This document shows, one piece after another, positions 1 to 64,000 of a DNA stretch of 64,000 nt. Location: assembly GCA_037179385.1 (NCBI GenBank), contig CM074200.1, positions 36,087,884 to 36,151,883 of the forward strand, read 5' to 3'. The translations under genes and the position numbers were made by a program. Each line of letters opens with the position of its first letter. Positions within the stretch are counted from its first letter, which is position 1. Under the pieces are notes generated by a model, which was given only the letters and a program-made list of their open reading frames with translations, did not search any database and was not told the DNA's origin. This stretch comes from Holothuria scabra. Its lineage: Eukaryota > Echinodermata > Holothuroidea > Aspidochirotida > Holothuriidae.

Positions 1-847
1 GAAAAACATGTAAAAGATTCTTAGTTGTATTCGGAAAGGCAAGGGCAGCATAAACAAATTAATGAAGGAAAATCTAAAAATTGAACGAGACCCTAAGGTT
101 GAAGTTTAATTAAGATTCTACTGGCACATTACACGAACGAAGGGGGAGGGGGGGGGGTTACATGTGAGTGTAATGGGAAGTAGAACCATGCTTGCTTTGG
201 AACATGGTCTTAGTATATAAAGACACTTTTCTAAATAACAATTGCAAAGGATTTGGGGATAGGGTTATGTTCATGCAGCTTTTGTCCATGACGTTTCACC
301 AAAACAACACACACAAACATTTTATCCCACAATCCTTTGTAATAGCGATGTGGAAAAGAGTCTTTCGGTGCGTTCGATTTAGCGGCTCGAGCCGGCTCAA
401 TTGGCTCAACCAGTTTCTTGACTGGACGAAATGTGGCGTAAAATAAGTCACCGGCTCAAGTAGACCACCGGTCTACCGGCTCAAGTTGTAACGTTTTGAT
501 GACGTTAAGATCACTTTTCCGAACGATCGACCGCTGGCTGAGGCAGTTGAGCCGGCTCGAACTGCTAAATCGAACGCAGGAGTTCATTCTGTTAGAGCAT
601 TGAAGGTTAGCTTGAGGTCATGAACTATTTCGATGCTGATATGAATATCAATAAAAGTATATCTTCATTAACTGAAGCAATCTTAAATCTATAAGACTTA
701 TTTCTCTTTTGTCGGGCTTCTTTATCACTCCATAAGTAATAGTCAAATAGAAATATTACATTTGGTTAACTTCACCAGCCACCGATATTTAAAGTAAAGT
801 GATAAGCTTGTTTAAACATTATGTGAAGCAATAAAAGTAAAATTTAC
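1..847. other. FAR-A intron, right part
   Basis: Intron sequence beyond exon 848-892. It holds a G-rich run (about 139-157) and the hairpin MITE at 369-578. I looked for the next FAR exon (the counterpart of 57220-57338) on the minus strand and did not find it, so it lies off the left edge. Confidence 0.6.
369..578. mobile_element. MITE with about 30-bp terminal inverted repeats
   Basis: The left end reads TGCGTTCGATTTAGCGGCTC and the right end is its near-perfect inverse, so the 210-bp unit can fold into a hairpin. Internally CCGGCTCAA occurs several times in both orientations. It is non-coding and lies in a FAR-A intron. No clear target duplication was seen, so the superfamily is not assigned. 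Confidence 0.75.
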
Positions 848-3800
848 CGCAATCATTAAACCGCTTGCACCGTGGTAGTTGTCAATCCATCCCTGTTTTA
901 AAAAGTAAAGAATCGGTTTCGTAAGTTCAACTGTGGTTTACCATGCAAATTTTTCATCTTTTTATTTCGAGTAGGAAGTAGAGGCGGTACTGTTTACATT
1001 CCAACAAATGATAATTTGCACAGTGTGAAATGAACTAATGTGGCGTCATGGCGGGATGTCTGGGCTCATGGTGTAAAATAGGCCTAGACCAAAGATCGCG
1101 GCTTTGTTTGAAAACTAAGTCCTTTTGACCAAACAACTCTCTGGACTAAAAGAGGGTAGGCCTACAAGTTTTCATTTATAGCTGTCGGGGTGGGGGATTC
1201 AGAGAGGGTATACCACCCCACCCCCTTTGGATATTTTCGTCTCCTTCATAAGGCTGACATGCGTAATTATGCTCTTTTTGAAGCATTTCGAGGAGTGTTT
1301 AAACATGGATATTCTCAATGAGAGTCATTGTTGCAACATCTCACCTTGATCCAACAGTGCATAACCTGAGAAAGTCAATCGGCAGTGGTTTTTTCAAAAT
1401 TTGTCACATCAATAAATATGACAAGGGGCTACGGTTTCCTAACCATACCACGGGATCATTATGCCTCTTGTCATGTCTATGCTCATTTTCATATATATTT
1501 TCATGTTATAACAATAGTTGTACTTACTGGGAAAGGTTCCCTCCAGGTTGCCCCTACAATTGAAGGTCGTATAATACTAATAGGAAGCCCGTAACCTTCT
1601 GTCACAACCGCGTGTTCTGCGATGGCCTTAGTGAAGGTGTATGTATTTGGCTTTTTCTGTAAAATGGAGGGCGTAATCAGTTTAACCATATCGTCTGTCA
1701 TCCACCTGTTCAAACAGTTTATAGAAAATATTTATCATTTAATCGACAAAGACACTACATATTACATCATGTATTTGAATAACTCTGAGAAATAAGTTCG
1801 TCGATCTTTTCGTTTGATTATTGCGGTACCATAGCAATATGTTCAAGTCTATATAACCCGTGTCGGTAAAACGTAATGTCAATATTTGTTGGGTGAAAAT
1901 AAGGACAAAGTAAATACAAGGACTGATATGGGGCGATGGTGGGGGGGGGGGGCAATAAGACATGTCCCAAATACTTAAACAACCTCTCACTGAATCTTAT
2001 TTTTACGCATATTTTCTTCGGAAATGAGTAAATTTCCCTCTTCCAATTTACTGAGAGCAAATAGCCATGTGATATATGCAATTATCCTAATAACAGCAGA
2101 AAATTTAAGTTTAATAGAGGACAATTTTTTTTTGTATAAAAACAGTTCTCTCATTCATGTTTACAGACAAATGGCGTTACGGATGTTCAACAACAGAGTT
2201 GCTGAGGCGCGCTTACTTTTTAATCACAAAAGAATGTAAACTCGAATTCGTCTGCATTCTGTGTGCAAGATTGCTGTTCGATCAAAAAGTAATATGCATG
2301 TATATGTTCCCGCACATGCTCTATGTCAACCAATGAAGTAACCATGAATGAGGGAATTGCATAAAATTAGCACTTGCTTAAAATTCAATTTGAATGAGGA
2401 GGCTTACTCTAGAGAATACTGTAACTGTTCTGCATCAATAGGGGGTTCGTAGATGGCTTCATCAATGTGAGGGCGCTCGCAATGGGCGTAGGCTGTTGAG
2501 ATGTGTTGGTAGGTCTGTGAACGTAAAAACGTACAAAATATATATGAAACTTTCGTCGATGATTAAATAAAAAATTTTAAGTTATGTACAAAATTTTAAG
2601 TAATGTACAAAACTTTTTTATAAGGCTTATATAATTTACCCAAGCAATTTGAAAATTTTACTTGCTCTGGCACAAACTGTGCCGGAACGTTTATGGGTTT
2701 ATTCTTATCCAATAGACCAACGACAAAAAACAAAAAGCGAAACAAAACAAAAAGGAAGTGCTCTTCCATAATTATGACATCACAATCTCCATGTATTGTT
2801 GTGAAGATTTGTCTCTCACCTCTAATTTCTTCATTCCTTTTGCTATTTTCATGAGTTGTTTTGTGGCTTCAACGTTCAGTTGAAGTGACAATCTGCAAGT
2901 AATGAGAAGCATCCATCTATCATTTCTTACTGTTTCTTTTTAATTTTTGTTTCTTTTAGTTCATATTAACGATTTACATGGCTTTATGGTCCCAACACTC
3001 TAAGAATAGATGGGCAAAAATTACCCAATGTTGGGGAAACATAGCACATGACACATTTTTGGCAAACTTCATTGAATATATTGGGCAAAATTTACGAAAT
3101 AATAAGGCAAAATCGTTGTGTTTTGCCCAACCTTTAGCAATTTTCTTCCCCAATAATGTAGCATGTGCTATGTTTGCCCAACTGTTTTTAGAGTGAATGG
3201 ATTTGCCTAAGTTAAACTTAATACTCCAACAAACAAACAAACGAACACAAACAATTGGAAACAAATTGACGAACACAATCAAACGCTTTGAAAATTCCTA
3301 TTCTTTAACAAAGATTATGCAGATTGTCGCTTTAGGAGGAGGGAGGGCCCCACATTTTACTTGGAATTATTCCTGAATTTATTAACTGTATCTAAGTGTT
3401 AAACGTGAGGCCCGTAACCAAGGTTACGAAGGAGGACCAAAACTTTTTCAGTTTTTAGGCCAAATGTGTAGAAATGTAGTAAGTCAATGGCAAACTTTAA
3501 AGTCTTTAGGGAGTGAAAAAAATTGGGGGCTCGGCCTTCCTTGCCACCCCCTCCCCCTCCGGCTACGGTCTTGTTTAAGTAAACGTTTACCATGATGTAT
3601 CATTCCTTACTTTAATTTCTCGTCAAACTTGATGGTAGCTGCGACATGAAACACCACAGATACTTCATCCTGTAGCACCCTGATGTCGTCACGGCTAAGA
3701 CCTAACTCTGTTTTTGTCAAGTCTCCAGAAACAGGTATTATCTTCCTGATGTAATCGGGGTTATGTCGGTGAACATTTCGGAATAGCTGTGCAGAGTAAA

Positions 3801-6800
3801 ATTTAATTGTAATTGTTATAAATGAAGGCGAAATACAATAAAAAAAAAATGGAAAAAAGTTACAAATAACAAGATAACATGAAATAGCTAAGTTGTTACT
3901 AATGGTTCCGTCTCATCTCAGTCTAACAAGCTTATATTCTCTTTATTATTTGGAAAGTTTATTTCTTTATAGGTACTTTATTGCGTAAAACGAAAATATT
4001 TCGTCAAGCTAAAATATGACGGACGAAGACTTAGATTATGTGTCCCACATGTACCTCATCCATTTTCTCAATAAAAAACAGAATGAAATCAGGGGCGGAC
4101 CTTAAATTTTGACTGAATCGATAATGACTAGTTTTCGGTTAAAATTTTTCCACTCCATGGAAAATTTAAATTGGTCCCCAATTTCAATCTGAAGAGTGTT
4201 TTTTCACCCTACAGGTTTTAGGGAACAAGTTGAAACCACGGATTCTGTAACTTTTCAACCATATCAGAACCCCAAATACTATAATTTAAACCAAGCACTC
4301 CGTCTTCGGAAAGTCTATCGTGAGTGTTCACGCCGGAGGCTGACAACTAACACTTTATATTCCCTTACTGCAGTACAGTGCAACTTATCATATTAGCTCT
4401 TCCAACTTGCCCTCTATAATTGATTGTGTTACTTCTCTCAGGCCCGGGTTCTATTCCCGGGTTGATTCATGCCAAAGACTCTAAAAATGGAACCTGCCCA
4501 TGTGCGTGATGCTCCGCATAAGCAATGGAGTAGGGAAAACAAGCTAGAAAGTCACTACTGAAAAAATGGCTGTGGCCGGCTCGACATGAACCAATGGTTT
4601 CAAGTTGAAAACTGGGCCGTAAACTCTATCCAACTAAATAACCAAATGTATCACTTTTCTCAAGAAATCTTAGAAAAACGACGAATACCTTCAAAGTTTA
4701 GATAAAACTTTGTGCACGTTACATAAGTATATACGGTATTGTCAGATTGATATTTGTCAAATAAGTGCATTGCCAACACTTGCTTCGGTCATGGGGCTAG
4801 TACTTCGTCAAACTTTTACTAGTATTAGCTCCAAGCTTCAGTTATATTTAAACTTACTTCGCAATCCCCAAATTCGTTTTCAAGTCTTTTGACTGGGTCA
4901 ACACCCTTCTTGGGTCGAATGAGAACATATATTTTGTCTAGATCACTGCAACTCCGAAGCAACTTCTCGATGAGAACTTTTCCAACAAAGCCTGTGCCTC
5001 CGGTGATGAAAATGGATTTCCCGGCAAAGAAACCAGCTACGTCGGATTCACGTTGGGCAGGGTATACTGAAGTGGAAACCTCCGTAAACTAAGAAAAACA
5101 AGAAGAAACCAACACATAGAAGGGTGATTACTATCATAAGTAGTGCAGCCACGGAGGGGCATAAAAAAATAATTTACTACAAAAGTATTTGAAGTGATAT
5201 TTTTGTAAAGATGTAGTCAGGTGTAAATTCACAGAAAGCATCAAATTAAAAGATATTCGGGAATTTCATTTCCTGCGACAAGAGATGTTTACGCCAACAT
5301 TTACCATGCAAGGCTGGGGGCCAACTGATGGCAGCGGTCCGCTTAGATATGATATGTCCTACATCAGTACGCCAGCCCAATTATTAAATTCTGCAAGCGC
5401 CCCTATACTAATTGGGTGGGTATATCGAGAGATGAGAGATAAAAATTATTATTAATTATTTGCACTCTTTACATTTATTTTATGCACTTTTATAGCCCCA
5501 TGTTGTCACAAGATATGAATTAACAGAGTTTAATTTCTAACGAAATCGCTGTAATTCCTCTAAAAACACTCAAAATTGAGACTTAACGACCACACTATTG
5601 AAAATAAACAGTATATCATAATATATACTAGTTGCACTGTATAAATAAGCACGACAAAGGTTAAGCCGCGGTCACACTAGAACGAATTCCGATCCGATTT
5701 TTGTCAGTTTTTAAAAATATATATCTTCTCCATCTCTGGTGGGAAAGAACCCCAAATTTGCCAACGTAAGTAAATATATGAGTTGTACTCCATTGTTATT
5801 AAAGTTAAATTGTGCTTTATTTTTCCCTGACGTCACATCGACAGAAAGAATTTATTGGACTACGCTGTCCGATAAGATAAAAAATGTATATCGGTGAGAC
5901 GTCACGAAAAAGGAACTGAGTAGTTTACTTTCATAGACATTACTTGCAAGTTAGTAGATAATTTTGAGGCTCTTGCTGACCAGAGTTGGAAAAGTTTTCA
6001 ACAAAAACTCACAAAAATCGGATCGGAATCCGATTCGAATTCGCTGTAGTGTAACCGCGGCTAGCAGGTTTGCACACTGAGTAATATTGTCTTTTTTTCT
6101 AGCGAAAAGACGTCACAGGTATTTACAGGTCATTGATGACTGACTTTTGAACACTATATACAGCATGAAATATGTCTTGCGGTAAAGTGAGATCCCCTCT
6201 CCATCTCTGGCGTCCCTCTCGGTAGAATGCTAACTAATTTTGGGACACAAACGCTGCGAGTCTCCTATATTCGAACAATTGACAAAATTCGCCCAAAAGC
6301 AAGTACCGTGCCCATAAATTAAGATAGATAGAACTATCTATACACATTTATTGTTTTAATTGTTGTTGCAAAGCAGTCAAAACCATCGAGCTTCTTCCAG
6401 GGGTGTCGACTTGGTTTTCAAAGTGGAGGTGGGGAGACATGTGGCCTAAACTTTCTCTCCTGTCCTGGTAAGGTGTCCACAGCGGCTCAGTAACACATTT
6501 TGGGCGGGGAGGGGGCAGGTAAGCATCCAAATTTTACGATTTTTAAGTGTGAATACCTCTGTACTAAGGACGCAATTTAGGGCGCGAAGCGTGCTGAAAC
6601 TTTGGCCCTTTTTCGAATATTTGGAAATATTGGAAAAGTTTGGATTCTGAGTTTCCTGGAAGAAGAATTTGTATATCCTGTTGGCAAATTTGAGACTGAG
6701 CGACGACCAAAGATCTTTGTTGCTAGATAATGTTATCCGACGCATTCAAAATGATGCTCTCCGACGAAACGTTTTGAGTCAAAAGCTTAAATTTGACAAA

Positions 6801-8779
6801 ATTTGGAGTTTTATGAAATAAAAAAGCCCTGTGAATACCATTGTCACTCGAGGATCTAGTGTCACATGTGGCAAATTTCCGATTTGTCACCTCCAGAGCT
6901 TGGAAAATTTTACCAAATTAAAGGTAGTTTGAGCGAACACCTCTGCTAAGAAATTGCGATTGGCGGGCGAAGCGCGGAAAATTTTTACTTTTTTGGAACA
7001 ACTAATGGCGAATATAGAATTTTGGAAAGTTGAAATTTCGGAATTTCATGAGTTGTCAAAACCACAAAGATGACTGGTTTCACAAATGGCAAGTTTCCGA
7101 ATTCTTCATTTCTTCAGAACCGCCTGCCCATGTAGCTACGCCACTGGGTGTCTGAGAAATAGGGGCCCTGATGCAAATGGTGCTAAATGTTTCAACACTT
7201 TGAGTTAGTAGGAAACTCCAAATTTTTCAAAACATCGTCATGAAATTGTGGATAATTTCTTCAACGGACTACGGTCAATGTGAATTTAAGCAACCAGAAT
7301 CACAACGAAAATTGTGATAGTTTGCGAAGTATTTGTACAAAAGTTCTAAAGCGCACTTCAATCTACTGCAGGAAAATCACAGATCGAGGGGGGAGGGGGG
7401 GTGGGTGGAACCCACTGGTTTTACTGAGACACCGTTGCATATGCCTACTGGTGTAAAATTGTTGATACAAAAACATTAAAATATTTCCTTTCGAAGTTTA
7501 GAACAACACCTCATCATAGACTATCTACAGACAGACTTACAGAGGATGGAGGTGTACCTCTAATTCCAGGTTAATGTCTCTAATCTAGCAAAATTCAAAA
7601 TTCAATAAATACGAGATGGTCGAATCGCTATACGAATATGTAATGTGCTCGTGTCGAAATGTTGCATTTGAAATCATTTATTTTTCTGAAAAAGTTGCAT
7701 TTTCCTTAAAATGTGATAAGCCTGCAAGGCTGGTCATCCACTTAAGATTACAAATTTTATAAAAAACATAGTAGGGAACAATTCCTCTTCTTCAAATTAG
7801 TAAATGTTGTTCTCCTTCATAACCACACCTGCTGTACTATGCACTCGAACATTCGATATAATTATAGAGACAGATAAATAATGTATTGTTGATGTGCAAG
7901 TGAAAAAAAAATCCATGAGACTGGGAGCGCGCGGAGCGCGGATAACTTTGGAGATCTGCTTAGTATAAAGGTGTAATTATTGATACAGAAATCGAATCGA
8001 TCGTAATCGGTAGAGCACATCTTTCATAACCTACATGTATAGTATTTCATAGTTCCTAACTTTTAAGTTTCAGGTCACAAAAAGTGGGGGACTTTAACGT
8101 TCGTGTCCCCTCCACTCAAAAAAGTGGGGGGCATGTCCCTCCTGCACCCCTCATAATCGACGACCATGGATGTTCCCATTCTACCAAAATTTCTTATGGA
8201 TTATTGTACCCCTCACGGCCACGCCCAGACACTTCGATTTCTATGTGATGGCAATTCGCATGTACAAATGGTTTCCATTTAGTTCTACAAACTTGATTTC
8301 CCTGATGGGACAAGGAACAGAACTTTTACTCGACAAATACAATTCCCACAAAATTTAATTTTACAAGATGATATTTTAGACGTCAGCAATATCACCTGTG
8401 AACATACAAAGGTGAATCTATGAAGCCCCCAGCTAGCTAATGGTGGACAGTTTGAAAAGAGGGAGATAAGCATATGCGAAAAATATAGTTTTCTTAATTT
8501 TATTAAACGTATTAGGTGCGCATTTTTTCCTGATTGGGGCCAGATTGGTCATGGCAGTTGTCCCAAGTGTTCCCCTTGATTCGCCCACATACAAATGACA
8601 CGCAGTATGTCAGTAAGTAATATAAAAGACGTACGTACCTTTTGTTCAAAGATTTGTGGATCGCAAAACCTGGGAAGGATAGTCGTCTCGGCCTCAAGAC
8701 TATTTCTAGGAGTCAGAATTGATGAGGAGATAGAACTCAAAGATGGAGACCTAAGATCACGAGTTTCCTCCGATTGCAT
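848..8779 (-). CDS. Fatty acyl-CoA reductase, FAR-A (partial, 7 exons in window)
   Basis: FARs reduce long-chain fatty acyl-CoA to fatty alcohol with NADPH, for ether lipids and waxes, usually at the peroxisome or ER membrane. Coding exons on the minus strand, in transcript order: 8639-8779 (putative), 4858-5088, 3611-3786, 2820-2892, 2408-2514, 1528-1705, 848-892. All have AG acceptors and GT donors, and their phases join into one frame of 317 codons. The NADPH-binding TGGTGFVG lies at about residues 76-83. HISTAYAHC comes from exon 2408-2514. The catalytic YxxxK is YTFTK at about residues 265-269, followed by [11 protein letters not shown], and exon 848-892 gives [11 protein letters not shown]. 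The rest of the protein (about 190 residues including the FAR_C domain, from family length near 515) lies beyond the left edge. Exon lengths and phases match FAR-B, so the two are duplicates. Intron MITEs are annotated separately. Confidence 0.93.
893..1527. other. FAR-A intron, no feature
   Basis: Intron between exons 848-892 and 1528-1705. The only structure seen is a short hairpin of GGGGTGGGG and CCACCCCACC around 1185-1225. Confidence 0.6.
2996..3195. mobile_element. Foldback MITE with CACTCTAA ends
   Basis: A 200-bp palindrome-like unit. It begins CACTCTAAGAATAGATGGGC and ends with the inverse of CACTCTAAAAACAGTTGGGC. ACATAGCACATG recurs inverted as CATGTGCTATGT. It sits in the FAR-A intron between exons 2820-2892 and 3611-3786. 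ORFs read through it on both strands only because it is palindromic. No TSD longer than 2 bp was seen. Confidence 0.75.
4420..4645 (+). mobile_element. tRNA-derived SINE, copy 1
   Basis: It shares its body with the copies at 12040-12298, 23833-23937 and 60262-60512: a tRNA-like B box (GGTTCTATTCC, 4447-4457), then CAAAGACT, GAAAACAAGC, a GGCTGTGGCCGGCTCGAC-like block, and a tail ending CCAACTAAATAA. The A-box half is weak. It lies in the FAR-A intron, antisense to the gene. Confidence 0.65.
5665..6061. mobile_element. MITE with GCCGCGGT(C/T)ACACTA ends
   Basis: The left end GCCGCGGTCACACTA, preceded by TTAA, is mirrored by TAGTGTAACCGCGGC on the right. The inverted repeat continues with CGAATTC and a shared CGATCCGATTTTTGT block. 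The unit is 397 bp and non-coding, inside the large FAR-A intron. The TTAA is on the left only; the right flank is TAGC, so TSD support is incomplete. Confidence 0.75.
6360..7150 (-). mobile_element. Non-autonomous DNA-element fragment with GCGAAGCGCG modules
   Basis: The right end is the inverse of CAGTGGCGTAGCTACATGGG, a common terminus of hAT- or mariner-type non-autonomous elements. Inside are repeated blocks such as GGGCGCGAAGCGTG and GGCGGGCGAAGCGCGG followed by AAATTTT, each about 390 bp apart. A matching left terminus was not found, so the extent is approximate. Related GCGCGGAGCG modules recur near 7927, 18593, 19750 and 20548. Confidence 0.5.
7151..8638. other. FAR-A first coding intron, remaining part
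   Basis: Non-coding. It contains a G-rich run at 7387-7406, a GAGCGCGCGGAGCGCGG block at 7925-7941 and an inverted pair of AAAGTGGGGG-type blocks at 8078-8135. No exon-like ORF is supported before 8639. Confidence 0.5.
8639..8779 (-). CDS. Putative first coding exon of FAR-A (N-terminal extension)
   Basis: Exon 4858-5088 opens at a clean acceptor (TTCTTAG) and reads 23 residues ([12 protein letters not shown]...) before [10 protein letters not shown] without any methionine, so an upstream coding exon is required. The best candidate is this 47-codon exon: it starts at ATG 8779, reads [16 protein letters not shown]... and ends in IFEQK at a strong donor, GTACGT, in phase 0, which fits the phase-0 acceptor at 5088. 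A pyrimidine-rich acceptor (TTTCTTTCCTGTAATAG) ends at 8800, so a 5' UTR intron may lie upstream. The peptide is Ser-rich and resembles no domain I recognise. Typical FARs start about 10 residues before the Rossmann motif, so this protein would be about 60 residues longer at its N terminus. Linkage is inferred from frame and splice sites only. Confidence 0.55.
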
Positions 8780-8799
8780 TTTAAAATTCACTTTAATTG

Positions 8800-9430
8800 C
8801 TATTACAGGAAAGAAATGAAAATGCTACAAATTGCACCCAGAAACTGCACTTCGCGATTTAGGCTGAACTTCCAACACTGTGGTAAAATTTCTCTAAAGT
8901 GGGTTTGGAGACAAATTATCCAAGAAGATAGAAATTCGTTGAACAAATTTTTAAGTTGGCAAATTGCTGTTTTGTGGTACCTTCAAAGAGTGTTTCGTCT
9001 GACTGCTTAAATGAAAATGCTGAACTGTTATGGTCGTTTCCATATTTATACATTTAACCGTTACATCTTTAACTGTGCGAATGGACAGACAGGAATGGGT
9101 TTGGATCTTTGCGTAACGGTCAAGAATTCTCCGTAATCTGATGAAATAATCTGCAAGTAAAGCTCGTTTCGCCGCAAATGCAGTGAGGTACAGTTACTAG
9201 AAGCCAAAAATAAATTTATACTTGCGATTGGGTTTAAGGTTGTTTGAGCAAGTAGATAGTTTAATTTACCTTTCAGAAGGCGATACCAAAATGCTATATT
9301 GGGACATGGAAGACCTAAATTGGGCTTTGTGAGTTTATTTGTGGCATGAATTTGACGTCATTAATGATAAGGTAGCATCGTTAAGCTACCAAAACAAGAA
9401 AGGAGATGCTAGGGCGTCGCATTTGACTTG
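8800..9430. other. No gene seen; region upstream of FAR-A
   Basis: It follows the putative acceptor at 8800. A FAR-A 5' UTR exon and promoter may lie here or further right, but I see no decisive TATA or initiator signal. Confidence 0.35.
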
Positions 9431-9448
9431 AAAATATGTAGTAGATGT

Positions 9449-9686
9449 TCTTCTTCTTCTTCTTCTTCTTCTTCTTCTCCTTCTTCTTCTTCTCCTTCTT
9501 CTTCTTCTTCTTCTTCTTCTTCTTCTTCTTCTTCTTCTTCTTCTTCTTCTTCTTCTTCTTCTTCTTCTTCTTCTTCTTCTTCTTCTTCTTCTTCTTCTTC
9601 TTCTTCTTCTTCTTCTTCTTCTTCTTCTTCTTCTTCTTCTTCTTCTTCTTCTTCTTCTTCTTCTTCTTCTTCTTCTTCTTCTTCTT
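9449..9686. repeat. (TTC)n / (GAA)n microsatellite
   Basis: About 79 TTC triplets with two early CTCC interruptions (near 9478 and 9493), then an uninterrupted run to 9686. The purine-pyrimidine mirror symmetry suits triplex (H-DNA) formation. Long Ser, Phe and Glu ORFs crossing it are artefacts of the repeat. Confidence 0.97.
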
Positions 9687-9726
9687 CAGGTTCAGGTTCA
9701 GGTTCAGGTTCAGGGTTAAGGTTCAG
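9687..9726. repeat. (TTCAGG)n hexamer tract
   Basis: Four to six TTCAGG units, one changed to TTCAGGGTTAAGG, directly abut the TTC tract, so the hexamer probably arose from it. Confidence 0.9.
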
Positions 9727-9997
9727 GTCGATTCTGATTTCAAAAATTGGGCAACATCGTGTTGCCCAAGTTGTAAAATTGTCTGTTGTGATTAACTGCG
9801 CACAACTTTGACAGAGACTAAACGTTTGAATGGTACATAGTAAACTAAGACGAAAGTGGCAAAACTTGAAGAAGCTTGAAGGCGAAGCAATTAAGTTAAA
9901 TTTGGGCGAGAAAAATAATGGAAAACATTGAATCAATCATATGTGCAAGTGCTTTTGCATGAACCTCTTTTAAGTCGTTGTTAATTGTTACTTATAC

Positions 9998-10988
9998 CAG
10001 TGGTGGAGCTGCCATATTGTCAGGGGGGCGGTCTCCCCCCCCCCCCCCCCGAAGGACCAAAATGGTCCGTCGGCGCCCTTTTTAGTTTTTTAACATGCTT
10101 TACTCTTGTGCCATTATTGCCAAAAGACATAATTTAATAGCGTTGTTTTAAGGTCCAGATAACAAAATGCTCAAACAGCCACCAGTAACTGTACTATCCG
10201 CTCTTTATAGTGATGAAAAGGGTTATCTTCTGTAATATAGGGATAGGTTTTGCCGAAACGTATCTTCATACTTTAAACGCACTAATGAATGTTGTCGCTG
10301 TGCTAAGTTAATAATTATTGCTGCCACGCCAAGCGTGATTATAAACTTACAAAATACGTACCCAGACTGACATTAAATTTACCCTCCTGGCCAATAAAAG
10401 ATGTTGGAAAGGGCGCAACAATAATTGTAGCCCAAAAAGCCCTCTTGTTGTCGGGGATAGTTGTCAACATAGACAATAAAAAGGGTTTATAAAGATACCA
10501 AAATAGCTTCCACAACATTTTTCAAAATCATTTGAAGAGAACATTCAGGTTAAAATAAAATAAAACTGTTATCATAGTGGTAATGGTTTAAGAGTTTTAA
10601 TGAACAGTTTCCATTTTGCTATTCTTCAAGCGACCATTCTCATGATAAATTGCTATTTCTGATACTGCACGATAATCCAATGAAAATGCTTATTTCTGTA
10701 ATTTCATGGTCTCAAAGGCCAGAAGATTACATCTTATGAGCCTAGCTTTAGACTATTTTTATTTATTATGAATTCCGTGTCTAGAGAGCCAAGCACACCA
10801 ATGTACTTAATTAATGTCTATTTTGGAGTGGTCACATGTTGTAAATTTCGCCAATTAATGTTTCTTCGTGTACTTATCTTGATCTCCAGACGCAAAAATG
10901 TACACCTAACGGTGATTAATTTCCATAACTTTTTCCCTCTGTAAGATTGCTTGCTATTTGGCTCTAGCACGTTTAATCTTTATCTTCA
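9998..10988 (+). mobile_element. 1 kb interspersed repeat, copy 1
   Basis: It starts CAGTGGTGGAGCTGCCATAT, then a C run (10037-10050) and GGACCAAAATGGTCC. The whole unit recurs inverted at 20893-21861, matching through CACCTAACGGTGATTAATTT to TAGCACGTTTAATCTTTA. CAGTGG is a typical DNA-transposon terminus. The other terminus is unclear and there is no ORF. Confidence 0.8.
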
Positions 10989-10989
10989 C

Positions 10990-12535
10990 ACGGTATCATA
11001 ACAAGCCGTTACATTTAAAAGATAGATTGTAAAATATGTAACCGAAGTCTGGCAAACTAGGTCAAGTGAAGGAAAGGAAACGTACATAACCTTGTCGTTT
11101 TGTTTATTGTCGCCTTCGAATCATCACAGTTGGCACATGTAAACATTGGTCTTTGTTTATATACGTCTCTATTTACGTAACCGTAATGACGTCACAAGTC
11201 AATGCAATTATAGTAATCGAGATTCCAACATATCTCTTTGGATTAAAAAGCGGTGATTGAAACAAATAAAGATTTATACAGGAACTATTTATAAGCAGAT
11301 AAACCAGTCAACATTTACAAAACAACACTTCCATGAAAGGCGTAAGCATGGTACAGGGGGCGAATGGACTCAGAATGATGGTAGATGTAAAAAGAGGATA
11401 AGACTGGAAGACAAAGAGCAAGAAAAATTAAAAAAAAGTAAAATGAAAGCTCATGTATTTTATGGCGCCTGAAATATCGTCGAATCAATAGATTTTTGTA
11501 TACCTGTGCAATTTTGGTTTGTGTTGAATTATTGAGGATTGAAGCAATGTCAGTCTTTTCAATTCTCGTCTGCAATCATGTTTTCTTGGATTCGAGCTCA
11601 ATTCGCGATCCGGAAGCCACTGAAACAGGTGCAAACAGTGTTCTTTTGTCACAAGAAACTAACACTTGCTAGATGGGCCGTAAATGAGTATCATGCTGAA
11701 ATGCTGAATTCAGACGCGCAATCAGACTTTCAGACAGGGGATTTGGTGAGGAGGGTGAAAATGAGAACAACCGTCCAGATTTAACTATTTTTTTTATTTT
11801 CGGGGCGGGCCCAGGAATGGTTTAGCATCAAATTCACCAGAACAGTCCTGGGATCTCTGGAGTAGTAAGGCATTGTAGGTATTGGAATGACATTCACGTG
11901 AGAGGGGCCTTGTCATTTTGCGAGCTATGTGACCTTATTAAGACCAACTGTCATTTTAAGGTTTCATTTGTTATAACAACATAACTCGGATTAAAGTGCC
12001 AACAGATCGATGGATTTTGATATCGTAAGGGTACCTTGTCGTTTCCTAGTGAGTTATCAGCTTGCATGCCGGAAGGTCTAGAGTTCCTTTCCAGACCGAA
12101 TCATACCAAAGTTTTAAAAATTAAACATGTACTGCCATTGTGCTTGATGCTAAGCATATACTGGTAACTTGGTAAGCAAAGGAATGAGAAAACAAGTCAG
12201 TGAGTCACAACTTCAAAATTATCCTGTTGTCGGACGGACTCAGACCAATGGGTTAGAAACTGGACAGTAAAACTCAATCTAACTTAAAGCATAGGTTTGT
12301 AATGCATTTCCTCAAAGGAAATTGCAGACATGACAGAAACGGAGCGCAACCACTTGTGCGTGCGTTTACCAAACCAAAAGGTTTTACATGTGATTAACTG
12401 TGATGATTTGAAGGCGACAATAAACAAAACGACAAGTTTATGCACGTTTCCTTCCCGTCATTTGACCTAGTTTGCCAGACTTCGGTTGCATGGTTTATAA
12501 TTTATCTTTTAAATGTAATGGCTTGTTATTATACA
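10990..12535. repeat. Foldback unit: 150-bp inverted arms around 1.2 kb
   Basis: Left arm about 10998-11145 and right arm about 12380-12530 are inverse copies; both contain CCGAAGTCTGGCAAACTAGG and TTGTCGTTTTGTTTATTGTC in opposite orientation. Between them are AT-rich sequence, small ORFs without recognisable content, and a SINE (12040-12298). It could be one foldback transposon or two inverted copies of a short repeat. Confidence 0.7.
12040..12298 (+). mobile_element. tRNA-derived SINE, copy 2
   Basis: Degenerate tRNA-like head (CTAGTGAGTTATCAGCTTGC, then TAGAGTTCCTTTCC as B box), followed by the shared body CTGCCATTGTGCTTGATGCT, GAAAACAAGTCAGTGAG and GTTAGAAACTGGACAGTAAA, ending CAATCTAACTTAAA. 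It matches the 60.3 kb copy block for block. Confidence 0.7.
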
Positions 12536-12540
12536 TCCGC

Positions 12541-13348
12541 AAAATGACATGGATCTACTGCCCGTCCACTGGCCAGTGAAAGAATTATAAAAGGGGAAAC
12601 CAATGGAAAAAAGATGAAGGAAAAGAAAAATAAGGAAAACAGGTGTTTTTGGAGTTGTTCAAATCTTATCAATCTGTTCGAGTTGAGTTGTTTGAACTTT
12701 TAGTGTATCATCGCTCTTGTATTAACACAATAGGGGTGTTTCCCATGGTTCACGCTCTGTATCTTACTAGCGGTATGTAAGTGCGGTTACCGTGGAAGGT
12801 GTTCGAACCAAAACACTGCCCTCCGGAAAATTAAAGGGAGCTACATATCTTCAAGCTAAGGGAATGTTTAAGGAAAGTTAAACTTGCGGATCTGCCCATC
12901 TGCTCCCGTTTCGTACGCCTGTGTATTTACATTTTTACAACATTTTCTAATATGTGTCATTGTTAGTATGGTCAGTGTTCATAGATTTACATATAGGCTT
13001 AATTGTTTTTTGGGTTTGGTAAATGCATCTATCGGCTCTTTAATCCGAGTTTATGTTGTTATTAGTCAGTCGGGCGTACCTGTTTTTTCTGCTGTTTCGT
13101 GCAACACAAAAGGTGATTACTGGGGAACAGCCCAGAAAGGAAGATTATAGTTTTCTCATCACGAAATGACTTTTCCCCACGTTCAAAAAGTGCGCAGCAA
13201 CGAAAAAAGAGGCAAAAACAATGCCAAAGTTTCATCTTAAATCTACTACGATCGTTTGGTCACCAGCCAATCACGTATCAGGAGAGGAGGAGACTGACCA
13301 ATGACAAGGCAGTAGCATCCTAGTTACACAGAAGAAGCAGACGACAAA
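12541..13348. other. No feature seen
   Basis: Unremarkable AT-rich sequence; the small ORFs here show no recognisable motif. Confidence 0.4.
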
Positions 13349-13762
13349 ATGGCAGCCCCCATGCCAAACGCTGAACCTGGTGAAAATCCGGAGTTTTGTG
13401 CCATGCACATTGTTTCCAGTGCAACAACCAACTTTAAAACATTCACAAAAGCATCTTAGGAAACGTTTGTTAGTTATGGGGCACAATGGAAACACTTCAA
13501 CTGCCCTGAAGTCGAAATTGTCGACAGTACGGCTACGAGTCTTGGTTTAGACTTCGACAACATCGAAGAATGCCTCCAGTTGTTTTCACACGTACCCGTT
13601 GCACGAAACATCGGGTACCACCATACGCACCGAGATTGTTATCGGCGGTTTTGTGACAAAGGTAAAATTGAGCGGAAGAACCGTTCATCACAGAATCAGA
13701 CTAGCGAAGATACGTATATCTATTCCTCTATAAAATTTTTAATTTGTAAACTAATCGGCTAG
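13349..13762 (+). pseudogene. Broken uncharacterised ORF, stop at codon 37
   Basis: From ATG 13349 the frame reads MAAPMPNAEPGENPEFCAMH... to codon 36, meets TAG at 13457-13459, then continues open to 13762. After the stop come VSYGAQWKHF and a GYHHTHRDCYRRFCDKGKIE block. The latter looks like the G-Y-H-x-x-C-Y-x-x-F-x-D-K motif I associate with uncharacterised invertebrate proteins often linked to repeats; that association is from memory. The TAG stands where a Trp would fit such proteins. A possible donor (GTAAAA) at about 13661 could end an exon. No function is assigned. Confidence 0.4.
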
Positions 13763-14197
13763 CCGGATGAAAATAAACATGCTTGCCTAGCCATAGAGTG
13801 TGCAATCAATGCATTGTGTGGCGACCGTAGTAGTCCCACAATGGTGCAGCAATACTTGAAGTCAGTGCGCTACGCTGCCTCACAGGGTGGCCCACCTTGC
13901 CCCTATTCTCAGAATTTAAAATTCTTCATGTGGTTCCTGGGGTTGTCTAAATTATTAAAAGTGCACTGTGTGAATAATGGATTGGGTGACTGCTAACTTG
14001 AACTGAACCAACACACAGAGTTACATGTGGTCATTAAAGAATTGAAGTCAGGCATGTCAGGCTGTGCATGGGCTTCAAAACATAGGAGTGCAGCATTTTA
14101 CATGTGAATCTGGATCTGGAAGAATACTGCACAACACTCCTGGTGGAGTCAAACGTGCAGGGTTGAGTGTGTGCATGTAGTTAGTCGTCCCGTCTGA

Positions 14198-14545
14198 GGA
14201 TCCTCAAGGCTGCGCTCTTGAACTGCTTGGGTCCTCGAGATCTGTAATGTTCTGGGGGAGTAGGTTCCAGTCTCTGACGGTCCGAGGAAAGAAACTGTAT
14301 TTGTAGCAGTCCTTATTGGTTGGTATATTTGTAAAGCTATTAGAATGGTGATGCCTGGAGGGCCGCCGGACCGGTTGTAGGTTGTTGATTGGCAAGGCTA
14401 GGAGGCCCAATCTGGCTTTGTGAAGAATTGCTAGCCTGTTGGCAGTACGCCTGTTTTTGAGACTATCCCACCCTAGGTCATTTAGCATTTCAGTCACACT
14501 ACTATGGGGGGAATAGTCATTATAAACAATGAACGTGTGTCCTTA
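14198..14545 (-). pseudogene. C-terminal remnant of a non-LTR retrotransposon reverse transcriptase
   Basis: Minus-strand reading from about 14545 to the TGA near 14201 gives FIVYNDYSPHSSVTEML, then LGWDSLKNRR, and ends with SFFPRTVRDWNLLPQNITD. This is the tail of LINE ORF2 proteins, where the motif F-F-P-R-T-x-x-x-W-N-x-L-P is common. Only about 115 codons survive. It is a different family from the LINEs at 39-40 and 61-64 kb, whose equivalent is FSFSHRVVNEWNCLP. Confidence 0.75.
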
Positions 14546-17112
14546 AATTCAATCTCCTCCCTCTTTTCAATGAAGCTAGGGGTCTTATCTGTGTAGTATT
14601 AGCTCTCAATCAGTATGATAATGCTCCATTATACTACGTTCTGAATACTACACGGAGCAAGTGACCATAGAGGTAAGTGTGTAGGGACTGAGTGAGGACT
14701 AGTGTAGTATATGCTACATTGTGTATTTTACTTAATTCCAGTCGTGTGGTGGTGATGTAAGTTGATATACTCACTAACCAGGGAGTTGTCAGGGTTGAGT
14801 GACAATTCAGTGTTCTCCACAGGTTGAAATTTTGTCCGGGTGCTCCAAAGGTTGAAGGTAAACAGTGATCACTGTCTTGACAAGAAGTCTTAAGAGAGGG
14901 AGCATCTCTCTGTGGAAAATGTTGGTTAAAATCAGTGATGTTTGTAATTATACTTTTCTCTGATGACTAGGAACATTTGTGATTATCATTGCTCAATGTC
15001 CACATTGAGATTGCTGTTTTCTCTGTTTCGAGATTTGAAATAGATAATTTTTATCTGCGTGGCTGAATTTTTTGTCCGGGTGGCACATTTTTTGTCCGTG
15101 GGCTAAAAATTTTGATTTTGTCCGGGTGGGTCACCCTAACAAAACAGCTAGTAGAGAACACTGTCATTATGCCTTTTTAATATCCCTTTCCTGTTGTAGC
15201 TGCGGAATTGTAACCGGGGTGGAAATATACTAACGCCTATCTTGTGCATTTGGCAGGAGCCTAAACAGCAACTCTCTTGTCAGAGTGTGTGACTGCAGGC
15301 AGAAATCTTGAATATAAAAGACTTATGGGATGTATCCACATTCCTTGGTACCTGTAAGAACATTCGTTCCGTTACTTTCCACCATATAGGTGTACTAGGC
15401 CACTTTTATTTGGAGGGGGTAGAGCCCTTTTAGGCTTTTACCCAAAATTTTAATCACCCATGCTTGAAAAATACAACTCTTTTGTCTGAAAATAGTAATT
15501 TCCCAGCAGGAACAGGGCTGCAGCCCCCACCCCTCCGCCCTATACACCTATGTTTTCAACAGTGCTAGTATTCCATTCTACTTTGACCCACTAACCTGAA
15601 ACTAAGACATCTCGTTTGAATATGAATTTTAGTAGTTTTGAGCTTCCCTTCAAAACTGCAGGAATTACAGTACCTAAGTGTTGTGCATTTGAGTTGGGGA
15701 GGGGGAAAGATGTTAAAACAAAGGTTAGTCAACTGTGGTTTCTATTAAAGTTCTTTTTGTTTTAGTAAGAGACTAACATTACCATTTTCCTAGCAACAAG
15801 CCATGGTTTGTGGGAAGAGGGTGGGGCCCGTGCTCATATATACTTATTGAACAGACAGGTAGACCCCATAATTTCCATTATTGCCTCATGATAAAAAAGC
15901 ACTGTTTTCTTTGATTGATAGTTGAAAGAAAGCGAGAAGTATTTGTTGAGTTCCTTTCCGTGCCTATAACCTTAAAATCTAAACCTTCCTTCTAGAAGAA
16001 AAAAGTGTTTTAACAGAATGTAGCCCAACCCTTTCATGTAAAAATCTTTGGTGAATTACAAAATGAAAAGTTCCGTGTGTAACTGGAAACCCATCAGAGC
16101 ATAAAAATATTGCAATTTTCCTCTGCAAAGTTGTCATTCTGTAAAATTAGCACTGCCTTGCATGAGAACCCCTGATTCTATGTCAGTTTGCAAATTCGGG
16201 GAGGGGTTCTGGGCCCTAACCCCCTTGAACCCTTTACAGTAACACCCCTTACCAGTAGCAAAAATAATAACTTTACCCATATTAGTGAACATATTTTAAT
16301 GAAATTATCATATTTGCACCCCAATTACTTGAGGTGTCTAGTTGTATGTTATACACAAATGTTGGGAGGGGGCTTCTCACAGGACCCCTCTCCAAGACAC
16401 CTTAGGTTTTGCATGTCCCGAGGAAACCAACTTAAAATCTAAAAAGAAAATAAATGTGCAAATGCCAGAACAAAGACTTGACAAAATATTGCACAGTTTT
16501 CACATAAGATTCCTTTGTTACACACAAATTTTGCAAAGGAGAGGGGGGTCTGACCCCAGGAGACCATTGACCAACATGCATAGTTCTACTGAATCCTGTA
16601 GTGGTTCCATGGACCTGCCAGGTAAAGGTCAGAATGAAAACATACACACTGGTGCTATTGTGTACATTATTCTGTGTATTGCTTTAATTTGGATAGCGCA
16701 CTCTATTTATGTTTATGCCTTTTCCCTGACCCTGGGAGTGGTCAGTGTTTGCAGAAATAGGTCATGTGTGAGTGAGAAAAGATTGCGAGGTACTCTGGAC
16801 CAAAATCTGCTTGTTTGTAGCTTGAATGTGTTCGTAACATATATTTTTCCTTCAGTACAGTAGTCTATGGGACTATGGCGGCCATTTTGTCCATAAAGTC
16901 AACAGTGTGCAACTTTTAAACGTGGGGAAAATCAAAATATGAAAATTTATGTTGTAAAGTACAACTGGGCGGATTTTGAGGTAATCCCCGTTTGTGTTGC
17001 ACGGAATCCCATTTTTAAAGCCTTTTTTGAGGTATGCCCTACTGACTATATAACAAATGCCCGTAAATTGCAAGGTTCGCAGATGTCATGGCATGCCATT
17101 TCACATGGGCCT
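14546..17112. other. Intergenic, short TTTTGTCCGGGTG repeats only
   Basis: TTTTGTCCGGGTG or close forms occur at about 14832, 15071, 15089 and 15116 and may be remnants of one repeat. The rest shows no coding motif. ORFs at 16.2-16.9 kb carry no domain I recognise. Confidence 0.4.
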
Positions 17113-17116
17113 TTAA

Positions 17117-17360
17117 AGGGCAGGAGCAGTCATCCCAAATTGAAGTAGTGTAGTAGACTGTCCAGTTTCATGATTGGCTGTTGGGAGTCATGAGACAACG
17201 GTTTTTCTCTTCAAACGTGAAATTTACCAGAAATAACTGCTTGGTTTACCTTATATATACAATAGTAAAGTAATAAAATGTAATGAAAGATACTCTGAAG
17301 AGAAATAAGATGGAAACTGTGATATTTAGCTTTTTCGTTTGGGGGACTGTTTTTTTATCT
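17117..17360. mobile_element. TTAA-flanked MITE, copy 1
   Basis: A 244-bp unit flanked on both sides by TTAA (17113-17116 and 17361-17364). It starts AGGGCAGGAGCAGTCATCCC and ends GGGGGACTG...ATCT. The body (GATTGGCTGTTGGGAGTCAT, ACTGCTTGGTTTACCTT, AATGAAAGATACTCTGAAGA) recurs at 40269-40527 and 41931-42132, and in part at 18654-18750. TTAA target sites are used by piggyBac and Kolobok transposons. Confidence 0.85.
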
Positions 17361-17364
17361 TTAA

Positions 17365-18653
17365 AACAAATCTACATCGATGAAGATGATAAAAAGTTAA
17401 TATCAGAACGTTTAACTTCCTTTCATCTCTTTCTTTTCTATTTGCTTATTATTAATTTTTCCCCTTTCGGTCTATCTTTCTGTCCCCCTGCCTTCTCCAT
17501 CTCAGTTCGCCATTCCCAACTAAACTGTCTTACGCACACTTCCCGCTTTCCTTGTTCTCATCTCTCACCCTTTCCATTTTCCCATGTAAAGTTAACTTAG
17601 CGTCATCCTTCGTGTCTACCCAAATGCCTTTCAGACAATTCGCTCTTTCGAGCGAATCTGTCTCAGTTTCCCACCGTCCCTATCTCAATCTGCATCAGTA
17701 CTTTTCCATCGATATTTGAAATTCTTCTAATTCGAAACGTCAATATGCTTCTCGTCATTCTTTCCTCCTAGTCATCTTCGTCTTAAAAGGCCAATCCTCT
17801 CACCTAAAACTACAATTTTTGAAGGGGTTCACAGAAATTCTCAATTGGCTCATCTCTTCGATTGACAGCTAGTTCAAACAATGCAAAGTACCATTGCTCA
17901 TATTACACAGCGTGTAATGTAGTGAGTGTTTTTGATTACACATTGGGGTCTTGAGATTGTGTCTGGATGAAGATGAATTTAAACAGTTGTGGGAGTGGCA
18001 AGTAAGTAGGTTAGAAGAATTATAAATGTTTGTGGTGAGAGGATCGGATCTGTTACTCTCTTTTTCACGCTTTTCTCCTCCCTTTGTTTTCCCTTTCTCT
18101 CATTTCTTTCTGCACTCTGTTTTTTTTTTTTTTTTGCCTTTGTTCTCCCTGGTGTAGTTTCCCCTGCCTCCCTCTGTATAGGCGATAGGACAAACAGACT
18201 TTGTGAGCCTATGGCTGAAGCCCGTGTACTGGTGTTAGTCAAGTCACGTGACCAGCAGCAAATATCCTTCTTGGCATGACGCCACTGCCAGTCCCAGCGT
18301 CAGCGTTCGAAAGGCTTTTACTTTCTCGACCAGGGTTTGACCTTAATGAGTTTCTATCAGAGGTGGGTTTGAAAGTAAAATCAGAAAGTGCCACGTGACT
18401 TCATGATGTGAAAACAGTAAATAGGTGCTGATTTCAGTCTCCGAAGTATTGCGGATTCATATTTTCCTTTGTCGGCAGCCATGCCGCCAGAGGCATAGCC
18501 AGTTTGTTCTTGTTGGTGGACTGAGAGAAAGGTGACTCTTTTTGTGGGTGGTGACTTTGTCAAATACCGTAGCGAAAAACCACCATCAGTTTGCGCGGAG
18601 CGTACAAAAATTTTGAAAAATGGTGACTGGAATGGCATTTCTCATGCCTTCGA
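17365..18653. other. Pyrimidine-rich intergenic DNA
   Basis: Long C/T-rich stretches at about 17415-17600 and 18055-18140, including a T17 run at 18120-18136. A GCGCGGAGCGTACAAAAATTTT block lies at 18593-18614. No gene seen. Confidence 0.5.
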
Positions 18654-18750
18654 AGGGGAAATGCAGTCACCCCGTTTGCATGAGTGTAACAGTCTGCTGT
18701 GTTTCATGATTGGCCATTGAGAGTCATGTAACTACATTTTCTCACTAAAT
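18654..18750. mobile_element. TTAA-family MITE, 5' fragment (copy 4)
   Basis: It begins AGGGGAAATGCAGTCACCCC and then matches the family body at CATGATTGGCCATTGAGAGT and the ACATTTTCTCAC region. The right half is missing. Confidence 0.6.
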
Positions 18751-18866
18751 TATGGTATTTAGGAGAGTAACTCATAAGTCAGCGACATGTGTCTAGTGTA
18801 CTGCAGCAGGAAACTGAATTACTACGTCACATGTGTCCTGAATATATAAATCCTGCACTTTAGCTA

Positions 18867-19655
18867 CAGTGGCGTCACCAGACTTTTCTTTCTAGGGGCA
18901 TTGGTGGGCACAACACTTTTGCAGGCGGCACTGCTAGCATCCACTCCTGGAACCAGAGGCGCCACTGAGCGCCAGGCGCAATGCCTTATCGATTCGGGTC
19001 CAGTGGCCCGCTAAGGGCCCCTGTTGGATTCCAGGTCCGTTGTGGTTCTAGGGGCGAAGCCCCCCCCCCCCCGAAGCTGCTGTGAGGTATTGCATTCGTT
19101 ATTAAAAGGTAATTCTATTGACTTAACATTGGTCTTACATTATATCCAGGGTAACTTCAGGTAACACTTTAAGTGAAACTACTCCCAAGAGCGGATCCGG
19201 CGGACATTTTAAAGAAGGGGAGCTGAACCTAGAAAGAAAAAGCAGTTGATGGGCAGTTAAATGTTATTCGCTCAAAGCAAGATTTTATCCTACCTAAAAG
19301 GTTACCTAAGCTGTGCGCCACCTTCAATTGGCGTAGACTGGAGGGTACAGAAAATTTTGAAAAGAAATGCAACTCCTAATACAGCAGGAGATGGCATTTT
19401 CCATGTGTTATGCGATGTTTTCTTTTGAAGAACATGAAAATTGCTGCCTTTCTTTGTCAAAAGAAAAATCACATCTTAAAAAATCTGGTAGTCAACCTCT
19501 GACTACAGAATACATATCGTTCTTTTGAAATCCCAAATCTTGGGAGGACACGCGGGGGACACAAGGTTTTCAGGGACGCGTTTTCATTCCCCCGTTCCCC
19601 TGTCCCCTGCCCCTGTCCCCTTTCCCCTGTCGCCCTGCCGGTGGTGACGCCACTG
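18867..19655. mobile_element. Mariner-like non-autonomous element with CAGTGGCGTCACCA ends
   Basis: The left end CAGTGGCGTCACCAGAC and right end GGTGGTGACGCCACTG form inverted repeats, each flanked by TA (18865-18866, 19656-19657), the Tc1/mariner target. The 789-bp interior holds a C run at about 19060-19072 and no credible ORF. Confidence 0.75.
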
Positions 19656-19659
19656 TATA

Positions 19660-20880
19660 CAGTGGCGGATCTAGGATTTGCCAAAAGGGGGGGGGGGCGG
19701 TCAGGGAGAGAGCCGCCAAGACTATCTAAGCGGATCGCCACCATCACTTGGCGCGGATTGTACAAGAAAGTTTTGGACTTTACAAACCCTCCAGATGGCC
19801 GGAAATGGCACTCTCTGCGTGTTCTAAGGTACAAGTACCCAGCCTTGAAATATGCATCTCATGTCTGCAATTTTCCAATCAGTGAGGAAAAATGTTCAAT
19901 AATATACCATGCTGCTTCAGCCAGTGGTTCTACCTTTCAGGGACCACAGGAAATGGGGTTGGGGAGTGATGAAAGTAGGGATACCATATTTATTTTCTGG
20001 CACAGAGGACATGGATTGCCATCATAGGGGAGGGATCTACGGAGAGGTTTCTCATACCATGTGAAATTTTTTTATGATTTTTAATGGTGTCTAGAAGCAA
20101 AATGGTGCAATATTTATTGTTTTAACCAGAGTTTTTTAGCTGAAGTCTGGCGTCACCATATTCTAATGTATCAGGGGTTACGCACATTGCCACATGTCTA
20201 TGAGTGGACATGTACTATCTACTCAGATTTAGGCAATAGTTTTGTACAGTTTAGTGTACAGCCTTCCATTGGCGGAGCTAGGGGTTTCGGTCAGAGGGGC
20301 GAAAATGGTCTGCAGGGGCGCTTCGAAGGAGTAAATACCCTGATCCTCCGCACGATCGAAGCCACGGCTTTTCAGATTTTCCATTATTTTGATTTTCACC
20401 TGGTAGAAGACTACTTTGACATTTCTCCTCAGCAAGTTTTTCTATTAAAACATGTTAAAATTTCTATCCATGGGCTTCCGCTGAAGAAAATTCGGGGGGA
20501 GGGGGACTTAATTCTTGTAGAGGGAAAGCTCCGCGCCACCATGAGTTGGCGCGGAGCGCAAGAAAATTTTGGCCCAAAATGCAGCTCAGATCGATGGAAA
20601 TGACATTTCTAAAGCCTATTGACCGCATACAAATAGGGAAAACACTGAGTGACCTGTTAAGAAATATTGATGTTAATTTTTCTTCGTCTTTTTCTTTATG
20701 TTTTCTTCGTTTTTTCAGGTTTTTTATTTATTTTCCAGGGGAGGAAAAGTCCCCCCCCCTTGCCCATACCTGCGGACGCGCATGTTTCTATCCTCTCTTC
20801 CATATTCTAGTATGAAGGCAGTCGTTATATTTTGTGTGTTATTGTCAGGTCTCGATTTAAGATTTTAATGTAATAATGGG
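19660..20880. mobile_element. Fragments of CAGTGGCGGATCTAGG-type elements
   Basis: One element starts at 19660 (CAGTGGCGGATCTAGG, preceded by TA) with a G run at 19686-19696. Another starts near 20264 (ATTGGCGGAGCTAGGGG). Both carry GGCGCGGA modules (19750, 20548). Their right termini were not found. No host gene is visible. Confidence 0.5.
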
Positions 20881-20892
20881 CCACTCTTTGAA

Positions 20893-21861
20893 GGTAAAGA
20901 TTAAACCTGCTAGAGCAAAATAGCAAGCAATCCTACTGAGGGAAACAGTTATGGAAATTAATCACCGTTAGGTGTACATTTTTGGCACCTGGAAATCAAG
21001 ATAAGTACACGAAGAAAAATTAAATGAGGTTATTTACATCATGCGACCACTCTGAAATAGCCATTTATTAAGTACATCAAAAGAAATAGCCAATACAAGA
21101 GGTCTGCTTGGCTTTTTAGATACCAAATTTATAATAAATAAAAGTCTCCTAAACTTAAGCTTTTTAGATGCATTGTTCTGGCATTTTAGACCTCGGAAGT
21201 ACAGAAATAAGCATTTTCATAGAATTACTGTGCAGTGTCAGAAATAGCCATTTATTATGATAATGGTCACTTGAAGGAAAGCAAAATGAAAATTACTCAT
21301 TACAACTCTTAAATGATTACCACTATTATAACAGTTCTGTTTTATTTTAACCTGAATGTTCTCTTCAAATGATCTTGAAAAACGTCTTTTTATTGTCTAT
21401 GTTGACATTTATCCTCGACAACATGAGGGCTATTTGCGCTACAATTATTGCTGCGCCCTTTGCAACATCTTTTACCGGCCGGGAGGGTTGATTTAATGTC
21501 AGTCTGTGTATTTTGTAAGCTTATAATCACGCTTGGTGTGGAAGCAATGAACTTAGCACAGCGACAACATTCATTAGTGCGTATAAAGCATGAAGATACG
21601 TTTGCGGCAAACCTAACCCTATGTTACAGAAGATTACCCTTTTCATCAGAATGAAGTGCAGTTAGTACATTTATCGGTGGCTGTTTGAGCATTTTGTTAT
21701 CTGGGCCTTAAAACAACGCTATTAAATTTTGTCTTTTGCCAAAAATGGTGCAAGAGTAAAGTATGCTGAAAACCCCCAAAGGGCGCCGACAGACGATTTT
21801 GGTCCGTTGATTGGGGGGGGGGGCGACCGCCCCCTGACCATATGGCAGCTCCGCCACTGCA
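20893..21861 (-). mobile_element. 1 kb interspersed repeat, copy 2 (inverted)
   Basis: Inverse of 9998-10988. On the minus strand it starts CAGTGGCGGAGCTGCCATAT, with its G/C run at 21812-21830 and CACCTAACGGTGATTAATTT in the middle; it ends near 20893. The two copies are diverged and carry indels, so they are not a recent duplication. Confidence 0.8.
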
Positions 21862-22975
21862 GCTTTCCATGATAAAGGTAGGCAAGGTGACTGAAAGATT
21901 AAAAGGTAGTAGACCGCAGTTATGGCCGACTGATATCAGATCATCATAAGTTGTCCAGATTCGTCTACAGCCCATCCGTTTGTAAAGTAATACGAGGTAG
22001 CATACTGTTAATCATTATTCCCTATTTACAGCAGGAGCATATTACCTGGTCGGAACCAGTAATTGCAACCAGAAAATTTTTCAAAATATTGAGTCAGCAA
22101 ACAGATTCGGGGAAAAACCTTCAAATCCTATGAAAAATACATGAAATCATGACATTTTTATGCAATCTCACAAGTTCCTCCAGGAACCAGCGTAGAGCCG
22201 GATGTCTGGTAAGCCTAGACGAAGGAGATTGAGCCTCTCCTAGAATATTCCACAGACTTTTGCTTTGTGAGGGGTCTGGAGGGAGATTGCTCTTTTTAGA
22301 AAATTTTTAAAGTACTGTATACTGTAACTTATAAAGTGGTCAAGAAACAATACTAAGCATAACGAATGCACGCTTAGCGCGCTGAAATTTTTCATTGCAT
22401 TTTTCAAATCCTGGATCAGCGTCTAGACAGTTTCAATTCGCCATCACAACCGATTTCCAAAATCACAAGGCGAATCTTCTACCTAATTATTCTTACAAAA
22501 TTTTGAACTTTTACTGCTGTTTCTCCAGTGGTTGTTATCAGAAGGTATAAGTATTAAGAAAAAATTGAGGAAACGTCTAAAGAACGCCAAGCATGCTAAA
22601 ATTTTGGTAGTTTCAGAACCATTTGTGATAGAACATAATTAAAATTATTGCAGTGCCTGAAAATGGTCTTCATATTTCCCCGAATTTTCAAGGAAAATTT
22701 TTTTGAGGGCTTCAGGCTGTCTCTGCATCCTACACCTACGTTGATTCGTACTTAAAAGGGAAATATTTAGGGTTTCAAATAAATCTTAAAGGCCCAGTTC
22801 TCTCATCCCAAAAAGTACCAATTGTTCTAATCCTCTTACTAACGCCCCTCCAACAATTGTCTGAAATTCATCCTTATCCAGTCATAATCTCAGTCTATTG
22901 CTTCAGGGTGAGTGAAGAAAAGCTCTATGTCACAATCAAAACACTCTCAGTACAGTTCATGCTGTGTGATATAAA
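21862..22975. other. No feature seen
   Basis: AT-rich sequence without recognisable ORFs or repeats, apart from a short run of similarity to other intergenic DNA. Confidence 0.4.
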
Positions 22976-24222
22976 GCCCGGTTCACACCGCCACGACGAC
23001 CCAAGACACGACGGCGACCACCCAACGCGTCGGCTGGGGTATGGGCGGTGTGAACACTCCCACGACTACGATTCCGTCGGGTCGTATGCCGTCGGCAAGA
23101 TTAAACATGTTCAATCGTAGTCGGATCTAGGCGGTACTCGTTGTGTTGGTGTGAACTCGTCTTCGACGCGACAAACAGGCCTCATGCGGTTTGTCCAATC
23201 AGAGCGCAGCATTCACCCATGGTACACAGTTCCAGTTACGGCATGTTTTTATTGCGCAACACCGAGAGCAGGTATTATCAGGATTTTAGTTGATGCAAAC
23301 TTCTGCGTGCTCGGAAAACGAACGCACTTATAAAAGTGCGTCACTTGAAGATACTTTGCACAGAAAAAGACGGAACAAGTCCGTTAACTTCAAACCAGTC
23401 ATTGTGCGTTCATGTTCAAGCATTTACGTAGGCCTAGAATACCGAGCCAATTAGAAATTACTTCCTTTTTAAGGGGAATATTTTTCTTTCTATATTTTTT
23501 TTCAAAATGACAAGTGTTAATACCTTTGTAAGACATTCGTTCGCCTACGAAGGCTGGCAGATAAATCTGCAATATCCGACTTGTATTCATCCCCTTGCAT
23601 GTAGGCACAAGCGTGCTAGGTGGAGACGGCGGTCAGAGCAGGGAGGTGTTAGAGGTCCTAACACCTCCCTGGTCAGGGAGTAGCACCGTAGTCTTCTTGA
23701 GCTTCTTTTTTCGCCTAATGTTTTTTGAAGAATTCTTTTGCCTCATTTTGAGCGGAACTCCAGCTGGTGCGGGGAGGTGCGTCCGCACGCACCCCCTCCT
23801 CCAGCCTACGTCCCAGGGAAATCACAGCCCTTAAGAGAAACAAGCCAATGAGCCGCAACTGGGAAAAAGGCCGTGGCCAGCCCGACTTTGACAATTCGGT
23901 TAGAAACTGAGCCGTTAAAGCCCATCTAACTTACTAATTCATATACCGAGTTCAATCTTTTAAAGGACTGGATACGCAAACTTTGGACAGTGTAAAAGGC
24001 CTACCATTTCAAATTTATTGTAGGACCTAAATCTCAAACCTGGAATAACCTGATTGATGGCGCGCCACGTGCAGCGTCGCTCAATCGATTAGTGTCGGAG
24101 CGGTGTGACATGGTATTTTCGTGGGTTTAGGATGGCGCCAGAATGTCTACGATTTATGCAGATTGTCTACGACAGGTGAAGTCTTGTCGCGTCGTAGGTA
24201 GTCGTGGCGGTGTGTACCGGGC
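22976..24222. mobile_element. Composite element with GCCCGGT(T/A)CACACCGCCACGAC ends
   Basis: The left end GCCCGGTTCACACCGCCACG is mirrored on the right by GTCGTGGCGGTGTGTACCGG and GC. The right flank is TTAA and the left flank is TAAA. The interior has further inverted blocks (CGTCGG, CGTAGTCG), a perfect 13-bp hairpin at 23640-23670 and a SINE 3' body (23833-23937), so other elements have landed inside it. Confidence 0.7.
23833..23937 (+). mobile_element. tRNA-derived SINE, 3' body only (copy 3)
   Basis: GAGAAACAAGCCAATGAGCC, GGCCGTGGCCAGCCCGACTT and GTTAGAAACTGAGCCGTTAA match the SINE body at 60.4 kb. The tRNA-like head is absent. Confidence 0.6.
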
Positions 24223-24400
24223 TTAAGCTTTTGTAATCTGTATTGTTTGAATTAACAGTCAATCAAAAACCTAGGCCAGTGGAGAGTTTCTGTACCCCCG
24301 TGCAAGAAGTGTAGTTTGGGGGAGAGAGGATTGGTCCTTTTAACACTCTCACGTCATTTTTTTTGCAGGCGATGAAATATTTCAGAAACCATCAGTTTGG

Positions 24401-24405
24401 GGAGG
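24401..24405. repeat. Target-site duplication GGAGG, left
   Basis: GGAGG immediately before the 5' LTR is repeated at 29150-29154 directly after the 3' LTR. A 5-bp duplication is usual for Ty3/gypsy. Confidence 0.9.
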
Positions 24406-24536
24406 TGTTGTATATGTGGTTGAGGCCATCTCATACTTAAAATAAATACCGCCCTCAATCGGGTCCTGGTCTCTCGTAACAACTGTGTCAAGCTGTCTTT
24501 TCTGTGTCTATTCTCAATCGGTTAGAATACACGACA
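24406..24536 (+). repeat. 5' LTR, 131 bp
   Basis: It starts TGTTG and ends ACGACA, with the canonical TG...CA ends. It contains AATAAA (in CTTAAAATAAATACC). Every base matches the 3' LTR. Confidence 0.97.
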
Positions 24537-24539
24537 ATT

Positions 24540-24550
24540 TGGCGACGAGG
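24540..24550 (+). other. Primer-binding site, tRNA-Ser(GCT)-like
   Basis: TGGCGACGAGG lies three bases after the 5' LTR. It is the complement of CCTCGTCG plus CCA, which as I recall is the 3' end of animal tRNA-Ser(GCT). Confidence 0.8.
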
Positions 24551-24608
24551 GTAGTTGAAACCCAAATATTTGTTATTTGCAACATTTCTTTTGTCATTTA
24601 CGGCTAAT

Positions 24609-25654
24609 ATGATCAAGATTGACTGAGGAACGGGTCCTTTGGAACAGTTCCAATTCGAAGGAGACCCAACAACGCAAGCTCAAGATGGCGTACATGGAAG
24701 CAGTCAATACAAATACTGATTACGGCGAAAGGTGTGACTGACCCGAAACAGAAGGAGGCCATACTTCTACATGTTGGAGGCATGAGACTTCAAGAGGTCT
24801 TTTTTACACTACCAGACTTAACCCAAGATGGATGGGCTGACCTCGACGCATACGAAAAGGCCGTTAAAAAACTGGATGCATACTTTGCGCCAAAAGTAAA
24901 TGAGGCATACGAACGGCACAAGTTCAGAAAACTAAAGCAACAGCAAGGAGAGTCGGTGGCTCATTTTGTGTCGAAACTACGTGTACAGTCGGACTTATGT
25001 AATTTTACCAACACGGCGGAAGGGGAGAAAAATGTGCGAGATCAGCTTATTGACGGGTGCATTTCAGATAAACTGAAAAAGCTATTGTTGGAAAAGGGGA
25101 ACGATCTGACACTAGAAAAGGCCATCAGTATTGCCAATTCTTTGGAACTGGTCCAACGGCAAACCGAAATCATGTCTGACGCAGCAACAACGCATATGGC
25201 CCAAGGACGTAACGCTACGAAACCACAACAGTACCGGAGGAATGCCACTAGTAGTAGTAAGGCACGATTTTCTAATGGTAGTAGCAGTACCGGGGCGAAA
25301 CCCAAACAGAAGGCAACCCATGTAAAAAGAGAGTGTTACAGGTGTGGACGTAAATCACACAGTCCAGATGAATGCTGGTTCAAGGACAAGGATTGTCATA
25401 GTTGTGGAAAACGGGGACACATTGCCTCACAGTGCAAGACGAGGGGTCATATTAAGAAAGGGAAGAATATCAACACTATTTCCGAAGAGCGCCATCAGTC
25501 AGAAAGCGATGATGAAACCGTACTCATGGCATCATTTGGCAAAGGCCCAAGCAGTCCCATTACAGCCCACAATGACAGTAAATGGACAGTCTCTGGACTT
25601 CGAGGTAGATACAGGGGCAACATACACAGTGATCCCAGAAAACATTGCCAATAA
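24609..25654 (+). pseudogene. Gypsy gag (broken at its N-terminal end)
   Basis: The main open stretch runs to the stop at 25654 and is open from about 24623. It encodes a capsid-like region (ILLHVGGMRLQEVFFTLPDL) followed by two CCHC zinc knuckles, CYRCGRKSHSPDEC and CHSCGKRGHIASQC, which bind RNA. An ATG at 24609 is followed five codons later by TGA, and gag-like sequence changes frame near 24680, so the N terminus is disrupted or initiates unusually. The 3' end overlaps pol in another frame around 25560. I describe the breaks only. Confidence 0.88.
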
Positions 25655-26519
25655 TTTGAAGAATATTCAATTAAAGGACACGAGAGTTGATTTCAAAAGT
25701 TTTACAGGTGAAAGAATTAAACCAAAGGGAATCTCACAAGTTGAAGTTGAGTACAATGGTGAAGTGTATGATTTGAATGTTTTTGTTGTAAAAGAGACAA
25801 CACAGTTACTATTAGGGAGAGATTGGCTAGCGAAAATAAGGTTAGACTGGCCAAAATTATTGAAAGGTATACATAATGTACAACATGTAACCGACCATCA
25901 TGCTGAGCTAAATAGTATCCTAAAGGAGTATGAGAGTTTGTTTGATGGGAAGTTAGGAAGGCTTAAAGATGTTAAAGCCAAAATAGACCTAGTCCCAAAC
26001 TCCACCCCATACATGGCAAAGTGCCAAAGGGTACCATATGCAATGAGAGAAGAGGTAAACCAGGAAATAGATAGACTGGTAAAAGAGGGAATTTTGACCC
26101 CAGTTGAAAAAACGGATTGGGCAAGCTCAATTGTGACAGTGAGAAAGACCAATGGGGGGATTAGAGTTTGTGGTAATTATAAGCCATCAGTTAACCCACA
26201 CTTGAAACCTATCCCTCCCCCTAACATCAATGTTGAGGATATTTTGTCAAGCCTGGCAGGTGGGCAAAAATTTACAACATTAGATTTGGCACAGGCTTAC
26301 AATCAGATGGAATTGGAAACCGAGTCAAAGAAGCTTTTGACAATTATCACTGAAAAGGGGCTCTTCCAACCTAACAGGTTAACTTATGGGATAACCTCAG
26401 CACCAGCATTGTGGCAAAATACCATGCAAAAGGTTCTCACTGGACTAGAAGGAGTAATGGTGTACTTAGATGACATTATTGTCACAGAAAAGATAAGAAA
26501 GAACATCTTACAAATTTGA
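25560..26519 (+). pseudogene. Gypsy pol, part 1: protease and reverse transcriptase palm
   Basis: The open frame includes the aspartic protease motif VDTGATYTVIPE, then reverse transcriptase blocks FTTLDLAQAYNQMEL, LTYGITSAPALWQ and the catalytic YLDD in VMVYLDDIIV. It ends at TGA 26517-26519. The coding signal continues in another frame, placing a one-base break at about 26490. Open sequence 5' of about 25560 in this frame is only the shadow of gag. Confidence 0.92.
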
Positions 26520-27100
26520 AAAAGGTGCTGACCAGACTTGAAGCAAATGGTTTGAAGCTCAGAAAGGAAAAATGTAGGTTCTTTCAAGAATCTGTATCGT
26601 ATTTGGGACGAGTCATTGACAAAGATGGTGTCCATAAGAATCCAATTAAGACAGATAAGATTCTCAATATTCCGTTACCAGAAGGTGTGTCAGAATTAAG
26701 ATCTTATCTGGGAATGATGAACTACTATCAATCTTTTGTACCTAACTTGTCTTCCATCTTAAGACCCTTATATACTATGTTAGAGAAAGGCAAAAAGTTT
26801 GAGTGGTCAGACAAAGGTAAAAATGCATTTGAAAACTCCAAACGGGCATTAGCTGAATCAGGGTTTTTGACACATTACGATGTCAACCTGCCCATCAAAG
26901 TGGCTACAGATGCCTCTCCAAGTGGTATAGGGGCTATTCTAAGTCATGTAATTGACGGTCAAGAAAGACCTGTAAAAATTGCATCACGATCACTAAGCAA
27001 GGCAGAGTGTAATTATCCACAAATTGAGCGGGAAGCTCTTGCGATTGTTTTTGCATTAAAAAAGTTTTATCCATACATATATGGGAGGCACTTTATCTAA
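26490..27100 (+). pseudogene. Gypsy pol, part 2: RT thumb and RNase H
   Basis: The frame resumes after the 26490 break with the RT connection (LGRVIDKDG, LRSYLGMMNYY) and RNase H (KVATDASPSGIGAILSH, then IEREALAIVFALKKF). It stops at TAA 27098-27100. RNase H sequence continues as LITDNKPLTVIFG in a third frame from 27097 to about 27215. Confidence 0.9.
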
Positions 27101-27214
27101 TTACGGACAACAAACCATTGACCGTAATTTTTGGTCCAAAGACAGGACTTCCAGTACTGGCAGCGGAGAGAATGCAAAGATGGGCGTTGTACGTTGCTAT
27201 GGGATTTGATTTTT

Positions 27215-28678
27215 GAAATAGAATTTAGGAGCTCTAAGGAAAATGCAAATGTAGATTGCTGGTCTAGGCTGCCCACAGAGCCAGCACCAGTTGAAAATGG
27301 CAATGAGGAAGCAAACCTCAGTTTTATGGATGCTATAGAGATATTACCAGTAGAAGCAAAAGAGATCAAACAAGAAACTGCCAAAGACAAAGTGTTGTCC
27401 AAAGTAAAGGGGTACCTACTTCATGGTTGGACAAATGGTGAAAAGGGATTGGAACCCTTCTATTCTCGACGAAATGAATTATCAATAGAGAATGGGTGTA
27501 TCATGTGGGGTATTAGAGTTGTTGTACCGCCAAAATTGCAAACTAAAGTGTTAAAAGAGTTACATTGTGGACACATGGGAGTCGTAAAAATGAAAAGTAT
27601 TGCAAGGTCATACATTTGGTGGCCAGGTATAGATGCTCAGATTGAACAATTGGCAAAATCATGTGATGCATGCCAGCGTATCCAGGGTAAACCAGCACTT
27701 GTCCCAACCCACCCTTGGATGCCTGCAAGAGATAAGTGGGAGCGCATTCACATAGATTTTGCTGGGCCATTCATGAATTACATGTATCTAGTGGTAGTCG
27801 ATGCATATAGTAAATGGCCAGAGGTAATCATAATGGATTCCACTACAGCTGAGAAGACCATTGAGGAATTAAGAAAACTGTTTAGTACTTGGGGCCTACC
27901 ACAAATCATTGTGTCTGACAATGGACCCCAATTCAAATCTCAAGAGTTCAAAAGATTTGTTGAATCAAATGGGATTATTCACAAATTTTCATGTCCTGGA
28001 CATCCGGCTACAAATGGCCAAGCCGAAAGATTTGTCCAATCAATGAAACAAGGGTTAAAAGAATCTGTCACTGATAAGTCTTCAGTTCAAACAAGGCTGA
28101 GCAAATTCTTATTGGCATATCGTAGTGCTGAACATAGCCTCACAAAGCAGTCTCCTGCTCACTTGTTTCTGAAAAGGTCTCTAAGAACTAGGTTAGACTT
28201 AGTTCGACCAAGACATGATGAAAACATAAGGGAGACATTAAGTGAGGTGATGGAAAAGTCAGCTGCAAAGCGCAAACCAGTTAGAGAGTTTCAGAGCGAA
28301 GATTTAGTGTATGTCAGAGATTTCAGAGGCCAAGGTAAACACAAGGTCAAATGGGCACCAGGAGTTATTGTAAGCAGGGAAGGTCTGCTGAAATACAAGG
28401 TAAAAGTTGAAAGTCAGTTTTGGTTGCGACATGTAGACCAAGTTAGAAGTCGATCCGAAAAGGGTGATGAACAGGAAGTAGAGGATGATTTGGGTGATTT
28501 GATAGATCGGTTATTGGAAGAGAAAGATGAAGTGGTAGTGGAGAGAAATGAGAGTTCTGTGGATAGTAGTAATCACAGGGAATTTGCAAGTAGAGGGAGA
28601 AATGAGGAAGGAGTAGTAGAACGAAGGAAATCACAAAGAAGTCGAAAACCTACACGCAGATATATTGAAGAGTGTTAA
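27215..28678 (+). CDS. Gypsy pol, part 3: RNase H end and integrase
   Basis: An open frame to TAA at 28676-28678. It starts with the RNase H end (NANVDCWSRLP), then the integrase zinc-binding HHCC (HCGHMG and CDAC). The catalytic DDE core is D in HIDFAGP, D in VSDNGPQF and E in GQAERF. A C-terminal domain (HKVKWAPGVIVSREG) and a basic tail (RKSQRSRKPTRRY) follow. The frame is also open upstream to 27131, but that part is shadow. It would be made only as part of a Gag-Pol polyprotein. Confidence 0.93.
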   Translation, partial: EIEFRSSKENANVDCWSRLPTEPAPVENGNEEANLSFMDAIEILPVEAKEIKQETAKDKVLSKVKGYLLHGWTNGEKGLEPFYSRRNELSIENGCIMWGIRVVVPPKLQTKVLKELHCGHMGVVKMKSIARSYIWWPGIDAQIEQLAKSCDACQRIQGKPALVPTHPWMPARDKWERIHIDFAGPFMNYMYLVVVDAYSKWPEVIIMDSTTAEKTIEELRKLFSTWGLPQIIVSDNGPQFKSQEFKRFVESNGIIHKFSCPGHPATNGQAERFVQSMKQGLKESVTDKSSVQTRLSKFLLAYRSAEHSLTKQSPAHLFLKRSLRTRLDLVRPRHDENIRETLSEVMEKSAAKRKPVREFQSEDLVYVRDFRGQGKHKVKWAPGVIVSREGLLKYKVKVESQFWLRHVDQVRSRSEKGDEQEVEDDLGDLIDRLLEEKDEVVVERNESSVDSSNHREFASRGRNEEGVVERRKSQRSRKPTRRYIEEC

Positions 28679-29018
28679 GAGTAGACAGTACAATTCTTCA
28701 GACATGCAAGCAGATGTCTGACAGACTGTCATCCATTTTATATTATCCATTTTATGTTATTCATTTTATGTTATTCATTTTATACCAAGGAACCATGCTA
28801 AAAGGAAAGGGTTCAACACTTTAACATTTGTTGAGTCTTAGTAAATCTTTATGCAAATACTAAGTATCTTTAAAGTCATTTACTTTTTGAAAACCAGAAC
28901 ACTGGGCAAAATATTGGTCCTTCACATTATCAATGTACATCATCAACACTTGATTTAACCAAATGCGTGACTAACAAGGTACTTTTGCATACCTAGTTTT
29001 TGGAATAGCCCGGGAGAG

Positions 29019-29149
29019 TGTTGTATATGTGGTTGAGGCCATCTCATACTTAAAATAAATACCGCCCTCAATCGGGTCCTGGTCTCTCGTAACAACTGTG
29101 TCAAGCTGTCTTTTCTGTGTCTATTCTCAATCGGTTAGAATACACGACA
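29019..29149 (+). repeat. 3' LTR, 131 bp
   Basis: Identical to the 5' LTR. It is preceded by a short purine tract (GGGAGAG, 29012-29018) that could be the polypurine tract, and followed by the TSD GGAGG. Confidence 0.97.
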
Positions 29150-29154
29150 GGAGG

Positions 29155-31409
29155 TATATAGAGAAGGGTGAAAGATATTAAAACAATTCCTGATGATCTT
29201 TTGGGGGTATTTTATCCTTAAACTGCCAAGTAAAAACAGCTCTACTAGCGCCATGTCACCATAATATAAAGCAGACCTAAAGTCTAGAATTACAAGTTTA
29301 CTTTTGATGCTACTTTGTTGCTAAGACAAAAAATGTTGAAATATGTTCTCTGACTCCAAAATGTCATATCAGTCATATTTAAAGGGAAGGTTTAAGCAAG
29401 AATTTAATTTTCATATGTGGAAGAGGAACCAAACCTACACAGTGTGTTGAAAGTTTCATTCAAATCGGACATGTATTTCTTGAGATATTGGAAAATGAAG
29501 TCACTGGATTTGTGTTCAAAAGTGAGTTTGAGGACAGCAGAGCTTTTATCACTTCCTCACATTGACTAGGAATGCTTTGTTTCACTTTGTTTTATCAGAC
29601 TGTTTTGTTGACCTTGAAGTTACTAGGAATAGGACCTCCCTGTGGGGGATGCAAAGTTTGTAAAGTTCTCATGCCACTTATGCAACCACATTTTCATAAT
29701 GTGTGATTGTTGAGGAGAAAATCAAGTCTGAAGTTTAAAGAAAAATAAAAGACTATGCTCTAATGTGGGGATGTGATGTCATATGTGCTTGCCTCAAGTT
29801 CACTTTTTGTTGAAAATGTGACAACCTTACATGCTCATATCTTGAGGACCACACATCGGATTTCAATGCAAATTTCACCAAAATGCTTAGAATGAGTACC
29901 TCTCTAACATATCAAAACCTGTTGTGACCTTAAACCCTTCTTTGAAAAGAAATAGGGCCTTGTCACTGTTTTGGTTTTCCCTCCTCCTTTTTTGATTTCT
30001 TTTCCTTCATCTTTTTTTGATGTTTGGAAAAATTTCACCATTCTTGGAATGGGAAGGGCTCGGCCCCCAAATCTGCTCCTGCCGCAGGCCAGGTGGGTCG
30101 GAGTGTTCGAACGACCCACCCCAACTTGAGGGGGGTCCATTTTTCCAGCCCTGTGTTTGAAGGGTCAGCTATGAAATATTATTTATCTTGGCATACTGAG
30201 GACTAATTTCCTCTCATTTCTTCAAAAGTAGTGTACTATGTGGAATTCCTGGAGAAAATGGACTTCTGTATGGTGTCCAGTGTACAAAGCCTTCTACATT
30301 GCCAAATATGTAGCAGACGACGAACCCCCGATCTTTCGAGAACTGTCAACCAATGGCACCGCCCAATTTTCCTTCGACACAACATAAATATGAATAATCA
30401 AATTTTTCAAAAGTGAAAAGGGAAATGGTGAACAAAGACAACTAAGTTTTTCACTTTCACTAATGAAATTTTAGACCCCTACTTTCCAACACTGGGAAGT
30501 GCTAGCGTGACCATTTTGCTGTGAATTAATTCTGGAATTTTTCAGTGGTGATGTATGGAGATATAATGCAGTCTGCAGGAATTGGCACACATACTGAACA
30601 CTCCTTCATCAATAGGCGTTCCTTCACCTCGTACCAACACTGCCAGCTAGCTACAACATGCACACACAAAAAACAGTGAATGAGTTGTTGCTACCATGCA
30701 CAGCAAGCATGTACGCACATTATACCTATAGGCTAGTCGGTAATGCAATCCCGGCTAGTAGTAGTACAAAGTGCAAGGCTGAGGACTATGAATATACCTC
30801 GTTATCATCTGAATTCGTATTGTGAAGTGAACAAATAGTAGACGAAAAACCAGTCGACGTTGTTGTGTGGTAACTTATTCGTACGTGTCTTTTCCAATTT
30901 TGATCCCTGGCTAGCCTAGCCTATTTGGCAAGGAATACAGCTTGATAACGTTAAAAATAGCCTAACGTTAGTTCACAACATTGCGCTGTAGGCCTAGCCT
31001 AGGCTAAGTTGTTACACCGGCAACAGATAATGTTCCAATGAAGCCTAGCCAAACGTTACACTCAATGCTTGCAGTATTACAAATTTACTGGCACAAATTT
31101 ATATCTGTTAATTGTATATTCCGAACCACTCTTAGCTAGGTACCCCATCCTAGAGCCGGTAAGCTAGGTCACACAAGACCTGCAACACTACACATAGGCC
31201 TAGGCGTTCGAGGTGTTATTCGTATGCACACTAGTTACGCAGTATAGCCCAACGTTAGTCTAGACTAGGCCTAGCCTATGCCAGCGTAGTAATATGAATA
31301 ATATGCCAAGGAGCTAAAGCCACAGGTCGTCCTAGCGTTATAATAACAGTACATAGTAGGCTGTACATAGTTAATATGAAAAAGGCAAGGTTGGTCACAA
31401 CACTGAAGG
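29155..31409. other. Intergenic DNA, CCTAGG-rich toward 31 kb
   Basis: 29390-30150 resembles a generic interspersed repeat, but no termini were identified. 30890-31280 is crowded with GCCTAG, CCTAGG, CTAGGC and AACGTTA palindromes. No gene motif is seen. Confidence 0.4.
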
Positions 31410-31414
31410 TTGCC

Positions 31415-31606
31415 CAGGGAATAATTTATCCAGCATAGCATCACAATTTGCTTCACGAACAGGCCAAGTTGCTACACAAATGAAAAATTGCATATCAATT
31501 CTTGAATCTTTGGGTGTATAACCTTGCATTTTCACAAACAATGGTTGGAAGACCTCGCAAATCTTCAAAACTGCTATGCAAAATTTGAATGCTAGATTAT
31601 TCCCTG
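31415..31606. mobile_element. CAGGGAATAATTTA MITE, copy 1
   Basis: A 192-bp unit starting CAGGGAATAATTTATCC and ending ATTATTCCCTG, flanked by the 5-bp duplication TTGCC (31410-31414, 31607-31611). It is in opposite orientation to the copies at 43765 and 50713. An ORF reads through it on the minus strand but is not conserved between copies. Confidence 0.9.
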
Positions 31607-31764
31607 TTGCCTCTTTCCTAGTCCTCAGAAAAGGACTGTGGTCGTTCGCTATATACTCACTATACACAGTCCTTACTCCAACTGTTTTAACAAGATGATA
31701 GGTGGACATTTTTAACGCTGAAATTAACTTTCTTCTGACAGCAAATTTTTTACTTATATTTAAT

Positions 31765-33354
31765 TAGTGTTCGACCGATCATCTGTTAGGTAATCGGGAT
31801 GCCGATTATTATGTTATCGGTAAATAATCGGTATCGGTAAAATTTTGCCATCCAACCGATCACTGCCACTGATTATTTGCAAACTGGAAAAAGGGGCTAA
31901 ATATACTTGAAACTTGCTCTTAATTTCGTTAAAATTCCCGTAAATACGCAATCCTTTAACTTCCCGCCAAAACGGGATCCATTGATAATCACAAACGTAT
32001 ACATTTTACCCCTGCCATGGGAATGATCATTTGATGTTTTCCGCTATAACCCGGTAGTATTACTTGGAATTCGATTTAGAAGTGCATTCAAGGTGTATGC
32101 TTGCTGTCTCGCAGAAAGCGCTGCATAAGTTGCTGTACAAACTGTTCTGCACAAAACACATAGTACAGACTAGCTGCAGTGTTTCGCCATTTTTTCAAAT
32201 CCCCAAGCATTGCACACATATCTGTGCACGTTTTTTATACGTAGCACCTAGAATCATGTGAAGTTCGGTGGTTATTACCTTGCATAAATTAAGTCATTCC
32301 CAGCATTCCTTCCGTAATGTTATTTACGGTGGGACTTCAGCAATGTTGTCATAAGACATCACTACAAACGAAAACAGTAATGCACATGGTCTCTTGGCCC
32401 ACGCATGCACTAGACTTGCGTGTCCGTTTTTACCACCAAACAAGGCATCATATTTTGCTCGGTGACATCATATGCAAAAGATCCATTGCAAAATTTAAAT
32501 TGGCCCCTGCTTCATGATTGGTTCAATTGCGTTGACTCTAGGCAGCCAATCACAACACGCGCCTTCGCCTATGTGATTTAGTGTGTGAAAATACTCGGTC
32601 TCGAGACAAATTTTCCCATTGAGTTTGTGTTACGACGATGGCGCTTGTAATGCCGGCTAGCGAAGCCGGGCGAGCCCCGTGCTAAGTTCACCTAGAAACG
32701 GCAACACAAATCTCTGCGTACATGGATTTTTCGGGGATCGGACTTACATGCATTTCAGTTGCAGATTCTTTTTAAACAAGACGGAAGTTTTGGACGAGAA
32801 CTGCTAAAAATATACGGGGATATTTATATCGGAAAGGAACCATAAGATACGTTATACAGGTGCCCAGAACGGCTAAGATTATCATGATTGGCTTTAGGTG
32901 GGGTTCGTTAAAGCGGGAGAGTAGGTACAGTACATTAACGCAACTACAACCCAGTAAAGTAAAAGAATGCAATGTTCAGACATGATTAGGGGATGAAAAC
33001 TAGACAGAGCTTGGTGTTGGCCTTAGAACTTAATTATCAAAGGGCATGTGACATCGACTGCAAACAATTGTACAAAATTAAGGGTTGATTTGTATCTCCA
33101 CTTTTGAAGTGAAAATATTTCGCCTACGAAAATGATATCCTGTTCGTGAAACGAACAGAACTATTCCCAACATTTTCCATCCTGAACTGATTATGGTTAT
33201 ACGATATGCACGAAGCAAGGGGCACGTACTAAAGTGACAAACATGTGACTACCCTCTTTCTAATAATCGGTGATTGGTAATCATCGGGCCTATTGTTAAA
33301 TTAAATAATCGGTAATCGGGTGTTACCGATTATAGCATAATCGGTCTAACACTA
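31765..33354. mobile_element. hAT-like non-autonomous element, 1.6 kb, 8-bp TSD
   Basis: Left end TAGTGTTCGACCGATCAT; right end is the inverse of TAGTGTTAGACCGATTAT. It is flanked by the perfect 8-bp duplication TATTTAAT (31757-31764, 33355-33362). Subterminal regions are rich in ATCGGTAATCGG-type repeats. No transposase ORF is present. An 8-bp TSD and TAGNG ends fit hAT. Confidence 0.88.
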
Positions 33355-33520
33355 TATTTAATGCCATAACTATTCTTCTACAAGTTTTAAAGGCACAACC
33401 AAACACTTTTTGATCACTGAAATCTTCCGGAAAGGGTGTAAACTTGAGAATGAAATCACCAACTTTTTCGCGCGGTAGAATTTCCCTAGTGTGTAGGGAT
33501 AAAAGTATTACACAGCTGGA

Positions 33521-34676
33521 CAGTGTTAGCGCAGGGACTTGAAATTTGGGGGGGGGGATTCCCCCCTTCTGAAAAATTTAGGGGGGGATTTTCATTTTTA
33601 GGGGGGGGGGGAGTCTTAAGTTCTGAGAAGCTAAGTCGAGTCTGCAATCTGCATTTACCAATGTCAATGGAGAGATTAGGACTAATGTTAATGAAGTACA
33701 TTTTTAACATTGCCAATAAATGACGTGAGTAAACAAGATTTCAACAAAGTTAGCCTAGATGTACCAGTTGGCCTGGCTTCTTTGCATGTGGCGCAGAACA
33801 TTTCTCCTTTCTCATACCATAACCACGGCTAAATTTGAAGCCAATTTAACTAAAACTTGTCAGCTTTTTTCTTCTTAGTTTTACTACTTTCGTTATCAGA
33901 CCTAGGTTTAACATTAGGCCCAGTACTAGAACTGTATTATTAGTAGTATAGTATTACTATAGGCCTACTAGTAGTATTACTATTAACGTTATTATCGCTA
34001 CGCTGTAGCGGTTTGAAAAAAATAATCGAACTTGTTCTTTGACTTGGAGGCCATTACACACTTCACAACAGTCTAAATATTACCGATTTTTGCACACAGA
34101 GCAATTACTTTCAGTACACACTCTGCACAGATTTAGCTGCCACTGCTGCGCGATTGTACGCAGGCTAGGCCTACAGCTAGCCCTACACGTACACTAGCAC
34201 TATAGGTAGTATCCAGTATGGGTGTTAGGGTGTACTGTGTAGAGCTTCGTTTTACACGTTCTGTTTACATGACATCGCTACTTGATCATCCAATCGTATC
34301 ACACCTTTGTAAAGGCTAGGGAAGTGTATAAGAAAGATGTTTCAATTGGCTCATGAGCAGTTATTTTAGAGATTTTACTTTTAATTAGCCAATCACAACA
34401 GATGTCACATGAAAGGAATCTTTAAAAGTACAAAACGCTTCTGAAATAAATGAACATCTAATACAATTGGTTATTTGTTTATGCAAACTGTGACCCATTG
34501 ATTTTCAGAGTTTTTATTCGTGTAACGTACAAGTAAATGAGTTGTGCATTGATTATAACCCTATCGCTTATGCAAGAAAAACGATGCAGGAATTTCCCGC
34601 AGACATATATTTTTCTTGCGGGATTATTGATTCTGTTGCGGGAATCCTGCAATCGCACACCTTAGCGCCAACACTG
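33521..34676. mobile_element. CAGTGTTAGCGC element with G-rich end
   Basis: Left end CAGTGTTAGCGCAGGG; right end is the inverse of CAGTGTTGGCGCTAAGG. G runs at 33548-33558, 33582-33588 and 33601-33612 lie next to the left end. The ends match, in reverse orientation, those of the inner element at 36299-39039. No TSD was found, so the boundaries are less certain. Confidence 0.65.
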
Positions 34677-35921
34677 GTATGTATGTGCCTTGGGGATTGG
34701 AGGGGACCTCATCATGTGTGAATTGTATACAGGTGTATTGTGTTTATGTATTGTGTGTGTTACCGCTGTTTTGGACTGCTTGTTATGGCTGTATGTAAAA
34801 TTGTGTAAGGCTTAACCTGGCAGCTGTACATTTCTATAGCTGGCCATCCACCACTAAGTATGCTATTATTGCACTTGTTCTAGCCATGCACAAAACTATA
34901 GCTTTCTCATAAGAGAAGTGAATAAAGATTCAGTCTACTACAGAGCACAGACGTGTCCAGAACTCCTGTTTGAGTTGCTTGTCTCTTCTCCGCCCCTCTC
35001 TTGATCTCTGCCGCTATGTGACTTTGGAACTTTGTTAACAACAATATGCTTATGAGTGTAACTGTTATGTCAATGTGGGAAACTTGCACAGTGGACTTAC
35101 CATAGGGCCTTATGCTCAACGGCAAACATTCTTAGTGATGTCACAATAGTATGCACGAGTGTTCTAATGTAAACAAATATTTCGACCGCTACAGTAAATT
35201 TTCGGAAGTTGCAAAGTTGATGTTTTTATTTCAAATTTTCGGACCTTTTTAGAGGTTTCAAGTCATCAACAATAGTTGCAATAGTTGAACAGGATTTGGA
35301 TCAGGTAATTTATGATAGCAATTAACATTGCAGGTCCTACCCTTGCTTTAAGAAAAAAAATAATTTTGACCCGAAATAGAACTGTCGAAGACCAGCAACC
35401 GCGGAATTACAGGAGTAAGGACTATGTATAGGGAGCAATTATGCAACCGTCCATACATAGTCCTTTACTGAGGACTACCTCTATCCATAAGGACCCTGTC
35501 ACTTTTATTATTGGGCATATTTAGTCTTTTTAGCCGCTCGACCGAAGCATGCGTGGTGAATGAATGTCCTTTGGATGTGTCACCTTTTTTAAAAAGATGA
35601 AGAAGAAGAACACTACACCACTTAGGGCTTTTTTTGACATCCAAAATAGGTCTAGGAAAGGTTAGGCCTAGGCCCACAGGCATACAAAGCATGTACATAA
35701 TTTACACTAGGGTGAAAAGCATATGGTACTACAGTAGTTGGGTTTCCATACCTGGAAGTGGTATACTTAGGCTCTGCATAGGTATGCACATGCATGTATA
35801 TGTATCCCTAACCCTGACCCCATTTACTATGCGCAAGTAACTGGAACCTCAATTACAATGCATACATAACAGGATCCCTAGGCTATAAGTTAACTGTGGG
35901 TATGTTAAGCCAAGTAAATCC
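34677..35921. other. Intergenic; possible LTR-like piece and an imperfect palindrome
   Basis: 34690-35050 has an AATAAA and a composition reminiscent of an LTR, but no partner. 35405-35475 is an imperfect palindrome of AAGGACTATGTAT. No gene seen. Confidence 0.35.
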
Positions 35922-36585
35922 CATAACATAACAGGATTTAAGGGCAAAGGAGGGCTATAAAGGTGCCATAAAATGCTCTGTAATCCAAGACCCCCCCAAA
36001 ACAAAGAAGCAAATCACCAACACTTAAGGAGCCAAGAAAGAAAAGATTCTACCACATTCATGGAAAAACATGTCAATGTTTACCTTAAAGTGGTGCACTG
36101 GTATGGAGTTGACATCTCACTCAGGCACCAGACTGTAAAGTTTGGTTGGTGCGGGGAAGGGCAGCCAAACTGCCTTGCTTTTCCGTCCGCGCTCTTTGGC
36201 AAATTTTAGTGGAATCCTCACTCACCTTTTACTGTTTTTAAGTTGTTCCCCGCTCAACTGTACCTTTGCTAAATGTTGTGCCTTTGTATTGCATGAATCA
36301 GGGTTGGCATTAGCAGCAGAATTGCGGGATTCATGCAAGAAGGTATCAGTTTCCGCACAAAGTAAACTTGGGGAGGGGGAATTCAGCAGAAAACATGAGC
36401 TTTCCTTAGGAATCAGTGCCAAAAGAAGGTCTGGTTTTGACAATTACTAGTAAATGGTCAAAAGGTCAAACTGGCAAACTTGGAATTGTTCATGCAGTAA
36501 GAAGGAAAAGGTGGGAAGGGGTGGCTGTATATGGGTTATAACATTTTTTGGTTTCGATGAAAAGAGAAACCTATGCATTCATGAT

Positions 36586-36673
36586 GGCGTGTGTGTGTGT
36601 ATGTATGTGTGTATGTGCGTGTGTATGTATGTGTGTATGTGCGTGTGTGTGTGTGTGTGTGTATGTGTGTGTT
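36586..36673. repeat. (GT)n microsatellite with AT/GC variants
   Basis: GTGTGT, GTATGT and GTGCGT units directly precede the 145-bp array. The His/Thr-rich and Cys/Val-rich ORFs across it are artefacts. Confidence 0.95.
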
Positions 36674-36689
36674 TTTGTGACACTTTGCT

Positions 36690-38750
36690 TGTTTACACGA
36701 TATCTTGAGAAGGGAAGATCTGACAATTCTCAAACTTGGTACACAGATACCCCATACTGTGAGGAAGAACCCTATTGATTTTGGTGGAGGTCGAAGGTCA
36801 TCTGGGGTCACAGGGGGTCAAACCCCGAAATCCTTGTTTACACGATATCTCAAGATAGGAAACTTGGATTAATTTCAAAGTTGATACGTTGATGCGTTAT
36901 GATATAAGGAAGAACCCTATTGATTTTGGTGGAGGTCAAAGGTCATTTGGGGTCACAGGGGGTCAAACCCCGAAATCCTTGTTTACACGATATCTCATGG
37001 TGGGAAAATTGGATTAATTTCAAACTTTGTATGTTGATGCGTTATGATGTAAGGAAGAACCCTATTGATTTTGGTGGAGGTCAAAGGTCATTTGGGGTCA
37101 CAGGGGGTCAAACCCCAAAATCCTTGTTTACACTATATCTCATGGTAGGAAAATTGGATAAATTTCAAACTTGATACGTTGATGCATTATGATGTCAGGA
37201 AGAACCCTATTGATTTTGGTGGAGGTCAAAGGTCATTTGGGGTCACGTGGGGTCAAAACCCGAACTCCTTGTTTACACGATATCTCATGGTAGAAAAATT
37301 GGATAAATTTCAAACTTGATATGTTGATGCATTATGATGTCAGGAAGAACCCTATTGATTTTGGTGGAGGTCAAAGGTCATTTGGGGTCACGTGGGGTCA
37401 AACCCCGAAATCCTTGTTTACATGATATCTCATGGTAGGAAACTTGGATTAATTTCAAACTTGATATGTTGATGCGTTAGGATGTTTGGAAGAACCCTAT
37501 TGATTTTGGTGGAGGTCAAAGGTCATTTGGGGTCACATGGGGTCAAACCCCGAAATCCTTGCTTACACGATATCTCGTGGTAGAAAACTTGGATTAATTT
37601 CAAACTTGATATGTTGATGCGTTATGATGTAAGGAAGAACCCCATTGATTTTGGTGGAGGTCAAAGGTCATTTGGGGTCACGTGGGGTCAAAACCCGAAC
37701 TCCTTGTTTACAGGATATCTCATGGTAGAAAACTTGGATTAATTTCAAACTTGATATGTTGATGTGTTATGATGTAAGGAAGAACCCTATTGATTTTGGT
37801 GGAGGTCAAAGGTCATTTGGGGTCACATGGGGTCAAACCCTGAAATCCTTGTTTACATGATATCTCATGGTGGAAAACTTGGATCAATTTCATACTTGAT
37901 ATGTTGATGTGTTATGATGTAAGATAGAACCCGATGTATTTTCGTGGAGGTCAAAGGTCATTTGGGGTCACATGGGGTCAAAACCTGAAATCCTTGTTTA
38001 CGTGATACATTGTGGTAGGAAACTTGGATTCATTTCAATCTTGATAGGCTGATGCTTTATGATGTAAGAAAGAACCCAATTTTATTTTCGTGAAGGTCAA
38101 AGGTCATTTGGGGTCACATGGGGTCAAAACCTGAAATCCTTGTTTACATGATACATTACAGTAGGAAACTTGGATTCATTTCAATCTTGATAGGCTGATG
38201 TGTTATGATGTAAGAAAGAACCTGATTTATTTTCGTGGAGGTCAAAGGTCATTTGGGGTCACATGTGGTCACACCCCGAAATCCTGGTTTACACTATATC
38301 TCAAGGTAGGAAGCTTTGATTGATTTCAAACTTGATATGTTGATGCGTTATGATGGGAGGAAGAACCCTATTGATTTTGGTAGAGGTCAAAGGTCATTTG
38401 GGGTCATAGGGGTCAAACTCAGAAAACCTTGTTTAGGATAGCTCAAGGTATGAAAGGTGGATGGATTTCAAAATTAGTATGTAAATGAATTATGGTGAGA
38501 AGATGGTCTGTATAAGGTTATTTTTTGTGGATGTGAAAGGATATCTGGGGTCATGATCGGTCAAACTTTGAAAAACTTGTCAAAATGGGATATCTCCAGG
38601 TAGGAAACTTGGATGGATTTCCCAATTAGTATGTTGATGTGTTATGGTGAGTTGAAAGTACTGTACCTGTTGTTTTTGGTGGAGGTCAATGGTCATCTGG
38701 TATCACCTGGTATCAAACTCTGAAAACCTTGTTTGCAGAATATCTTAAGG
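36690..38750 (+). repeat. 145-bp tandem satellite array with DR1 motifs
   Basis: GAAGAACCC (or a variant) begins units at 36764, 36909, 37054, 37199, 37344, 37489, 37634, 37779, 37924, 38069, 38215 and 38360: a period of exactly 145 bp with one step of 146. Two degenerate units follow. Eleven units (36909 to 38360) contain a perfect AGGTCAAAGGTCA, a nuclear-receptor direct repeat with one spacer base, followed by two GGGTCA half-sites. Each unit also has TTGTTTACACGATATCTCA or similar. Confidence 0.96.
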
Positions 38751-40268
38751 CACAGTATGAAAGAAAAACCAGTCAGTTACAGGTGGAGACAAAGGCTATT
38801 TTGGGTCACCAGTTGTTACAAGAAATGTAGCATTTTATTGAAAAGAGCATGTATGTATCATCGAAACCTCAATGCATTTTTGCATTCTGGTTTTTTATGC
38901 TGTGGAAGGCACGTGTCATTTTTTTCCAAGATTTGACTTTGCTCGAGTCTCCCCCCCCCCAAGATTCTCAGAACCCCCTCAAAATTTTAGACTAAGGGAG
39001 GAATTCCCCCCTGAAAATTTTGAGCTGGTGCTAACCCTGGCATGAATGCACAACTACCAAAGCTGTTGCATTCTCAGCAGTATCCATATGCATACACATA
39101 CTCTATACTGTATAGTGTATGCTGAGAATGCCTGTGGTATGCCATGCGTATATGCCACAAGCATGCCACGCACAAGTTTTTTTTCTTAGGACAGCAAGGG
39201 GAATTCTACTGTACAGTATGTTCACATACCTGTACGTGTGGCATACTGTACTTGCACCATGGCATACATGTTTTTGTATGCTGGGTTTTCCAATCAGCGT
39301 ATGTTTTCCATTTCTTGTTCATGTTCCCTAGCAGAAAAAAAACTAAAAAAGTTTACAGTCTGGCTCAGGCAGGCTGTTCCACTCATTAACAACCCTATGA
39401 GAGAAACTAAACTTCCTATTGTCAAGGCCAGCAAAAGACTTATTGAGCTTTTTACAATGGCCTGTAACCCAATGATTACTTTGGGCTGTTAAATAACTAC
39501 GAGCTGACAAAGGTTTCCCTTCAGAAAGAAATTTGTTAACCTGAAGCATTTTTCCCCTAATCTTTTTTAGCTCCTGTGGTTAGCCCAGAACAGAACCTTG
39601 TGGTACACTACTTGAGACTGTTTTCCAAGAAGAAAAATTGCCATTGAAAAAAAACCCTCTGAGACCTACCATTGAGCCACTAATTGATCCACTGAGCACA
39701 CTTGCCTTTGATACCTTACCTATGCAATTTTACCATGAGTCTACCTTGAGGTACTTTGTCAAGTTTTTGGAAGTAAATGACATCACCACTGGAACCAGAA
39801 TCGTCTACAAACATCCTCAAGATAGGTAAGCAAATTTGTAACACAAGACCTACTGGATAGGAAATTATGCTGAGCCAGACTGATTAACCCAGTGTCTAAA
39901 AGATGCTTGAGCAAACAGTCCTTGATTAAGGATTCCATAATTTTGCCCACAAGACTAGTTAAACTGACTGGCCTGTAATTACAAGATGAGCTCCAACCCC
40001 CTTTTTAAAAATTGGAGTGACGTTAGCAACCTGCCAGTCATCAGGAACAAATTTGATTCAAGACATTCCTAAAAAATAAAATTAGCAGAACTGATAAAAT
40101 CTCAGAAAATTCACGAAGAATGGGGGGATGCTTTCCACCTGGCCCCGGAGCCTTACTTATCTATAAACTAAATTTTTTCACAACCAGTTCCTCAAAGAAA
40201 TAGGCGTATGCTACTTATTTAAAATCAGTGACTGGAATTGACATCATTTTAGATGACTCTCAGCTTAA

Positions 40269-40527
40269 AGGACATGAGCAGTCAACCCAACTTGAAGCAG
40301 TGTAGTAGACTGTTTCACAATTGGCTATTGAGGGTCATGTGACAACATTTTTACTCCTCAAATGTGAAATTCACTGGAAGTTACTGCTTGGTTTACCTTT
40401 CATATGTTATGTTAAAGTAATAAAATGTTATAAAAGATCCTTTGAACAGAAATGAGTTTAGAATTGTGATATTTACTGTAGCTGTTGCTTCAAAATATAG
40501 TAAGTTTGGGGGGACTGCTCTTGACCT
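40269..40527. mobile_element. TTAA-flanked MITE, copy 2
   Basis: Preceded by TTAA (40265-40268). It starts AGGACATGAGCAGTCAACCC and ends GGACTGCTCTTGACCT, the inverse of its start, followed by TTGA. At 259 bp it is the best-preserved inverted-repeat pair of the family. Confidence 0.88.
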
Positions 40528-40535
40528 TTGAAAGA

Positions 40536-41930
40536 GGGAAACGACTTCAGAGAAAAACATAGTCTATTTTTCTTTTCTTTTTTTTTCCCGGATGTTAAGT
40601 GTGATCCTTTTCTTTCCTTCACATGAGAAGAGCAGTATGATACACTTGCTGTTGGAAGATGTGAATGGTTAGTGGTGTAAAAGAAGAAAAAACAATGGTT
40701 ACACCTGTATTTGAACTCTCAACCCTATCAGTATAGCATCTAGACCAGCACTCTTGCCGACAGTGCCAAGAGTCCTTTTGCCGGTGGAGTTGTTTCAAAT
40801 AATATAAGTACTTTCTAACAGTACTACCTGTTACATAAAAATATAGATATACTTACAGTACTGTAGATACATATCCCTACTGTATAGCCAAGTAGTTAAA
40901 ACATACACATATGTAAGTAAGCAAATGCATACGTATACATGCAAATATACATATAGGCCATGTACAACAGCTTATACCTTCCCACATGAGCATACTGTAC
41001 ATCGCCCACCTTGACCTTCTACCAATGCATACGTTATTACGTATGCATGCATATCAAGTACATGTGTATGTGTCTTGTATCCCTAACCCCAGCCGTAACC
41101 CTAAACCTATTACTGTACTATGCTTACTGTACGGATCCATATATGAAATATGTTCCAGCCACTGATCCTAAATTAGGGCCAAATGTATGTACATGAACGA
41201 GGTTGGTCACTCAACACAGGAAACTTGCACTATTTTGACATTTTTAGCTGAACTGCAAACCTAGAAAAGCTTCATTAGGCCATGTCAACATCAGAAGTTC
41301 AGGTTGAGCCCAAACAGCACACAGTTTTTCCCTTAACATCACTTCAAAATGGTAAAAATTATGATGCAAACTTATTCGCGAGGAAGCTTCAATGCTGTTG
41401 CTAACAGATGATAATAACCTGCGCAGCTTTTAGCACCTTCTTTCTCACATTATTTATGTGGTGTTACGTATAGCCACCCAAAAAAGTATGAAAGTGCTTC
41501 CTACATCCTGTACAAGCTTTAACATTGATCAAATATAAAGGTCATACATTTGTTGAAATCTAGTGCATGGTTTGGAGCCATTGGACTGGTAATAAATTGG
41601 GAAGTATAAACTGTAGGGCTGTGACAAAATAAAGAGATCAAATTATGGAGAGAAATTCTCTAGTGGTTCTGGCCATAAAGAAAGTTTAGTCAGAAAGTGT
41701 GTAATGCTGCTTAGAAAAATGGCTTTGGTGAATGATACATGGGACTGAGAATGAATTTGTTAAGAACTTAGGCAGAGAGTTAACCACAATGGCAGTGAGT
41801 TTAATATCCCTGAATTTGATTTGGCTTCTAGATCTTCAACAAGCTCAGTGTTTTGTTGATTTCCAGGACATAGTGTTGGTTTCTAGTTAACAAAAAAAAA
41901 ATCACCACTTCTTGAGATACCACTTTCAGT
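40536..41930. other. Intergenic; tRNA-like SINE head on the minus strand at 40.72-40.79 kb
   Basis: The minus strand of about 40720-40790 reads like a tRNA-derived head (GGCAAGAGTGCTGGTCTAGA, then GAGAGTTCAAATACAGG as B box). The remainder is AT-rich with no gene motif. Confidence 0.45.
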
Positions 41931-42132
41931 TTATGATTGACTGTTGGGAGTCCTGTATTGTGTTTTTCTCTTCAAATATGAAACTTACTAGGAAAAAACT
42001 GTTTAGTTTACCTTGAATATGCAATAGTTAAATCATAAAATGTAATGAAAGATACTTTGAAGAGAAATAAGACAAAAATGGTGTTATTTAGCTTTTTCTT
42101 CAAAGTAAGTTTAGGGGGACTGCTCTTTACCT
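41931..42132. mobile_element. TTAA-family MITE, copy 3 (5' truncated)
   Basis: It matches from TGATTGACTGTTGGGAGTC to the right end GGGGGACTGCTCTTTACCT, which is followed by TTAA (42133-42136). The left terminal repeat is missing or unrecognisable. Confidence 0.8.
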
Positions 42133-42789
42133 TTAAGTAATTGGCTATGGCTAGTATGTCAGTCACCAATCTGCCCATAACTTGCTATTGCTACATCCGA
42201 TGTTGAGGTTACCTAAGGTGATTAAGATGGGGACATAGAGGTCTTTAGACCTGCATCTGCTGAGGTATCCTAATGTAAATTCCCCTTAGGAATTTTGGAA
42301 ATTGCCGTTTAACATTTATTTTGCAGAACTAGTACTTCCCACAATAAGAAGGAATTTGTTTTCTTTCAACATTCTTACCTGCACAATCTTAAAACCAGGG
42401 TTTGTAGGGGACCTTGAAAACCTTGAGAGTCCTTGAATTTAAATCATTCATTTTCAAGACCTGAAAAGTGCTTGAATTTTGTACTTTTTCATCATAGTCC
42501 TTGAAAAGTGCATGAATTTTAAAAAAACCCACAACTACCAAACAAGCAAAGATGCTTGTGTGAAACAAGTGCTATGATGCCAATTCAGGATTGTAACTGG
42601 ACAAGTACAACACTTGCTTTGCACATAATAAGCACAGAAGATTATGAATCTGACAGGAAGGACTTTTCTATCACAAAATATAGTTAAAATCTGAAAAGGG
42701 TCACTATTAGCGATAGGTGAGTTAAGTAGTGCCACGGCCCAGGTATACCTTTACTGATCAGGCAGCATCACTCAATCTCTCTATCTGTC

Positions 42790-44110
42790 CAAACTTGTTC
42801 ATAATGTTTTTCTTCCAATGTGCTTCCATGAATCTGATTGAAATCTGGCCACAATGTCCCTTGGGTGGTGGGGCCCATGTGGGGTGCTCAGGAATTTTTG
42901 GTCCCAGGTCCCATGTGGCCCATTTCATGATAATCTGCAAAATGCTTCTCTTCCAGCAGTTCTCTTGTACAATGCTGATGGTTTGTCGTAGTGATACAGT
43001 ACTCTATGAGAAGTGCCGTTGAGGTGTTTAGGAATTTTGAGTTCAAGGGCCAAGATTGTCCGGAGGGTCCATGTTGTAAAATATTGCACAATAATTTTTT
43101 TCCTTACAATTTTTAAAACAGTTGACAGCCTGTCATAAAAATGCGTGGCTGATGGATTGTTTATGACATTCTTGAATTTTGGTTCATGGTTCCATGTGGA
43201 CCCCAATATGACCCATTCCTTGAAATTTTGCAAAATGCTTCTCCTCTTACAAATTGTGTTCCATAATGTTGATGATTTGTCATGTGATCCAATGATCCTC
43301 TGTTAATAGTTTAGAAAGTTTCTGTCTAAGGCCCAACATGTGCCCTATGGGCCATATTGTGAAGTATTACAAAATGGTCAGTCCTTCCTCAACTTAATGT
43401 CAGACAGAGCTGCCAGCCTGTCATAGTGTCACTTGTGATCATACGGTGTTCTGGAAGCTTAGATCTAAGGTTCCATGTGGACCTTATGGCCCTTTTTTAT
43501 AAAATTCTGTAAATTGCTTCCTCGTAAATATTCTCTTGAACAGTGTTGAGGTTTGTTACAGTGATTATGATGTTCACTTAGGGGCACCTTCAGGTTACTC
43601 CTGACTCCTAAGGTGTATGGAGTCCAAGGCTGAAGGTGAACCATGGGGTCTGTTTTTTGAAGTATTGCAAGTGATTAACTTTTCCCCCAGATAATTTTGA
43701 ATAGAGTTGAAGGCCTGGGATAGTGATGCTTGGTTAGTGATCTGTTTACATTTTGGGGCATTTTCAGGGAATAATTTAACATTCAAATTTTGCATAACAG
43801 TTTTGAAGATTGTTGAGGTCTTTCACACATTGTTTGTGGAAATGCAAGGGTTATGTACACAGAAATTGCTACACAATTTTTCATTTGTGTAGCAACTTGG
43901 CCTGTTTGTGTAGCAAATTGTGATGCGATACTGGATAAATTATTCCCTGATTTTGGTCCAAGGTTCCATGTAGGCCCTTTATATAGTCCTTTTTATGAAA
44001 ATCTGTGAAATACCCCTTCGACTACAGATTGTCTTGTACAGTGTTGATGGTTTGCCTGAATGGTACTTGGTTAGTGGTTCCTTTAGATGATAGTGTTTTC
44101 AAAACATGGA
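42790..44110. repeat. Old degenerate satellite, monomer about 140 bp, dimer about 281 bp
   Basis: GGT(T/C)CCATGTGG(A/C)CC recurs at about 42907, 43188, 43470 and 43968. A second landmark (TTTGTC/CCTGTC...AGTGAT) recurs about every 140 bp from 42985 to 43713 and again near 44052. Copies are strongly diverged. The last interval is lengthened by the MITE at 43765-43949. Confidence 0.75.
43765..43949. mobile_element. CAGGGAATAATTTA MITE, copy 2
   Basis: A 185-bp unit with ends CAGGGAATAATTTA and TAAATTATTCCCTG, and TSD ATTTT (43760-43764, 43950-43954). It is inserted in the degenerate satellite. Confidence 0.9.
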
Positions 44111-47100
44111 AGTTCATTTTGATTATTAAATTATTGCTGTCATCCTTAAAAAGGAGTTTTTCCCTGAAAATCTCAAAGTGTGCTCAAGTATTTCATACTA
44201 GGAAAATTTTAGGAGTGCTCTGTAAAAGCAATTTGATATCCAATTTGATTTCCAAGTTACACCTTGAAAAGTTATTAAAAAGTGCTTGAATTTTATCTTG
44301 AGAAAAGTGTATGAACCATGTCAAATGACTATTTCACATCAGCAAATACTTTTAAATGTGTGTTTTACTAGAATAGTTACCATGCATTGGTCAATTAAAT
44401 TCACCTTATATATGACAATACAGAGAATTGTATGAGTGAGAAATTCATTGCAAGCAGACCCTTAACATGCTTACTGGATTTACCAACATTAACAAATAGC
44501 ATTAAAAAGTAAAATTTTAAAATGTTTGAAACTCACACAGTCTACTGGCATGCTTTGTACCATGAGGCAGAGTGTACCAAAGGATGACAGTGCACCAATC
44601 AAACTGTCTCTTTTCAAAAGTGGAAGTCTTTAATAACCTAAGATTCAACCAGGAAAAGTTAAGAGCACTGATCTGGGAGGAAGATAATTGTGGAACTTAT
44701 CCCATCTTTAAACCAGAGCTAATTGTTAAAGGGTTTGTACAAGTATAAAAGAATCTTAAGTTTTGATCTTTAATAAACTACAACCAAATGATGGAGATTT
44801 TGCAAATTACCTGTGTGATATTTGGCTGCTGCAGAGTACAGTACATGTTGCAACAAGTCATGCTGCACAGTGCTGAACACAGTGGAGACATCCAGTAAGG
44901 TTTGAGGAATGGCAGAGAGTATATGTGTTACTGTTATCTAATCAAGATGTGACCATAAGATGAACGAGAACTTTTCAAACCTCATCAAAAATGCCTTCTC
45001 TAAGATCACTGATGCGTGATTGTTTCAGGGTTCAGTCACATTTATTTCAAAACATGACTGAGACTTGACACAATACATGAAGCACTCATTTAGAAAATGC
45101 AGGTACTAATATTTCATCCAAACCTTCCAATCAAACCATCAACTTTTCTGTTCAAATATTTGGATACATATTTTTCTGTAACTTAAGGAGTACTAAAAAA
45201 GCGTTATTGGTAGATGTGATTTAAAATGAAGGCCTACAGTATTACATGGTCCTAACTCTAGAGACTACAATTTAAATTGTAAGGCATAGGTGGGCGGCAC
45301 TACCAACAACGTTATTTGTACATTTTAAATGTTGGCACAGTTTAAGTGAAAACACTGTTGAAAGCATCAGCAGCAGTACTTAGATTGGTTAGGCCTAGCC
45401 GCCTATATTTACATCCTTAACGTACAAGGCATTGTTTTCAATAAGACTAAATGTTTTGGAGTATTTTCCACAAACTCATAATGTGACATTTAGCAATGTG
45501 CATAACATGTAGCAGTCAAGCCTCGCTGTAAGCGTTAATGAGGCTTGTGACGTCATCCTCTAAAATGGAAACTCCGCCCACAAGAGAAAATTATGAGTTT
45601 CGCAGAATAGGTACCTAACATGCTGGGGGAACTTCAAGCTTCTGAATAATGCATAAAAAGGCGTTCCTTGTTGCTGTATCCTTGGTCATTTGAAATCTTA
45701 GTCTTTTCTTTACAAAAAATATCGTGAGGTATTGTTTCTTTCGCAATTTCACAGAGAAATTTTCCATCAAAAACAGGTCAACTTTTGGTGGGGTTTTTTG
45801 ACTGGCCTCAGATTTTGCGAATACCTGACCGTATTCAGGATCATTGGGGTGTAAAACTTCCAAAATCGAGTGTTTGAGACATAAAGCTAACTACTGATAC
45901 CTATTACACTACGAGCAAAACAACAAAATAGTCGCAATGAAGGTTTTTGCAAGTTGGAATTTTGCACTTTTTGGCCACGTAGAGCATCGCACAAGGCGGT
46001 AACGTTATGGTTAACATATGGTAAACTATTGTCATTGTCTTTTGATTCTAGGCTGCTAACTAGGATACTATTTTAGTCATTATGCCAAGTAATAAAGTGA
46101 ATTTTAATACGACTAACATATTAGGCCCTTTTAAGGTTTTAAACCACTAACAAATAACATTAAAATTTTACAGACAGGCCTAGTCTATACTAGCTAGGCC
46201 TTGGCCTATGCATGCTAAAACTGCACACTATGGTACATAGTGAATGTATGAATGTGTACTGATGATCTGTGATCATCATACAGATACTACTTTACTAGTC
46301 CTTGCTTGCTGTATGAGTGAGTTTCCATTCCAGAAAAAAGCTTGTAAAAAATTTTAAGAGGCCTGTAGCACAAAATTATTGTGTCATATGCACCTTGTGA
46401 GTTGAATCGGAGCAATGTACAGTACCAACAATGAAGATGAAGAACCAAAATAAGCAAATTAGTGTTACACTTACAGGTATTGGAGGCTACATGAAACAAT
46501 TGATATATAGGCCTAGGCCCTATATAGCCATTTATTTACACATACACTTTACCAGCCTGTCGGTTCTTTCATATGGTTTTACCAGACAAAGTCAAGAATT
46601 TTAAAAAGGGAAATGACTTGAGGAATATACTTAGAGTATATGGAATGCGCACCTATAAGAGCTCCATCAGTTTCAGGATTTTTTTGTTTATTATTTTGCC
46701 TGGGCCATTGTTCTCAGTTTTCTTACTTACCATATTTTTGTGCTGTTGTGCTGAATCATATTTCTACACAAATGAATTAATTGTGCCTTAGTTCTCAGCC
46801 TGTTCCTGTTGAAATATGTAATTGCTAGTTATAGCCCACACCTACTAGTGCTCTAGGCCCATTTGGGGGTTAAGGTCAAGATTAGAGCTTGCATTGCTAT
46901 ATACCCTTTTCTTGTATAATGGCACAAATGGGATTCTGAGTCAGTGTATCCTACAGGACAATTTTTCTCTACACAAGCAAAATGCCAATTTACTGACTTA
47001 AGAATTTTGGTTGTGCACTTGTGTCCTGTATCATCAGCTGTTAATTCTGATGGATGAAACCTCATATGTTCTTCTGAGACTGCCTTCTCATTTGAAGTAT

Positions 47101-48749
47101 AAACTGTTGTCATTTTACACCACTAACTGAGCAGAGGAGAGATGAATAATGTAGCAATTGCCCCATATAGTAATGGCATATTACAGTCAAAGTTTTTGTC
47201 ACTAACTTGAATTAACTTGATGGCCTGTTGTTACCTTGGACTCTCAGTTGATATGCCTCCAGTAGTGCAAGTTGGTGGGGGTTATGTACTGAGTACCCAG
47301 TTCCCTAAAAAAAAACTTAAGACCCACCCAGTTCCACATGCTGTTCACAACTTTTATTACTAAACAAAGTGTTTCTGATCCAAGGCTTCATTTCTTCGAC
47401 CTCACCACCTAAGGATAAGGACTGACTGTATAGCGTTAATTACCCCAGAGTTCACTAACAAGCCTTACAAGAGAACTATACATTCCAATATCCCTCCATT
47501 TTACCTCTTTATTGTCTAGTTTAATGCCACAATTTTTTTGTCATGTTATTGTTTGCAATAATTTATGAGTCTAGTACAATAACTGTGATTTACTGATTGT
47601 ATAAGGTGGTAACGTGCAAAGTGTATGGCCATGTATGTCAAAAGGTTACCATGAGTCGGTCAATTAATAGGTGTTGTACATCGTGTCGTACGTTGTATTA
47701 CACTGTGGTGATCGACTCAAGGTACTGACGTACTTAAGATACAATCACTATAACCCTTGCATCGGTAGCCACTTAATCGTTACAAGGTTTTCAAAAATTG
47801 ACTCTCAATGTCATTTTCCTGCTATATATATGTAAATCAAACGTAAAGGAAGACTCGACGAGGTTAACATAATTAATACTTTTGTGGAGGATATTTTCTC
47901 GCTCGGTGTAGTTCCATTTTCGCGCAACTAATGCAAACACCTCAGTACGGGAAATTGGGCTTTTTAGGTACGGTGCAAGGCAGTGTCAATACCTGCTCTA
48001 AACTTTGCGAATACCTGACCGTATTCAGAAATATTTCATGGTAATGTTAGATTTTTTAGGTGGATAAGGAAATTTCTGATGTACCCTCTTTCTGGCATAC
48101 CGTGCCAAAAAACTTGTTTTCGAGAAAAAACCAGATTTTCCGAACAGAATGAAAACTGTTTTTACGAGTTCAAAAAATCGTCTCAAATTCATTGCTTTGT
48201 GTATAAAATACTTCAAAAATGTTGCGAATCTATCGGAAAAAGTGTTCTCTATTAATTTTAATGATGATTTTGTAAGATTATGTGTTTTTCATGTCGAAAT
48301 TTGGATTTGAAAACAGTTTGTTTTTGCTAATTATATATGCAAAGGCTGTGACGTCATGCATACTCAAATTAGAAAAGAAGCGACTTTTGGTGGCTGTGGG
48401 GACTGGCTGGTAGTACCTGTATGTTTTCTCTTTGAGTGGGGGCATGTAACTACTATCCAAAACCATTCAATGCTGTCTGCCACATTTTCATTAACATACA
48501 CAACATTGTTACCTCCTTCCTTCCCTTTCTTTTCTCTTCTTATGTATGTCTGCCTTAAATGTTTAAAGAGTTCTGTCTTGAGCAAGGTAAATAATATTCA
48601 AATTATTCCAATGTGGATTTTTCCTCAGAAATTTTCCTCTTTTAACTGTCCAGTAAAAATAGACCTTTCTGATGTCATGTCACCATACCATTGAGACTTT
48701 CTTGGAATTAAATTCTCCACTGTTTTGCTTCCCTTTCTCTGCATTTTAG
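44111..48749. other. Upstream region of FAR-B, no coding gene recognised
   Basis: AT-rich. A conserved 25-bp motif with dyad symmetry occurs at 45813-45838 and 48003-48028. ORFs at 45615-45863 and 46853-47113 (minus) look protein-like but match nothing I know. 46130-46530 is rich in AGGCCTAG. FAR-B promoter and 5' UTR exons should lie here, but I cannot place them. Confidence 0.4.
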
Positions 48750-51700
48750 ACCTCCAGCACCATGAACATTCCTGTGGCTGACTACTATGCCGGCAAGACT
48801 ATTATGCTTACAGGGGGGACTGGATTTATTGGTAAAGTACTTGTTGAAAAAATACTTCGTTGCTGTCCAGATGTTGATAAATTCTACTTGTTAATCAGAC
48901 CCAAAGCTGGTCAAGATCCACAACAGCGAATCAAGAAAGAATTTGTTGAATGTAAGGTGAGTACAGTTTCAGGATAACAAACTTTTGAGTCTTTTCATTT
49001 CCATCATTTTCCCAAGAGTATAAAATCCTGTCTTTGACTAAACCTTTTCCTGGTCTCTTATGAGCAGAGATATCACAATCCCCCCTTTTTTGGAAATAAC
49101 TTTGATGGAGAGAAATCACTGGTTCTCTTATGTTTTAATAGAATTTTTTGCTCTGAGAATCTAGGAGAGTTTGTTTTCACTCGTTAGATGATTTTATCCC
49201 AGCCAGGAATGTGGCTACAATGGTCAACAGTGGTCATCTTCTGCCAAAATTGGTAACTGCTGACCACCACCACAGAGGAAAATGTACAAATGAATACACT
49301 TGTGCACCTGTGTAACAAGCACTCCTGTCCAAGCTGTTGGAAAATGATGTTGCGATAACTTTTCTTACACTGCCATCACTTCAGTAGATAAAACCACCAC
49401 TTATAATTAGTACTAGCTACAGAGATTATGCATGTGATGTCAGCATATTTCACTGGATGGAAATGATCAAAGCCAGTTATTGTGTTTCAGAAACGCACAG
49501 CAACACTTTAGTACCAATTGTTGTAAAATGGATGCCTGGATGGAAAAACAGAGATGCTTTAGGCAGTGGCATAAGTGCATAAGCCCTATAACTCTGATCC
49601 CACCACAAATAACCCTTCAATCCAATACATTCATCCCATGGCAGTATGACCTACTTTAGAGTTCTAGCTATGTATAGGGATTCTGAGTGTCAGCCCTCCT
49701 GCTTTGTTAGTGTGGTATGCAAAAACAGTGTGGTTCTTTTATCCCTTGTGACCTTGGTACTGTAGCTACAGCCCTACTAAGGGCAAGGAGTATTTTAGAA
49801 AGTTTTGCTTGCAATATTAGTCAAATGGTCTAGAGAATGATCATTTTCCATCAAATGAGCAGATAAAAATGTGGATAGTTTTATATTACTGTAAAATATA
49901 TTTCTACCAATTTTTAGACATGAAATTTTCATTGAATTTTGTGCAGGATGATAGACTGGGGATTTGATCTTCATTCAGTTTGACAAATGTCAGTGCCAGT
50001 TACAGCCATCTGTAGCTGGTGGCTTGGCTAGACTAGAGTCTTTACCGTATGCTACTGTGTTGTACTGTACGTGAAAATGTTGACAATTTTATAGAACTGT
50101 GTGAAAGACAGGATTTTGTTTATCCTGGCAATTTGGTGGATGTGCACTTATACCAATGATTTATTAAACTTGCACATATGTATAACAACGCAGCTCAATC
50201 AAAGTTTGATTTAATAAAAGTGACAGGCTGCATTGGGTTAACATGTTAACATGCATCAGTGTGGATAAATTTGTGTTGTCCTGTATAATATGATCAAATA
50301 AGATGTGAAATGTTTCAGGAATATTTGTTTTGTCAACTGCTTTGTGGTTTTACATTTTAATAGGGTGACAGTTGACTGCTTATTGTGTTCTCATCTGCAT
50401 AAATCTGTGAATGATAGAATTCTTAATTGCGCACTCCACAATACACTGAGTGTTCTTTTCCACATTTTTGGATTGTCACTCATGGTGAATTGGTTGCTCC
50501 TCATGGGAAATGGTTTTAAGTTTGAAAAATGTGAGAATTAAAATATGTAAAATGGTCTAACTTTTCAGATGCAACCTAACACCTCTCTGAATAAACCAAC
50601 CATGTGTTTCAATTTCTGCAAAGGTTTTTAAAAATGATTTTGTTATCTAAAAGACATTTAACTCTTTCCAGTTTTGAATGCTTTTTGTTTTGCATTATGA
50701 CAGATCATTTTTCAGGGAATGATGTAGTGTTCAAATTTCGCATAGCAATTCTGAGTTTTTTGTCAGGTTTGATGGTAAAATGGTTGGAAACCCTATGATT
50801 TTATGTACAAAATCTGTTATACAAAATTGTATTTGTGTACCAATTCAACCATTTTGTGTAGCAAAATGCGATGCGATACTGGATAAATTATTCCCTGTAG
50901 TCTACTTTGCTCCTACTTACCTCACCTGCTTCACAAATGGACTGTTCCATTTACCATGGAATACTCACTGGCAATGTCTTCTGTAGGTGGGGCTATGCCA
51001 TTTTAAAGAAAATAGTTTGCTAGTGCAAAATGTTTCTAAGATGTAATTCAAGTTGTTAATTTCAGTGACTAATACTCACATGTTTCTCTCTCCTCCTCTG
51101 TTCACAGCTGTTTGATAAACTAAGAAAGACTCAACCCAACTTTGACAAGAAGTTAATACCAGTGAGTTGTGAACTTATAAAGCCTAAGCTTGGCCTTAGT
51201 GATGAAGATGAATCCAGATTACAGGAGGAAGTCCATATAGTATTTCATTCTGCTGCAACGATAAGATTTGACGAGAAACTGAAGTATGTTCAAAGTTTGA
51301 AGCAAAATATTTAATAAATATCAGAAGAGTTATTTGTTGTGGTCAGGAAAAGGAATTCCAAAGCTTTGGTTGAATTGTACTTATCCTTTCTGGGGTACAG
51401 ATGACAGCTTGCCTTAAAATGTACAAAGCACCAATGTACTGTCACCTCTAGCATCCTTATTTTTTTTTGTGAAATCCAAAGAAAGGGGGGTGGGGGAAAT
51501 ATGATGGGAGGTGGGGGATGGAGAGGATAAATCAAAATAACATTTTGATAGCAAAGTTTTGTAGTTACGGTTGTTAACAGAGTTCAAGGGACAAAATAGA
51601 GGGAGTGAATATTATTTTGTGACAAATAATTAAATGGTTTTAGGACTTTACCAAGTACTGATTTGCGCTAAAAGTTTGACCCCTGCCCAATAGGAAACAT

Positions 51701-54700
51701 GTGAAGTATGTACTAACAAAAATTTCTTTTTTATCTAAAGATTATCTCTGGAATTAAATGTAGGAACATGCCTTAAGTTGATGGACCTGGCTCGCAAGAT
51801 GAAACGATTAGAGGTTTGTAAAATTTTATTAAAACAAATGATTCAATTTAAAAACATGCCGTTTTCCAACAACTGCTACTGATGTCACTGGAGAAGATAA
51901 AATCTGAGCACATGAATTCATAAAGTACATGTAAGATGTAGATCCATATCCACTCACACTTTAAATAAAAAGCATAAAATTATTAAATTTTGTCAGTAAA
52001 TTTGTACAATTTTTACAACTTCTGATCACCATGCGTAATTTTGGCTACTGATGCTGTAATATTATGCCATTTACTGGCTTACTGTTGGTGCTTGCTAGGT
52101 TGATATCTGTGTGCACTTGAGCTAGCTCAACCTGACTTGAACAAAACATGATATTATTGATTCAGAATGGGCCAAAAGTAGAAAGGCCTTAAAAATTTTG
52201 TGCTGTTTTGCCTTCTAGAAAAATGTTATCAAATTCCAGTTTACCTACTGTTATGATTTTCATCATTTCCATGTTATGATTCAATTGTGAGATAATTGTT
52301 TTTCGCCTAATAAAAATCTTAAAACCCATGAGAAATCTTGGAAAATTACAGCATCTGGCAAATCAAGGAGTTTTCCAAATGGTAGAAAACACATAATGTG
52401 AACATGTCTTGACTTTCCTTTTGATACTATGAAGTAGAGATAGTACTGTTGATGTGAGGCACAAGTCTTTGTGGCTCCACTTCATCATCTCCTATGTAAA
52501 TTTTCACATGTTGCTTACAAGTCTCCCTAGCATGGCTCCTCTATAAAGCTCTGAGATCCCACCCTCCACCTTACATCTTTACTCTTTTCATCATGCCTTG
52601 CTTTGAGCAGGATATATTATTGCTCCTGTCTGGCTTCAGAGACAGTTAGTTAGATTGGGTTTTGTGTCTTAACAAACCTTCTGGTTAAATGTTGTGACAC
52701 CCACAGCCTTTTAGCCAGTTGTAGGGCACTTGATTGCTTTCCCTACCCAATTGCTTGTGAGAATTTTTAAATAGTGCTGTCATCTGTCCAAGACATTGCC
52801 TCTAAAGGGAAAATGCTGCCACCCAAATCTGAATTAATGGATCCTGATAGCCTTATCCATAAATGGCTCCTGTAGTCATGGGACAATTTTTTTTTCAGGA
52901 ATAGTGTTATAACTAGTCTTATTTCTAATGGTTAAAGGTTGTTTTTTGTAAATGGCACTAAAGCTACAGTATGTGAAATTGAAATAATAGGAAATTTGCA
53001 TTCTTCCTTACCATTCTGTTTGAGGAGGAATGGTTTCTGTTTTCCTCATCTTTAAAACCCATAAAAATCAGAATGTTCTGATTTATACTTTGAATATCAA
53101 CTTACTTATTCAGAAATGATTAGGGAAAGCAGCAACAGCTTGAAATGTTCAAATTATCTCTATCTTTTCCAACATCTTAGTTATTTCCATGTAAAAGCGG
53201 AGAAAATGAGTGTTGCCCACCCCCCCTCCCCCATTTAGGTTTAAAGTGACATGGGTCATCTGCTCTGCTCTCAGAGATAGCAATGTTGGCAAGTTTGTAT
53301 TCAAAGGAGTAGGCTGATGTGTCAAAATATATTTGAGGGAGATTTCGTTCCCTTGATATAATATTGAAAGAGTAAAAGTACATTCCTTCTATTTGCCAGG
53401 TCTATGAGCACGTATCCACTGCATATGCACACTGTGATAAACAACATATAGAAGAAGTATTTTATCCGCCACCTGCAGATGTCGACAAATTGATGGATGC
53501 TGTCAGGTATGAAGGCTCTCTGTTATTTTGGAATTAAGTAAGCATTTTAAAATTTTAAGATAGCTGGAGCCAAGTTTTACAACTGTGTTGTAATTCGTCT
53601 ATCATTCGTGAAAAAATTATTATGCAGACCAGGAAAAGATTTTATGGTGTAAGTTACCGTCGTATATTATGTAATTCCCCAATTTAGTCAGACCTGATTT
53701 GAAAATGGCAGATTGAGCCATGATTTGCATTGTCCTTGTTTTTCTTTGTATTCTGTAATAGCTACTGCATCTTATGCCAATATGTCATTACTTAATCACT
53801 GGTATAGGAATACTTGATTATGCAAACACACTCTGTCCATCATATTTTCCTAGAAAACACACATAATTTTTCAAGGACATACAAACATGTTTCACTTCAA
53901 AAAGGAAACGAGCAGGAAATTTTAAATGCTAAATAAAGGGTATTACACGATATTGCACCATGGACAGTTTCAAAGTATGTGAATAAATTTCAGCACTTTA
54001 TATGGGATATATGCCATGACAATTGGAGTTGAATGTATAATATTTATTTTTCAACCTCTTAAATATACATTGCTTAAATTTTGGGCTTAAGGTCCATTAA
54101 AATTCTTGTAAATTGGGAAAACAGGCCTACCTCAAAAACATCTTTATTAGACAATGGTTGGAGTACCCACCTCTCAACTGGCGGTCCAAGGCTCAAATCT
54201 TGGTTTTGGCATACCAAAGTAATATAGTTCAATCACATGAAATTTTTATTCAAATTTCAAATTTGAAAGTTAACAAGTTGGCTACCAACATGAACTAAAG
54301 AGTAGACAACAATGGACCATTCATTAGCAGAGGATAATGCTCTTTGGCAGCATCCTCAAGCACTCTTGCATTAACCCTGATCATGCATTATTCTAGTCTT
54401 TTGCACAGTTTCAAAATCGTTAACCATGTTCATTCATGCACTATGAGATTGTCATGAGAAATTGTTAATAGGAGAAAAACTTTGTTGATATATGTCCACA
54501 TTATGTCGGCACTTTCCCAAGTAAGCTGTAGCAGGCTCAGATGAATGTGTTTATCCATTACTGTTAGTTTATATCCTGATGATGTACTGTAGAGCATTGT
54601 AATGGACCAGTGGAACTGCAATGGACCAATAGAATTTGTGGTTTCATTAAAAGTCCATGTGAAAACTCTAGGCTGCAGCTGTCTCAGCTAAGCTGCAGTC

Positions 54701-57700
54701 ACCTCAGCTAAGCTATTACTACACAAATGACAATAGCAGGATTAAACTGGGCTGATATTGTGATGAGTGTTGCAACAAACAGGGATTCCGCCAGAAACAC
54801 AAAAAAGGGGGGGATTTATTACTGCTAAACCCCAAGTCCAAATTAATGCTGTCTAAGGCTAAAGTTATCAGTGGGTTCACAGGGACAAAAGCTTGCTTCA
54901 AGGCCCCTGTAAGGTGCAATTAGAAGGTTTTAAAGGCCATTTATTTTTGTAAGTTCAAACATTACTGCAAAGGTTGTCTTTTTAAGTAAGAAACCAAGAT
55001 ATTGACAATTTTCTAATTTTTATGGAAATGAAAAAGGGAGGGGATTTTACCCACCTTCTTCTGGAAAGGGGGGGGGGACAAATCCCCCCTTTCCCCCCTC
55101 TGATGGAAACCCTGGCAACAAAGTATGGTTACAGCTACTGCAGTCTGCAGCTTAGCTGAGGGAGCTGCAGCGTGGCTGTTATGATATGATTTCTATCTGT
55201 GAATGAACTATTGTTTAAACGTGTATTTCTTTCTGCCTTGCAGCTGGATGACGGATGATATGGTTACTAACATCACACCTGAGTTGATAGGAAAGAAACC
55301 AAACACGTACACATTTACAAAAGCAATCGCAGAGCACAAAATTATGGAATTAGGGAAAGGTTTGCCTATTTGTATCATCAGACCATCAATTGTTGGAGCA
55401 ACATGGAAAGACCCCTTCCCGGTGAGTTTGTGACACTTTTATGGCAAAAGGTTAACTTTTGAATGTGTGAGAAAGAATCAAGGTGTGAGCTAACAACTCT
55501 TTTGAGTATGTAGTTTTCTTGATGGTGTTATTGAAATTTACAGTTATGTAAATAGTCCTCAGATTTACTAAAGATAAATGAATCCAAGGTTCCTTAGAGA
55601 AAGTACATTGAACATGTCCATAGTATTTCCTGGGTGATGTAAGAGGTGACTAAAGGGAAACATTTGAACTGTATTTGACACCAAACTTCAATTTTAATAA
55701 CCTTATTATCTAGTTGACACTCTGTAACACAATCATGTTGGTGTAATCATCTTACTTACAAACAAGAAAATTTTATCTTGAAACAGAAAGCTTTGCAACA
55801 AAAACACAAATTCTATGGATATCATTAGTTGTATTGATATCATAAACCTTTGATTTTTGATCTCTCCTTTCAGGGATGGATTGATAACCTCAATGGACCC
55901 AGTGGCCTATTTATAGCTGTAAGTCAACCCTTAAGTATGTGTGTATTCATTGCAAACATATTTTCCAATATGAATTCTATCTACTGAATTCCACTTGCTT
56001 TGTTTAAAACAACTTCCTTGGTTCCTCTCTTGTGTTTCAAATTCATGTGTTTCCAATACATGGACAGAGCATACTGCACTCTATATTGTTGGTACCATAT
56101 GTGTGAGAGAAAGCGCACCAAGATGGCTGTCTGCTATGGTTTTGTGTAAAAGTGTAGACTAGCTCAAGTCAATTTCTAGATTTTGCAACAAAGTTGAAAT
56201 ATTTTTGAAATATCGCAAGGTAGGGTCAAAATCACTTCACGTAGTGCAGGAATATGATATTCTTTCCCATTCAAGTTTAAAATATAACAGAGTCCTCATC
56301 AAATCAGATGATGTATAGCTCTACTGTGGCCATCTTGATGTGCCTTTTTTGTCCCAGCAGTTGGAGACAATCTATGTATATGACATACATGTTACATGCT
56401 CTGTCCATGTATGTAACTCTGTGGCTTTACAGCATTCAGATAAACAAGTAACAAGTTTATTAAGGCCTGCAAAACTTAAGCAGAATCTGTTGCAAAATAT
56501 TGTACATGAACATGACAATGTTCATGGACAAATGTATTATTGTGTAGACAGTGTTTTACCTGGGATAGACTACCATAATGTATGCCATGTCAAGGATTCT
56601 CCCAGAAACAAAAAATGGATGGATTTATTACTGCTAAACCCCAAGTTCAAAGTGTTTCTGTCCTAGGTTACAGGTATGAGTGGGTTGTGAGGTACAAAAT
56701 CTTGCTTCATGGCCCCCCTGTAAGGTGCAATTTGAAGGGTTTTAAACACCATTTATTTATGTGAAGTTAAAACACTTCTGCAAAAGTGTCTTCTTTTTAA
56801 GTGAGAAACCAATGATTTTGTAATTTTTGTGGAAATAAAAAAGGGGGATTTTACCCACCTGCTGGAAAAGGGGAAGCAAATCCCTCTTACCTCCTCTGGC
56901 AGAAACACTGGATGTGAAACCATGCTATTTATGACAACAATCTCTACACTCTAATGATTGAAATTTGTCCAGTGTGTGTCACTCCTCATTGCCTCCTACA
57001 GTATTTACACATGCGATTCCTCAACTTGAGAGAGGAGTGGGTTCCCCCTGTCAGGCAGAGGGTTCTATCCCAGTGCTAAAAGATCTTATGCCAGTTGGGT
57101 TTTGCAGGTAAGTAGTGGAACTATTTCTCTAAGTATGAGGTTATGAGGAGAGAAACTTAACAATTATGTAAGTTTTGCTGATTTTTTTATTCCATTTGTT
57201 TTGGTTGTTTTTCTCCCAGTGTGGTAAAGGTTTTATAAACACTATGATTGGTGATAAGGACGTAGTGTTTGATTTGAATCCAGTGGACTTTGTTGTCAAC
57301 ATGATGGTTACTATTGCCTGGCATACTGCTATAACAAAGTGAGTAATATTAGTTTATAACAAGTGATGTGGTTGAGTCTAGCCTTGGCCTTGGAGTAGCC
57401 AACCATGAGGTCTCCACCTATATTGTGTTGCAAGCTTCTTTTCTATGCTTGCCTCAGCCTTAGGATTTCAGGTCTTGACTACAACACTATTTCATATCAT
57501 ATATACTTGATGCAAAATACTTGATACCTCTTGATATTGACTAAATTTGCTAGCAAAAGCTTTATTTTTAATTCCCAATTGATGAGAGAAGCATTGTCAG
57601 TTTTGCAATATAAATGTGGGTGTTCCACTCCAAGTGAAACTTTCTCCAGCATGTCACAATGTAGATTGGTTGATATTGCACTGTTACAACTTGTTACCTA

Positions 57701-59592
57701 ATAATTACTTACTACATCGCAAAAACAACATAAAACCAAATAATGTTAGAACAATTTATTTTGTAGTATAACTCCTAGGGTTAGTGCAGTTACATAACTT
57801 CTAGGGGATGGGGCAGTGATTTTATAATTAATATATGATACTCATGTCTTTCATGGTATTGTTAACAGAGATGCCACTTTTGGAATCTTAGTTTGAAATT
57901 GGATTTTTCTTTTGGAAGGCTTTTCAAAAGGTTAGGTGTTTAGGCCTTTTGAAAACCTTTTTGAGTACCCAATTTTTTTGGTCAAGTTTTTGAAAAATAT
58001 CTCTCCTTTTTTATGATATGAAAGTTGTTTAATTACATAAACCTGTTATGGCTGTATAAGTACCTTTAACAGATGGCACATATGGATAGAATGATCAGGC
58101 ATTGGACAAAAATATACTATGCATGTACTACATGAAACTTGGTGAAAAGCTATTTTTGAAGCCATTTGTGAGAAAGTTAAAGGCAAAGGCCTTTCAGGGA
58201 GCATAGATAACCAATGATTTAATGGTGCGTGAGAGTTGGATGTTTTGCTTTCTTTGTGCAATGTCCAAAATTTGAAAATTGTCTGTATTATAAATCATGG
58301 TGGGGATGTGATCATCTTTCTGGCAGACTGACATCTTTACAAAATCTTCAGACTTTTTTTGAAGGGAGGGGGGCACATAGGGCTAAATATTCATGGAATC
58401 TCTGTATTAGAGTATCATTATGTAGCGAGTCTTACCCTTACTTAGTTAAAACTGCTTCATGGTATTTTAAATGAACTAATCAATGCTATTGTCATACAGT
58501 GTATAATTATTCCTTTTTTATGATATTTTTCTTCATCAGGCCTACATCGATCCCACTGTACAATTGTGTAACAAGTCCAAAGAATCCCTTTAGAGTTGGA
58601 CAGATGGGTAAGATACTGTCCGTTAATATCGGTTTAATATTTCCCTACATGCATCAGAATTATTGCAAGAGTAGGGAGGGGGAGCAAGAGGCAGGTCATC
58701 AGGGCAATTTCATATTTACTGAGTGATACATCTTGAAGTTTTGAATATGTAGTTGCTTCCCTCTGTACTGTGCAGCATAAATCTTAAAAATCTACAACTT
58801 CCTTTGTTGTTATGCAGAGAACATGGTGGACTAAAGGCTAAAACATTGGACCAGTAATCCAAGGGTTGTGCTTTGAATCTTGCCTGATTTATTACATTTT
58901 GTCTTCAGACAAAACACTTTACCTCAATTGCTTCTATCCACCTAGGTTAAATTGGTACCTGCATGGTAACTTGTATAGTGCTGCACAGTATATATGGCCT
59001 CTCCCATGGGTAGATAATGAAGAGTATGAAGAAGTGACATCACTGTTTAGTGTGTCAGAGGGTACAAAAATGAAGGGATGTGCACTATATAGTGTGAGGG
59101 TAATAATTGGTTGTACAGGGCTATTGAATATTTAGTAGATTTTAATGCTACATTGGTGCATTTAGTTATTATCAAATACTATAATTGAATTAAATATTAG
59201 AATTACTGCTATACTGTTACTATTAGTACTATACTTTTGAGTGATGTAATTGAATTGTGTTATTATAAAGTCAAATTGGGAGAGTAAGAATTGGTCATGG
59301 ATATGCACCTAAGTCTAAGTACAGCAAATGTAGAATATCACAAAGCATTAAATGTTAGTTATACAAATTGAAAATTGTAAAAATCCTCAAAAGTTATCCA
59401 GAGACCTGCAGATAGTAATATAAACAAAGTGTAGTCCTAGTTGTGTGGATTTCTAGCTTTGACGAAAATGGAGTGTGTTTGAACATTTTTCAAATCTCTT
59501 TTTCACCTTGTAGCTAGCATCCAAGATATATATCACAAAATACCTCTAGAAAAAGCCCTGAGAAGACCAAGTGCAGCTTTTACCACCAACCA
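48750..59592 (+). CDS. Fatty acyl-CoA reductase, FAR-B (partial, 9 exons in window)
   Basis: Same enzyme family as FAR-A: NADPH-dependent reduction of acyl-CoA to fatty alcohol. Exons: 48750-48956 (ATG at 48762, after acceptor CTCTGCATTTTAG), 51108-51283, 51741-51813, 53400-53506, 55244-55421, 55874-55918, 57220-57338, 58540-58607, 59514-59592. They give about 347 codons in one frame. TGGTGFIG (NADPH) lies at residues 17-24, HVSTAYAHC in exon 4, catalytic YTFTK at about 206-210, and GWIDNLNGPSGLFIA in exon 6. The last exon, ending PLEKALRRPSAAFTTNQ, enters the FAR_C domain. The C-terminal third and membrane segment are not in the window before 60 kb; the LINE at 60918-64000 probably sits in the next intron. 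The start is chosen because MNIPVADYYAGK has the usual short FAR lead. A 5' UTR intron is implied by the acceptor 12 bases before the ATG. Confidence 0.95.
48957..51107. other. FAR-B intron 1
   Basis: Contains the MITE at 50713-50896. No other exon-like or repeat structure was identified. Confidence 0.6.
50713..50896. mobile_element. CAGGGAATAATTTA MITE, copy 3
   Basis: Begins CAGGGAATGATGTAG and ends GGATAAATTATTCCCTG; 184 bp. The right third (GCGATGCGATACTGGATAAA) is nearly identical to copy 2. No TSD is visible. Confidence 0.85.
51814..53399. other. FAR-B intron 3
   Basis: AT-rich intron with a C run at 53219-53232 and no repeat that I could define. Confidence 0.55.
53507..55243. other. 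FAR-B intron 4
   Basis: Holds a tRNA-like SINE head at about 54150-54225 (GGTTGGAGTACCCACC, then CAAGGCTCAAATCTTGG as B box) and the hAT-type MITE at 54780-55114. Short CAGCTNAGCTGCAG blocks recur on both sides of the MITE. Confidence 0.55.
54780..55114. mobile_element. hAT-type MITE, copy 1, 8-bp TSD
   Basis: A 335-bp unit with ends CAGGGATTCCGCCAGAAAC and the inverse of CAGGGTTTCCATCAGAGG, flanked by the perfect duplication GCAACAAA (54772-54779, 55115-55122). It has G runs near both ends. A second copy is at 56591-56910. Confidence 0.92.
55919..57219. other. FAR-B intron 6
   Basis: Contains the second hAT-type MITE (56591-56910). The remainder shows nothing recognisable. Confidence 0.55.
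56591..56910. mobile_element. hAT-type MITE, copy 2
   Basis: Same orientation and order as 54780-55114 (GATTTATTACTGCTAAACCC, CCTGTAAGGTGCAATT, GGGATTTTACCCACCT), ending CTCTGGCAGAAACACTG. More decayed, and no convincing TSD. Confidence 0.85.
57339..58539. other. FAR-B intron 7
   Basis: No repeat or extra exon recognised. Confidence 0.5.
58811..58995 (+). mobile_element. Second tRNA-derived SINE family
   Basis: A tRNA-like head (CATGGTGGACTAAAGGCTAA, then GGTTGTGCTTTGAATCTTGC as B box) is followed by CAGACAAAACACTTTACCTC, AATTGCTTCTATCCACC and GGTACCTGCATGGTAACTTG. This body differs from the 60.3 kb SINE and resembles SINE bodies I recall from echinoderms. It lies in a FAR-B intron. Confidence 0.6.
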
Positions 59593-60261
59593 GTGAGTAT
59601 TACTTCAAACAACTCCAACCCAAACATTAATGCCTAGGGATTTTTCCTCTTGCAAAGACAACTAATACAAATCACTTGGTGTGGGAATATCATGTTTAGG
59701 AGTTGTCCAAGGTGAACACATGCTCCTGCAAACTGCATGGGGAGAGTTGGGGGTGGGGTTGGCTATTTTTGGGTGTCCTGTTACTAGTATTATACTCATC
59801 TTCACTCCTGTAATAGTAAAGTATTAATGATGCTCTAGACAGGCACAGTTGTGGAAGATAATTATCTAAGGTGCTGGATATGGGATCCAAGAATGAATGG
59901 TTGGATTCAATCTAGTCCTCTGTAATGTGTGTATTTGTATTTAATTACCTCCCTACAAACAGAAAGTAAATGAGAAATGTAGAAAGTAAATGAGAATGTG
60001 ATTAAACGTTTTACCGTTGGCCAGGAGTAATGTGCAGGTCACCTTCAATACTGCATGCATTAAAAGTTTTTTAGTATAAGTCTGTATTTTGCATGAAGCC
60101 AAGGGAACTGTAGATCTTACAATAGGTCGTTACATGGCTAGATAGGAGCCTTTGTCTTTGGGTGGAAAGAAAGGGTATCCCTGGTATATTGTTACCTGTC
60201 ACACATACATTATTTTAGAAGGGTTGGGAAAAAACTGAGGTGGTTCTTCATGGGCCTGATG

Positions 60262-60512
60262 AAGAGGACTGACTGCAATGGTCAAGTGATTAGAGCATCA
60301 GACTTGCAGTCGGAAGGTTGGGAGTTCAAGTCCCGGCTGGGTCATACCCAAGACTTTAGAAACAGAATCTACTGCCATTGTGCTTGGGGCTCAGCATAGA
60401 CATTGGAGTTGGGAAAACAAGCCAGTGAGCCGCAATTAGAAGGAAGGCTGTGTCCGGCTTGACTTGAACCAGATTGGTCCAAAACTGTGTGGTAAAACTC
60501 CCATCTAACTTA
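60262..60512 (+). mobile_element. tRNA-derived SINE, copy 4 (best preserved)
   Basis: The tRNA-like head at 60274-60345 has an A-box-like TGGTCAAGTGATTAGAGC and B box GGAGTTCAAGTCC (60321-60333). The body has CTGCCATTGTGCTTGGGGCT, GGGAAAACAAGCCAGTGAGC and GTGTCCGGCTTGACTTGAAC, and the tail reads CCCATCTAACTTAACTAAC. It serves as reference for copies 1-3. Confidence 0.82.
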
Positions 60513-61031
60513 ACTAACTACCAGATAAAGTGGGTTTTGATGTCAGTTGGGAGGGTTGCTGTTGTATTATTATGTTTGTTTGCTCTTGTTGATTTCCAGG
60601 GGTTCACTCTAATAGATAAGCCCTCTGGGTTTCCCTTCACAATCTTTTCATCTTTTACATTCATGCCATGCGGGAACTCTGCACAAATGCACACACAAGT
60701 GGTAATTCCGTAGCCTATGTTTTGCCAAAAATCCCTTCAAAGGAGGTCAAAACCCATTCCTGATAAAACACCACAAAGACCCATAAAACTCATGCTGGAT
60801 TTAATATTCAGCTTAAACCATAAAACTGTTTAGAAGTGGGTCAGAGGCCTCTATCAAAGGAGTATATATTGAATGCTCTGTTTTTGCATAAACCTCTAAA
60901 CATGTAACATTTAACATAACATAACATAACAGGTTGAAGGGCAAAGGAGGGCCAAGGCCCCATAAGATGCCCTGAAGACCAAGCCCTAATCAAAAGTCAA
61001 ACCACCAAAGCTTGACTACAGCCCCAAACAA

Positions 61032-62333
61032 TCAGATTCTACCACAGCCATGGAAAAACCTGTCAATGTTAACCTTAAAGCAGTGAACTGAGGGGGAGTT
61101 AACTACCCAATCTGGTAGACAATTCCACTCGTTGACAACTCTATGGGAGAAACTAAACTTCCTAATGTCAAGCCTTGCAAAAGGCTTTTCAAGCTTTTTA
61201 CAATGCCCACGCACCCGAGAATTACCTTGAACCCTTAAATAACTACAAGTCAGCAGGGGATTTCTTTCACAAAGGAACTTGAAAACCTGGAGCATGTCTC
61301 CCCTTATCCTTCTCAGCTCCAAGGTGGTAAGCCCAAGATGTTTAAGCCTAGCATGATAGGGCAAATTTCTCACCTCAGGAATGAGGCGAGTGGCTCTCCT
61401 CTGAACCTGCTCTAAAACAAACTTGTCCTTTTCATAGAAGGGACTCCAAGCCTGAGCTGCATAGTCAAGATGGGGTCTTACCAACTGCTTATACAAATTA
61501 AGTACAATATCCTTACTAAAATTGATGAAATTCCTCTTGATCAATCCAAGCACTCTATTAGCCTTTACAGCAGTGGCTGCACACTGCTTTGATGACTTTA
61601 AGTCCCCAGTAATTACAACACCCAGATCTTTCTCAGAGGTGACATTACTTAAAACACAACCATTCATGTTATAATCATAGCTAAAACTTTTGGGACCAAA
61701 ATGAAGGACCTTACACTTATCTGCATTAAAAGACATTTGCCAGGTCTGAGACCAAGAAAATAACCTATCCAGATCTTTCTGCAGCAGTAAGGCATCATCC
61801 AAAATGCTAATTTTCCTATAAAGCTTAGTATCATCTGCAAACTTACTTATACGAGATGTAAGAGAACTATCAATATCATTGATGAAAATTAAGAAAAGAA
61901 GTGGGCCAAGGACAGAACCCTGTGGTACTCCACTTGTGACTTCTTTCCAAGAGGAGAAGTTACCATTGACAGCAACTCTCTGAGATCTACCATGAAGCCA
62001 CGAATTTATCCAATCAGCACAATTGCCCGGAACCCCTAACCTATGCAGTTTAACCATTAGCCTACCTAATGGAACTTTATCAAAAGCCTTTGAAAAGTCA
62101 AGGTAAATGACATCAACGCCATACCCAGAATCAAGAGATGAAGAGACATCTTCAAGAAAGCTCAGTAAGTTAGTAACACAAGATCTGCTTGGCAGGAAAC
62201 CATGCTGTGACAGATTAAGTAACTCATTATCTAAAAGATACTTAAGTAAACTATCCTTAATCAAAGATTCCATAACTTTGCACACAACACTGGTTAAACT
62301 GACAGGCCTGTAATTGCAAGGATTACTTGATCC
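61032..62333 (-). pseudogene. LINE ORF2, 3' part: reverse transcriptase and C-terminal domain
   Basis: Continues ORF2 in a shifted frame (CNYRPVSLTSVVCKVMESL). Reverse transcriptase motifs: GFLPSRSCVTNLL, VIYLDFSKAFDKV (catalytic Asp), TSGVPQGSVLGPLLFLIFI, and catalytic FADDTKL. The C-terminal domain ends FSFSHRVVNEWNCLPDW. Stop at 61032. The frame is intact from 62333 onward; only the junction with the 5' part is broken. Confidence 0.94.
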
Positions 62334-63949
62334 CCCTTCTTAAAAATTGGAGTAACATTTGCTACCCGCCAGTCAGTAGGAACAAAACTCGAATCCAGAC
62401 ACTTCTGAAAAATGATGGAAAGAGGAACTGACAAAATCTCGGAGCATTCACGTAAAATGGCTGGGTGGACCCCATCTGGCCCAGGGGCCTTACTAGCTTT
62501 CAAACTCTTTAACTTTTTACAAACTTGTTCCTCTGAGAAAATGACATAACTGATTGAAGAAGAGACATCAGAACCATTACATGTCCCCAACAAAGATGAT
62601 TCCTCGGTAAAAACAGATACAACATAGTCATTTAACAAATTAGCCATATCCTGATGGTTACTAACCAAAGTATTATCATCACCTTTGAGAGGCCCCACAC
62701 CCTCCTTAAGCTTCTGCTTAGACCTCACATAGGCATGAAAAGTTTTGGGGTTTATCTTAACCTCCTTGGCCAACTGCTTTTCAAACCTAGTTTTAGTTCC
62801 ATTTACCAAATTTTTAACTAAGAATTCATGCTTCTTGTAAGCTGCTAAGTTTTCTGGACTTTTACTGGCCCTATAGCGATGCCAACACTTACGTTTCTTC
62901 CTAGTTGCTCTAAGAACTTCTCTAGAAATCCAAATTGGCCTATTTTTAACCACAGCTTTCTTAAGTGGGATACACAACTTTGTTGTGTCAGAAACAACAT
63001 CCCGGAAAACACCCCATGCCTCAGCAGGACCCAAGTGAGACAAACGGGCCGCCCAATCTATGGTTAAAAGCTCCTTAGCACGAGTAAAGTTAGCCTTGCT
63101 GAAATCAAGAATTCTTTTGTCACTACTAGCATGATTGCTGAAACAATGAAACTCAAAACAAATAAGGTCATGGTCACTGGACCCTATCTTACCACCATTA
63201 GCTACATTTCTAACCATGTTCTCATCTGCACTTAACACCAAATCAAGACAATTATCCTCACGAGTGGGAAACAGAACATGCTGGGTAAAGAAACCATCAG
63301 TCACAACCTCAAGAAAATCCCTCCCATGTAACCCACTAGTACAGGAATGCCAATCGATATCTGGAAAGTTAAAGTCCCCAAACACAACAGCCTTTTTGGA
63401 AGAAATTTTTCTAAAAATTTGGAACAAACTCTGATTATTCTCAGCGCAAGAATTTGGTGAACGGTAAACAATACCGACAAGCAAGGGGGTGCCATAATCA
63501 TTGCTACAGCTAAGTTCACACCACAAGCAGTTAGAGAACCCACAGGAAAACTTGGTTGTGACTTCAACACAATTTAAACTATCCTTGACAAACAATAAAA
63601 CCCCTCCACCCCTACCACCCACAGTATCAATCCTATCTTGCCTGAAAATTTTGTACCCGGGAACCTGAATTTCAGAGTTGCTTACCCTACTATGGAGCCA
63701 TGATTCAGTAGCTCCAACAATGTCTGGATTGTCAATGGAAATCTGTGCAAGGAATTCATCGAACTTGTTAAGAATGCTCCGTACATTAGCAAACACAACT
63801 TTGATCCCAGAAACTGCCCTGTCAGTTGAGATATGGTTAAAACCTCTGTGAGCTTGAATAGGACCCTCAACACAACCAACATCAGAGATACTCCTAGCAC
63901 CATAATCCCTCGCCCCTGAAACTAGTTTGACAACTGGGATTCCACAGCC
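62294..63949 (-). pseudogene. LINE ORF2, 5' part: AP endonuclease and RT N-terminal region
   Basis: Open from about 63949 (after an in-frame TAG at 63950-63952). It encodes an apurinic endonuclease: ANVRSI (Asn), GATESWL (Glu), GDFNFPDIDW (Asp/Asn) and the SDHDLI Asp-His pair. This nicks the target DNA. The RT start follows (APGPDGVHP, WRVANVTPIFKKGDQ). The frame stops at 62294 after a one-base shift near 62335. In-frame start codons are unclear, so initiation may be by overlap with ORF1. Confidence 0.93.
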
Positions 63950-64000
63950 CTAGTAACCATCCTTCCCAATTCATTGGCCCCAACGCCTGACAAATGCAGT
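63922..64000 (-). CDS. LINE ORF1, C-terminal end (partial)
   Basis: At the right edge the minus strand reads LHLSGVGANELGRMVTRAVE and ends in TAG (63922-63924). An LHLSxxG motif followed by a short helix is the end of the SGNH/GDSL esterase domain found in ORF1 of CR1-group LINEs. Only 25 codons are in the window. It overlaps the start of the open ORF2 frame. Confidence 0.6.
   Translation of the reverse strand, partial: LHLSGVGANELGRMVTRAVESQLSN

Follow-up and report, generated by a model that had tools for sequence, protein, structure and literature searches.

The window discussed here is a 64,000-nucleotide stretch of DNA from Holothuria scabra, and it carries two divergent fatty acyl-CoA reductase genes, referred to as FAR-A and FAR-B, whose NAD_binding_4 pieces occur in the same order (Table 1). 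FAR-B is known in part, from three recognised exon pieces. About 43.7 kb separate the two genes, and in this interval, beside Gypsy-like frames and LINE copies, lies a tandem array of 145-bp units within a non-autonomous DNA transposon. The candidate FAR-B start (48762) lies 9.9 kb beyond the array, and on the other side the closest exon piece assigned to FAR-A is 31.6 kb away; the NAD_binding_4 pieces found from 48750 on the plus strand agree with the initial annotation, which had placed FAR-B 10–12 kb downstream of the array.

A dispersed repeat occurs in two inverted copies (31415–31606 and 43765–43949, arms 92% and 88% complementary), one on either side of the transposon and some way from it, and a possible third copy was noted by eye, from translated likeness, near 50.8 kb. 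Large frames that look Gypsy-like by eye occupy 24623–28678, and the first of these, the one that was scanned, gave no Pfam match. Long frames of a non-LTR retrotransposon lie on the minus strand at 61035–63949, and the scanned frame matched RVT_1 (E 4.5e-34). At 9448–9687, TTC is repeated 80 times almost without interruption (98% matches). For the open reading frame pieces at 57172–57339 and 58842–59132, a Pfam search at E 0.001 gave nothing.

Table 1. Coordinates of the features described, numbered from the first nucleotide of the window.
Feature	Position	Strand	Evidence or remark
FAR-A, three exon pieces	1504..5088	-	Pfam NAD_binding_4, E 1.1e-16, 3.9e-14, 2.1e-11
LINE (non-LTR) copy split by the transposon	35922..39900	-	internal deletion of its own; match reaches the examined edge, 39900
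Target-site duplication CTCAGGCA, left	36120..36127	.	identical to 39364-39371
Non-autonomous DNA transposon, 3236 bp	36128..39363	+	target-site duplication, terminal inverted repeats, empty site
Left terminal inverted repeat	36128..36143	+	first 12 bases perfect, 15/16 overall
TG-rich microsatellite, just ahead of the array	36589..36672	+	repeat search
Tandem array of 145-bp units	36688..38830	+	TRF and unit alignment; one left partial, 12 core and three degenerate right units
First of nine intact DR1-DR4-DR4 clusters	36933..36965	+	spacing search
Starts of intact DR1-DR4-DR4 clusters	36933, 37078, 37223, 37368, 37513, 37658, 37803, 37948, 38094	+	
Last perfect DR1 of the array	38384..38396	+	motif search
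Degenerate edge units u13-u15	38494..38830	+	DR1 mismatches 4, 1 and 5 of 13
Right terminal inverted repeat	39348..39363	-	inverted-repeat search
Target-site duplication CTCAGGCA, right	39364..39371	.	identical to left copy
FAR-B, exon pieces 48750-48974, 51069-51311, 55203-55430	48750..55430	+	Pfam NAD_binding_4, E 3.8e-17, 4e-13, 1.2e-11

The limits of the transposon are set by its ends and by the site that it entered. The sequence CCAGACTGTAAA opens the element next to the target-site duplication and, in inverted form, closes it. Taken alone, the inverted-end match score of 27 lies within chance (200 shuffles gave a mean of 23.8 and a largest score of 35), and the terminal inverted repeat is accepted because it exactly abuts the duplication. 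When the flanks are joined and one duplication is removed, a LINE runs without gaps through the junction and matches the minus strand of 60901–62400. This alignment scores 305 for the joined flanks and 139 for the left flank alone. The right flank alone finds its best match in a different part of the same LINE (score 214), so the split copy appears to carry an internal deletion of its own. Since the LINE is continuous across the empty site, the transposon limits are settled, and the duplication and empty site bear out the earlier claim that the array sits inside a transposon.

Classification of the element is less precise. The 8-bp length of the duplication is the one feature that suggests a hAT-like element, and the P and Zisupton superfamilies also make 8-bp target duplications. 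Membership among the Helentrons, including the HINE type, is ruled out by the target duplication together with the terminal inverted repeats; Helentrons are rolling-circle elements that are not known to have terminal inverted repeats or to leave a cut-and-paste target duplication. None of the window's 22 stop-to-stop frames of at least 110 aa falls between 36120 and 39371, and by this measure the element has no transposase of its own. When one unit and both arms were compared with the window by BLAST, every match beyond the element was weak, with E of at least 0.10. Patterns derived from the unit, when sought in viral and prokaryote contig collections, gave one match (L001) and no convincing copy; the 201 bases surrounding that match are unlike the unit by eye, and it was taken as chance.

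The array itself was recognised by TRF as a 145-bp-period tandem repeat of 11.8 copies (90% matches) at 36758–38472. Unit-by-unit alignment extends it from 36688 to about 38830, so that the repeat annotated initially is present, with a true span slightly longer than was given. The left partial unit starts at 36688, and the 12 core units run from u01 (start 36758) to u12 (start 38354). Neighbouring units differ by 0.098 and those 7–10 units apart by 0.16–0.17, while one pair eleven units apart, a single comparison, differs by 0.200. Such growth of difference with distance along the array is expected of local exchange. The most diverged units occupy the right edge. Searches of the sequence for RNA families at the gathering threshold and for tRNAs (ARAGORN, bacterial code) gave no match.

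Another short motif of the array is TGTTTAC, presumably a forkhead-type core, which is present in nine of the 12 core units and in the left partial unit (36690, 36835, 36980, 37125, 37270, 37415, 37705, 37850, 37995 and 38141). These represent 10 of the 16 plus-strand copies in the window and none of the six on the minus strand. The array does not resemble a CENP-B-box type of satellite. The CENP-B box is TTCGnnnnAnnCGGG, and this pattern has no match on either strand of the window.

The unit also carries half-sites of the nuclear-receptor type. All eleven perfect DR1 sites reported by the initial annotation were located: copies of AGGTCAAAGGTCA start at the nine cluster positions listed in Table 1 and at 38239 and 38384, and one-mismatch copies occur at 36788 and 38683. 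With up to two mismatches allowed, AGGTCAAAGGTCA has 13 matches where 2.14 are expected, and 13 was reached in none of 100 shuffles. Treating the eleven sites as independent chance events is nevertheless the wrong null, because the copies descend from one unit. The further half-sites that follow the DR1 had been listed before, and the two DR4 elements that they form had gone unmentioned. In the unit consensus, AGGTCA-A-AGGTCA-TTTG-GGGTCA-CATG-GGGTCA, a DR1 is followed by two overlapping DR4 elements, and nine units keep all four half-sites in the DR1-DR4-DR4 spacing. On the plus strand of the window, the first three half-sites in consensus spacing are found in the array only.

With a half-site defined as RGKTCA, as given by Laperriere et al. 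(PMC1785376), the array holds 49 hexamers, every one on the plus strand, and direct repeats at spacings of 1 and 4 that identify it as a DR1/DR4 array; in all there are 11 DR1, 22 DR4 and one DR3 pairs. By the same definition, no DR1–DR5 pair occurs on either strand in the rest of the window, where three DR0 pairs, all in a short repeat, were the only ones seen. These results lend sequence support to the earlier description of a mobile, pre-assembled cluster of receptor sites, in that the transposon is delimited and RGKTCA DR1/DR4 pairs are confined to its array. A half-site-like pair, TGGTCA-AA-AGGTCA, was also noted at 36455–36468 in the left arm of the transposon, beyond the array.

We take AGGTCAAAGGTCA to suit HNF4, RXR, COUP-TF and TR2/TR4, and AAAGGTCA within it is presumably an NR4A monomer site. 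The consensus makes such candidates plausible, and the sequence does not tell which receptor might bind.

The arrangement of the hexamers is rare in simulated units. At least four hexamers on one strand appeared in 144 of 60000 simulated 145-base circles built from the dinucleotides of the unit and in 68 of 60000 built from those of the window. At least three DR1–DR5 pairs per strand appeared in one of 60000 and in none of 60000, respectively, figures to be read as those of a test picked after the motif had been seen, on one unit with one origin.

Conservation among the 12 core units was gauged by counting changes by parsimony on a neighbour-joining tree, which gave 96 changes among 145 columns. 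By count, the DR1 is indeed less changed than the remainder of the unit, as the initial annotation had stated, with one change in 13 columns (p 0.006 with its position fixed beforehand), but this is weak as a test: in 27% of column permutations some 13-bp window is just as low (p 0.27), and seven of 145 circular windows, including its own, are as low. The best 24-bp block has three changes and starts at the DR1 or one column before it (p 0.018 with the search included). The DR1 as sole conserved element is ruled out, as the four hexamers are conserved together; the feature that stands out is the group of four half-sites and not the DR1 itself. These half-sites carry two changes in 24 columns, their spacers four in nine, and the other 112 columns 90. 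A base-stratified permutation without CpG columns gave p 1.2e-4 for the four hexamers, and placing four hexamers at random gave p 3.8e-4. Circular shifts of the half-site mask are as low at two of 145 positions, its own place included, the one other shift being equal. Freedom of the spacers is thinly supported, since three of the four spacer changes are in CATG, one is in TTTG and none is in the DR1 spacer.

A maximum-likelihood tree led to 97 changes, five of them in spacers. On that tree, half-site shifts with no more changes than observed number two of 145 for all 12 units, six without u12, two without u01 and u12, and ten with u02–u08 only. For the DR1 alone, the corresponding counts out of 145 are seven, eight, 12 and 26. 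The effect is moderate in size, and its statistics are overstated because the units are related rather than independent.

The decayed units at the right edge offer a second view of constraint. The perfect DR1 is gone from all three. Half-site mismatches to the consensus are 5/24 in u13, 5/24 in u14 and 8/24 in u15, and those outside the half-sites are 32/111, 22/72 and 42/60. For u13 and u14 combined, the half-sites differ at 10/48 positions and the remainder at 54/183 (Fisher p 0.28); with u15 added, the figures are 18/72 and 96/243 (p 0.026), which favours constraint. Thus, the answer hinges on counting u15, a poorly aligned unit with many gaps. Selection on the motif is weakly supported in the homogenised core, where there is a hint of constraint, and meets a mixed answer in the edge units. 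The u15 count and the thin spacer evidence pull in opposite ways.

Overall, the locus is probably best explained as a non-autonomous cut-and-paste transposon with an internal 145-bp satellite, likely without a selected job at FAR-B. Direct observation covers the limits of the transposon, its integration in a pre-existing LINE, the array and nine intact DR1-DR4-DR4 clusters. A transposase supplied in trans from elsewhere would have moved the element, and unequal exchange would have made the central part of the array longer and more uniform while its edges decayed. Judging from the consensus alone, NR2-type receptors (HNF4, RXR, COUP-TF and TR2/TR4) could bind the array, chromatin permitting, as perhaps could DR4-binding heterodimers. 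Any effect of the array at FAR-B would probably be incidental binding. The half-sites are somewhat better kept than other parts of the unit, through either chance and homogenisation or a weak advantage to the element. By precedent, binding might lead to activation, as at Alu copies (PMC3252374), or to TRIM28 silencing, as at telomeres (PMC13187458). This account is favoured by the transposon ends and continuous LINE, the lack of a long frame, the distance-graded divergence with the right edge most diverged, and the confinement of DR1/DR4 pairs to the array. Against it, two changes in 24 hexamer columns are what binding-site selection would leave, the edge units keep half-sites better when u15 is included, and half-sites in direct-repeat spacing are rare in simulated units.

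It is possible that the motif is an accident in which slippage produced GGTCA copies 7, 10 and 10 bases apart and homogenisation then spread them. The consensus 10-base pieces GGTCATTTGG and GGTCACATGG differ at only two of 10 positions, as slippage would have it, but slippage alone does not explain the rarity of hexamer changes. Such an origin is compatible with, and not exclusive of, the transposon-and-satellite explanation preferred above.

Selection on the half-sites enters two further readings. In one, which we consider doubtful, a host receptor or another GGTCA-reading protein binds the cluster and helps the element, for instance by leaving it accessible to transposition or by anchoring silencing proteins, as orphan receptors do at telomeres. 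The distribution of changes among half-sites, spacers and other columns, and the scarcity of equally low shifts, fit such binding. NR2F2 and NR2C2 are able to bind repeats of the (TCAGGG)n type (PMC7691514), and orphan receptors are described as recruiting TRIM28 and raising H3K9me3 at telomeres (PMC13187458), yet their telomere role is disputed in PMC7691514. Moreover, the spacer evidence is thin, with three of the four changes in CATG and none in the DR1 spacer, the edge units without u15 are not significantly better kept, ten of 145 shifts are as low when u02–u08 are taken alone, and the non-independent units come from one array. In the other reading, a quite unlikely one, the satellite is mobile with a unit that would serve as a compound DR1-DR4-DR4 response element, its half-sites would be selected, and the transposon would sow dense receptor platforms genome-wide.

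It is very improbable that either FAR-B or the divergent pair as a whole has co-opted the array as an enhancer. The position of the array between the two genes, ahead of the first FAR-B coding exon that was recognised, would suit an enhancer, and HNF4-site Alu copies can modulate transcription (PMC3252374). However, this is a single case in an intergenic stretch shared with Gypsy-like frames and LINE copies, and one position beside a lipid gene cannot show a location bias and carries no weight for an enhancer or a decoy without other copies. There is scarcely any case for a decoy that titrates receptors. The 49 plus-strand hexamers packed into 2.1 kb speak for it, but a lone array of this size is small against a receptor pool, and by the stoichiometry of Bolotin et al. 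(PMC3252374), in which some 7000 to 46,000 accessible HNF4-Alu matter little against about 225,000 HNF4 dimers, such a role for one array is unlikely.

If receptors do bind, one insertion would add a DR1 and DR4 cluster in a single step, and the locus would provide a clean natural test of dense receptor arrays as enhancer, silencer seed or sink. Alleles with and without the transposon would be comparable because it is sharply delimited.

Among the matches listed from the open-licence literature, none describes, in its title or the opening of its abstract, a satellite of DR1-DR4-DR4 make-up. In the same literature, AGGTCAAAGGTCA combined with "tandem repeat" gave matches unrelated by title, and the string GGTCAAAGGTCATTTG gave none. 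The work on the cNRE (PMC10995137) was weighed as an analogue. Closer parallels exist for the separate parts. For instance, the Cg_HINE non-autonomous Helentrons of Crassostrea gigas are described as likewise having a satellite-like array as the core of a non-autonomous element spread by transposition (PMC7492417), whereas the present element ends in inverted repeats and is flanked by a target duplication of 8 bp. The Tetris foldback transposon of Drosophila virilis, with its TIR-220 repeats, is also a class II non-autonomous element whose tandem repeats can become satellite (PMC4079207); in Tetris the terminal inverted repeats themselves contain them, whereas here the tandem repeats are mid-element between short ones. 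The miDNA4 MITE satellite of Xenopus tropicalis (PMC9659126) is another class II non-autonomous element that houses satellite-prone tandem repeats.

With respect to the half-sites, Alu elements with DR2/DR4 and HNF4 sites are likewise mobile DNA that spreads consensus receptor direct repeats, and the receptor-sink idea has already been discussed for them (PMC1785376, PMC3252374). Similarly, the (TCAGGG)n variant telomere repeats that NR2F2/NR2C2 can bind are tandem DNA made of receptor half-sites (PMC7691514). Alu is a dispersed SINE with binding shown, and the telomeric repeat has a 6-bp unit with binding reported, whereas the DR1-DR4-DR4 array described here has a 145-bp unit, resides in a DNA transposon and is known from its sequence alone. 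Satellite-bearing transposons and receptor-site repeats are therefore both known kinds, and the present element combines the two.
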